From assembly GCF_002844555.1 (NCBI RefSeq), contig NZ_PJNI01000020.1, forward strand, positions 1 to 43,269: a stretch of DNA of 43,269 nucleotides. The letters are read 5' to 3'. Made by a program: the position numbers and the translations under genes. This document shows, in pieces, positions 1 through 43,269 of this stretch; the stretch's first letter is position 1, and the number at the start of each line of letters is the position of its first letter. The notes under the pieces were generated by a model. It had not been told where the DNA came from, ran no database searches, and saw nothing but the letters and a program-made list of their open reading frames with translations. This stretch comes from Brumimicrobium salinarum (lineage in GTDB: Bacteria > Bacteroidota > Bacteroidia > Flavobacteriales_D > Crocinitomicaceae).

Positions 1-1749
1 ACAATAACCTATACAGTTACTGGAACAGGTGGTTGTTCAGATGCTACAGCAACACGAACAGTAACCGTAGATCCTCTACCAACAGTAACCATCCCATCAA
101 GCGGAATTCTTTGTGAAGGAGCGACTTTAAACGTAACTCCTGCAACGGGTGGAACATGGGCAAGTAGTGATGTGAGTGTAGTTACGATCACAAACGGTGG
201 AGTGGTAACAGGTGTTTCTGAGGGAACAGCGGACATGGTTTTCACATCGACATCAACAGGTTGTTCTAGTACACCAGGAGATGGAACCATCACCGTTAAT
301 CCATTGCCTACCTTTACAGTAGCATTAACAGATCCTAGTTCTTGTGGTGCAACTGATGGTAACATTACAATATCTGGATTAAATACATCAACAAGTTATG
401 ATGTATCAATAGCTTCTGGAGCACTAAACACTCAAACTTCAAATGCTGCAGGAGAAATTGTACTCTCAGGATTAGGAGCTGGTGGTTATTCTCCAATAGA
501 AGTTGTTTTAAACGGTTGTTCAACAATTGACAACACAGTGTATGATTTAAACGATCCTTCTTCACCTACAATTACAGTTCCTTCTGGAGGTGTTATTTGT
601 GAAGGAGAAACCTTAAATCTACTTCCATCAACTGGTGGAACATGGACAAGCAGTAATCCATCTGTAGCTACAATTGATAATGCTGGACTTTTAACAGGTA
701 TTTCTGCTGGTAATACTACAGTAATTTATACCGAGACTGCATCAGGTTGCTCAAGTATGGCTGCAGCTGGAAGTATAACTGTGAATCCAACACCATCGGT
801 AACACTCCCTTCTGGTGGAAATGTATGTGAGGGAGCAACTTTAAATTTATCACCTTCAACAGGCGGAACATGGTCAAGTAGTGATGCAAATATAGCTACA
901 ATCACAAATGGTGGTCTAGTTACAGGAGTCGCTCAAGGAACAACTAATGTCATTTTTACATCAACAACAACGGGTTGTTCTAGTTCAGCAGCAGCAGGAA
1001 CAATCACAGTGAATCCAATACCAACAATTACAGTACCTGCAAATAATTTAGTTTGTGAAGGTGCTACATTGAATTTAGAACCAACATCTGGTGGTACTTG
1101 GTCAACTAATGATGCAAGTATAGCTATAATTACAAATGATGGTGAAGTTACAGGAGTTGCTCAAGGCACAACAGAGATGATATTTACCAATACGACAACT
1201 GGATGCTCTAGTAATGAATCATCAGGAACAATAGACGTAAACGCAGCTCCTATGCTTACGATAGAAGAAATTATTTGTAATAAATTAGAAGGCAAATATT
1301 CGGTTGAGTATACAACAAATCCAGAAGCTACTATAACAGCAAGTTTAGGGAACGTTACACCCACGTCTATAACTGACATTCCAAATAATCAGGAGGTGGA
1401 GATTATGGCAACAACAGATGGTTGCCCTTCAATTACAGAGACAGTAATTACGAATGACTGTATCGAAATTACAATTGACATTTCAAATGGTGTATCTCCG
1501 AATGGCGATGGTTTAAATGATTTCTTTGAAGTAACGAATTTGGAAAATTATCCGAACAACAGCATCCTTATATTTAACAGATGGGGCGATAAAGTATTTG
1601 AAGAAGCACCTTATAAAAATAGCTGGGAAGGACAAAACAATTCAGGTGGACTTGGAGAAAACAAACTACCAGCAGGAACATACTTTTACATACTTAAACT
1701 AGATGATAATCAAGATCCTATTAAAGGATATATAGAATTAAAAAGATAA
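1..1749 (+). CDS. Secreted Ig-like repeat protein with T9SS type B sorting domain (5' partial)
   Basis: The reading frame is open from the first base of the window, so the N-terminus and signal peptide lie outside; 582 codons are visible. The visible part holds four related repeats of about 76 residues (bases 82-309, 568-795, 796-1023, 1024-1251). Each has the pattern CEGxTLN, GGTW, a Big_2-like 'ATI..G.VTG...GTT' core, 'TGCSS' and a closing 'ITVNP'. A different domain (310-567) separates the first repeat from the other three. Bases 1462-1746 encode a gliding-motility-associated C-terminal domain: 'NGVSPNGDGLNDFF', 'IFNRWGDKVF', 'LPAGTYFY'. In Bacteroidota this type B domain directs export through the type IX secretion system and retention at the surface. 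The PorP/SprF gene begins 22 bp downstream, which fits a cargo/anchor operon. The ligand is unknown; an adhesin is the likeliest role. Confidence 0.9.
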   Translation, partial: TITYTVTGTGGCSDATATRTVTVDPLPTVTIPSSGILCEGATLNVTPATGGTWASSDVSVVTITNGGVVTGVSEGTADMVFTSTSTGCSSTPGDGTITVNPLPTFTVALTDPSSCGATDGNITISGLNTSTSYDVSIASGALNTQTSNAAGEIVLSGLGAGGYSPIEVVLNGCSTIDNTVYDLNDPSSPTITVPSGGVICEGETLNLLPSTGGTWTSSNPSVATIDNAGLLTGISAGNTTVIYTETASGCSSMAAAGSITVNPTPSVTLPSGGNVCEGATLNLSPSTGGTWSSSDANIATITNGGLVTGVAQGTTNVIFTSTTTGCSSSAAAGTITVNPIPTITVPANNLVCEGATLNLEPTSGGTWSTNDASIAIITNDGEVTGVAQGTTEMIFTNTTTGCSSNESSGTIDVNAAPMLTIEEIICNKLEGKYSVEYTTNPEATITASLGNVTPTSITDIPNNQEVEIMATTDGCPSITETVITNDCIEITIDISNGVSPNGDGLNDFFEVTNLENYPNNSILIFNRWGDKVFEEAPYKNSWEGQNNSGGLGENKLPAGTYFYILKLDDNQDPIKGYIELKR

Positions 1750-1771
1750 AAATAACTTAAAAGCAATCATC

Positions 1772-2689
1772 ATGAATAAACTACTAGTCGGAAGCTTTTT
1801 ATTGTTTTTGACCTCATCATTTTTGTTGGGTCAGAATAAATTAAATATAACACAATATATGATCCACCAACCCATATTAAATATGGCTTCCATTGGTGGG
1901 AACAACACAATCAATGCTGCGCTGGTTCATCGCCAACAATGGGTCGGATTTGAAGGAGCGCCAGCTACATCATTTTTTAGTGTTAATTCACCTATAAAGA
2001 CAACAAATTTGCATATAGGAGGAATAGCTTCATTTGATAGAATTGGATCTAATTCAATTACAAATATCAATCTTGGTGTTGCCTATCGAATGAAGTTGAA
2101 TACTAAAAATTACTTATCATTATCTTTGAAAGGTGGAATTACAAATACTAGTTCTGATTATTCGACTTTATCACTAAAAGATGAGATTGACCCCAAGTTC
2201 TCCTCAACATCAGTAAATGAGCTCCAACCAGACTTTGGATTCAGCGCTTATTTCTTTTCAAGAAAATATTACATAGGTTTGGCCATTCCATCCTTAATAA
2301 GAAACTCTAACTTTTATACAGAAAATCAACTCGTAATACCGCAAGATTTTCATTATTTTACTACAGCTGGTTATGAGTTTAACTTAAGTAATTCATTGGA
2401 CCTAGGCATTTCAACCTTGATAAAAGGAGTTTTAGGATCACCTGTTCAAGCTGATTTAAATGCACGTTTACTTTATAAAGAATTTTTAGGTATAGGTGTT
2501 TCTTACAGATCTTCAAATGATATAGCACTATTGATGTCGGTTAAAATGTTTGATAAACTTACGCTTGCATACAGTTATGATCTAGGAATATCTGAAATTT
2601 CTAGATATCATAGTAATACACATGAAATAATGTTGACTTTTGATACTCCATCTAGAGATCTATTAAAAGTTGCATCTCCACGATTCTAA
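1772..2689 (+). CDS. PorP/SprF family type IX secretion outer-membrane protein
   Basis: The protein has 305 residues and a signal peptide (about residues 1-21, ending SSFLLGQ). The family signature follows: 'QYMIHQPILNM', then 'HRQQWVGFEGAP' and 'SVNSPI'. The rest is alternating hydrophobic beta-barrel-like sequence ending in a terminal aromatic (SPRF), as in Bacteroidota outer-membrane barrels. PorP/SprF proteins are needed for secretion or attachment of specific type B cargo, for example SprF with SprB in Flavobacterium. It sits between a type B cargo gene (22 bp upstream) and a PorE-like gene (24 bp downstream). It is a clear paralogue of the protein at 9929-10843; the N-terminal signature differs at only a few positions. 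Confidence 0.93.
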   Translation: MNKLLVGSFLLFLTSSFLLGQNKLNITQYMIHQPILNMASIGGNNTINAALVHRQQWVGFEGAPATSFFSVNSPIKTTNLHIGGIASFDRIGSNSITNINLGVAYRMKLNTKNYLSLSLKGGITNTSSDYSTLSLKDEIDPKFSSTSVNELQPDFGFSAYFFSRKYYIGLAIPSLIRNSNFYTENQLVIPQDFHYFTTAGYEFNLSNSLDLGISTLIKGVLGSPVQADLNARLLYKEFLGIGVSYRSSNDIALLMSVKMFDKLTLAYSYDLGISEISRYHSNTHEIMLTFDTPSRDLLKVASPRF

Positions 2690-2713
2690 CACAACTCTAT
2701 TTAAAATCTGATT

Positions 2714-4837
2714 ATGAAAAATTTATTATTAATGGTTTTAATAATTGCCTATGCAACGTCTGCTAAAGGGCAAAGTAAAGCTAATAATTATTATGAGGCT
2801 GGATATTACAAAGAAGCAAGTATAATATTTGAAAAAGAAATCAAGAAAGATAAAGGGAATAATAAAATGCTCCAGCTAAAACTTGCTGACAGCTACTTCC
2901 ATTTAAAGAAATTTGAAAGTAGTATTAAACTTTATGAAGATCTTTATAAGAGAAGTATCAAAGATTCAATTGTCTTAATAAGACTAGCTGAGTTAAAGAG
3001 AATGTTTTGCGATTTTGATGAATCACAACAATATTATTCTGAATACGATGACGTTTTTTTATCGAAACAAAATAAAGCGAAATTCAATTTTGAAAAAATA
3101 ATTGAATCTAAAATTAATTTTCCGCAATCAAACATTAATACTTCAAGTTCTGCTGAACTTGAAATTCTTAAATTACCACAAGTGGATAAGGGAATGGGAT
3201 ATACATTTCTTGGCAATGGAGATCTATTAGGAGCAATCAGTCATAAAGATAAAGAAGCGCGATCAACATTTACTACATTAGGTGTCTTCAATTCTGCATC
3301 AGACTTTCAACAGGTAAAAACATTCAGCTTCAATAAGGAAACATCTTTCTTCAATGCGTTTCCTAGCTATTGCAAACAATCAAACACTTTATACTTCACA
3401 GCTAACATCAGCGATAAGAGATTATCATTTAAAGAAAGACAGAATGTACTTCAGATTTACTCAATAAACTTATCTTCAGAAGATAACGAACCTGAACTTT
3501 TAAGCTTTAACATGCCAGATTATAATTTTACACATCCGGCTATTTCAGATAACGGAAAGAGATTATATTTCGTTTCTAACAAACCTGGAGGTATTGGTGG
3601 ATTCGATGTTTATTATGTAAATAAAACAAATGATGGATGGTCTGAAATAAAAAATTGTGGTGAGCATATAAACACTCCTTTTGATGAGCTAACGCCTTAT
3701 TCAAAAGAAGAGACTTTATATTTTTCAAGCTATGGACATAATAATTATGGCGGATCAGACATTTTTAAAAGCCAAACAAATAAAGGTGAGTTTTTAAAAG
3801 CCACTAACCTGGGACAACCCATCAATAGTTGTATGAATGACTTTTCATTTATTTTAGCACCTGACTCTGGTGAAGGACTATTTACTTCTGATCGAAATCA
3901 CAAAGATGAAAATAAAGATGATGTCTATAAGGTGACTTTCCCTGTAATTAAAAGACTAATTACAGATGAACGTTCAAAAGATCCAATCTCCGATGTGTCT
4001 ATTTTATTTAACGATGAGACAAGTTTTCTATCTGACGATCAAGGAAAATGGACAAAACAAATTTCACTCGGGACGGATACTGAGATAACGTTTGACCATC
4101 CTTATTACAATACGAAAACTTTAAAATATAAGAATCTTTCCATTGAGAATTTAAATGAGTTAAAACTTGTCTCTCTTACTCCAAACTTATTGATTGGTCA
4201 GGTGAAAGATGACATTACAGGTAATACATTAAAAGGAGCGTCTGTATCATTATATGAAAAAACTAAGAACGATAAGTGGGAGCTTGTGGAAGTTAAAAAA
4301 ACGGATGGTGATGGGAAATGGGAGTTTCATGTTCGCAAAGACAGAACTCATAAAGTTGTCCTTGAAAAAGACAATTACCTAACACATAATGAAATTATTC
4401 CACGCAAAAATGAAAATGAAAAATTAAGAAATGAGGCTTTAACTAGAATTAATCCTTTTTTAATGAAATATGAAGTCAAGAAAGATTTGATTATTCAAAT
4501 TGATAATATATATTTCGACTTTAATAGTTCATATATTCGTGAAGAATCATTTCCAGTACTTGATAAAGTAAAGAATTTTTTAAATGAAAATCCAAATATA
4601 AATATAGAACTTAGTGCTCACACGGACTGTATAGGAAAAGATAATTATAACTTATGGTTATCTGACAGAAGGGCAAGTAGAAGTAAAAAATATTTAGTAG
4701 AGGCAGGTATAGATCCAAAAAGGATAAAAGCTAAAGGATATGGAGAACAAAAAATGATTGTTAAGGATTGTGAATTACAAAAAAGAGATGATAAAGAAGC
4801 TCAAAAAAACAGAAGAGTCGAAGTTAAAATCTTGTAA
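2714..4837 (+). CDS. PorE-like OmpA family protein (TPR, propeller, CRD, OmpA_C)
   Basis: The protein has 707 residues. A signal peptide (residues 1-19, ending SAKGQ) lacks a lipobox Cys, so it should be soluble in the periplasm rather than a lipoprotein. Domains in order: TPR-like helices (about 22-115); PD40/WD40 beta-propeller blades (about 160-410, with 'AISDNGKRLYFVSN' and 'LYFSSYGHNNYGGSDIF'); a carboxypeptidase-regulatory-like domain (about 490-570); OmpA_C (about 595-707). The OmpA part keeps the peptidoglycan-binding pattern 'AHTD..G...YN..LSDRRA'. The same domain order is known from PorE of Porphyromonas, which links the type IX secretion outer-membrane complex to peptidoglycan. The gene follows PorP/SprF by 24 bp and has a full paralogue at 10863-12962. 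The PorE-like role is inferred from architecture. Confidence 0.88.
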   Translation: MKNLLLMVLIIAYATSAKGQSKANNYYEAGYYKEASIIFEKEIKKDKGNNKMLQLKLADSYFHLKKFESSIKLYEDLYKRSIKDSIVLIRLAELKRMFCDFDESQQYYSEYDDVFLSKQNKAKFNFEKIIESKINFPQSNINTSSSAELEILKLPQVDKGMGYTFLGNGDLLGAISHKDKEARSTFTTLGVFNSASDFQQVKTFSFNKETSFFNAFPSYCKQSNTLYFTANISDKRLSFKERQNVLQIYSINLSSEDNEPELLSFNMPDYNFTHPAISDNGKRLYFVSNKPGGIGGFDVYYVNKTNDGWSEIKNCGEHINTPFDELTPYSKEETLYFSSYGHNNYGGSDIFKSQTNKGEFLKATNLGQPINSCMNDFSFILAPDSGEGLFTSDRNHKDENKDDVYKVTFPVIKRLITDERSKDPISDVSILFNDETSFLSDDQGKWTKQISLGTDTEITFDHPYYNTKTLKYKNLSIENLNELKLVSLTPNLLIGQVKDDITGNTLKGASVSLYEKTKNDKWELVEVKKTDGDGKWEFHVRKDRTHKVVLEKDNYLTHNEIIPRKNENEKLRNEALTRINPFLMKYEVKKDLIIQIDNIYFDFNSSYIREESFPVLDKVKNFLNENPNINIELSAHTDCIGKDNYNLWLSDRRASRSKKYLVEAGIDPKRIKAKGYGEQKMIVKDCELQKRDDKEAQKNRRVEVKIL

Positions 4838-4848
4838 ATAAAAAGATT

Positions 4849-5355
4849 ATGGTCATTAACAATCAATACCTTAGTGTTTTTTCAGATCGCTATACTCAAA
4901 TTTATAGGGAATCCTGTATTATTAAACATGAAGAAATTACCAATATTTTGAATGATGTAAAATCGTCCTTAGACATTGATTTTGTTACAAAAAAACGCAT
5001 CTACTCTATTGTTAATGAACTTCTTGAAAACACAATGCTTCATAGCGATCATAGCGAAAGCGAGGTTGAATTAGTTATACTAAAAACGGATGACTGCTAT
5101 AGAATAATTACCATAAACACTATATCTGTTGACGAGAGACACAATCTTTTATCTTATTCTACTAATATTAATTCATTAAGCATCCAAGAATTAAAAAATC
5201 AATACAAAGAAAAATTATTGAATGGTGAAATAAACGACAAAGGCACAATCGGTGTAGGTATGGAACTAATTCGCTTACAATCCAATAATAAAATATTAAT
5301 CTCAACTGATGATAATAGCAATGTTATTATCGATGTCAGACTTGACAAGTTATAA
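4849..5355 (+). CDS. SiaB family protein kinase-like protein (GHKL fold)
   Basis: The protein has 168 residues, no signal peptide and should be cytoplasmic. Two GHKL ATP-binding elements are visible: an N-box at about residues 56-70 ('VNELLENTMLHSD') and a glycine-rich lid near the C-terminus ('GTIGVGMELI'). Size and motifs fit the SiaB family (DUF6272), which in Pseudomonas phosphorylates SiaC. The next gene (5382-5777) is a SiaC homologue, which strongly supports the call. The start lies 11 bp after the PorE-like stop codon, so the kinase probably shares that transcript. No PP2C phosphatase (SiaA) or diguanylate cyclase (SiaD) gene is in the window. A generic anti-sigma-factor-like ATPase is the alternative. 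Confidence 0.8.
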   Translation: MVINNQYLSVFSDRYTQIYRESCIIKHEEITNILNDVKSSLDIDFVTKKRIYSIVNELLENTMLHSDHSESEVELVILKTDDCYRIITINTISVDERHNLLSYSTNINSLSIQELKNQYKEKLLNGEINDKGTIGVGMELIRLQSNNKILISTDDNSNVIIDVRLDKL

Positions 5356-5381
5356 ACTTTAACCCAATTAACATAAATCAT

Positions 5382-5777
5382 ATGCAACGTTTAAAAATTG
5401 ATCCAACAGCTAGTAGTTTTTTTGTTGATTTAAATGCTGATACTGGAATATTTAATTTTCAAGGAGAATCAAGACCCGAAAATGCACCCAGCTTTTTTGA
5501 ACCCATTATAGCGTGGCTAATCACCTATAGAAATACAATAGAAAAAGACAAAGACAGTCACCACTTAAAGGTGATTTTCAAACTCGATTATTTTAATTCA
5601 ACATCTACAAAGTATATAGTTGATATAGCCAAATTACTTAAATCGATTGATGACCTTCCCAATGTAAACCTGGCAACTGAATGGTTTTATAAAAGTATAG
5701 ATGAAGACATCAGAGATAGTGGTAATGAACTTATAGACTGGACGGGCCTAAAAATAAAATTAATTCCCTACGATTAA
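5382..5777 (+). CDS. SiaC family regulatory phosphoprotein (DUF1987)
   Basis: The protein has 131 residues and no signal peptide. It shows the DUF1987/SiaC pattern: an N-terminal 'FNFQGESRPENAPSFFEPI' segment and a central 'LDYFNSTSTKYIVDIAKLL'. In Pseudomonas SiaC the Thr after 'YFN' is phosphorylated by SiaB; the aligned residue here is Ser73, followed by Thr74, Ser75 and Thr76. The gene lies 26 bp after the SiaB-like kinase, so the two form a kinase/substrate pair. In Pseudomonas unphosphorylated SiaC activates the diguanylate cyclase SiaD; no such partner is seen here, so the output is unknown. It is transcribed toward the response regulator at 5805-6458, with 27 bp between stop codons. 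Confidence 0.85.
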   Translation: MQRLKIDPTASSFFVDLNADTGIFNFQGESRPENAPSFFEPIIAWLITYRNTIEKDKDSHHLKVIFKLDYFNSTSTKYIVDIAKLLKSIDDLPNVNLATEWFYKSIDEDIRDSGNELIDWTGLKIKLIPYD

Positions 5778-5804
5778 TTTCCATTTCAAGGGAAAGTGTT
5801 CCTT

Positions 5805-6458
5805 TTAAATTAAATACTTTAATACATTTCTATTCTTATTTACCCAATCATTGAAATAAATATTTGATTCATTGCCCATCTTTGATAAAATCCTATTTTT
5901 ATAATTGTTTATCGATTTTTGCTGAATATTCATTTGCGTAGCAACTTCATTTGTGTTTAATCCTTCGAAAAAATGAGTCAATACCTCACGCTCTCTCTTT
6001 GTAAGTGTATTCAGCACAGGAAGAACTTTTTTAATGAATTGATTACTATTATGAAAATCAAGAGAAAACCATTCTGAACAGATAAACAAGTTAGATGTAT
6101 AAACCCTAAGTATTACTTCCTTTAAACTTTCAGGAGAGATGTTTTTTGTGATATAGCCATTCGCGCCATATTCTTTGGCAATAAATATAAACTCTTTTGC
6201 CGTTTGTGATGTTAACATTATGATCTTAGAACTTAACCCCATCTCTTTTAATCGGATTAATGTTTTAATTCCATTTAGCTCATTCAGTTTGATACCTGAA
6301 ATGATAACATCGGGTTGTTCCTCTTTTGCTTTACTTAATAAATCAATTCCAGAAGCGGACTCCAAAAAGTTTGTTCTTGGAAAAGAATCTATCAAAGTAT
6401 TTATAAGACATTTTCTAAATAATTCGTGTTTATCTGCTATTAGAATGGTTGAAATCAT
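5805..6458 (-). CDS. LuxR/NarL-type response regulator with degenerate receiver domain
   Basis: The protein has 217 residues: a receiver-like domain (about 3-120) and a C-terminal LuxR helix-turn-helix ('LTKREREVLTHFFEGL..NEVATQMNIQQKSINNYKNRILSKMG', about 152-195). The receiver has Asp9 but Lys10 where an acidic partner is usual. At the phospho-acceptor position the sequence is 'DVIISGIKLNELNG', so Gly55 replaces the Asp. Thr83 and Lys105 are kept. The domain should therefore not be phosphorylated in the normal way and may act as a constitutive or protein-controlled switch. It lies between the two secretion cassettes, convergent with siaC-like and divergent from the S74-domain gene, so it is a candidate regulator of either. 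No histidine kinase gene is adjacent. Confidence 0.88.
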   Translation of the reverse strand: MISTILIADKHELFRKCLINTLIDSFPRTNFLESASGIDLLSKAKEEQPDVIISGIKLNELNGIKTLIRLKEMGLSSKIIMLTSQTAKEFIFIAKEYGANGYITKNISPESLKEVILRVYTSNLFICSEWFSLDFHNSNQFIKKVLPVLNTLTKREREVLTHFFEGLNTNEVATQMNIQQKSINNYKNRILSKMGNESNIYFNDWVNKNRNVLKYLI

Positions 6459-6657
6459 CTAATCAAATATACTAAAAAAGTTTAAAGGTAAGATTGTTAG
6501 AATAGAACTTAAATAAAATGAATTAATATTCAAACTTATAGAAATAAACATGTGGATAATTTGAATCTAATATACAAACAAACACATTTAAAATTGTATG
6601 GGCTAGATATCACTCATCAATCCAATATACAAACATGAAAATCAAAACATTAAAAAT

Positions 6658-6674
6658 ATTGAGGGGTTAACACT
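6658..6674 (+). promoter_or_regulatory. 17-bp motif shared with the region upstream of the PKD-protein gene
   Basis: The 17 bases ATTGAGGGGTTAACACT occur here and, identical, at 33031-33047. The core contains the palindrome GTTAAC. This copy ends 24 bp before a -7-like TACATTTG (6699-6706) and 59 bp before the S74-domain gene. It occupies roughly the place where a -33 element would be expected and no good TTTG is present. An activator site or alternative-sigma element is inferred. Confidence 0.4.
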
Positions 6675-6698
6675 TCTCAATAATTACTAACAACATGT

Positions 6699-6706
6699 TA
6701 CATTTG
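6699..6706 (+). promoter_or_regulatory. Candidate -7 element for the S74-domain/cassette 2 operon
   Basis: TACATTTG matches the Bacteroidota -7 consensus TAnnTTTG and lies 27 bp upstream of the start codon at 6734. No TTTG is present about 19 bp upstream; the GGGGTTAACAC motif is there instead. Confidence 0.45.
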
Positions 6707-6733
6707 TAATAAATTAACACAATATATAACACA

Positions 6734-8689
6734 ATGCAGAAGCCAAACTTAAATTTAAAAGCCTTAATATGGATTTTTATATTCATTATTTCAACAGCTC
6801 ACGTGACCGCGCAAAACGTGGGAATAAACGAAGAAAACCCAACGAATACGCTACACATAAAACCGCTTAACACAGGAGATGAACCCTTAAGAATTGAAGG
6901 GTTAACCGCTGTGAGCGCTGGGGAAAATGCTTTATTAATCCACAACCCTTCAGTTGGTGTGGTACGCTATATTACCATTAATAACTTATCTGATTCTATA
7001 TTAGAAAGCTTAGTGGTTAATCAAGTTTTTGTAGATAGTATGGTGAGTATGATTTATAATTATGGAGATACCTTACTACACAACGAAACATTTCTGACCA
7101 GTTTAGGTGATTCAATTGATACACATCTGGATTCTCTCACATTAAATGGGAACATCTTAAATGGATGGGTGGATGGAAATAATACTAGCGTTGACCTCAC
7201 TAGCTTAACAGGTGTAAATCAAAACGATATTATCAATATCATTTATAATAACGGTGATACATTATTAAATAATACTACATTTTTGAACAATTTGCAAGAT
7301 TCTATTGACACACATCTCGATTCTTTGGTTTTAAATGGTACATTGCTCTCAGGTTGGGTTGACGGAGCTAATAATACAGTTGATCTTGGCAACCTTATCG
7401 GTACAGATAATCAAAACCTAACGGGTGCAACTTTAAGTGGTACAACATTGACCATAGATATTCAAAATGGAACTTCCACATCAGTAGATCTTTCTTCGTT
7501 GATAGGAACAGATAATCAAGACCTAACAAATGCAACCCTTTCAGGAAATATTCTAACCATTGATATACAGAACGGAGCTTCCGTAAATGTTGATTTATCC
7601 AGTTTAGTTGGATCAGATAGTCAAAACTTAACCTTAACTGGAGACAATTTGAGTATTTCGAATGGAAACACTGTTATGTTAACTTCCCTGAAAGATCATG
7701 ATTGGTATGAATCGGGTACAACAAATCAAGCGACGTCCATCAATCAAAGTATATTTACAAATGGAGATGTAGGAATAGGAAACAACAACCCGTTATCAAA
7801 ATTACATCTATCTGGAAACCCTTTGGTAATGCGTCTTGAGAATACTTCTGGAGGAACTTGGGGATTAAATTCCACAAATGCTGGTGATTTTCGTTTGGAA
7901 AACATTTCAGGATCATCTACAGCGATAACAGCTTTAGGAAGCAATGACTATGTAGGAATTGGAACAAACAATCCTACACACAGACTTGAAGTAAACGGTG
8001 AAGTATTAATTGATAATGGAACAAACGATGGTGCAAGATTAATTTTCAGAGGAGGAACGGGAGCCACTGAAGAATACCGTGCGCGAGTTGGACTGACAGG
8101 TAACCTAGGCTTCTTTCCAATTGAAGCAGGATTACCGGGCTACATGGGAGAAGCATTAGTGTTAACTCAAGATGCTAAAGTTGGAGTTGGTGATCATCAA
8201 GCACCATTATATGCACTTGAGTTAAAAAATCAAATGAGCTTATATGGGCAGGCAAGGGCTACAGGGTGGCTTACATATTCGGATGAACGAATTAAAAGTA
8301 ACCGTCAATCAATTGGAGATGCAGTAGGCACCATTAAAAAGCTTAATCCTGTTTATTATTTCCAACATAATTCTGAAAAAACAGAAAATGGATTGGCTAT
8401 CTCAGATAAAGGCGGGTATTCTTACGGGTTCTTAGCGCAAGAGCTTTATAAAGTAGTACCTGAAATGGTATTTAAACCAAAGAATGACTCCGATGAATTG
8501 TGGAGTGTTGATTACATTAAATTAATTCCAATTCTAACAAAAGCAATACAGGAACAACAACTTGAAATTGACGCTTTGAAAACTGAAAATCAACAGTTGG
8601 TAGAACAACAAAATAAATTTGAAGAGTTGGAAAACGAAGTTGAAGAACTAAAGAATCAAATAAAAACACTAATTGAAAATACTAAATAA
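6734..8689 (+). CDS. Tail-fibre-like surface protein with peptidase S74 chaperone domain
   Basis: The protein has 651 residues. A signal peptide (about 1-26, ending TAHVTAQ) is followed by 'NVGINEENPTNTLHI', a typical start of Bacteroidota fibre proteins. Residues about 90-310 are degenerate repeats: 'NNGDTLLNNTTFL..LQDSIDTHLDSL' occurs twice and 'GTDNQ(N/D)LT.ATLSG..LTIDIQNG' repeats at least twice. 'DVGIGNNNPLSKLHLSG' motifs follow. The C-terminus (about 510-651) is a peptidase S74 / intramolecular chaperone domain with 'SDERIK' beginning at Ser516, where family members cleave themselves, and a coiled coil (about 600-650). S74 domains trimerise phage fibres and are released by self-cleavage. 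The next gene starts 1 bp after the stop, so this protein belongs to the cassette 2 operon. Confidence 0.85.
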   Translation: MQKPNLNLKALIWIFIFIISTAHVTAQNVGINEENPTNTLHIKPLNTGDEPLRIEGLTAVSAGENALLIHNPSVGVVRYITINNLSDSILESLVVNQVFVDSMVSMIYNYGDTLLHNETFLTSLGDSIDTHLDSLTLNGNILNGWVDGNNTSVDLTSLTGVNQNDIINIIYNNGDTLLNNTTFLNNLQDSIDTHLDSLVLNGTLLSGWVDGANNTVDLGNLIGTDNQNLTGATLSGTTLTIDIQNGTSTSVDLSSLIGTDNQDLTNATLSGNILTIDIQNGASVNVDLSSLVGSDSQNLTLTGDNLSISNGNTVMLTSLKDHDWYESGTTNQATSINQSIFTNGDVGIGNNNPLSKLHLSGNPLVMRLENTSGGTWGLNSTNAGDFRLENISGSSTAITALGSNDYVGIGTNNPTHRLEVNGEVLIDNGTNDGARLIFRGGTGATEEYRARVGLTGNLGFFPIEAGLPGYMGEALVLTQDAKVGVGDHQAPLYALELKNQMSLYGQARATGWLTYSDERIKSNRQSIGDAVGTIKKLNPVYYFQHNSEKTENGLAISDKGGYSYGFLAQELYKVVPEMVFKPKNDSDELWSVDYIKLIPILTKAIQEQQLEIDALKTENQQLVEQQNKFEELENEVEELKNQIKTLIENTK

Positions 8690-8690
8690 C

Positions 8691-9926
8691 ATGCGAGTTT
8701 TACTTTTTATTGTTATTCTAACTTTTGTTCATAAGCTATCAATAGCACAAGATATTACTCTAGTGAATTCGGAATTAACCGTACAATCAGGTGCTGTAAT
8801 TACAATTCAAGGAGGCGTGAAAGCCGAATCAAATGGGCGTATTGATAATTCAGGAGAAATTCAAATTCGGAATGATATTGAAAACAACAGTGGTGGAGTT
8901 TTGTTTACCAATCAAAACGCTGGAGAAGTACTATTGTATGGTAACAATCAAGAAATTTTAGGTATAGATTCAACTGTTTTTTACAATTTATATTTTTCAG
9001 GCAACACACTTGATGAAAAGTCATTTCTAACATCAGCAAGCATATTGAATGAATTAGATATTAATAATCAAATATTAGAAACAAATGTAAACAAGGTGTA
9101 TTTACTCAATCCTAGTTTAAACTCCTTATTTGTTGATCAAGGATTTATTTCATCAAATACCTTAGGTGGTTACTTTGTAAGAGCTACCAATTCATCGAAT
9201 GAATATCTTTTCCCTACTGGCGCAACGAATTTATCACCCAATCATAGAGTGGTATTGATAACGCCTGATGATAATTCGACTAATCTTTTTCAAGTGCGTC
9301 TTTCCAATATTGGAAGTTCTATGGATAATAGCGGAACAAGTGCTTCTGGCGCCACTGGTCCATTTGATATAAATCTAAAAACAAACGATCTTGGTGAAAT
9401 AAACAATGCGTATTATCATAATATTCATCAATTATCTGGTAATTCATCTGCAGAAATCAAACTATTTTGGAATGTAACAGATGGAAATTTTAAAACGATT
9501 GCACAATGGAGAGGTACTCAATTTTATGATGCACTAGCAGATTTAGAATTAGATAATTATTTTAATCTTGATCGCGCCTTGAGTATTAAAAACTATACTC
9601 AAATTCAAGATGATGTTTTTGCGCTAGCAGATGTAAACATTGAAATAAACATACCGAATGGAGTTTCTGCCAATAATGACGGAATAAATGATCTTTTTTA
9701 TATCGAAAGTTTGGAATACTATCCAAACAACTCTTTAACCATATTTAATAGATGGGGAGATGAAGTTTTTTCTGCGCAGCCTTATGAAAATGATTGGTCG
9801 GGACAAAGCAATGTTCAGGGAGCAATTGGTGGTGATGACTTACCTGCGGGAACATACTATTATTTATTTAAGCCCGATGATGAAAGCGAAGTATTGAAAG
9901 GTTTTATTGAATTTAAAAAGAAATAA
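8691..9926 (+). CDS. Secreted protein with T9SS type B sorting domain
   Basis: The ATG at 8691 is chosen because it directly begins a signal peptide (MRVLLFIVILTFVHKLSIAQ). A TTG at 8673 would add six residues and overlap the previous gene. The product has 411 residues. After the signal comes a beta-rich region ('SGAVITIQGGVKAESNGRIDN', then 'GEVLLYGNNQEI') resembling beta-helix or passenger sequences. From about residue 319 there is a gliding-motility-associated C-terminal domain: 'NGVSANNDGINDLF', 'IFNRWGDEVF', 'LPAGTYYY'. This domain is close in sequence to that of the protein ending at 1749, although the rest of the two proteins differs. It is expected to be exported by the type IX system together with the PorP/SprF encoded 2 bp downstream. 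Confidence 0.88.
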   Translation: MRVLLFIVILTFVHKLSIAQDITLVNSELTVQSGAVITIQGGVKAESNGRIDNSGEIQIRNDIENNSGGVLFTNQNAGEVLLYGNNQEILGIDSTVFYNLYFSGNTLDEKSFLTSASILNELDINNQILETNVNKVYLLNPSLNSLFVDQGFISSNTLGGYFVRATNSSNEYLFPTGATNLSPNHRVVLITPDDNSTNLFQVRLSNIGSSMDNSGTSASGATGPFDINLKTNDLGEINNAYYHNIHQLSGNSSAEIKLFWNVTDGNFKTIAQWRGTQFYDALADLELDNYFNLDRALSIKNYTQIQDDVFALADVNIEINIPNGVSANNDGINDLFYIESLEYYPNNSLTIFNRWGDEVFSAQPYENDWSGQSNVQGAIGGDDLPAGTYYYLFKPDDESEVLKGFIEFKKK

Positions 9927-9928
9927 AG

Positions 9929-10843
9929 ATGAGAAATTTTATTGTATCTGTTATTATCATTTTGAATTGCTTACTCTCTTTTAGCCAAAATCAACATTTC
10001 GTTACACAATATATGATTCATCAGCCAATTTTAAACATGGCTGCTATTGCCGCTAACGATCATATCAATGTAGCCGGTTTACACAGGCAACAGTGGGTCG
10101 GATTTGAGGGGGCTCCAAAAACATCATTATTTAGTATTAATGCGCCTATAAAATCCACAAAATTACATATTGGAGGTATAGTCGCTTATGATCAAATAGG
10201 AGCTAACGCAATCACTAATGTAGATTTGGGAATTGCTTATCGTATGAAATTATCGCGTAATTTATTCTTATCACTCGCATTAAAAGGTGGCATGATGAAT
10301 ACTGCGGCAGATTATTCTGAACTTTACCTGAACACGCTAAACGATCCTTCGTTTCCAGAAACAGCTACCAACAAAATCCAACCAAGTTTTGGGTTTAGTA
10401 CTTATTTATTTTCAGACAATTATTATGTCGGTATTGCTGTACCAACATTTCTTAACAACACAACATTTTATGATAATGAGCAACGCTTTACGCCAAAAGA
10501 CTTTCATTACTTTCTAACAGGTGGCTACCAATTTCAACTTTCAAAATCCTTTAAATTAGGTGTCTCAACATTATTAAAAGGAGTTATTGCGGCACCGTTA
10601 CAAGCTGATTTCAATGCACGATTGCTATACAATGACTTTATAGGTTTAGGCCTAACCTACCGAACTTCTAATGATTTGGCAGCTATATTTTCAATAAAAG
10701 CTTTTAATCAGCTTACAATCTCTTACAGTTACGACTTTGGCATGTCTGAATTATCCAGACACCATAGTAATACACACGAAATCATGCTCGTTTTCGATGC
10801 ACCTTCAAGAAATCTTATTCCAGTTACCTCACCCAGGTTTTAA
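9929..10843 (+). CDS. PorP/SprF family type IX secretion outer-membrane protein (second copy)
   Basis: The protein has 304 residues and a signal peptide (about 1-19, ending SFSQ). The signatures 'QYMIHQPILNMAAI', 'HRQQWVGFEGAPKTS' and 'SINAPIKSTKLHIGGI' match those of the paralogue at 1772-2689, and both proteins end SPRF. The start is 2 bp after the preceding stop, with a purine-rich ribosome site inside the end of that gene, which suggests translational coupling. As in cassette 1, it follows a type B sorting-domain protein and precedes a PorE-like protein. This implies that each PorP/SprF serves its own cargo. Confidence 0.93.
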   Translation: MRNFIVSVIIILNCLLSFSQNQHFVTQYMIHQPILNMAAIAANDHINVAGLHRQQWVGFEGAPKTSLFSINAPIKSTKLHIGGIVAYDQIGANAITNVDLGIAYRMKLSRNLFLSLALKGGMMNTAADYSELYLNTLNDPSFPETATNKIQPSFGFSTYLFSDNYYVGIAVPTFLNNTTFYDNEQRFTPKDFHYFLTGGYQFQLSKSFKLGVSTLLKGVIAAPLQADFNARLLYNDFIGLGLTYRTSNDLAAIFSIKAFNQLTISYSYDFGMSELSRHHSNTHEIMLVFDAPSRNLIPVTSPRF

Positions 10844-10862
10844 AATTTAAAGCTTCACAACC

Positions 10863-12962
10863 ATGTTAAAAACAGTTACGTTACTTATTTCTATCTTATT
10901 AGCTGGTGTAATCCAAGCTCAAACTACAGCAATGGAATATTATAATGCGAAGTACTTCAAAGAAGCCAGCTTAAGATTTGAAAAAACATTGGCTGAAGAA
11001 GGACAATTAGAAAATGATGAGCTAAAAAAACTGGCTGATTGTTATTATCAAATGAACAGAGTAGCATCAAGTGTAAAAGCTTACAAAGAGATATACAAGG
11101 AAAATGAGCAAGACACCACAGCTTTAAAAAGATTGGTAGAACTCATGAGGATGCAGTGTAATTATGATGCAGCAGACAAATACTTAGCACAGCTCAACTA
11201 CAGCTCTATGAGAAACAAGCGATTTAGAAATGATAGGATCCTGTTTCCGCAAAACAATAGTAAAAAAAATAAGGCTTTAACAATAAAACAAATTAATATC
11301 CCAAATATCCATCAAGGTATGGGATACACATTTAAAGAAAACGGCGATTTAATTGCAGGATTACAATTAGAAAACAAAGAAGATCAAACAACATTTACAA
11401 CATTGGGAACAATAGATAAAGGCAGCAGCGTTCAGCATATTCAACCTTTACCTTTTGAGGAAGAAACTCCCTTTTTTAATGCCTATCCGAGTTTTTGTAG
11501 CCAGTCAAACAAAATCTATTTCACAGCAAATATAAACAGTAAAAAAAGATCATTCCGTGAGCAGAAAAATGTTCTACAATTGTTCGAAATGGATATTACG
11601 GAAGGTCGCGCTTCTTCTACTCTACTTTCATTTAATCAAGAAGCGTATAATTTTACCCATCCCGCAATATCTGCAGATGGTAAGCGCTTATATTTTGTTT
11701 CTGACAAACCAAATGGATTTGGTGGTTTTGATGTTTATTATGTTCAAAAAACCGAAACGGGTTGGTCAGAGATAATTAATTGTGGTAAAAATGTGAATAC
11801 AGCTTACGACGAAATAACACCTTTTGTTAAAAATGATTCCTTGTTTTATTCGAGCTATGGACATGAAAACCATGGAGGTTCTGATGTGTTTTTAAGTCAA
11901 ATCAATCAGAATGAATTCACCGAAGCTAAAAATTTAGGTTTTCCAATAAATAGCTGTCAAGATGATTTTTCATTTGTACTTTCACCAGACATTTCTTTCG
12001 GACTTTTAACTTCTAACAGAAACTATAATGATGCCAATCAAGATGATGTATTTCAAATTAAATTTCCAGCTTATGACTATTTTGTAAAGGATACCGTTTC
12101 CAACCTTCCAATTGCAGCGGTAGATATTTTAATTAATAAAAAAACCGCAACCCAAACTGATACTTTAGGAAAATGGGAAAAATTAATCCAAAATGAACAA
12201 AAATTAAAGATCACCTATGATCATCCTTATTACGTAACAAAAACACTATCTTTTAACGAGAAATCTACTATGATTCATAAAAGTTTAAAACAAGTACAAC
12301 TACAACCTGTACTTATCTCTGGGAGAGTTATAGATGATATCACAGGAAATGAAATTAGCGATATTGAAGTTCAACTTCTTGTTAAGTCAGAAGATGGAAC
12401 CTGGAATTTTGTAGAAAAAAAACAAACTGATCTTGAAGGAAAATGGTCATTTCATGTACGTAAGGACAAAGCCTACAAAGTGATTTTTGAAAAGGACGAT
12501 TATATAGCGCATGAAGAAATAATTCCTGAATTTGATGGACCTCAAGAAATCAGAGAGGAGGTTTTGTCTCGTATGAATCCATTCTCAATGAAGTATGAAG
12601 CCAAGAAGGATTTAGTAATTCAAATTGACAATATTTATTTCGATTTTAACAGTTCTTACATCAGAGAAGACTCCTATCCTGTTTTGGATAAGGTAAAAGG
12701 GTTTTTAGATGATAATCCTGACGTTAAAATTGAATTAAGCGCACATACGGACTGCCTTGGAAAAGATGATTATAATTTATGGTTATCCGATCGGAGAGCA
12801 AAAAGCAGTAAAAATTATTTGGTAAAGTTAGGCGTTTCTCCCAATCGCATTAAAGCTAAAGGTTATGGTGAACAGAGAATGATTGTTACAGACTGCGAAT
12901 TACAAAAAAGAGATGACAATGAAGCCCAAAAAAACAGAAGGGTTGAAGTTAAAGTTTTATAG
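10863..12962 (+). CDS. PorE-like OmpA family protein (second copy)
   Basis: The protein has 699 residues and a signal peptide (about 1-19, ending GVIQAQ) without a lipobox. Domain order equals that of the 2714-4837 paralogue: TPR-like helices (about 22-115), PD40-type propeller ('AISADGKRLYFVSDKPNGFGG', about 160-405), a carboxypeptidase-regulatory-like domain (about 480-560) and OmpA_C (about 590-699). The OmpA part is nearly the same as in the paralogue ('IQIDNIYFDFNSSYIRE', 'ELSAHTDC.GKD.YNLWLSDRRA'), while the TPR region is more divergent. Expected role: periplasmic anchor between the PorP/SprF complex and peptidoglycan. The gene ends 42 bp before the convergent DUF5686 gene; no clear terminator hairpin is seen there. 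Confidence 0.88.
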   Translation: MLKTVTLLISILLAGVIQAQTTAMEYYNAKYFKEASLRFEKTLAEEGQLENDELKKLADCYYQMNRVASSVKAYKEIYKENEQDTTALKRLVELMRMQCNYDAADKYLAQLNYSSMRNKRFRNDRILFPQNNSKKNKALTIKQINIPNIHQGMGYTFKENGDLIAGLQLENKEDQTTFTTLGTIDKGSSVQHIQPLPFEEETPFFNAYPSFCSQSNKIYFTANINSKKRSFREQKNVLQLFEMDITEGRASSTLLSFNQEAYNFTHPAISADGKRLYFVSDKPNGFGGFDVYYVQKTETGWSEIINCGKNVNTAYDEITPFVKNDSLFYSSYGHENHGGSDVFLSQINQNEFTEAKNLGFPINSCQDDFSFVLSPDISFGLLTSNRNYNDANQDDVFQIKFPAYDYFVKDTVSNLPIAAVDILINKKTATQTDTLGKWEKLIQNEQKLKITYDHPYYVTKTLSFNEKSTMIHKSLKQVQLQPVLISGRVIDDITGNEISDIEVQLLVKSEDGTWNFVEKKQTDLEGKWSFHVRKDKAYKVIFEKDDYIAHEEIIPEFDGPQEIREEVLSRMNPFSMKYEAKKDLVIQIDNIYFDFNSSYIREDSYPVLDKVKGFLDDNPDVKIELSAHTDCLGKDDYNLWLSDRRAKSSKNYLVKLGVSPNRIKAKGYGEQRMIVTDCELQKRDDNEAQKNRRVEVKVL

Positions 12963-13004
12963 AATTCACTGGGTATTTAGTATTCTAAAATTGTAATGGT
13001 AATA

Positions 13005-15521
13005 TCAAAATGTAAACTTCATACTGCGTTCATCTAAAATGGCAAAGCTAACTTTAAATGTAGTTCTAGGATCAATTTGATTTCCATCTGAGAAAGCAGC
13101 GTAAATACCGAGACGTAATCTTCTTCTAGCAAATTTAAAAACACGCTCTAAACCTGCATAGAATTCATAATGTGTCCAATTATGTTCAGGAACCCATAAG
13201 TATCCTCCTCCTGCAACAGTCGAAATACGGGTTTTTTTCATGAATGGAATCTTATTAATTAATGCGCCATTAAAATGATGAATATAATGTGATTCAAAAT
13301 ACCAATTCATGGTAGGTAAAGTTGAGTCTAAATCTTGATAGGAGTACATTGGATTAGAAAATAAAATTGGATCAGAACGTCGATGATATTGCATATCTTC
13401 AGCACGTAGAATTTTTTTATTTAAGAACCTTCCTGTTGTGAGGTGATATTTAGAGGTTCCAAGGGTAGATATTTTAAAGGTTTGAGTAGCACCAAATCTT
13501 ATGTAATCATGGTTTACTTCACTACCGATAAATTCAGGAATTCCCTTTTCGTAATACATATAGAACATTGGCCATTTTGAGCCTAGAACAACCTTTCTAT
13601 TGGGTTCTCTCATGTATTTTTGAAAAGGAGTATAACGTAACATTATATCAGCAATTAATGCGTTATACTCAATAAACTTAGGAGGTTCTGTATTTTCCAA
13701 TGCATCATCAAACCATCGAATAAACTTTGTATCTTCTGGTAAAGGTCTTCTGTTGGTATACGTTAAACTACTCTCTAGATATAAGCCATTAAAGATTTCA
13801 AAATCATGATAGAGCGAACCAGATGTGCGCTCAATAAAATTATCACGTAAAAACACCTGTGTTAATGCATCATAAGAACGAATGAGGTCATAATTATGTG
13901 TTAAATTAATTCCTACCCGAGACTGCCGAAAAGGATTATACAGGTAACGCAAGTTGGTGTATCCTTTTATATCTCCATTGAGCACTCCCACATCAACGCG
14001 TGTATAACTATCAAAAGTTGTTTCATCATCCCATTTTTTAAAAAAATCAAAATCTGGACCTATTCTTGGGCCTGCGATATAAAGCGGTCTTAGCGTTGCA
14101 GCAATAGAGCTAATCGTCCATTGTGTTTTTTTTGCTCTATTCCTATGATCAATACCAAACCAAACTACTTTCCAAAAATCCACCTTATTAAAAACAGAAT
14201 CTATGGAGTCTAAATAGGTTGTTTTGGTAAATAAATTCTCAATACTATCACGTTGTTTTATGTATTGCTGTTCTTTTGGTGTTAACGGTGTCAATCTCTT
14301 TGTTGACCAATAAGAGGAATCACGTTCGTATGCAGCTTGAGTCGTAACAGCCAGTTCATTTCCAAACATTTTCTTATCAAATGAAGGATTGAAATTATAG
14401 TTTTGATAATTAACAACCGTGCTACCTTCAAACTGCTCATTTTTATATGCAACATCATACTTCATGTCTTGTTGTTTAAGGACAGATAAGGTATCTCCAT
14501 AAATTTCAAAATCTTGTACGACAGAAAAATGATCATAGATATATAGGTTTCCTTTTACAATAGTAAAATCGATTTTTTCTACCAGCCATGTGCTATCTTG
14601 TATATAAACAAAGCCGTCTAAAGTTGATGTAGAAATATTACGCGCACTAATTTTAATTTTATTGAGTGTAGGTAAATTTTCTCTTTTTATCTTCTCGATC
14701 AACTGATATTTGTAGGAGAGTATTCCAGCGGTTGATAAAGGAGATTGAATAGGTGATTTACTGAGGTCATCTAAGTAAAGTATATTTTGAAAGAAATTAA
14801 AATTTGACTTTGCGGTTGTTGTAAAATACAAGTTTCGATCACTACCCCTCTTGGTATATCCTGTTCTGACTTCCTTAATATTATTAGGTGGGGCGTAGCT
14901 TCTTTCCATTTCAACTTCCACCATATTTATGGCATTAAGTTGTCGCATTTTTTTCTCTTTTAAGGCTTCTGCATCATAGAATCGAGCATCATCATCTTCT
15001 GCATCTTCCGATTCGTCATTTTTTTCATTGTAATGTTCGGTCTTTTTCGCCTCATCTTTAGCCCTTATGTAAACATCACAAATGTGGGGATACATATTAT
15101 GGTCAATTATATTTTTAACAGCTACCGTCTTCAATACGATCTCACGTCCGACATTTCGTCGTTTCTGAGCAAAATTAAATTCCTCTAAGTCTTTAACCTG
15201 CATTGGAAAGAGCTGCATATCAACCTTTTGATTCCTTTCTTCTACAATTAGATAATATTCTCGTTTTTGATAACCAGATGCAGAGAAAACAACGTAATAC
15301 TCTCCTACCTCCAACCGCATCAAGTAATTACCCTCAATGTCGGCACGGGTTCGTAAATCCGCGTAATTTTTAACAAAAATATCTGCAAAAGGAATGCCTA
15401 AGTTAAGTTCATCGGTGACTTTTCCACTCACCACATACTGTGCTGACAGTTGAGGAACTATTAAAAGTAGCAAGACACTTGACAGTAACCTTAAAGAATA
15501 TACACGTAGACTGTTGACCAT
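13005..15521 (-). CDS. DUF5686 / carboxypeptidase-regulatory-like outer-membrane protein
   Basis: The protein has 838 residues. A signal peptide (about 1-27, ending PQLSAQ) is followed by a carboxypeptidase-regulatory-like domain (about 28-110: 'VVSGKVTDELNLGIPFADIFVKN', 'TRADIEGNYLMRL'). The long remainder matches the DUF5686 pattern ('REIVLKTVAVKNI', 'LDDLSKSPIQSPLS', 'PFRQSRVGINLTHNYDL'). The C-terminal third is beta-barrel-like and ends in aromatic residues (MKFTF). Such proteins are common Bacteroidota outer-membrane proteins of unknown function. The start ATG is 83 bp beyond the stop of the 73-residue membrane protein, so it may be the last gene of the coaX-lptC operon or have its own promoter. 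Confidence 0.85.
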   Translation of the reverse strand: MVNSLRVYSLRLLSSVLLLLIVPQLSAQYVVSGKVTDELNLGIPFADIFVKNYADLRTRADIEGNYLMRLEVGEYYVVFSASGYQKREYYLIVEERNQKVDMQLFPMQVKDLEEFNFAQKRRNVGREIVLKTVAVKNIIDHNMYPHICDVYIRAKDEAKKTEHYNEKNDESEDAEDDDARFYDAEALKEKKMRQLNAINMVEVEMERSYAPPNNIKEVRTGYTKRGSDRNLYFTTTAKSNFNFFQNILYLDDLSKSPIQSPLSTAGILSYKYQLIEKIKRENLPTLNKIKISARNISTSTLDGFVYIQDSTWLVEKIDFTIVKGNLYIYDHFSVVQDFEIYGDTLSVLKQQDMKYDVAYKNEQFEGSTVVNYQNYNFNPSFDKKMFGNELAVTTQAAYERDSSYWSTKRLTPLTPKEQQYIKQRDSIENLFTKTTYLDSIDSVFNKVDFWKVVWFGIDHRNRAKKTQWTISSIAATLRPLYIAGPRIGPDFDFFKKWDDETTFDSYTRVDVGVLNGDIKGYTNLRYLYNPFRQSRVGINLTHNYDLIRSYDALTQVFLRDNFIERTSGSLYHDFEIFNGLYLESSLTYTNRRPLPEDTKFIRWFDDALENTEPPKFIEYNALIADIMLRYTPFQKYMREPNRKVVLGSKWPMFYMYYEKGIPEFIGSEVNHDYIRFGATQTFKISTLGTSKYHLTTGRFLNKKILRAEDMQYHRRSDPILFSNPMYSYQDLDSTLPTMNWYFESHYIHHFNGALINKIPFMKKTRISTVAGGGYLWVPEHNWTHYEFYAGLERVFKFARRRLRLGIYAAFSDGNQIDPRTTFKVSFAILDERSMKFTF

Positions 15522-15604
15522 TAAATTAATTCACCATCATTTTCATACTTATATTGAATAACAGCATAAATATAATTCGAATCTCATTATTACTAAAAAA
15601 AGAC

Positions 15605-15826
15605 TTACTTTTTCTTACCTTTTTCTTCTAGATAGGCCTCATGCTTTTCCATTCTTTTCATCATAAAACGCCTTACAAAGTATAGTAATAAAGCTAGTAC
15701 GCCGAAAAAGTAATAAGAAGCCCAGCGATCAAAGCCATCTGTAAGCCCCATATATGTTACCGCTACAATGGTTACTAATCCCATAGCCAACCAAAAGAAT
15801 TGCATTATTTTATTGTATGTTTTCAT
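15605..15826 (-). CDS. Small two-helix membrane protein, function unknown
   Basis: The protein has 73 residues with two predicted membrane helices (about 8-27 and 36-52) and a highly charged Lys/Glu-rich C-terminal tail (MKRMEKHEAYLEEKGKKK). I do not recognise a family. It starts 3 bp after lptC, so it is almost certainly co-transcribed with it. In related Bacteroidota a hemolysin-like (CNNM/CBS) gene is often next to lptC; here this small protein takes that place. Confidence 0.75.
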   Translation of the reverse strand: MKTYNKIMQFFWLAMGLVTIVAVTYMGLTDGFDRWASYYFFGVLALLLYFVRRFMMKRMEKHEAYLEEKGKKK

Positions 15827-15829
15827 CTT

Positions 15830-16387
15830 TTATTTATTGAGGTAAATTTTAGCGGTAGGTTCATAAAATTGCGCTGTATCAAAAGCTCGTGTTGTCCATG
15901 CGCCAACACCTGAAACAACCATATCAGGCGAGGTAATTACAACAGGTTTGTTGGTATAAATTGAATCACCTCCTTTATTCCAATACAAGACTTCTGTTGC
16001 CAGTGTTTTTTCTTGTTTAACGTTTAAAAACTTAACGCTATCTCGAACAGTAATATTCCCTGAGACTCCATCTATTTGACCATACAAGGAAGTTAAAACT
16101 GAAGCCACATCACCATCATCATTATAGAAGTTTACCTTTAGTCCGTCCTTAAACTCGGTTATTTTTTTGGGTTCGGCATAGGTTTCGGCAATTTTGGCAA
16201 AAATTTCTATTTGTGCATATCCTGAATCGGTATAAATTACATGTAACTCTTCACTAGTTTCATCAGGTTGATTTGGATGTGTAGTGATTTTTTTTACTTT
16301 TTGAAGATCATTTTCACACGAAATAAAGATTCCTGTCATGCTTAGCACAACAGGAATCAAAATAAAATATATACACTTAAACTTCAA
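15830..16387 (-). CDS. lptC: LPS export periplasmic protein LptC
   Basis: The protein has 185 residues. The N-terminus (MKFKCIYFILIPVVLSMTG) leads to a lipobox-like 'FISC' with Cys24, so it is probably a lipoprotein. The rest fits Bacteroidota LptC, a single beta-jellyroll: 'HVIYTDSGYAQIEIFA', 'VNFYNDDGDVASVLTSLYG', then 'EVLYWNKGGDSIYTNKPVVIT'. LptC links the LptB2FG transporter to LptA in LPS export. The start codon is TTG: the first in-frame ATG (Met17) would cut the signal peptide. It begins 2 bp after the TPR-gene stop, consistent with translational coupling. Gene order coaX, barrel protein, TPR protein, lptC is familiar in this phylum. Confidence 0.85.
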   Translation of the reverse strand: MKFKCIYFILIPVVLSMTGIFISCENDLQKVKKITTHPNQPDETSEELHVIYTDSGYAQIEIFAKIAETYAEPKKITEFKDGLKVNFYNDDGDVASVLTSLYGQIDGVSGNITVRDSVKFLNVKQEKTLATEVLYWNKGGDSIYTNKPVVITSPDMVVSGVGAWTTRAFDTAQFYEPTAKIYLNK

Positions 16388-16389
16388 TT

Positions 16390-17664
16390 TTAATAAGCTT
16401 TAATTGTAAAGGTTTTCCCCCAACAACTCAAGGTAACTTGATCTCCAACAGATTTGTCTTCATTGAAAATATCAGTTGAACTTGGACATTGTGCTTTTAA
16501 AGAATTAACCAATGAGGTATTCCCCGATTTTTGAGCCAATTCTACAGCATAATAATTATTAGCCTTACGATCGAAAGTAGAGACACCACAATCATTCATT
16601 AAAGCATTCACACTTTTTGCAGCAATCTCATAACCTTTGGCTGCGTGTTTGCCTCCTAATGCAATCCCCGCATTATGGGCAGCTTTATAACTTCTTGAAT
16701 TGAAATAAGACTGTGCAATTTTTAATTCTATATCATTTTTATCTTCTTCATTCTCGGTCATATCAACTGCTTGTTTAAAAGTAGCAATAGCACCAGAAGT
16801 ATTTCCTCTACTTATCTGTAATTTAGCTTTTGCAAGAACAGCATCAACGGAAGGATCAATTGCAATAATAGTATCTACCAACATCGCATATTCATCGCTT
16901 TGTGTACAATCTTTACTCTCAAGCAATGCCATGAAGTTTTTAACAGTTGATTTTTTTGCTTCAACCTCCTGAGGTAAATCTTTTGCAAAAGCATTTATTT
17001 CTGGTAAAATCGATGCACAATCAGAAACAGTTTTATCAATTAATCTTGATAATTGACCCGTTGTTTTTTCTCCCATCTCACCTTTTGTAGCATAATCTGA
17101 CAAGGTAAAATACTCCTCAATTAAGCGCTTTTTATAAGCTGCTTTTTGTTTTTCATCTTGTTCTTGTACCCATAAGTTGTATAAGTTTGCGTAATACTGA
17201 CGTAAAAACGATTTACTTCCCTTTTCTTTTTGGTTATGAACACCACGTTTTAGGGCTTCATCTCCTTTTTGCATTCCTCCTGGTTCACCTTGAACGATGT
17301 AATAAAAACCAAGGTAAGATTGCCATTTCATTTGCATTCCGTGTGCTTCTTGACCTGCTTCATAAACCATAATCAAAGTATCTAAATATGCTGGTCCCTT
17401 AACAGTGTCTTTCTTATATTTACTGTACGACTTTTGCACTGCATAAATAAACGGACCATAAAAGTTTAATTCTAATTTTTCACATTCATTCAATGCTTTC
17501 ATGTAAAATTTAGTAACTTTTTCATACTCCTTAGCTTTATATGCGTTTCCTGCGATTGCTTTAAAACGTGTACATTCATTAGGTGTATCCCCGTCTTGAG
17601 CAAAGGTAATAGCACCCAAACTCATTATAAAAAATGCTGTTAATATCAGTTTTTCGATTTTCAT
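16390..17664 (-). CDS. Periplasmic TPR-repeat protein
   Basis: The protein has 424 residues with a signal peptide (about 1-22, ending GAITFAQ). Helical repeat sequence follows, including TPR-like units near residues 35-60 ('AGNAYKAKEYEKVTKFYMKAL') and 275-345 ('AKLQISRGNTSGAIATFKQAV', 'IAQSYFNSRSYKAAHNAG'). The C-terminal 100 residues contain several Cys (CGVST, CPSST, CWGKT). No enzymatic motif is seen. It lies between an outer-membrane barrel gene (18 bp upstream) and lptC (2 bp downstream), so a role in envelope assembly is plausible but unproven. Confidence 0.82.
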   Translation of the reverse strand: MKIEKLILTAFFIMSLGAITFAQDGDTPNECTRFKAIAGNAYKAKEYEKVTKFYMKALNECEKLELNFYGPFIYAVQKSYSKYKKDTVKGPAYLDTLIMVYEAGQEAHGMQMKWQSYLGFYYIVQGEPGGMQKGDEALKRGVHNQKEKGSKSFLRQYYANLYNLWVQEQDEKQKAAYKKRLIEEYFTLSDYATKGEMGEKTTGQLSRLIDKTVSDCASILPEINAFAKDLPQEVEAKKSTVKNFMALLESKDCTQSDEYAMLVDTIIAIDPSVDAVLAKAKLQISRGNTSGAIATFKQAVDMTENEEDKNDIELKIAQSYFNSRSYKAAHNAGIALGGKHAAKGYEIAAKSVNALMNDCGVSTFDRKANNYYAVELAQKSGNTSLVNSLKAQCPSSTDIFNEDKSVGDQVTLSCWGKTFTIKAY

Positions 17665-17682
17665 TTTATATACGTTTATTTA

Positions 17683-19035
17683 TTAATCTAATTTATATTT
17701 TCTAAACCACTTGTCATATCCTGGAGCAATATTTATGCCGAGATTGAAGCCGAAATAATTTTCTTTAACCACTCCAGAACCTGCTCCTTTCCCCATAACT
17801 CCATAACTTCCTGATATGCTTAAAGTTGAAACCGCCCTACTAATTATCAACGGCAGCCCTAGACCAATACTCACTCCTTGATTTACAATTTGCTCCCCAT
17901 TCATTTGATGTGGCGTATTCACATGATATGCGCCCACCCTATAATTCATTTTATCAAGAATGTTTATATAAGCAGAACGATCTGTTGCAATTCTGTGTGG
18001 TTTAAATTCGAAGCCAAAACGTAAGGCATCCGAATTAATATATTGCCCAGTTTCAGATTTCCCATCAAATGTTTCTTGGTAGCCACTCCAATCTGACATC
18101 GTATATTCTAAAGTAAACATATACGATCTTAGTTTTGAATTTCCAGATAATGAATCATTATGTGGTGTAAAGGTATAGGTTAAACCAACGCTTGTTTTGG
18201 CAGGCAAATAAAAATCCCCATCTATTCCAGTAGCATTGTATAAAGTGTCATACGTATCTTGGGAGACATAGTTTCCATAATATATTTTTCTTTGTGATTG
18301 TTCTGAACGAATACTTTTGGCTAGTCTATAAACACCTCCAAATCTTAAGCTATGTTGTCGTGAAAAACGATAGTCATAATTAATTCCTAGCTCAATTCCA
18401 AAATCCTTAGCACGTATAGCCTGTGATTCCATTCCACCAGTCTTTACACCACTAGCTTTCTTAAACGCCAGTCGTTCTCTATTTATTTTCCCAAAATAAT
18501 ATTTCCCATTAACACCAATAGAAAGGCTTTGCTTCCTGCGATCTATAATCGTTCCTGAAAAGCCAAGTAAGAATTCCTGAATTTCACCATCACCTGAGTA
18601 ATTGTAAAATATACTGTCTCCTTCGACCATTTCAGCATCGTTAATTTCATATCCTGAACGACTTAAAGGTTTTAATCCTGCTGCAATTCCAAACCGTTTC
18701 GCAAACGGCACAACCAATGACATGTGAGTTATACTAGAAAAACGACCTTTTGTAGTTATGCCGTTATTTGAAAACTTTTTCTCAAAATGATTAACACCAA
18801 TAGAAAATAATGGTAGCTGTTTGGCGATCAAAGCGTAAGTTGAAGGATTGTACAAATTAGTTTGACTTGAATCAGCCAATGCTGTAGCTGCTCCACCTAA
18901 TCCAGAGAGGTAGGCATTTCCATAAAAACCTACATCACCGATTCCACGGGTAGAATAAGAGCTATTAGTGCTAATTTGTACCAGTGCGTTACCACTTAAG
19001 ATGATAAAAAATGTCACTAATAAAATTCTAAACAT
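17683..19035 (-). CDS. Outer-membrane beta-barrel protein
   Basis: The protein has 450 residues with a signal peptide (about 1-21) and the N-terminal pattern 'SSYSTRGIGDVGFYGNAYLSGLGGAATALADSSQTNLYNPSTYALI'. This resembles FadL-like barrels of Bacteroidota (a 'GLGG..TALAD....NPA' type motif). The remainder is alternating barrel-strand sequence with many Tyr and Gly ('LRFGGVYRLAKSIRSEQ', 'MFTLEYTMSDWSGYQETF'). The start overlaps the 3' end of coaX by 8 bp, so the two are translationally coupled. Substrate unknown. Confidence 0.82.
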   Translation of the reverse strand: MFRILLVTFFIILSGNALVQISTNSSYSTRGIGDVGFYGNAYLSGLGGAATALADSSQTNLYNPSTYALIAKQLPLFSIGVNHFEKKFSNNGITTKGRFSSITHMSLVVPFAKRFGIAAGLKPLSRSGYEINDAEMVEGDSIFYNYSGDGEIQEFLLGFSGTIIDRRKQSLSIGVNGKYYFGKINRERLAFKKASGVKTGGMESQAIRAKDFGIELGINYDYRFSRQHSLRFGGVYRLAKSIRSEQSQRKIYYGNYVSQDTYDTLYNATGIDGDFYLPAKTSVGLTYTFTPHNDSLSGNSKLRSYMFTLEYTMSDWSGYQETFDGKSETGQYINSDALRFGFEFKPHRIATDRSAYINILDKMNYRVGAYHVNTPHQMNGEQIVNQGVSIGLGLPLIISRAVSTLSISGSYGVMGKGAGSGVVKENYFGFNLGINIAPGYDKWFRKYKLD

Positions 19036-19759
19036 TGTATTTTAATATTATGTGCAAACCTTTAACGGTCAAATTATCCTCGGCAAAGATGCTATTTTTT
19101 AATTCTTTATCAAATCTTTTATGGTCTCCACCTGTCAAAAAAATTGTTAACGGTTGATATTGTTGAGTGTAGCTGGCAATAAATCCTTCGATTTCTGCTT
19201 GAATTCCGTTAATAACTCCTGACAACATAGCTTTTTTAGTCGTTCTTCCAATTAAGGGTGTAACATCTTCTAATTCTAATAAAGGCAAAGCACCCGTAAA
19301 TTCATGCATTGCTTTCAAACGCATGGCATATCCTGGAGCAATAGACCCTCCTTGATATTTGTCCTTCAGGACAAGGTCAAATTTTATACATGTCCCAATA
19401 TCAATTACCAAGGCATGGTCGGTATTCGAATAGTAGTGTGCCGCTACAGCATTTGCAATTCTATCCGCACCTAAGGTATTTGGTGTTTCATAAGCATCAA
19501 TAGAAATAGGCAAAGGAGTTTGATTACTTAAAACCACATTCGGTTCAAGTAAATCGCTTACCCATTTTAACTTTTCTTTGTCCAAAACAGAAGATAAGAT
19601 ACTTGTCGTTAATTTTTTTGCACTTAAAACAAGTTTTATTTTTTCTAAGTCCTCCAAAGCGATTTGCTGATGGCCTACGATCTCATCATTTTCAAAATCA
19701 ACAACTTTGACCCGAGTATTTCCAGCATCAACGACACAGTATTTTATTTTTTCAGACAT
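19028..19759 (-). CDS. coaX: Type III pantothenate kinase
   Basis: CoaX phosphorylates pantothenate, the first step of coenzyme A synthesis. The product from the ATG at 19759 has 243 residues; a TTG at 19768 would add three. Motifs of the ASKHA fold are visible: 'VVDAGNTRVK' (phosphate 1), 'DIGTCIKFDLV' (phosphate 2), 'TLGADRIANAVAA' and 'GGSIAPGYAMRLKAM'. 'FLTGGDHKRF' is near the C-terminus. It is the first gene of the envelope operon and overlaps the barrel-protein gene by 8 bp. A -7-like TAACTTTG (19766-19773, minus strand) lies only 6 bp from the start, so the transcript may be nearly leaderless. The divergent tRNA-Phe promoter lies about 50 bp away. Confidence 0.93.
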   Translation of the reverse strand: MSEKIKYCVVDAGNTRVKVVDFENDEIVGHQQIALEDLEKIKLVLSAKKLTTSILSSVLDKEKLKWVSDLLEPNVVLSNQTPLPISIDAYETPNTLGADRIANAVAAHYYSNTDHALVIDIGTCIKFDLVLKDKYQGGSIAPGYAMRLKAMHEFTGALPLLELEDVTPLIGRTTKKAMLSGVINGIQAEIEGFIASYTQQYQPLTIFLTGGDHKRFDKELKNSIFAEDNLTVKGLHIILKYNV

Positions 19760-19804
19760 CTCTTGCAAAGTTAATAGAAGATTTTTAAAAATATATTCAA
19801 ATTA

Positions 19805-19837
19805 TTGTTGACAGAACAAATTTAGTTACTATCTTTG
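19805..19837 (+). promoter_or_regulatory. Promoter of tRNA-Phe
   Basis: TTGTTG (19805-19810) is followed after 19 bp by TATCTTTG (19830-19837), a good match to the Bacteroidota -33/-7 consensus (TTTG, about 19 bp, TAnnTTTG). The tRNA begins 33 bp downstream. Confidence 0.75.
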
Positions 19838-19870
19838 CCCGCACCTAATAATAAACCCAACCGATAAAAA

Positions 19871-19943
19871 GGTGATGTAGCTCAGTTGGTAGAGCAAAGG
19901 ACTGAAAATCCTTGTGTCGGCGGTTCGATTCCGTCCATCACCA
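19871..19943 (+). tRNA. tRNA-Phe (GAA)
   Basis: A full 73-nt cloverleaf can be drawn: acceptor GGTGATG with CATCACC, D-arm GCTC/GAGC, anticodon stem AAGGA/TCCTT with loop CTGAAAA (anticodon GAA), and T-arm GGCGG/CCGTC with loop TTCGATT. The discriminator base is A, and CCA is not encoded. A terminator hairpin follows 4 bp later. Confidence 0.97.
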
Positions 19944-19947
19944 CTAC

Positions 19948-19988
19948 AAGAACCCCAACAGCCCACAAATAAAGGCGTTGGGGTTCTT
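19948..19988 (+). terminator. Rho-independent-type hairpin after tRNA-Phe
   Basis: A perfect 12-bp inverted repeat, AAGAACCCCAAC (19948-19959) and GTTGGGGTTCTT (19977-19988), with a 17-base loop, follows directly after the tRNA. The T-tract is short (TTCTTCATTTG). Confidence 0.75.
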
Positions 19989-20021
19989 CATTTGAATTAC
20001 ATTGTTTGATTTCGGAAAATA

Positions 20022-20143
20022 GTCTGAACTGTGATTCATTTGATTTTCGGATTACCTTGATTCTTAAATCAGAATTCAATTTAAATCAAACTTCACGTCT
20101 AAATCACACCCAATCACTTAATCACAAGAATCATAGTGCTGAC
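20022..20143 (+). repeat. MITE-like imperfect inverted-repeat element
   Basis: The ends GTCTGAACTGTGATTC (20022-20037) and the reverse complement of 20128-20143 (GTCAGCACTATGATTC) match at 13 of 16 positions. The 122 bp between are rich in TGATT/AATCA words and code for nothing evident. The right end overlaps the last codons of the truncated GLUG-type gene. The element is 79 bp from tRNA-Phe. No transposase is nearby. Confidence 0.5.
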
Positions 20144-20520
20144 AACTCCACGCCCAAATCACAACCAATCATAGAACTTGTAGGCATGTCAATAATTACA
20201 TTACTGATTGTAAATCCTGCACCATCAAAAGTTCCCGAAAAAGGCTGAGCATCATCTACTCCAATTGGCGACCATAAATGAGCTGACAAATCAATATCTG
20301 AAGTCAAGGTAATTGTAACCCCGGAGAAGTCATTTCCATTAGCCGTCAATTCTGCCAAACCTGCCAATTCCTCAGCAGAATTAATTGTTAAATCTGTTGA
20401 TTGAGCACTGTACCATTGCGTATCAGTATTATCACTCCAATTTGTAGATGGATTCCCTTGAGAAAACCCGTTCATCGTTAATCCAAATAGGAATAACAAA
20501 AAGAATATTGTTTTTTGCAT
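20131..20520 (-). pseudogene. Truncated GLUG-type surface protein remnant
   Basis: The ATG at 20520 begins a clear signal peptide (MQKTIFFLLFLFGLTMNGFSQ). About 90 residues of a GLUG-motif surface protein follow: 'ADEL'-like 'INSAEELAGLAELTANG', 'ITLTSDIDLSAHLWSPIG', 'FSGTFDGAGFTISNV'. Such proteins normally continue for several hundred residues with repeated GLUG units and a sorting domain. Here similarity stops after about residue 116 and the frame ends inside the right arm of the inverted repeat at 20022-20143. I read it as a gene whose 3' part was lost; a short secreted protein is the alternative. The upstream promoter is intact. A start at 20574 is in frame but lies upstream of the promoter's -7 element. 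Confidence 0.65.
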
Positions 20521-20543
20521 AATTGTATTTTTAATATTTAGCA

Positions 20544-20575
20544 CAAAAATAGAGTAAGGATCTCTCCAACTCAAA
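20544..20575 (-). promoter_or_regulatory. Promoter of the truncated GLUG-type gene
   Basis: On the minus strand TTTG (20572-20575) is followed after 20 bp by TATTTTTG (20544-20551), a strong Bacteroidota-type promoter. The ATG at 20520 lies 23 bp further on, which excludes the upstream start at 20574. Confidence 0.7.
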
Positions 20576-20905
20576 TATATAAAAGGTGTTAATTCGGGTT
20601 TTATGTTAACATTCTTGAAAGGCTAGTGATAGACAAAGTTTAATCCGAATTATTCAGCGCATTTCCTATTTTAAACAAATACTTAGCTGATTTTTAAACC
20701 AATCATTTATTTTTATAAGACATAAATCTACCCCAAATTTGGGTATCAGTCCTTAATGCTTGGATTCTTTTGATTTATATTTCAATTGTAATCTGTTGAT
20801 ATAGAATACTATTATCATCAAATCACGAATATCATCTAAAATGCAAAATAGTCTTATGAACCGAGCTTGCGAGCCATACGAAGTTAATACTGCGGTATAA
20901 ATCAA
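20576..20905. other. Non-coding gap with palindrome and dispersed repeat
   Basis: No gene is seen here. The stretch contains the near-palindrome TACCCCAAATTTGGGTA (20729-20745; perfect core CCCAAATTTGGG at 20732-20743), which could be a regulator site. It also contains a 20-bp sequence at 20856-20875 that recurs with two differences at 29943-29962. Confidence 0.5.
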
Positions 20906-20932
20906 AAAAAGACGGAAATTATCCGTCTTTTT
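20906..20932 (-). terminator. Terminator of the CsbD gene
   Basis: Inverted repeat AAAAAGACGGA (20906-20916) / TCCGTCTTTTT (20922-20932), with a run of seven T on the minus-strand side, 21 bp after the csbD-like stop codon. Confidence 0.85.
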
Positions 20933-20953
20933 CGATTTGTAAAATCTTTAATT

Positions 20954-21145
20954 TTATAGGTTATCAATGTATTTCTTGATATCTTCTTTGGCCTCTCCAG
21001 TTTTCTCCTGAATTCTACCAATTAATTCATCCTCTTTCCCCTCTTGATACTGTAAATCATCATCTGTTAGATCAGCATATTTCTGTTTTACTTTTCCTTT
21101 CAGTTGATTCCAGTTTCCTTTAATTTTATCTTCTGTTGATCCCAT
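20954..21145 (-). CDS. CsbD family stress-response protein
   Basis: The protein has 63 residues, highly charged and without membrane helix. The sequence follows the CsbD family pattern closely: 'EDKIKGNWNQLKGKVKQKYADLTDDDL', 'GKEDELIGRIQEKTGEAKEDIKKYI'. Family members are general-stress-induced proteins of unknown mechanism. It is a single-gene unit with its own terminator. No clear TAnnTTTG promoter was found within 100 bp upstream, so it may use another sigma factor or activator. Confidence 0.92.
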   Translation of the reverse strand: MGSTEDKIKGNWNQLKGKVKQKYADLTDDDLQYQEGKEDELIGRIQEKTGEAKEDIKKYIDNL

Positions 21146-21390
21146 TTTGTTTGTTTTTTTATGATTAATATTTGTTTGTTATCACTAATATACAAAGGGT
21201 TTACGTTAATTAAAACCTCATTGCTGTTAAAAAATAATAAGAAGGTATTATAAGGCTTGATTTTAATATTTTTTTGAAAAAACACAGTTAGAAATTTATT
21301 CAAAAGACAAATCTCAGAATCTAATTTAGACGCATTTTAAAATAATTCAATAATAAAAGGGCTTTCTTTTTTTATGAAATAAAAACCCAT

Positions 21391-21398
21391 TACCTTTG
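21391..21398 (+). promoter_or_regulatory. Candidate -7 element for the MarC-family gene
   Basis: TACCTTTG followed by C matches the Bacteroidota -7 consensus and lies 38 bp before the ATG at 21437. The -33 region is only a T-run (21366-21373). Confidence 0.6.
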
Positions 21399-21436
21399 CA
21401 CAATTTTTTAAACGAAAATCCTTAAAATTATTGATT

Positions 21437-22036
21437 ATGAACGAGTTTTTCGCAGCATTTAGTTTCAATGAGATTTTTAAAGCAACGATGGTACTTTTCG
21501 CTGTTATCGATATTATTGGCTCAATTCCAATCATCATTAAAATTAAAGAAACTTCTGGTGACATTCACTCGAGTAGAATAACACTTGTTTCCTTAGTCTT
21601 AATGATTGCTTTTTTAATTACAGGAGAAAGTCTGTTGATGCTCTTTGGTGTTAATGTGGAGTCATTCGCTGTCGCTGGTGCATTTATTCTATTTGCAATG
21701 GCAATAGAAATGATTATGGGTGTAGAATTATTCAAGGAAACTCCTATGAAAGGAAAAAGTGCTGGAATTGTTCCGCTTGCATTTCCAATTATTGCAGGTG
21801 CAGGTTCGATGACAACCTTGATTTCTTTGCGTGCAGAGTACGAAATGGTTAACATCTTAATCGCTATTTTGATTAACATGGCAATTGTAATTACTGTTCT
21901 TCGTCTCACGAGAAGAATAGAGCGTTTACTTGGCCCAGGTGGGGTGGCAATTTTAAAGAAAGTGTTTGGAATTATTCTACTGGCAATTGCAGTAAAACTA
22001 TTTGCATCGAACGCCGCTTCTCTCTTTGTTAAGTAG
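21437..22036 (+). CDS. MarC family (NAAT) integral membrane protein
   Basis: The ATG at 21437 is preferred over a TTG two codons upstream; the product has 199 residues. Six hydrophobic segments fit the MarC/NAAT family: 'FKATMVLFAVIDIIGSIPIII' at the N-terminus with the family's 'DxxGsxP' motif, 'VAGAFILFAMAIEMIMG', 'GIVPLAFPIIAGAGSMTTLI' (conserved 'PLA.P...GPG' type motif) and a last helix 'VFGIILLAIAVKLFASN'. The transport substrate of the family is not settled. It is a single-gene unit with a bidirectional terminator shared with the superoxide dismutase gene. Confidence 0.92.
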   Translation: MNEFFAAFSFNEIFKATMVLFAVIDIIGSIPIIIKIKETSGDIHSSRITLVSLVLMIAFLITGESLLMLFGVNVESFAVAGAFILFAMAIEMIMGVELFKETPMKGKSAGIVPLAFPIIAGAGSMTTLISLRAEYEMVNILIAILINMAIVITVLRLTRRIERLLGPGGVAILKKVFGIILLAIAVKLFASNAASLFVK

Positions 22037-22098
22037 CGTTTGATCAAAAACACGAAATGCTTATTCTTAACATTTTTGCTTAAGATTATTGAAACGAA

Positions 22099-22132
22099 AA
22101 AATCCCCAATAGAAAATTCTATTGGGGATTTT
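22099..22132. terminator. Bidirectional terminator between the marC-like gene and sodA
   Basis: A perfect 14-bp inverted repeat, AAAATCCCCAATAG (22099-22112) / CTATTGGGGATTTT (22119-22132), with A and T runs at the two ends, lies between convergent genes and can serve both. Confidence 0.9.
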
Positions 22133-22178
22133 AAATTTATGTTTTGGTTTGTTTACAGTTTGTAAACAATGAGCTAAA

Positions 22179-22778
22179 TTACTTAGCTGCGTTGTATCTT
22201 TTGTTTACCTCATCCCAATTAATTACGTTGAAGAATGCTTCAATGTAATCTGGTCTTCTGTTTTGGTAATTCAAATAGTAAGCATGTTCCCAAACATCAA
22301 TTCCTAAGATAGGTGTTCCTCCACAACCTTCTCCCATTACTGGGTTATCTTGATTTGGTGTAGAACAAACTTCTAATTTTCCGTCTTTTACACATAGCCA
22401 TGCCCATCCTGATCCGAATTGAGTAGCTGCTGCTTTTGAGAATTCATCTTTAAATGCATCAAAAGAACCAAATCGATCATCAATTGCTCCTTTTACATCT
22501 CCAGTTGGATTTCCTCCACCATTTGGTGACATTACTTGCCAGAATAAATCGTGGTTATAAAAACCTCCACCATTATTTCTTACAGCAGCTTTATCTTTTC
22601 CTTTTACAAGAATTTCTTCAATCGACTTTCCTTCTAAATCTGTTCCTTCGATTGCTGCATTCAATTTATTGGTATATCCTTGGTGGTGTTTACCATGGTG
22701 GATCTCCATTGTTCTTTTATCAATATGTGGTTCTAATGCATCATGTGCATAAGGTAACTTTGGTAATTCAAATGCCAT
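22179..22778 (-). CDS. sodA: Superoxide dismutase, Fe/Mn family, Mn-type signatures
   Basis: The protein has 199 residues, full family length, no signal peptide; it detoxifies superoxide in the cytoplasm. Metal ligands are visible: His in 'HHGKHHQGY', His in 'NHDLFW', and Asp and His in '[11 protein letters not shown]'. '[12 protein letters not shown]' (Gly where Fe enzymes have Gln) and 'NQDNPVM' (Gln of the Mn type) point to manganese, although cambialistic enzymes share them. It is a single gene: a -7-like TATATTTG (22815-22822, minus) lies 37 bp upstream, and the sufD gene ends just beyond that. The position next to suf may reflect joint oxidative-stress control. Confidence 0.95.
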
Positions 22779-22875
22779 TTTAATGTTGTTTTTTAATTAA
22801 TAAATCTGTTTATTCAAATATAAAAAATTAAAACTGATTTTGTTCTATTCTTAATTTGAAAAATCTTAATTCTTC

Positions 22876-24132
22876 TTAAAACCTCCAACCGAAATCTTCA
22901 AGAAACAATTGATCAACATGCGCTCTAACAGCTTCATTTTGAATTTTATCCAAAATATCTCCAATAAATGCAGCAATCAACAATTGTTGTGCACTTTTTT
23001 TAGAGATTCCACGTGAACGCAAATAGTAAATTGCTTCTTCGTCTAATTCACCAATTGTAGATCCATGAGAACAGCGTACATCGTCTGCATAAATCTCTAA
23101 TTCTGGTTTAGAATTTACACTTGCTCCTTTCGATAGCAAGATGTTTTTGTTGGATTGGTATGCTTCTATCTTTTGAGCATCTTGACGAACAATTACTTTT
23201 CCATTAAAGACTCCAACAGATTTATCATCCATCACTCCTTTATAGGATTCACTTGATGTACAATTAGAATACAATTGATCAATAATTGTATGGTTATCGA
23301 TGTGTTGCTTTTCAGTTCCTAAGTATGCACCATTCATTTCTGTATGGCAGTTTTCACCTTCCACAATTACATTTAAACCGTTTCTCGTCAATTGACCACC
23401 TGTGGTAACTGTATTGATCAAAAAGTTACTCGATTCATCTTGAATAAACATTTCATTTGAAATATTCAAAACGTCTTTAGCTTCAGTTTGCAATTTATTG
23501 ATTCTGATGCTAGCATTCGTTTCAACATGCCCTTCTAAAACGACATTCGTAAAACCATTGCTGGCATTGTTTGAAGCAAAGCTCGTTACGATTTCCGCTT
23601 GAGAACCCATCTCAGCATGAATAAAATGACGTGCATTGGCCATCACTTCTTCTCCTTCTAATACATGAAGAATGTGAATTGGATGATTCGCTTTTTTATT
23701 CTTTTTGATTTGAATGAATACTCCACCAGTTTGGTATCCTTTGTTGATTAAAGAAAACACATTTTCCTCTGTATCCTCCATTAAATCGGTGTAATATCCT
23801 TCATCAAGTTCATCAATTTTATGAATACTCACAGTATCATCTTCCAAAATTGTTGATGCTTTTTCATCGTAGAATCCGTTAACGAAAACCAATTGATGTG
23901 CATCTAAATCAGCAATTTTGAATTGATCAACATTTGCTGTTGTTTGAACTTGTTTATATTTTCTTTTTACGTATTTCGCTACACGCGTATACTTCCATTC
24001 TTCTACTCGTGTAGTCGGGAAATCCATCCCATTCAGTGCGTCGAGTGCTTGTTGTCTAACTTTAGAACCATCTTCTGGTCGCTTAAAGTCAGATACAAAC
24101 GCCAACACTTTATTATCTGCAACTACTTCCAT
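22876..24132 (-). CDS. sufD: Fe-S cluster assembly protein SufD
   Basis: The protein has 418 residues, normal SufD length. SufD forms the SufBC2D scaffold complex with SufB and SufC. Visible features are the N-terminal 'FPTTRVEEWKYT' motif, the beta-helix core with 'YLGTEKQHIDNHTIIDQ', and the C-terminal 'DVRCSHGSTIGELDEEAIYYLRSRGI' with the conserved Cys/His, followed by 'ARQLLI'-like 'AQQLLIAAFIGDIL'. It begins 2 bp after sufC and is the last gene of the suf transcript in this window; the usual next gene, sufS, is not here. Confidence 0.96.
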   Translation of the reverse strand: MEVVADNKVLAFVSDFKRPEDGSKVRQQALDALNGMDFPTTRVEEWKYTRVAKYVKRKYKQVQTTANVDQFKIADLDAHQLVFVNGFYDEKASTILEDDTVSIHKIDELDEGYYTDLMEDTEENVFSLINKGYQTGGVFIQIKKNKKANHPIHILHVLEGEEVMANARHFIHAEMGSQAEIVTSFASNNASNGFTNVVLEGHVETNASIRINKLQTEAKDVLNISNEMFIQDESSNFLINTVTTGGQLTRNGLNVIVEGENCHTEMNGAYLGTEKQHIDNHTIIDQLYSNCTSSESYKGVMDDKSVGVFNGKVIVRQDAQKIEAYQSNKNILLSKGASVNSKPELEIYADDVRCSHGSTIGELDEEAIYYLRSRGISKKSAQQLLIAAFIGDILDKIQNEAVRAHVDQLFLEDFGWRF

Positions 24133-24134
24133 AT

Positions 24135-24890
24135 TTATTGAGCAATTTCTTCGTTAATCCAATCGTACCCTTTCTCTTCTAGCTCTAAAGCTAAATTTTT
24201 GTCTCCTGTTTTAATGATTTTACCATCATTCAAAACATGTACAAAATCGGGTTGGATGTATTCTAATAAACGTTGGTAATGCGTAATCAAAATGATTGCA
24301 TTGTCTTTTGAGCGCAATTTGTTTACTCCTTCAGAAACAATGCGTAAAGCATCGATATCTAAACCTGAATCTGTTTCATCAAGAATTGCTAGTTTTGGCT
24401 CCAACATTGCCATTTGGAAAATTTCGTTTCTCTTTTTCTCTCCACCTGAAAAACCAACATTTACTGCTCTACTTGCTAGTTTGTTGTCTAATTCCACCAA
24501 AGCAGAAGCTTCTTTTACTTTTGCTAAGAAGTCTTTTGCAGATAGTTTATCTTCTTTTCTGTACTCTCGAATTTCATTCATTGCCGTACGTAAGAAGTTC
24601 ACATTAGAGACACCAGGAATCTCTACAGGGTATTGAAAAGCCAAGAACATTCCTTCTTTGGCTCTATCTTCTGCGTCCAATTCTAATAAATCTGTATCCG
24701 CAAACTTTACAGAACCTTCAGTTACTTCATAACCGTCTTTTCCTGCTAAAACAGAAGCCAAAGTTGACTTTCCAGAACCGTTTGGTCCCATTATTGCATG
24801 AACTTCGCCTGCTTTAACTTCTAGGTCTAAACCTTTTAATATCTCTGCTCCTTCTTCAACTGATGCGTGAAGATTTTTTATTGTTAACAT
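24135..24890 (-). CDS. sufC: Fe-S cluster assembly ATPase SufC
   Basis: The protein has 251 residues and is a cytoplasmic ABC-type ATPase driving the SufBCD scaffold. Walker A 'GPNGSGKST' (about residues 36-44), ABC signature 'FSGGEKKRNE', Walker B 'LAILDETDSGLD' with the SufC-typical 'DETDSGLDIDAL', and an H-loop 'LITHYQRLL' are all present. It is 41 bp after sufB and 2 bp before sufD. Confidence 0.97.
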   Translation of the reverse strand: MLTIKNLHASVEEGAEILKGLDLEVKAGEVHAIMGPNGSGKSTLASVLAGKDGYEVTEGSVKFADTDLLELDAEDRAKEGMFLAFQYPVEIPGVSNVNFLRTAMNEIREYRKEDKLSAKDFLAKVKEASALVELDNKLASRAVNVGFSGGEKKRNEIFQMAMLEPKLAILDETDSGLDIDALRIVSEGVNKLRSKDNAIILITHYQRLLEYIQPDFVHVLNDGKIIKTGDKNLALELEEKGYDWINEEIAQ

Positions 24891-24931
24891 ATACTGTGAT
24901 TTTCTTTATTAAACTTTTTAAACTAATTAAT

Positions 24932-26386
24932 TTATCCTACTGAGTTTTCTAATGAAATTTCAAGTAGCTTTTGTGCTTCAACAGCGAATTCCATTGGCAT
25001 GTGATTCAATACTTCTTTACAGTATCCGTTCACTATTAAACCAATTGCCTTTTCTTCGTCAATTCCTCTTTGTTGACAGTAGAAAATTTGATCTTCTCCA
25101 ATTTTTGAAGTCGTTGCTTCGTGTTCAATTTTTGCCGTATTGTTCTTACATTCGATGTATGGGAATGTGTGTGCTCCCGAACGATCTGATAATAATAGCG
25201 AGTCACATTCTGATCTATTTCTCGCATTTTCAGCTCCAGGATGAATTTGTACCAATCCTCGGTAAGCGTTTTGCGATTGACCAGCTGAAATCCCCTTAGA
25301 AATAATGGTGCTTGAAGTATTTTTTCCAAGATGCACCATTTTTGTTCCTGTGTCGGCTTGCTGGAAGTTATTGGTTACAGCTACAGAATAAAATTCTCCA
25401 ATTGAATTATCTCCTTTTAAGATACATGAAGGATATTTCCATGTTACTGCAGAACCAGTCTCAACTTGTGTCCAAGAAATCTTTGCGTTTTTCTCACAAA
25501 TCCCTCTTTTCGTTACAAAGTTAAAAACTCCACCTTTTCCTTCTTTATTTCCAGGATACCAGTTTTGAACTGTAGAGTATTTAATTTCAGCATCATCTAG
25601 TGCGATAAGTTCTACGACTGCAGCGTGCAATTGATTTTCGTCACGCATTGGTGCTGTACAACCTTCCAAGTATGAAACGTAAGAACCTTCATCGGCAACA
25701 ACCAATGTTCTTTCGAACTGTCCTGTTCCCCCTTCGTTTATTCTAAAATAGGTAGAAAGCTCCATTGGACATTTCACACCTTTTGGAATATAACAGAAAG
25801 ATCCGTCAGTAAATACAGCACTATTTAAAGCTGCATAAAAGTTATCGGTATGCGGAACCACTGTTCCCATATATTTTTTCACCAATTCTGGATGATTTTC
25901 AACCGCTTCTGAGAACGAGCAGAAAATGATTCCCATTTCTGCTAATTTCTTTTTAAAAGAAGTTCCTACAGAAACAGAGTCTACAACGAAGTCCACTGCT
26001 GTTCCCGTCAATCTTTTTTGTTCCTCTAATGAAATCCCCAATTTCTTCATGGTTTCTTTCATTTCTGGGTCAACATCCTCCCAACTTTCATATTTTTTCG
26101 TTTGTTGAGGAGCTGAATAATAAGAAATCGCTTGAAAGTCTGGTTTTTCATAATTTACATGCGCCCATTCTGGCTCTGTCATTTCTTTCCAAGCGTAATA
26201 AGCCTGTAATCTTTTTTCAAGCAACCATTCTGGCTCCTCTTTTTTTGCTGAAATAAAACGAATAATGTCTTCGTTTAGTCCGTTAGGCGCTTTGTCGGAC
26301 TTAAAATCTGATGTAAATCCGTACTTATATTCTTGTTCTTCTAAATTCTTTGCTAAATCTTCTTCGGTGTATGTATTACTCATCAT
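24932..26386 (-). CDS. sufB: Fe-S cluster assembly protein SufB
   Basis: The protein has 484 residues, typical SufB length. Conserved stretches include 'YYSAPQQ', '[24 protein letters not shown]', '[24 protein letters not shown]', 'EGCTAPM', '[26 protein letters not shown]' and 'RSECDSLLL', with the Cys that accepts sulfur. Two adjacent ATGs (26386 and 26383) are equally possible starts. It is the second gene of the operon, 15 bp after the A-type carrier stop. Confidence 0.97.
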
Positions 26387-26401
26387 TGAAATTTTTAATT
26401 G

Positions 26402-26725
26402 TTAAATAGAGAAACTTTCTCCACATCCGCATGTCCTATCTGCATTGGGATTCACAAACACAAAACCTTTTCCGTTTAATCCACCGGAATAGTCTAAAGT
26501 TGTGCCAACCAAATACAAAAAACTCTTTTTACTCACGACTATTTTGACGCCATTATCTTCAAAAGACTTATCGTCTTCAAGTTCTTTAGTGTCAAAATTG
26601 AGCTCGTACATCAAGCCTGAACAGCCGCCACCTTGAACACCTACACGAATAAAGCTGTTGGGCTCTCCCGACTCTTCCATTAATCGCAAGGCTTGTTTTC
26701 TAGCAGATTCTGTAACTTTTATCAT
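26402..26725 (-). CDS. A-type iron-sulfur carrier (IscA/SufA/HesB family)
   Basis: The product from the ATG at 26725 has 107 residues, the usual size; it starts 'MIKVTESARKQALRLM' and has a purine-rich ribosome site (AAAGGAAG) 7-14 bp upstream. An in-frame ATG at 26776 would add 17 residues unlike the family and would leave almost no leader after the promoter. The three cluster-binding Cys are present: one in 'GVQGGGCSGLMYEL' and two in 'DRTCGCGESFSI'. A-type proteins receive Fe-S clusters from SufBCD and pass them to target enzymes. It is the first gene of the suf operon. Confidence 0.93.
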   Translation of the reverse strand: MIKVTESARKQALRLMEESGEPNSFIRVGVQGGGCSGLMYELNFDTKELEDDKSFEDNGVKIVVSKKSFLYLVGTTLDYSGGLNGKGFVFVNPNADRTCGCGESFSI

Positions 26726-26784
26726 ATTTAAAACTTCCTTTATTTGGTTATTTATATTAAATCTAAATAACTTCATTTAAAAGG

Positions 26785-26815
26785 CAAAAATACCTAATTA
26801 ATGGTATTTGACAAA
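26785..26815 (-). promoter_or_regulatory. Promoter of the suf operon
   Basis: On the minus strand TTTG (26812-26815), 19 bp, TATTTTTG (26785-26792): a near-perfect Bacteroidota promoter. It places transcription start around 26778, giving a leader of about 50 nt before the ATG at 26725. Confidence 0.8.
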
Positions 26816-27240
26816 TAAATAAGTAAATTATTTTAATGGATTCGGGAAAGTTGACATTTTTATGAGATCAAAATATGTCTTATTGCTTAAAAAACAACAA
26901 ATTCTGCGTAAAAAGGGCTTACAAAAAGCATTTTCTTAAAAACCGAACAACTACATCATAAACTCACTGAGGAAGTTTAATTTTAATAATGAAAAACTAT
27001 ACCATTCGATTAAAGAGATTTTACAGCGAAAACAAAAATTTCGCTCTACCTCTTAAGCCTTTAAAATCGCAAAACAAGCTATAACACTGAATAGCTAATA
27101 GCTAAAGAATAATCGAAAAGTTTATGTCAGACGTCAGTATTTCGTTATTCGTTATTCTTCAATTCGCAATTAATTAATATCCAACCACATATAGTTTGTA
27201 CAAGCATTATATCTTTTATTTTTTTTCGGGACTTAAAGCA
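26816..27240. other. Non-coding gap between suf and Na/Pi genes
   Basis: No gene is seen. The stretch is AT-rich. Around 27107-27161 it holds an imperfect inverted repeat (GAATAATCGAAA against TTTCGTTATTC), of the 'taacgaata' kind often scattered between Bacteroidota genes. Confidence 0.45.
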
Positions 27241-27242
27241 AT

Positions 27243-27260
27243 GTTAATATTTCCTTAACA
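27243..27260 (+). promoter_or_regulatory. Candidate Pho box upstream of the Na/Pi cotransporter
   Basis: The direct repeat GTTAATA/CTTAACA has an 11-bp period (TTAA at 27244 and 27255), the spacing typical of PhoB-type sites. It lies just upstream of a -7-like TAATTTTG (27292-27299). The phosphate-transport gene downstream makes phosphate control plausible; this is inference. Confidence 0.45.
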
Positions 27261-27291
27261 TTAAAGCCACTATTGCTATCAAATACTCGAT

Positions 27292-27299
27292 TAATTTTG
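27292..27299 (+). promoter_or_regulatory. Candidate -7 element for the Na/Pi cotransporter gene
   Basis: TAATTTTG matches TAnnTTTG and lies 21 bp before the ATG at 27321. It also shows that a TTG start at 27273 cannot be used, because that would be upstream of transcription start. Confidence 0.6.
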
Positions 27300-27320
27300 C
27301 AGAAGAATTTTAATAAACTC

Positions 27321-29444
27321 ATGAAAAAAAACTTCTTTTTATTACTCGCTGTATTGCTGAGTGCTTTTTTTGCTAATAACACTTTAGCTCAATCTCAACA
27401 ACAAACGATTCCTGCTCAAGAAGAGTCAAGCGTAGATAGTATTCAAAACCTAAACTCAAAGACCAAAGTTGAAGGCTTTTCTGTGTCATGGAATCTGAAT
27501 TATGGGATTTTTCAAGAATTAAAAGAAAAAGGATATTCAATTTCTATTCGGTACAATACCAAAATTGGCGCAAATCGACATAGTAAAGGGTACGAAAACT
27601 CTGATTGGACAGAAGTACACAATATTGATTTGAATTCTACGACTTATACAATTACCGATTTAGAAGGGGAGCAGTCTTATGTTTACCAAGTAGGTTTATC
27701 AAATGGAGATACCCAATACTGGTCCAGTAAACAAGAAGCAAAAACAGAACGCAGTTGGGGGATATTTCGTTTTCTAGTTTTAATTGGTGCTTTAGGAATG
27801 TTCATTTATGGAATGAAAATCATGAGTGAGGGTTTACAACAAGCAGCAGGATCAAGATTAAGATACTTACTTGGATCGATTACCTCAAACCGAATCAAAG
27901 GGATTTTAACTGGATTTGGAATCACATCAATTGTACAATCCTCTTCCGTTACCACCGTAATGACGGTTTCTTTTGTAAACGCTGGATTAATGACCCTGGT
28001 TCAGTCTGCAGGTGTCATGATGGGAGCAAACATAGGTACTACAATAACAGGTTGGATTATCAATATCTTTGGGTTTAAAGTAAGTATTGGTTCTTATGCC
28101 CTTGTTTTAATTGCAATTGGAGCGCCACTTATGTTCTTTGGTAAACAAAAAATCAAAGCATGGTCTAGTGCTATAATTGGATTTTCTTTATTATTTATGG
28201 GGCTTGGCTTTTTAAAAGATGCTGTTCCAGAACTAGACGAAACTTCTGCACTGGTTCAGTTCTTTGTTGACTTTAAAGATATTCCGTTCTTAAGCACCAT
28301 CCTGTTTGTGTTTTTAGGAACCTTAGTGACCATAATTGTACAATCCTCTTCAGCTGCTTTAGCACTAACTATGACATTAGTAGCAGGAGGAGTAATACCT
28401 TTTGAGGTTGCTGCTGCAATGATTCTAGGTGAGAATATTGGTACAACCATCACAGCAGAGCTTGCATCTACTGTTGGAAATGTACATGCGAAAAGATCAG
28501 CACGGATTCATTCTTTATTTAATGTAATTGGGGTTACCTGGGCAGTATTGTTATTCCCATTTTTAATAGATGCAATTGGTGCGTTTATGGCTGCGATTGG
28601 CGCAGGAGATCCTTTTAACAACCCAAAAGAGCATGCTAATACAGGGATTGCTATCTTTCACACAGCTTTCAACTTACTAAATGTGTTAATTATGATTTGG
28701 TTTGTCCCTTGGATTGTGCGTGTGGCTGAACGAACGGTTAAATCTAAAGGCGGAGTTGATGAAGAGTTCCATTTGGATTATATCGGAGCGGGCTATATGT
28801 CCACTCCAGACCTATCACTTCTAGAAGCGAAAAAAGAAATTGCCAAGTTTGGTGAATTAACAAGTAGAATGTCCAAATTCTCACGTGATTTATTGTTTGA
28901 AAAAAGCCGTAAAAAACAGAAAAAACTAATTGAACGAATTGGGAAATATGAGGAGATTACTGATAGAGTTGAAGTTGAAGTGGCGAACTATTTAAGTAAA
29001 ATATCGGAAGGTGAGCTAAGCGTAGATACTGCCATAAGAATTCGAGGAATGAACAGTATTGTGAATGACTTAGAAAGAATCGGAGATATTTATTACCAAA
29101 TTTCAAAAAGCTTAGAACGCAAAGCTGAATCTAAAATTTGGTTCTCTCCAAATCAACGAAATCGTTTGGATGAACTCTTTGATTTAGTGGATGAAGCTTT
29201 CGAAGTAATGTGTGAAAATTTAACCATGCATTCTGCTGATGTATCTCTTGAAAAAGCCATTAAAATAGAAGATAGTATCAATAAGAAACGTGATCAAATC
29301 AGATCTGAATACCTAGATGCATTATCAAAAGATGATGAACTACACATGAAAGGTGGGATTATTTATAATGATGTATTTGCCTCTCTAGAAAAGGTAGGGG
29401 ATCACATCATCAATGTTTCAGAAGGAATCGTTGGAAAAGTTTAA
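27321..29444 (+). CDS. Na/Pi cotransporter family protein with N-terminal extracytoplasmic domain and PhoU domain
   Basis: The product from the ATG at 27321 has 707 residues. It starts with a signal-like segment (MKKNFFLLLAVLLSAFFANNTLAQ). Residues about 35-145 look like a fibronectin-III-type domain ('VEGFSVSWNL...SISIRYNTK', 'TTYTITDLEGEQSYVYQVGLSNG'), which is not part of the usual NptA/PNaS family. Then come two Na_Pi_cotrans repeats, each with the 'VQSSS' signature (about residues 205 and 340), and a C-terminal cytoplasmic PhoU-like helical domain (about 497-700). The family imports phosphate with sodium or regulates phosphate balance. The gene is alone, with a possible Pho box and a good terminator. 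Confidence 0.9.
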   Translation: MKKNFFLLLAVLLSAFFANNTLAQSQQQTIPAQEESSVDSIQNLNSKTKVEGFSVSWNLNYGIFQELKEKGYSISIRYNTKIGANRHSKGYENSDWTEVHNIDLNSTTYTITDLEGEQSYVYQVGLSNGDTQYWSSKQEAKTERSWGIFRFLVLIGALGMFIYGMKIMSEGLQQAAGSRLRYLLGSITSNRIKGILTGFGITSIVQSSSVTTVMTVSFVNAGLMTLVQSAGVMMGANIGTTITGWIINIFGFKVSIGSYALVLIAIGAPLMFFGKQKIKAWSSAIIGFSLLFMGLGFLKDAVPELDETSALVQFFVDFKDIPFLSTILFVFLGTLVTIIVQSSSAALALTMTLVAGGVIPFEVAAAMILGENIGTTITAELASTVGNVHAKRSARIHSLFNVIGVTWAVLLFPFLIDAIGAFMAAIGAGDPFNNPKEHANTGIAIFHTAFNLLNVLIMIWFVPWIVRVAERTVKSKGGVDEEFHLDYIGAGYMSTPDLSLLEAKKEIAKFGELTSRMSKFSRDLLFEKSRKKQKKLIERIGKYEEITDRVEVEVANYLSKISEGELSVDTAIRIRGMNSIVNDLERIGDIYYQISKSLERKAESKIWFSPNQRNRLDELFDLVDEAFEVMCENLTMHSADVSLEKAIKIEDSINKKRDQIRSEYLDALSKDDELHMKGGIIYNDVFASLEKVGDHIINVSEGIVGKV

Positions 29445-29458
29445 TCGAATAAATATAT

Positions 29459-29492
29459 AGTGCTGTAGGAGACAGAGGTTTTCCTACACACT
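29459..29492 (+). terminator. Terminator after the Na/Pi cotransporter gene
   Basis: AGTG-C-TGTAGGA pairs with TCCTACACACT (11 bp with one bulged C, loop of 11) and is followed by a T-rich run (29494-29503). Confidence 0.8.
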
Positions 29493-29609
29493 AATTTTTT
29501 CTTTAATTGGATCTTCATTTAAACCCCCGATAAAGAATAAAAAAATCGTTTCCATCGTGTATTTTTGGCCAATAATGAATTGTTTTGACTAAACCAAAAT
29601 TCCAAGACA

Positions 29610-29676
29610 GGGTCTTTTATAACATAAAATAGCTAACTTCATCGACTAAGTCGGCTTTTTTAGATTGAATTACACC
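29610..29676 (+). repeat. Diverged direct repeat, copy A
   Basis: Aligns over its length with 29841-29908. Shared words include 'ATAAAATAGCT', 'AGTC' and 'TTAGAT.GAATTA'. Roughly two thirds of positions agree by eye. Confidence 0.5.
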
Positions 29677-29702
29677 TGACGCTGAAGGTCTCAAGTAATT
29701 AT

Positions 29703-29734
29703 AGCCCCGTGTAAGCAAAGCGCAACGCGGGGCT
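29703..29734. repeat. GC-rich hairpin
   Basis: AGCCCCGTGT (29703-29712) pairs with ACGCGGGGCT (29725-29734) over 10 bp with one G-T wobble and a 12-base loop. It is far more GC-rich than the surroundings. No T-run follows, so it is not an obvious terminator. Confidence 0.6.
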
Positions 29735-29840
29735 CTAAATATCGGTATATTTCTTTTTGGCGGCATTTTTGTCGCGTAGCAAAACAAAAATGATGACAAA
29801 AAAATCGTCAATCAAAATATTACCTGTATTTTAAAGTAGC

Positions 29841-29908
29841 GGGGCTTTTGTGATATAAAATAGCTGATTTTAGTAACTTAGTCAATTTGTTAGATAGAAT
29901 TATTCACC
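29841..29908 (+). repeat. Diverged direct repeat, copy B
   Basis: Second copy of the 67-bp sequence at 29610-29676, in the same orientation. The two hairpins at 29703-29734 and 29765-29791 lie between the copies. Confidence 0.5.
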
Positions 29909-30042
29909 AATCACAATGTCTATAAGTATTGAAATTAAACGCATGAACCGAGTCTGCGAGCCCAAAGACCAAAGGAGTTAATAATCCAGGTAAAGACAAT
30001 AAGCATCTAAAGCCATCAAACCTTTGTTTTACAAAACTTCTA

Positions 30043-32955
30043 TCATCTCAACACATTAACATGTCCAGTATGCACGTGGCGTTTGTCGGACATTGTTTCT
30101 TTAAATTCTATTTTCCAAACATAAGTACCTTCTTTTACAATTTTTCGGCTATTTGACCCATAGGTACCTGACCAACCTTTTGTCGTATCATGAGATTCAA
30201 ATACAAGTTCTCCCCAACGATTAAAAATATATAAGGTAAAATTTTGCGGATCGAATCCATGCGTAAAAACAGGCTGAAATGTTTCATTGTATTTATCTTT
30301 ATCTGGCGTAAAGGTGTTGGGCACATAAAAAATAATTTTGTCTAAAACTGTTACAACCTGTACAGTTGTATCTGTACATCCTTCATCTGTGAAAGCAATC
30401 AGCTGTGATGTATATGAATCTGGCTCTAATGGGAATTCAACTATTGGATTGATATCATTTGTTGGGCCATGAAATTCGATATTCCATTGATAGAAATCAG
30501 CAAAGGAAGAAGTGTTCATGAACTCAACTTCAGGATCCATAACATTTGGTTCTTCGGGCGTATAGTAAAAGTCTGCTATGGGATTATGAAACACCTCAAT
30601 ATAATTGTCTTTGCTTAGTGTATCTAAACATCCTTCATTACTTTCAACTATTAAGTTTACATCATAAAAATCAGTTTGACTTCCAAGATTTTCAAAACAA
30701 TCAGAAAACGACTTATCATTCGCATAAGTTGTTCCATCACTTAAAGACCAATAGTAATTTGATATTTCAGATGGTGCATTAATAGTAGAAATAGAATTTA
30801 TAGAGGGGCAAATTGGAGAGCATCCATAAAGATCAAATCCAGTAAAGTTAGCAACTGGTTTTGGATGCACAACAACTGCTAGGCTTGTATCGTGTTGACA
30901 TCCGTTATTAGATTCTACAGACAAGTTAACTTGGTAAGTTCCATCATTTTGGTAAAAATGCCCAGGATTTTGAACATTGCTATTGTTACCATCATTGAAA
31001 TTCCAATCCCATAAGGTTACAGAGTTACTGGTATAATTATTACTTACCGTAGATAAATCTGTAAAATCAGTCTCAAACCCCAAGCAAACATCTGTAGCTG
31101 AAAATTGAGCTACTGGTAAAGGATAAACTGTTGCATCGATAGTTATACTGTCTTGACAACCTTTATTGGTTGTAATTAAGAGTTCCGTAGGATAAATACC
31201 TTCGTTTGGGTAGGTATGATTTGTATTTTCAGAGTTTGCTGTTGCTCCGTCACCAAATTCCCAACTGTAATTTACAATAGCGTCATCTGTTACGGGATTA
31301 ACGGAGGAAGTATTCGTAAAGATATTATTTTGCTTGAAACAAATCGGATCTACGGTAAAATTAGCTGTTGGAAGCGCGTTAATTGTCACTTGTTGGGTGA
31401 TTTCATTCGAACAACCATGCTCATTAACAACGGTATGACGTAAATCGAATTGACCATCATTCGGATATTCATACATCAATTGCGACCCAGTTGCATCGTC
31501 TGTTCCATCATTTGTATAGTCCCATGAATACGATGAAATTTGATATCCTAAACCATCAGCAGTAGAATTGGCAATTAAAGTTTCTTCATCACAAACATCA
31601 TCAAAAGTGAAATTAGCGATTGGGTTTTCGTAGATAAGTAAATCACCACTAACCGATTTTGAACAGCCCTTATCATCGACTACTGTTAAATCATAATCAT
31701 ACAAGCCCTCGCTAGAAAAAGACGTTGTAAAGCTTTGATTGATCTCAGTGAGCGTTCCATCTACCAGCCAATCCCATGAGATAATCGGATTTTGATGTGT
31801 TCCAACCTCTCCAATGGACACCAATTCATCAATACAGCCGTTATCCGCATCAATTACAGGATCAGGTAATGGATTTACGCGATATTCCATCGTAATTAAT
31901 GAAGCAGCACTACACTCAATATTCTGAGGTAAACATTCTAATGTATATAAATCTGCTTGAGGAGCTGTAAAACAACGAGAGTTACTTAATACATTTCCAT
32001 TACTATCCATCCAATTGTAAGTAGCCATATTCGCAGGACCACATAGTTCATCTGTAGCAGTAATTGGATCTAAACAAGACTCTTCTGTCATTTCGGAATT
32101 CACAGGACAATCAATATCAATTAAAACATAAGCCCAATCAGGTCCAGGTCCACACCACTCTACACGAAATACTGCGGTGACAGCCTGTCCAGCATAACCA
32201 CTTAAGTCCATAGAAACAGTATTCCAATCTGAGTATGTTACAGGGTGGGTTCCTGGACTATCCCCATCTGCTTGCGGATTATAAAAAGAAGCAGGATTCG
32301 GAGTTTCAACGAAAGTATTCACACCAACTGCTCCTTGATCAGAAGAGTAAAAACATTCATATTGCGGACATCCAAGTTTTGCTCCGTTTTGATCGTAAAA
32401 TTCAACCCATAATTTAGCTGCTTGATTAGCAGGATGTGGAAAATTGAAAATACTCATTGCAAAGTGAAAGTTAAACAATGTTGTTCCAGTTGCAGGTACA
32501 TTAATCACTCGATCCAACCGTCCATCTCTACAGCAGTCTCTATCACTACTGATTTTTGCCGAATTATTACCACCACCAGGATAAACCCAAGGGTAACCGC
32601 CATAAGGGTCGACACCATTGTTTACAACAGTAACCGCCCCTGTAGCATTCCATCCTGATAAAGTTCCATCTTCAAAATCCCAATTACCTCCAGCACAATC
32701 AAAAACATTCGCACGCTGATTAAGAATAGGCCCTGGAGAGCCATAAAATCCTAGCTCGTATTTTTTATCAATAAATTTTCTTCTTGCTGATTCAAGATAA
32801 TCTTCTAATTCAGAAGAGTCCACATCATGCATAAGAATATGTGCTTTTTCTTCCGCCTCATCAAAACCATTGAGTGAATCTGAATAAGATTGAGCATTCA
32901 ACCCATTACTCAATAATAAACATGTCAAAGTCAATAAAAATATAGCGCTCTTCAT
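30043..32955 (-). CDS. Large secreted PKD-repeat protein with T9SS type B sorting domain
   Basis: The ATG at 32955 starts a signal peptide (MKSAIFLLTLTCLLLSNGLNAQ); a TTG two codons upstream is less likely. The product has 970 residues. Residues about 60-270 form a Cys-rich jelly-roll-like domain ('WNTVSMDLSGYAGQAVTAVFRVEWCGPG'), of the kind found in MAM or carbohydrate-binding modules. About six PKD-type repeats follow (about 345-880; for example 'SWEFGDGATANSENTNHTYPNEGIY' and 'WDWNFNDGNNSNVQNPGHFYQNDGTY'). The last 90 residues are a gliding-motility-associated C-terminal domain ('PNTFTPDKDKYNETF', 'IFNRWGELVFES', 'EGTYVWKIEFK'). A surface adhesin or matrix protein is likely. Unlike the two cassettes, no PorP/SprF gene is adjacent. 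Confidence 0.9.
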   Translation of the reverse strand: MKSAIFLLTLTCLLLSNGLNAQSYSDSLNGFDEAEEKAHILMHDVDSSELEDYLESARRKFIDKKYELGFYGSPGPILNQRANVFDCAGGNWDFEDGTLSGWNATGAVTVVNNGVDPYGGYPWVYPGGGNNSAKISSDRDCCRDGRLDRVINVPATGTTLFNFHFAMSIFNFPHPANQAAKLWVEFYDQNGAKLGCPQYECFYSSDQGAVGVNTFVETPNPASFYNPQADGDSPGTHPVTYSDWNTVSMDLSGYAGQAVTAVFRVEWCGPGPDWAYVLIDIDCPVNSEMTEESCLDPITATDELCGPANMATYNWMDSNGNVLSNSRCFTAPQADLYTLECLPQNIECSAASLITMEYRVNPLPDPVIDADNGCIDELVSIGEVGTHQNPIISWDWLVDGTLTEINQSFTTSFSSEGLYDYDLTVVDDKGCSKSVSGDLLIYENPIANFTFDDVCDEETLIANSTADGLGYQISSYSWDYTNDGTDDATGSQLMYEYPNDGQFDLRHTVVNEHGCSNEITQQVTINALPTANFTVDPICFKQNNIFTNTSSVNPVTDDAIVNYSWEFGDGATANSENTNHTYPNEGIYPTELLITTNKGCQDSITIDATVYPLPVAQFSATDVCLGFETDFTDLSTVSNNYTSNSVTLWDWNFNDGNNSNVQNPGHFYQNDGTYQVNLSVESNNGCQHDTSLAVVVHPKPVANFTGFDLYGCSPICPSINSISTINAPSEISNYYWSLSDGTTYANDKSFSDCFENLGSQTDFYDVNLIVESNEGCLDTLSKDNYIEVFHNPIADFYYTPEEPNVMDPEVEFMNTSSFADFYQWNIEFHGPTNDINPIVEFPLEPDSYTSQLIAFTDEGCTDTTVQVVTVLDKIIFYVPNTFTPDKDKYNETFQPVFTHGFDPQNFTLYIFNRWGELVFESHDTTKGWSGTYGSNSRKIVKEGTYVWKIEFKETMSDKRHVHTGHVNVLR

Positions 32956-33030
32956 AATCAAACAGATTTTAACAAATAAAATTAAAGCATCTCGATCGCT
33001 ACGTCAAAAAAACGAATCAATTTGTTTGAA

Positions 33031-33047
33031 ATTGAGGGGTTAACACT
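33031..33047 (+). promoter_or_regulatory. Second copy of the 17-bp motif
   Basis: Identical over 17 bp to 6658-6674. It is upstream of the minus-strand PKD-repeat protein and, at a distance of 283 bp, of the plus-strand gene at 33330. Confidence 0.4.
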
Positions 33048-33266
33048 CATCTATTCTTCAATATGAAATTAAATGATGAATAACAGTTATGCTAGTGTGA
33101 ACTTATACGAATGAATGCAACGGTAAAAAATCAGATTCAGTTTGACTGTGTATTTCAATTCAGAAAAAAACTTCTTTTTATAGCCAGACAAATATTGAAA
33201 GGAAAGGTCTTTTTGGAAAAGATCATTAACTGATTATTAATATCAAACACATATTATCCGATTGAG

Positions 33267-33274
33267 TATATTTG
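33267..33274 (+). promoter_or_regulatory. Candidate -7 element for the gene at 33330
   Basis: TATATTTG fits TAnnTTTG and is 26 bp upstream of the 10-codon frame at 33301. No good -33 TTTG is seen. Confidence 0.45.
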
Positions 33275-33300
33275 TATCGAAACAACAATAAATTGAATAC

Positions 33301-33333
33301 ATGAAAGAGATTTATAACAAATCACCTCAATGA
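33301..33333 (+). CDS. Possible 10-residue leader peptide overlapping the next gene
   Basis: ATG at 33301 opens a 10-codon frame (MKEIYNKSPQ) whose TGA (33331-33333) overlaps the ATG of the next gene (33330) as ATGA. This suggests translational coupling, but so short a frame could be chance. No attenuator hairpin was noticed. Confidence 0.25.
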   Translation: MKEIYNKSPQ

Positions 33334-33845
33334 AAGCAGCAAAAACACCACTAGAAAACATACTCATTAATTCTAAAAAGGAAAAGATGTTGAAGTATAT
33401 AAGAACACATCCTACAGATTTTAAAGAATTAATTGATTTAGCTCTTTCAAATCAACAACCCTTTTCTTGGAGAGCAGCTTGGTTGCTCCATAATTGCATG
33501 GATAAAAATGATTTACGCATCCATGCGTATGTGTCTACAATTATTGATCGACTCACAATGTTTTCTGATGGACACCAACGGAATCTCTTAAACATTCTTC
33601 TAAAAATGGAAGTACCAGAAGAAAATGAAGGACTTTTATATGATTCAAGCGTAAAAATTTGGTTAGATTTAAAGAAGCAATCTTCTGTTCGATCTAAAGC
33701 TTTTGAAGTAATTTTTCAGTTAGCAATGCGATACCCAGAATTAAGACAGGAAGTAAGCGCAATGACCGATAAACGATTTGTAGATGCCTTGTCTGCTGGG
33801 ATTAGGAAGTCAGTTCAGAGGAAGATTGGAGAAATGAAAGGATGA
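33330..33845 (+). CDS. Helical-repeat protein, function unknown
   Basis: The protein has 171 residues, without signal peptide or membrane helix. It is predicted to be all-helical with a HEAT-like feel ('WRAAWLLHNCMDKNDLRIHAYVSTIIDRL', 'SVRSKAFEVIFQLAMRYPELRQEVSAM'), similar to small Bacteroidota proteins of unknown function. I see no catalytic motif. It is monocistronic; the next gene is convergent rnc. Confidence 0.7.
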   Translation: MKAAKTPLENILINSKKEKMLKYIRTHPTDFKELIDLALSNQQPFSWRAAWLLHNCMDKNDLRIHAYVSTIIDRLTMFSDGHQRNLLNILLKMEVPEENEGLLYDSSVKIWLDLKKQSSVRSKAFEVIFQLAMRYPELRQEVSAMTDKRFVDALSAGIRKSVQRKIGEMKG

Positions 33846-33956
33846 AATTTTTCGAGACACTTTGAATACTGACAGTACTTTACATTTTTTGTTAAGAATT
33901 TTCTCCTATTTTTTGATACGCATACATTCATTGGATGTAAGCTCATGAAAAACTAT

Positions 33957-34679
33957 TTAAGTTATTCCCATCAAATCAAGCGTTTCTTTAGAGGCAGCTT
34001 GTTCGGCAATTTTCTTAGAATTACCTTTCCCTTTCCCATAAGGATTTGAATTAATATAAACTTCAAGTTCATAATGCCATACACCGTCTAGCAACTCTTC
34101 TCTTATGGTCTTAAACTCGATGTTTAATCGATTTTTTTGCGCCCAAATAAAAAGTTTACTTTTAAAATCTATCTCTTTTTCTAGCAAGGTAGGCAAATCC
34201 AAATGTAATCGCAATATAGTATGGAAAACCGATTTTTTAACAGCCTCATATCCGCCATCTAGATAAATAGCACCAATTAGCGCTTCAAAAGCATTTCCTT
34301 CGAGGGTAGCCAATCGAATACTTCTCCCCTTTTGATATACAATATGTTCGGACAGCTGCATGGATTGGGCAATTTTGGTTAATGTTTTTCTACTAACCAT
34401 TTTAGATTTCACTTTAGTTAAGTGACCTTCATTTTTGTCGGGAAATTTATGGTACAAATAATCAGCTATTGTAGCATCTAGAATAGTATCACCTAAGAAC
34501 TCTAATCGTTCATTAGATACCAGTTTTGCTGATGTATTTGCTATAGATTTATGAGTAAGTGCTATTTTAAAAAGCAATAAGTTTTTGGGACGATATCCAA
34601 ACTTTCTAATGATAAAACGAATGAGTGCTAAATCCTTCTTTCCTTTCGGAGTCGAGCGGAACGCAAACCATCTTAACAA
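33957..34679 (-). CDS. rnc: Ribonuclease III
   Basis: The protein has 240 residues. The RNase III signature 'NERLEFLGDTILDATIADYL' contains the catalytic acidic residues; the later 'EGNAFEALIGAIYLDGGYEA' supplies the second acidic set. The C-terminal about 70 residues are a double-stranded RNA-binding domain ('GVWHYELEVYINSNPYGKGKGNSKKIAEQAASKETL'). It processes rRNA and other duplex RNA. The start is a TTG, 3 bp after the fabF stop; no in-frame ATG exists before the domain begins. Order acpP-fabF-rnc is the classical arrangement. Confidence 0.95.
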   Translation of the reverse strand: MLRWFAFRSTPKGKKDLALIRFIIRKFGYRPKNLLLFKIALTHKSIANTSAKLVSNERLEFLGDTILDATIADYLYHKFPDKNEGHLTKVKSKMVSRKTLTKIAQSMQLSEHIVYQKGRSIRLATLEGNAFEALIGAIYLDGGYEAVKKSVFHTILRLHLDLPTLLEKEIDFKSKLFIWAQKNRLNIEFKTIREELLDGVWHYELEVYINSNPYGKGKGNSKKIAEQAASKETLDLMGIT

Positions 34680-34682
34680 AAC

Positions 34683-35936
34683 CTATTGTTTTAACTTTTT
34701 AAATATTGCAGAGGTATTATGACCTCCAAAACCAAAGGTATTTGATAAAGCAACATTTACTTCTCTTTTTTGAGCTTCATTAAACGTAAAGTTGAGTTTA
34801 TCATCAATCTCTGGATCATCTGTAAAGTGATTTATAGTGGGTGGTACTATGTCATTTTTAACAGACAAAATACTTGCTATTGCTTCAATTGCACCCGCAG
34901 CACCTAGTAAGTGACCAGTCATAGACTTTGTTGAAGAGATATTCAAATCATAAGCATTCTCTCCAAACACTTGTTTGATTGCTTTAGTTTCCGCAATGTC
35001 ACCCAAAGGAGTAGAAGTTCCATGTACATTAACATAATCAACATCTTCAGGCTTCAATTCGGCGTCCTTTAACGCTTCTATCATAACATTTCGAGCTCCG
35101 ATTCCATCGGGATGTGGAGCTGTAATGTGATAGGCATCACTAGACATTCCGCCACCTGCAACTTCAGCGTAAATTTTCGCACCTCGTTTTACAGCATGGT
35201 CGTAATCTTCTAAAATTAATGCTCCAGCACCTTCACCTAAAACAAATCCGTCTCTGTCTTTATCAAAAGGACGCGACGCAGTTTCAGGAGAATCATTACG
35301 CATCGATAATGCACGAAGACCATTAAATCCACCAACTCCCATTACAGTTACAGCAGCTTCTGAACCTCCTGTTACAATAGCATCAGCTTTTCCTAAACGA
35401 ATTAAGTTAAAAGCATCAATAATTGCGTTTGTAGACGAAGCACATGCAGAAACGGTAACGTAATTTGGCCCACGCAAACCATACTTTATAGAAATATGCC
35501 CTGCAGCTATATCAGCTATCATTTTTGGTATAAAGAAAGGATTGAATTTTGGTGTACCATCTCCATTTAAGAAGTTAGTATGCTCATCCTCAAGAGACTT
35601 CAAACCACCAATTCCTGAACCCCAAATTACACCAATTCGCTCCACATTTGGACTAGATTCCATTAAATTAGAATCAGCCATAGCCTCCGATGCGGAGACC
35701 ATGGCATATTGTGAAAATCTATCTAATTTTCTAGCTTCTTTTCTATCAATGTAATCTGTTACATTGAAGTCTTTAATTTCACAAGCAAATTGCGTTTTAA
35801 ATTTGGAAGCATCAAACTGCTGTATAGGGGCAGCACCACTTTTCCCTGCCAGTAAAGCGTTCCAATATTCTTCTAAATTATTTCCTATTGGTGTAAGTGC
35901 ACCTAATCCTGTTACAACAACTCGTTTAAGTTCCAT
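34683..35936 (-). CDS. fabF: Beta-ketoacyl-ACP synthase II
   Basis: The protein has 417 residues, full length. It elongates acyl chains in type II fatty acid synthesis by condensing malonyl-ACP with acyl-ACP. The Cys-His-His triad is visible: 'VSACASS' (Cys), 'VHGTSTPLGD' (His), 'GHLLGAAGA' (His). 'NTFGFGGHN' near the C-terminus is also typical. It lies between acpP (50 bp upstream) and rnc. Confidence 0.97.
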   Translation of the reverse strand: MELKRVVVTGLGALTPIGNNLEEYWNALLAGKSGAAPIQQFDASKFKTQFACEIKDFNVTDYIDRKEARKLDRFSQYAMVSASEAMADSNLMESSPNVERIGVIWGSGIGGLKSLEDEHTNFLNGDGTPKFNPFFIPKMIADIAAGHISIKYGLRGPNYVTVSACASSTNAIIDAFNLIRLGKADAIVTGGSEAAVTVMGVGGFNGLRALSMRNDSPETASRPFDKDRDGFVLGEGAGALILEDYDHAVKRGAKIYAEVAGGGMSSDAYHITAPHPDGIGARNVMIEALKDAELKPEDVDYVNVHGTSTPLGDIAETKAIKQVFGENAYDLNISSTKSMTGHLLGAAGAIEAIASILSVKNDIVPPTINHFTDDPEIDDKLNFTFNEAQKREVNVALSNTFGFGGHNTSAIFKKLKQ

Positions 35937-35986
35937 GAGGCTAATCTAAATTTAAAAATTGCATTGCGTTGTGTAGTAAACTAAGT

Positions 35987-36223
35987 TTACTTAGCGTTTT
36001 CTTCAATGTAAGTAACTGCTTGACCTACAGTTTGAATATTTTCTGCTTGATCATCAGGAATCGCTATGTTAAATTCTTTTTCGAATTCCATGATTAACTC
36101 TACTGTATCTAGAGAATCTGCTCCTAGATCATTTGTGAATGAAGCTTCTGTTGTTACTTCTGCTTCTTCTACACCTAACTTATCAATAATAATTGATACA
36201 ACTCTTGATTTAATATCAGACAT
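35987..36223 (-). CDS. acpP: Acyl carrier protein
   Basis: The protein has 78 residues, strongly acidic, with the phosphopantetheine attachment motif '[15 protein letters not shown]' (Ser about residue 37). It carries acyl chains for FabF, encoded next. First gene of the acpP-fabF-rnc operon. Confidence 0.97.
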
Positions 36224-36452
36224 TTTTCCTAATTTTAAAGGTTTATTCAGCCTGCAAAGAAATAATTTATGTTTTGAAATTCAAAATATAAACATAAAAT
36301 TATCAAATTACCTATTGAACAAACCTGTTGGTTACTTGTTTTTAATAGCCTTAGCGGCATTTATTTTATTGTAAATATTTTTTTACAACGGTCTAAAGAT
36401 AGAAAAATAATTGATTTTAGACACTATATTATGTTTGCTATAACTAAAAAAA

Positions 36453-36460
36453 TAACTTTG
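36453..36460 (+). promoter_or_regulatory. Candidate -7 element for the engB gene
   Basis: TAACTTTG matches TAnnTTTG and is 15 bp before the ATG at 36476. A TTTG at 36434-36437 is 15 bp upstream, shorter than the usual spacing. Confidence 0.5.
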
Positions 36461-36475
36461 TAAAAAAAGTAGTTT

Positions 36476-37081
36476 ATGATTATTCGTTCAGCTTCATTTG
36501 TCATTAGTAACACAGAAGTTAATAAATGCCCCCATCCCGACATGCCAGAATATGCATTTATCGGAAGGTCAAATGTTGGTAAATCTTCTTTGATCAACAT
36601 GCTTACGAATCATAAGAAGCTAGCCAAAACATCTGGAAAACCTGGAAAAACTCAACTGATCAACCATTTTCTAATTAATGAAGCGTGGTATTTGGTAGAC
36701 TTACCAGGTTATGGCTATGCAAAAACTTCTAAGTCGAATCGAAAGAAGTGGTCTGCATTTATTGATGAATATCTTCTCACAAGAAAAAACCTAATGAATA
36801 CATTTATTTTGTTAGATAGCAGATTGGCACCACAAAAAATAGATTTAGATTTTATGATGTGGTGTGCTGAAAATCAAATCCCATTCTCAATGATTTTTAC
36901 AAAAACAGATAAATTATCAAAAGTTGCTACTCAAAAAAACATTGCAGCCTATAAAAGAGAAATGTTAAAATACTGGGAAGAAATGCCTACATACTTTATT
37001 ACCTCAAGCGTTGAAGGAACGGGGAGAGATCAAGTTTTAAAATATATCGATGAAGTAAACCCACTTTTTGATGTAGATTAG
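36476..37081 (+). CDS. engB: Ribosome biogenesis GTP-binding protein YihA/YsxC (EngB)
   Basis: The protein has 201 residues. GTPase motifs are clear: G1 'GRSNVGKSS' (about 31-39), G3 'DLPGYGYAK', G4 'TKTDKL' and G5-like 'TSS'. The 'KTSGKPGKTQLINHF' segment is the family's switch I. It is needed for late 50S subunit assembly in the cytoplasm. Single gene, convergent with the suppressor-of-fused gene; stops are 1 bp apart. Confidence 0.95.
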   Translation: MIIRSASFVISNTEVNKCPHPDMPEYAFIGRSNVGKSSLINMLTNHKKLAKTSGKPGKTQLINHFLINEAWYLVDLPGYGYAKTSKSNRKKWSAFIDEYLLTRKNLMNTFILLDSRLAPQKIDLDFMMWCAENQIPFSMIFTKTDKLSKVATQKNIAAYKREMLKYWEEMPTYFITSSVEGTGRDQVLKYIDEVNPLFDVD

Positions 37082-37082
37082 A

Positions 37083-37697
37083 CTATCTTTTCCAACGACT
37101 TTTATAAATAGATTGTCGGTAATCATCTAAGATTTCATTTCCATTTCGTGCCCGAAACTTCTTTATCCACTTTGGATAGCCTTTGTGCATCTTACGCTCA
37201 AATTCTTTATGAAAAAGAGGAATAATCGCCAAAAAATAAACCATCCGGTCTCCTACTTGTAATGGCGGGAAATAATCTTCTAAAAAAATCGGGTCTGCCA
37301 TCAAAAAATATTCTTGTTTCATGGTTTCCGAAATTTCTTTCGTAGGATTACCATTTGCAATAGTATGGCCGGGACCATACCAAGATTTTTGCTCAATTAC
37401 ATTTCTAGCTAATTTTTGAATTACTTCAAAAGGCCAATTAAAGTTGGGGTTCTCCTTATTGTCAAGCTCCCAATATCCAGGGATGCAAAAAAATATTTCG
37501 TTGTGCTCTCTACCTTTATATCTTTCCGGAACTGGCATGGTGTAATCTGACATCCCATGTGTAGATAAGATTGTGAGTGGGAATTTCTTCTCAATATCAA
37601 TTTTCAACAAATCAATATAATCTCCGTCCTGTTGAGGATATTCACTCACCCGATGCGCTCCAAATCGTTTTTCTAATGCTGTTTTTAATTCGCTCAT
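37083..37697 (-). CDS. Suppressor of fused (SUFU) domain protein
   Basis: The protein has 204 residues, without signal peptide. The pattern fits bacterial SUFU-domain proteins: 'PLTILSTHGMSDYTMPVPERYKGREHNEIFFCIPGYW', 'NFNWPFEVIQKLARN', 'GPGHTIANGNP', 'VYFLAIIPLFHKE'. The bacterial function is unknown; some relatives are immunity proteins of polymorphic toxin systems, but no toxin gene is adjacent. It begins 17 bp after menB, so the two may share a transcript. Confidence 0.85.
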   Translation of the reverse strand: MSELKTALEKRFGAHRVSEYPQQDGDYIDLLKIDIEKKFPLTILSTHGMSDYTMPVPERYKGREHNEIFFCIPGYWELDNKENPNFNWPFEVIQKLARNVIEQKSWYGPGHTIANGNPTKEISETMKQEYFLMADPIFLEDYFPPLQVGDRMVYFLAIIPLFHKEFERKMHKGYPKWIKKFRARNGNEILDDYRQSIYKSRWKR

Positions 37698-37714
37698 TTC
37701 TTTGTGTTAGTGAA

Positions 37715-38557
37715 TTATGGAATCCACTTAATATCTTTAAAATCAGGCTTGCGTTTCTCTAAAAAAGCATTTCTTCCTTCTTTTGCTTCTTCAGTCATGT
37801 AAGCTAATCGTGTTGCTTCTCCAGCAAAAACTTGCTGCCCTACCATTCCATCATCTGTTAAATTCATTGCAAATTTCAACATTTTTATTGATGTTGGAGA
37901 CTTTTCTAAAATCTCTTGCGCCCATTCATAGGCTGTGTCTTCTAGTTCTGCATGTGGAATTGCGGCATTTACCATTCCCATATCAACGCCGTCTTGCGCT
38001 GAATAGTTACGTCCTAAAAAGAAAATTTCACGCGCTTTTTTCTGACCAACCATTTTAGCAAGGTAAGCAGATCCGTATCCACCATCAAAACTAGTAACGT
38101 CTGCATCTGTTTGTTTGAATATTGCATGCTCTTTACTGGCCAGTGTCATGTCACAAACAACATGTAAAGAATGTCCACCGCCAACAGCCCAACCTGGTAC
38201 AACCGCAATAACAACTTTGGGCATAAAACGTATTAATCGTTGAACTTCCAATATGTTTAATCGGTGCATTCCATCATCACCAACATATCCTTGGTGACCT
38301 CTCGCTTTTTGATCTCCTCCAGAACAGAAAGAGTATACGCCATCTTTACTACTTGGACCTTCGGCAGATAACAAAACAACACCAATTGAAGGGTCTTCTT
38401 GCGCATCGTAAAAAGCTTCATAAAGCTCGGAAGTTGTCTTTGGTCTAAAAGCATTTCTTACATCTGGGCGATTAAATGCAATTCGTGCTACTCCGTTTGA
38501 TTTTTTATAAGTAATATCCTCATAATCTTTGACTGTCTTCCAATCTGCTTTTACCAT
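37715..38557 (-). CDS. menB: 1,4-dihydroxy-2-naphthoyl-CoA synthase
   Basis: The protein has 280 residues and is a crotonase-fold enzyme of menaquinone synthesis, closing the second ring of O-succinylbenzoyl-CoA. Motifs: 'YKKSNGVARIAFNRPDVRNAFRPKT', 'FCSGGDQKARGHQGY', oxyanion-hole 'GWAVGGGHSLHVVCDMTLAS', 'TSFDGGYGSAYLAK' and C-terminal 'EGRNAFLEKRKPDF'. The SGGDQ and FDGGYG motifs distinguish MenB from general enoyl-CoA hydratases. No other men gene is in the window. Confidence 0.95.
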   Translation of the reverse strand: MVKADWKTVKDYEDITYKKSNGVARIAFNRPDVRNAFRPKTTSELYEAFYDAQEDPSIGVVLLSAEGPSSKDGVYSFCSGGDQKARGHQGYVGDDGMHRLNILEVQRLIRFMPKVVIAVVPGWAVGGGHSLHVVCDMTLASKEHAIFKQTDADVTSFDGGYGSAYLAKMVGQKKAREIFFLGRNYSAQDGVDMGMVNAAIPHAELEDTAYEWAQEILEKSPTSIKMLKFAMNLTDDGMVGQQVFAGEATRLAYMTEEAKEGRNAFLEKRKPDFKDIKWIP

Positions 38558-38676
38558 AATTCAAATTTTGGTGTGAAGATAAAGAAATTACAGTACTTTT
38601 AAAATGAGGACCCACTAAAAAGTTACTATAAAGAATATAATTGACCTATTTAAAATTGAATGATAACATTAAACGA

Positions 38677-41600
38677 CTAAATGATGAATCCCACTTTCCA
38701 ACCTCTACTCACCGATGTCCGATAAAAATCAATAACCGACTGACCACTTTGAAAAGTTTTTGATACATCTGAAACTTCTAATTGTTGGTTCTTTTGTTGA
38801 ATTCCATCTCCAAAACTAGATTCTGCTTCGGTATTTTCTTCTTCCAAAAACAACATCAATTTTCTTAAACTTTCCACACCTTCATTCGCTGAAATTGAAA
38901 AATCATCTGAAGTTACACTACGTACAAAAGTAATCTTTGCAATCGCCCGAGACATTAGCACATTCAACCTTCGGTGACCTTGCTCTTGATTTAATGGCCC
39001 AAAACGCATGTGGAAATCTCCGTTTTCATTCTTTGCATAACCCAAACTGATGATTAAATGCTCACACTGATCTCCTTGCACGTTTTCCAAAGACTGAATA
39101 AAAACAGCGTCCTTATCCGCAAGTTGGTCAAGATACTTTGTCGGAATTTTTTCTAAAATCGCATTCAATTGCGTCTGACTAAACGCCACTAATCCAAAAT
39201 CAAATGCTTTATTTTTTATTTTTTCAATAATGATCTCCGCAACAATTCGCGCTTCTTTTTCGTTCGAACGTTCATTAAAAACACCGTCAGTGCTAATCAA
39301 CTCAATGGGTTTTTGAGGATTTACTGTCGGGAACGTTTTTAGTTTATTTTCGTAGAAATATTGATTGCTAAAAGCAATTAAACGCGGATGAACCGAACGG
39401 TAATGATGCGTTAAAAGTGAATTCTCCCAATAAAAACTCGCATGATGAAGTGCATCTGCTTGTTGATGGTCTTTCTTCTGAAAATAAAACTGAGGTGCCA
39501 TTTGTTGCTGATCCCCAGAAATGACAATGCGATTTGAACGCTGTACACTTCCTACAATATGACTCAATGGAATCTGACTGGCTTCATCAAAAACGGCTAA
39601 ATCAAAAGCAAAATCTATCGGTAAACTTTTCGCTACGCTGTATGGACTGCAAAGAAAAACAGGATGTAATAACTGAATCCATAATTTGGCTTCACTTTCT
39701 AATAATTCTCGAACACTTGGGAATACACGTTTCTTCTCAAAAGCCTTAACGAGAATAGATTTTCCTTTGCGTAAGTTCTTTTTTAATGCTTTTTCCTCCT
39801 GACTGAGTTTGTTTGCAGGAGTTTGCAAAAGGGTGTGATATTCTTCAAACTTTGTTTTGATCTGCTGTGCAATTGAAAGGCTAAATTCCTCACTTTCTTT
39901 ATCGAAAGTAGTAATACATTCTTCTATTTTTGAACTTAAATCTGATCCATTAATCTCCGCCAGAGATGGAAACCTACCTTTGAAATCTTTCCAATGTGAA
40001 TTGTAAATTACTTCTTCCGCTTCTTTTAATGATTGGGTTTTGCTCAAAGCATATTTCGTCAGGTTGCTAATGCTTTCAATTCGCGCTGAATTTTCAACCA
40101 ATTGTGGAAGAACCTCCTTGAGTTCTTGGATTTGCTTTTGAATCGGTTCTTTTTCGTCTAAATTGAAGTAAGTACGCAGTAATTGACTGATTTCAGTATG
40201 AATTGAAACACTATTCTTGATAGCTAAACGTTCTTTCTTCGACATCTTGAATAAAGACTGCACTTCATTATTGTCCACAGAATTTAAACGCGAAATTGCA
40301 AAATGAATGTGTTCTAAAACAGGGAACTCTTCAGGAATATTTAGTTTTCGTAGCTTTTCTTTAGTATTGATGAGATCTCTTCTTGTCGTGTTTAATTCCA
40401 CTAAATTTTCTAATGCCTTTTTCGCTTCAAGCAAATTCAAATCGGTGTATTTAAAAACCTTATTTTTCGTTCGCCAATGTTTCAAGCTGAACCTTGTTGT
40501 GGAAGCCACTGCGGCAAGAAATTCTTGTAGTTCCGAAAGACTAAAACTTTTGTTCCAATGGGCTTCTTCACGTTTTAAAAGTTCTTCTTTTTCTGTTAAT
40601 GTTTTTAATTCCTTGAATAATTTTAAAAATTGCTTTTGTTTTTTGCTGTCTTCTTCAAATAAATCACTGGGAAGTGCTTGATCATTGTAATAAAACAAAG
40701 AGACCAATCCACTAAGCTTGATGGATTTCTGAAGTTCGATGCAATTCAAGTTGTTATTCGAAACATTTTGAAGCAATCGAAGTGCTTTATTCATTGCTTC
40801 TTCAATTGAATGAATGGAGTTTTGTTCCGTTTTTAGTTTGCTCCAACCACCGAAAATAGGGAAGTCATTATTTTCTAATTGCTTTAAAATGATTTTGTCT
40901 TTTATCCATTCTAAAACACTTGGTTTTTTTGATAAATAGCGTGCTTTTTCATTGGGTGTAAACCCTTTTTTAAACGCATTAAAAGAAATGCCGCCAATCA
41001 AATCATGCTGACGTAAACGGTCAAGTGTTAAATCCAAACTTTGTTGAAGCAGCTCTGATTTTTGTCCGACAACCACATGTTTTTTAGGAATTGCTTCCAA
41101 GTATTTCCAAGTATTCTGCAGCGAACGAACAATATGTTTTGACTTTAACTCATGGTGATAAAGCACACAGAAATGGTGAAGTTCTTTCTTCTTCAGTTGG
41201 TCATAAATCACTTGTAAAGCGACTGATTTCTCAGCGACAAGCAACGCATTTTTATTACCACCCAACGCTTTCCCAATCAAGTTCGCAATGACTTGAGATT
41301 TACCCGTTCCTGGAGGACCTTGAATGACTAAATGATTGTCTTTTGATTTTTCAATTGCAACGCGTTGACTTTCGTCGGCAGAAAAGAGAAAATGTTCAGA
41401 AATTTCCAGAGGAGTATTTTCATTTTCTTCACCAAACAGACTTTTTAAGGATTCGCTCAACTGTGGAGCTTCTAGAACAGCATCCAGTTCTTTTTGCAAG
41501 ACAAAACGATGCGGGTGGAAGTTTGCAGCCCAAATTCCGTTCTCAAGTTCTACCTTTAAGCCTAGACTTTGCAATTCATCAATTGCTTCTGTTGTGTTTT

Positions 41601-42000
41601 CGGGTAAAACCTTCAGATTTAATACCTTCAACAGTAAAGGATTGATGTAAAAGTCTTCAATTTGCTCTATTTCAAAAGTAGAGTTGAATCTATTTTTCTT
41701 AATCGAAGCATCCGCCAAAAGAAAAGGCATTTGATACATCTTTCCTTCTATTTCAAAATTGAATTTGTCTTGTGCGATTCCAAAAATTGGAGATCCCGTT
41801 TCTTTAATGTGCTGTTGATGCTGTTTTAAACATTTCTTTAGAAAAGCACTTTCTTCAATTGAAAATATTCCCTCTTCCTTATAAAAATCAGCAATAGAAA
41901 TAGCGTTTTTCTCCGGAATCAAAGTCAACAACACATCATTTTGATTCGGCGCTAAAAGTCCATCCCTCCATTGTGTTATTTGCTTATGTATCGTTGCCAT
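38677..42000 (-). CDS. Superfamily 1 (UPF1-like) helicase / AAA domain protein
   Basis: The protein has 1107 residues, cytoplasmic. Residues 1-205 are an unassigned N-terminal domain. Walker A 'GPPGTGKSQ' is at 228-236, preceded by a Q-motif-like 'ADESQRVAI'. A long insert (about 300-770), rich in Leu, Lys and Glu and partly coiled coil, splits the first motor domain. Walker B 'FDLAVFDEASQIP' lies near 803, followed by 'VISGDQQQMAPQ'. Motor domain 2 has 'HHYRSVHPRLIAFSN', 'ENVQGDQCEHLIISLGYA' and 'GHRRLNVLMSRA', the motifs of UPF1/Dna2-like helicases. Its role is unknown. It stands alone next to a toxin-antitoxin pair, so a defence or DNA-repair role is possible. No nuclease motif is evident at the C-terminus. 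Confidence 0.85.
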   Translation of the reverse strand: MATIHKQITQWRDGLLAPNQNDVLLTLIPEKNAISIADFYKEEGIFSIEESAFLKKCLKQHQQHIKETGSPIFGIAQDKFNFEIEGKMYQMPFLLADASIKKNRFNSTFEIEQIEDFYINPLLLKVLNLKVLPENTTEAIDELQSLGLKVELENGIWAANFHPHRFVLQKELDAVLEAPQLSESLKSLFGEENENTPLEISEHFLFSADESQRVAIEKSKDNHLVIQGPPGTGKSQVIANLIGKALGGNKNALLVAEKSVALQVIYDQLKKKELHHFCVLYHHELKSKHIVRSLQNTWKYLEAIPKKHVVVGQKSELLQQSLDLTLDRLRQHDLIGGISFNAFKKGFTPNEKARYLSKKPSVLEWIKDKIILKQLENNDFPIFGGWSKLKTEQNSIHSIEEAMNKALRLLQNVSNNNLNCIELQKSIKLSGLVSLFYYNDQALPSDLFEEDSKKQKQFLKLFKELKTLTEKEELLKREEAHWNKSFSLSELQEFLAAVASTTRFSLKHWRTKNKVFKYTDLNLLEAKKALENLVELNTTRRDLINTKEKLRKLNIPEEFPVLEHIHFAISRLNSVDNNEVQSLFKMSKKERLAIKNSVSIHTEISQLLRTYFNLDEKEPIQKQIQELKEVLPQLVENSARIESISNLTKYALSKTQSLKEAEEVIYNSHWKDFKGRFPSLAEINGSDLSSKIEECITTFDKESEEFSLSIAQQIKTKFEEYHTLLQTPANKLSQEEKALKKNLRKGKSILVKAFEKKRVFPSVRELLESEAKLWIQLLHPVFLCSPYSVAKSLPIDFAFDLAVFDEASQIPLSHIVGSVQRSNRIVISGDQQQMAPQFYFQKKDHQQADALHHASFYWENSLLTHHYRSVHPRLIAFSNQYFYENKLKTFPTVNPQKPIELISTDGVFNERSNEKEARIVAEIIIEKIKNKAFDFGLVAFSQTQLNAILEKIPTKYLDQLADKDAVFIQSLENVQGDQCEHLIISLGYAKNENGDFHMRFGPLNQEQGHRRLNVLMSRAIAKITFVRSVTSDDFSISANEGVESLRKLMLFLEEENTEAESSFGDGIQQKNQQLEVSDVSKTFQSGQSVIDFYRTSVSRGWKVGFII

Positions 42001-42300
42001 TTCTAAAAGCGAAAATAGGGTTTATTTTATAATTTCCGTTGAGCGAGAAGGATATGTAAATGAAAAAGGGTCTTTAGGAATAACTTACTTTTATCAGATT
42101 GGGAGGACGCAAATGCATGAGGAGGTGGAGAGATGAAGACAATTGTGTAGATTCTGCCTAGCAGAGTAGAAAACAATCATAGTCCATTTGACGATTTGTA
42201 AATCACAAACATTTCATTAATTTCACAATATATTATCCAGTAAAACTGTACAATATTTCTTGGTTTAGAGGATTTTGTGCGGATTAATTGGATGTATAAA
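42001..42300. other. Non-coding stretch upstream of the toxin-antitoxin pair
   Basis: AT-rich, with no gene or strong repeat seen. It should contain the promoter of the minus-strand helicase; no clear consensus was found. Confidence 0.4.
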
Positions 42301-42303
42301 TGA

Positions 42304-42317
42304 GTTGCCCACAATAC
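42304..42317 (+). repeat. Inverted repeat, left copy, flanking the toxin-antitoxin pair
   Basis: GTTGCCCACAATAC matches the reverse complement of 43197-43210 (ATTGCCCACAGTAC) at 12 of 14 positions. The pair encloses the whole toxin-antitoxin module. Confidence 0.45.
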
Positions 42318-42333
42318 AAAAAAAACAATCATT

Positions 42334-42387
42334 ACGGAAAAAAACCGTACGTAAATTTTGTTCGTACGGAATAATAGCGTACTTTTG
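42334..42387 (+). promoter_or_regulatory. Promoter and operator of the toxin-antitoxin operon
   Basis: TTTG (42357-42360), 19 bp, TACTTTTG (42380-42387) is an exact Bacteroidota promoter. It is embedded in repeats: ACGG (42334-42337), CCGTACG (42345-42351) with its perfect inverted partner CGTACGG (42363-42369) around the -33 element, and GCGTAC (42378-42383) overlapping the -7. This fits autorepression by the ribbon-helix-helix antitoxin. Confidence 0.75.
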
Positions 42388-42403
42388 AGAAAAAAGTAAG
42401 ATT

Positions 42404-42694
42404 ATGGCAACGAAAGAATTAAAACAAGAAAAAGCGAGATTTGATACACGTTTATCGAAGGAACAAAAGGTTTTTTTCGAGAGAGCTGCAAGAGTTGGCG
42501 GTTATAGAAGTTTAACTGATTTTGTGGTTTTAGCAGTACAAGAAAAAGCTAAAGAAATCATTGCGGAAAAAGAGCAAATTATTGCCTCAAAAAAAGATAG
42601 TGAAATATTTTTTGATGCAATCACGAATTCACCAAAAGCAAACAAGAATTTAATTGATGCTTCGAATGAATACAAAGCTCAATTATCTCAATGA
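42404..42694 (+). CDS. DUF1778-type antitoxin (TacA-like, ribbon-helix-helix)
   Basis: The protein has 96 residues. The N-terminal half is a ribbon-helix-helix DNA-binding domain ('RFDTRLSKEQKVFFERAARVGGYRSLTDFVVLAVQEKA'). The C-terminal half is a charged toxin-binding tail ending 'NKNLIDASNEYKAQL'. It should neutralise the acetyltransferase toxin and repress its own promoter. Its TGA overlaps the toxin's ATG (ATGA at 42691-42694), typical of coupled toxin-antitoxin pairs. Confidence 0.9.
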   Translation: MATKELKQEKARFDTRLSKEQKVFFERAARVGGYRSLTDFVVLAVQEKAKEIIAEKEQIIASKKDSEIFFDAITNSPKANKNLIDASNEYKAQLSQ

Positions 42695-43194
42695 AAGAAC
42701 TTACAGAAAACCTAAATTCAAAACACAGAAAAAAAGAATTTTCTTGCGGGAAAGATATGCTGGATAATTATCTGCATAAACAAGCCAATCAAGATGTAAA
42801 ACGAAAGCTATCAGCCTGTTTTGTTTTAAATGATAAGGAAACAGATTTATTAAAGGGATATTACACATTGGCAAATAATAGTATTCCACAAGATTTGATT
42901 CCCGCAGAATATCAAAAGAAACTACCAAATTCTTATAAATCGATACCTACTACTCTACTTGGAAGATTAGCAATAGACAACCGATTTCAGAATAAAGGAA
43001 TTGGAAAATTATTGTTGATTGATGCCTTGAGAAGAAGTTACGATATTTCTAAAAGTATAGGCTCTTTTGCAGTTGTAACTGACCCAATAGATGAAAGTGC
43101 AGAGAAATTTTATGGCAAATATGGATTTATAAAACTGCCAGATAGCGGAAAAATGTTTCTACCAATGAATACAATCCGGACATTGTTTGAGTAG
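42691..43194 (+). CDS. GNAT acetyltransferase toxin (TacT/AtaT-like)
   Basis: The protein has 167 residues. The start 'LNSKHRKKEFSCGKDMLDNYLHKQANQD' and 'SIPTTLLGRLAIDNRFQNKGIGKLLLIDALRR' (acetyl-CoA-binding motif, RFQNKGIG) match TacT-like toxins, as does the conserved Tyr in 'FYGKYGF'. Family members acetylate charged tRNA and stop translation. It is translationally coupled to the DUF1778 antitoxin. The reading frame is complete, so the pair is probably functional. Confidence 0.9.
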   Translation: MKELTENLNSKHRKKEFSCGKDMLDNYLHKQANQDVKRKLSACFVLNDKETDLLKGYYTLANNSIPQDLIPAEYQKKLPNSYKSIPTTLLGRLAIDNRFQNKGIGKLLLIDALRRSYDISKSIGSFAVVTDPIDESAEKFYGKYGFIKLPDSGKMFLPMNTIRTLFE

Positions 43195-43196
43195 AA

Positions 43197-43210
43197 GTAC
43201 TGTGGGCAAT
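43197..43210 (-). repeat. Inverted repeat, right copy, flanking the toxin-antitoxin pair
   Basis: Reverse complement ATTGCCCACAGTAC; partner of 42304-42317. It begins 2 bp after the toxin stop codon and abuts the probable group II intron end. Confidence 0.45.
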
Positions 43211-43269
43211 CGAGTAGACGGCTGACAGTCGAATGACTGCCAGTGCGCCTCTCACACCACTGTACGTAC
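43211..43269 (-). mobile_element. Probable 3' end of a group II intron (partial)
   Basis: Read on the minus strand, the last bases of the window give GTACGTACAGTGGTGTGAGA, then GGC. This resembles the 3' strand of intron domain V in group II introns (typically '..CGTACGTACGGTGGTGTGAGAGG'). Next comes a 9-bp hairpin with one G-T pair (43222-43230 with 43235-43243, loop ATTC), in the place of domain VI, and then 'CCGTCTACTCGAT', a common intron end. The catalytic triad strand of domain V and any reverse transcriptase gene would lie beyond 43269. The exact intron/exon boundary, near 43208-43211, is not certain. Confidence 0.6.

Follow-up and report, generated by a model that had tools for sequence, protein, structure and literature searches.

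Cassettes in which the gene for a cargo protein is followed by a PorP gene and a PorE-like gene, and which anchor static cargo, are already in print as a general idea (PMC9143113, PMC12618676). The cassette type has been published for Flavobacterium johnsoniae and hence is not new. That species is reported to carry either five such operons (PMC12618676) or six porP-like genes adjoining porE-like genes (PMC9143113). The C-terminal domain (CTD) of Fjoh_3952, which has a PorE homologue next door, gives rise to static foci (PMC12618676, PMC9143113), and one shuttle is reported to be common to some type B cargos (PMC12618676). In Porphyromonas gingivalis, a PG1035-PorP-PorE complex is described in which the cargo is bound to PorP and PorP to a protein composed of TPR, propeller, CRD and OmpA parts (PMC9143113).

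The window analysed here is a stretch of 43,269 nucleotides from Brumimicrobium salinarum (contig NZ_PJNI01000020.1), in which an earlier note had described the order type B cargo, PorP/SprF, PorE-like protein as occurring twice, at positions 1-4837 and 8691-12962. Both the order and the coordinates proved correct. Cassette 1 begins with a cargo gene (1..1749, + strand) whose product carries Big_2 Ig-like repeats (81.2 bits) followed by a type B CTD at approximately residues 492-582 (CHU_C 105.7 bits, TIGR04131 59.3). As the window starts at contig base 1, this gene is cut at its 5′ end and the N-terminus of the protein is not in the sequence. It is followed by genes for a PorP/SprF-like barrel (1772..2689, + strand; PF11751 190.7 bits, TIGR03519 214.7) and a PorE-like protein (2714..4837, + strand; OmpA 65.1 bits, PD40 31.4). 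Cassette 2 comprises the corresponding cargo (8691..9926, + strand; CHU_C 93.2 bits, TIGR04131 47.2), barrel (9929..10843, + strand; PF11751 197.7 bits, TIGR03519 215.9) and PorE-like protein (10863..12962, + strand; OmpA 67.0 bits, PD40 32.9). For cargo 2 the ORF list gives an in-frame TTG at 8673 as the start, but the ATG at 8691 chosen in the note is the better one. Both cargos exceed the CHU_C and TIGR04131 cut-offs with the domain at the protein end, and both barrels are full length and exceed those of PF11751 and TIGR03519.

The three-gene order of the F. johnsoniae operons (e.g. Fjoh_3952-3951-3950) is thus repeated here. Unlike those operons, the window holds two paralogous cassettes with different passengers, and between them lie a SiaB-like gene, a SiaC gene, a response regulator gene and a fibre-like gene. 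The description of the cassettes as tandem therefore holds in so far as they are close together on the same strand, but 3.85 kb and four genes separate them and one of these genes is on the opposite strand.

The two PorE-like proteins exceed the PD40 and OmpA cut-offs, whereas their CarboxypepD_reg (CRD) and TPR matches fall below cut-off. Profiles, a structure model and a fold search together give the PorE domain order of TPR, propeller, CRD and OmpA C-terminal domain, so that the earlier reading of these proteins stands in outline. The AlphaFold model of the cassette 1 protein (mean pLDDT 84.8, pTM 0.62) has helices at residues 2-139, strands at 148-418, more beta structure as far as residue 565 or so, and then a C-terminal domain of mixed structure. 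Among its top Foldseek matches are TolB and the solved structure of the C-terminal domain of PorE (6top). Against the PorE model NF052230 the two proteins score 232.7 and 233.8 bits, below the NCBIfam cut-off of 600, which no protein in the same genome reaches (best 404 bits, at C4:69444-71480). Neither copy has a Cys in its first 30 residues and thus neither carries the PorE lipoprotein signal. The cargo, PorP and TPR-propeller-CRD-OmpA parts correspond to those of the P. gingivalis complex, but the P. gingivalis genes serve that organism's only type B cargo, and the window proteins fall short of the PorE cut-off and lack the lipoprotein Cys. A structure model of cargo 2 was discarded (mean pLDDT 34.0), and a PDB search gave no sequence match for PorP or for the SiaB-like protein.

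As the note had proposed, the PorP and PorE-like proteins are paralogues between cassettes, with 175 of 301 (58%) and 371 of 708 (52%) residues identical respectively. The cargo pair aligns over the last 135 amino acids only (46%), and a comparison restricted to the passengers finds no match (best E 0.64), in agreement with the claim that they are unrelated outside the CTD. At the DNA level the cassettes share three aligned stretches of 66-74% identity, the first of which starts at the CTD.

We built trees from 33 triples in nine genomes, 32 of them found by an automatic rule and one added by hand. The PorP, PorE-like and CTD trees all group cassette 1 with a cassette of Fluviicola sp. NORP2, and cassette 2 outside this pair, with values of 99/98 and 100/99 for PorP, 93/91 and 100/100 for the PorE-like proteins, and 98/88 and 94/86 for the CTD. 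Distance matrices are correlated between PorP and PorE (0.54), PorP and CTD (0.85), and PorE and CTD (0.38), each value being reached in 0 of 1000 permutations; when the set is restricted to the 25 triples that lack tail Cys, the PorE-CTD correlation drops to 0.27, a value reached in 24 of 1000 permutations. Co-segregation of the three parts by cassette, the check proposed in the note, is thus observed. For the CTD it holds at the level of a small clade that always contains cassettes 1, 2 and NORP2 (94/86; 66/77 with G279; 78/84 with G011), but the fine order shifts when outgroups are added: cassette 2 then falls, on weakly supported nodes (68/88, 81/85), beside the CTD of G279 or G011. The CTD is short and gives poor resolution in trees.

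Cassette 1 is the orthologue of the single NORP2 cassette, whose cargo is 69.6% identical to cargo 1 over 573 amino acids. The duplication is old, and the cassettes of the window are long-separated paralogues rather than recent or sister copies. The view of the cassettes as duplicated modules consequently stands as to paralogy but not as to a close relationship, and the trees rule out that the arrangement arose by a recent tandem duplication within the lineage of the window. A foreign origin of cassette 2 was considered from GC content, which gave no marked signal.

The passengers follow a different course. Related passengers accompany 59 of the 63 PorP pairs that are at least 50% identical, as scored with repeats unmasked and with several cargos truncated at the ends of regions or contigs. 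The four exceptions are the pair of the two window cassettes, NORP2 with cassette 2, and two pairs with locus L120 of genome G014. The passenger family of cargo 2 is common to outgroup cassettes (40-51% identity to cargos of G279, G249, G259 and G011), and since the nearest outgroups carry this cargo type, it was probably the cassette 1 lineage that switched its exposed part while cassette 2 kept the older one. The exchange of cargo after duplication proposed in the note is accordingly likely, and to it we would add this direction. Four sister-clade PorPs also have other passengers (G026 L209, G037 L190, G013 L150 and L158), and repeated swaps could also yield the pattern.

Exchange of the complete cargo 1 gene, CTD included, for another suitable type B cargo would produce a similar arrangement, and CTD and carrier would then form no inherited unit. 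Beyond its NORP2 orthologue the cassette 1 passenger is best matched by that of G006 L102 (40% over 490-618 amino acids), a locus whose PorP falls in a different subclade (31% over 102 amino acids), and once outgroups are added the CTDs of the two window cassettes no longer pair strictly. We nevertheless consider such a replacement quite unlikely, as these two CTDs share 57% of their residues and those of cassette 1 and L102 only 33%, and every CTD tree holds cassettes 1, 2 and NORP2 in one small clade. An exchange of the passenger in front of a retained CTD is the reading we prefer.

The search of other genomes for the three-gene order, also suggested in the note, placed 32 of 159 PorP genes in such triples (nine genomes, automatic rule). 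Of the remainder, 78 have a CTD gene only and 49 neither neighbour, and none has a PorE-like gene only. In this set a PorE neighbour never comes without a CTD gene, which supports a static anchoring unit. A scan of contigs gave one useful locus of five (L027), the NORP2 cassette. OmpA and SPOR domains are of kinds that bind peptidoglycan. A natural PorP-OmpA fusion (L200, 703 amino acids) is encoded 20 bp 3′ of a type B cargo. Directly 3′ of another such cargo lies a PorP-SPOR fusion (L159; SPOR 28.8 bits, cut-off 21), with which five further carriers align. Both fusions support peptidoglycan anchoring. Two observations run the other way: in G011 a related cargo-PorP pair has no adjoining PorE-like gene, and the PorE-like proteins lack the expected lipoprotein Cys. 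The modules called self-contained in the note do have co-segregating parts, but the term is too strong given the G011 pair and the shuttle shared by cargos in the F. johnsoniae account (PMC12618676).

The explanation that we favour, and hold to be probable though by no means secure, is that these are static-display cassettes with a co-inherited anchoring half and a swapped exposed half. Each would use the T9SS translocon and a PorP-type carrier of its own to export one type B cargo, and the carrier would then stay in the outer membrane, bound to the cargo CTD. The PorE-like protein would bind the carrier in the periplasm and peptidoglycan through its OmpA domain, so that the cargo would be displayed at a fixed place rather than riding the gliding track. 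The anchoring half would consist of CTD, PorP and PorE-like protein, and the exposed half of the passenger with its partner genes. Cassette 2 would retain the older exposed half, a fibre-like gene and its passenger. In the cassette 1/NORP2 lineage an Ig-repeat passenger would have replaced the older one in front of the CTD, and a SiaB-like/SiaC switch would have been added behind PorE, probably tying expression or display to an internal signal. A carrier-anchor pair that received a new passenger may thus serve as a natural experiment, with specificity lying in the CTD and not in the passenger.

A published conjecture that PorE-linked carriers are static and others move on the track can be turned into markers readable from sequence: a PorE neighbour or fused peptidoglycan-binding domain on one side, and tail cysteines next to gldJ on the other. 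SprB-SprF of the gliding apparatus resembles the window in pairing a type B cargo with an adjoining PorP-like carrier, but SprF has a CXC tail, whose Cys are described as bound to GldK (PMC12635249), and lacks a PorE-like neighbour. Such a neighbour is present for both window carriers, and their tails (...LLKVASPRF and ...LIPVTSPRF) contain no Cys in the last 40 residues, which fits static display. Two tail Cys are found in none of 33 PorE-linked carriers and in 28 of 111 others, whereas at least one tail Cys shows no contrast among CTD-linked carriers (8/33 versus 18/69). With relatedness allowed for, the contrast in paired Cys is not significant, as seven independent pairs show none, and a strict rule by which a PorE neighbour and paired tail Cys exclude each other was not upheld as an evolutionary correlation. 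All nine genomes encode, 46-78 bp 5′ of gldJ, a carrier whose tail reads CX11CPSF. The CX11C spacing is our own reading, the SprF-type CXC motif as described being present in no carrier here.

The cassettes might instead encode mobile carriers that travel on the gliding track without a tail disulphide, with the PorE-like protein as an assembly factor. GldJ is above cut-off in the same genome, so that the track is likely to be present, and SprF without its Cys pair is reported still to make short directed runs (PMC12635249). The OmpA domain, the PorP-OmpA and PorP-SPOR fusions, and the static behaviour described for the PorE-linked Fjoh_3952 CTD (PMC12618676) all speak against this, and we regard it as very unlikely compared with static display.

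Behind the PorE-like gene of cassette 1, after 11 bp, lies a gene for a SiaB-like (DUF6272) protein (4849..5355, + strand; PF19788 62.2 bits, cut-off 26.6), which is below the NCBIfam model SiaB_fam_kinase NF038262 (44.7, cut-off 85). It is followed by a SiaC-family phosphoprotein gene (5382..5777, + strand; PF09345 86.9 bits, cut-off 24.5) whose product is below the equivalog NF038265 (51.7, cut-off 150) and matches PDB SiaC chains with E 8e-23 in a profile of six sequences. Ser73, after YFN, aligns with the peptide LLYLNTSSIK, in which Thr68 of SiaC is reported to lie (PMC7647112), and is the predicted phosphorylatable residue at the Thr68 place. As in SiaABCD of Pseudomonas aeruginosa, SiaB-like and SiaC-like proteins are encoded side by side, but no SiaA phosphatase or SiaD cyclase adjoins, the acceptor is Ser rather than Thr, and the NCBIfam equivalog cut-offs are not reached. 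Convergent with SiaC is a LuxR-type response regulator gene (5805..6458, - strand; Response_reg and GerE), relatives of which adjoin related cassettes in NORP2 (59%) and G011 (34%).

It is a serious possibility, though we lean slightly against it, that the SiaB-like/SiaC pair is a chance neighbour retained through recent shared descent of two species. This subtype occurs in 2 of 200 family genomes, both of one genus; the SiaB-like protein is under its NCBIfam cut-off; and among the 33 triples only the two orthologous ones, cassette 1 and NORP2, have such a neighbour 3′ of PorE. Yet in NORP2 the gene order and the gaps of 11 bp before the SiaB-like gene and 26 bp between it and SiaC are identical, while the proteins have diverged to 64% (SiaB-like), 65% (SiaC) and 59% (response regulator) identity. 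There are also possible parallels: a TPR-SpoIIE protein is encoded 64-72 bp 3′ of PorE in all four related cassettes from a different genus, and two SiaC genes lie 5′ of a triple in G013. These carry little weight, as SpoIIE genes are near other PorPs too (five further regions), and we kept TPR-SpoIIE as a lead rather than as a conserved third Sia part. Scans for promoters and terminators gave no more sites than in shuffled sequence.

The remaining gene encodes a fibre-like protein without a CTD (6734..8689, + strand), with an N-terminal NVGIN...P motif and a C-terminal S74 chaperone and coiled coil (Peptidase_S74 36.3 bits), and ends one base before cargo 2. A broader generalization, which we think rather improbable as a whole, is that T9SS display is assembled from interchangeable halves, the anchor being either CTD, carrier and PorE-like protein together or a carrier with an OmpA or SPOR domain joined to it. 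In cassettes like cassette 2, a trimeric fibre lacking a T9SS signal, either S74-chaperoned or collagen-like, would dock at the surface on the type B cargo, and in those like cassette 1 a phosphorylation switch made up of the SiaB-like and SiaC proteins would time adhesin display. Two partner sets for T9SS cassettes are thereby named, the fibre gene and the SiaB-like/SiaC pair, for neither of which did our literature searches find an earlier link to such cassettes. In loci examined after the prediction was made, a fibre-like gene neighbours the cassette 2 cargo family in six of seven, five of them by a strict motif.

The earlier note had described, twice in the window, the gene order type B cargo, PorP/SprF-like carrier and PorE-like protein, and both cassettes are indeed present on the forward strand (cassette 1, 1-4837; cassette 2, 8691-12962). 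The genes between them encode a SiaB-like protein, a SiaC-family protein, a convergent LuxR-type response regulator and an S74 fibre-like protein. The window forms the start of contig C13 in the host genome, a 3.41 Mb draft with the same genus code as the relative G006, whose contig C31 matches a record of Fluviicola sp. NORP2 without differences over the first 15 kb. The host genome yields 17 matches to PorP/SprF and 37 to the type B C-terminal sorting domain (CTD). By adjacency, a CTD gene precedes 12 of these PorP genes, and a PorE-like gene follows in six of the 12 cases. Two of the six triples are those in the window and one each lies on contigs C65, C4, C23 and C2, the last having been entered by hand because its OmpA domain match is weak. 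At 30043-32961 the window encodes a further type B cargo, its third, which contains PKD domains and has no PorP beside it; two of its relatives come after the single related cassette of Fluviicola sp. NORP2 (L050, 6948-13535).

Paired cassettes are not unusual, as a cargo-PorP / cargo-PorP-PorE block is kept in this genome and in G007, G013, G018 and G026. A five-gene block, cargo-PorP-cargo-PorP-PorE with a CPRL tail on the second carrier, occurs in five genomes of two families (L042, L110, L132, L153 and L162). Three-gene operons and the idea of a static anchor have already been published (PMC9143113, PMC12618676). The window pair is made up of real, well-formed cassettes of this known kind, but it is set apart by its partner genes, of which there are two sets, and by a passenger that was probably swapped. 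In the portions of the literature covered, we found no published account of passenger exchange between paralogous cassettes, of a SiaB/SiaC or fibre neighbour of such cassettes, or of PorP-OmpA/SPOR fusions, the fusions not having been sought by name.

The surroundings of PorP genes were collected from nine genomes, namely this one and eight relatives picked mostly for low contig number, and 159 of 160 PorP ORFs were retained (at least 200 aa). Neighbours were counted on the same strand only, a CTD gene up to 1.5 kb upstream and a PorE-like gene up to 2.5 kb downstream. By this rule 32 PorPs have both neighbours, 78 have the CTD only and 49 have neither. Because none of the 159 has PorE alone, a PorE-like neighbour is a feature of PorPs that carry cargo.

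For 33 triples, the trees of CTD, PorP and PorE-like proteins agree on the neighbourhood of the window, placing cassette 1 with the NORP2 cassette and then cassette 2 (supports 93/91 to 100/100 for PorP and PorE-like; 98/88 and 94/86 for CTD). Ignoring species kinship, matrix correlations are 0.54 for PorP-PorE, 0.85 for PorP-CTD and 0.38 for PorE-CTD (each reached by 0 of 1000 permutations), and the two trees compared give the same nearest neighbour for 22, 23 and 21 of the 33 triples, respectively. With kinship again ignored, the PorE-CTD correlation among the 25 triples lacking tail cysteines is 0.27, reached by 24 of 1000 permutations. PorE relatives of the window clade are rare, occurring in 3 of 200 family genomes (E 1e-90) and 8 of 399 order genomes (1e-120). 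Enlarging the set by another eight PorE relatives and a number of carriers left the order in the PorP and PorE-like trees unchanged, but the cassette 2 CTD joined that of G279 (68/88) and, after G011 was added, that of G011 (81/85). Forcing the CTDs of both cassettes and NORP2 together in the enlarged set was not rejected (p 0.48), and a CTD of 100 residues is too short to carry fine claims. Co-segregation by cassette, as proposed earlier, thus holds in the 33-triple trees, with no refuting tree result found, whereas the fine CTD order shifts with added outgroups.

The NORP2 cassette is the orthologue of cassette 1, with its genes in the same order and identities of 70% (cargo), 71% (PorP) and 59% (PorE-like); the flanking SiaB-like, SiaC and response regulator proteins are 64, 65 and 59% identical. 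Cargos of the outgroups resemble that of cassette 2 (G279, 47% over 314 aa; G249, 40% over 418 aa; G259, 40% over 352 aa, two of these three being cut by contig ends), as does that of G011 (51% over 385 aa). Because these outgroups carry the cassette 2 type, the exposed part shared by cassette 1 and NORP2 is probably the derived one. Against this direction stand four sister-clade carriers with other passengers, and swaps may therefore be frequent. Among carrier pairs at least 50% identical, 59 of 63 have related passengers, an upper figure because repeats were unmasked and one pair has a single common cargo. In 11 of these 63 pairs both carriers come from a single genome, and the window pair is the sole one of the 11 whose passengers are unrelated.

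The OmpA domain and fold of the PorE-like proteins match 6top, the solved peptidoglycan-binding domain of PorE (E 8e-17 by sequence). Two natural fusions also point towards anchoring. In G037, a 703-aa protein encoded 20 bp behind a type B cargo combines PorP with an OmpA domain (L200, 3890-6001), and in G013 a PorP directly behind a type B cargo carries a SPOR domain (L159, 5030-6553). PorP-SPOR-like carriers follow type B cargos in six genomes, the five similar to L159 (L047, L086, L111, L133 and L192) being 466-501 aa long and alignable along their C-termini; L159 alone exceeds the SPOR cut-off, and of two of the five scanned, one fell below it and one gave no match.

Both window PorPs lack tail cysteines. 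Tail cysteines were counted in the 144 carriers whose length is 280-420 aa, which leaves out 15 of the 159. At least two occur in 0 of 33 PorE-linked carriers and 28 of 111 others; seven independent pairs show no such contrast, so this is a pattern and not a proven rule. In nine of nine genomes, gldJ is preceded at 46-78 bp by a carrier ending in CX11CPSF without adjacent cargo (L045, 4114-5100; L083, L092, L114, L156, L123, L134, L172 and L188, about 4.9-6.0 kb in each). By the published SprF mechanism, in which, however, the motif is CXC (PMC12635249), such a tail would suit binding to the track, and these proteins are candidates for carrying orphan type B cargos along it.

The window and NORP2 have a SiaB subtype that reaches 328-337 bits against a model built from those same two sequences, the next score among 200 family genomes being 61; both genomes also hold an ordinary SiaB-SiaC pair elsewhere. 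In four genomes belonging to a single genus (L250, L251, L252 and L253), the PorE-like gene is followed after 64-72 bp by a TPR-SpoIIE phosphatase-like gene. A cargo-PorP-PorE triple of G013 is closely preceded by genes for two SiaC proteins, a response regulator and a hybrid kinase (L151, 10937-13600).

The fibre-like gene precedes the cassette 2 cargo, one base apart. In the fetched regions, 1121 ORFs encode 150 aa or more, and four of these have its N-terminal VGI motif, all four beside cassette 2-type cargo. Seven further loci of this cargo type were fetched once the prediction of such a neighbour had been written out: five have a neighbour with the strict motif, one has a neighbour with a VGV variant and an S74 domain, and the last has neither. 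Among the eleven neighbour proteins, nine contain either an S74 or a collagen domain, one has RCC1 repeats and one has no domain; a CTD was found in none of the eleven. In G007, two cassette 2-type cargos and three VGI-type fibre-like genes lie within 11 kb (L258, 2200-12916).
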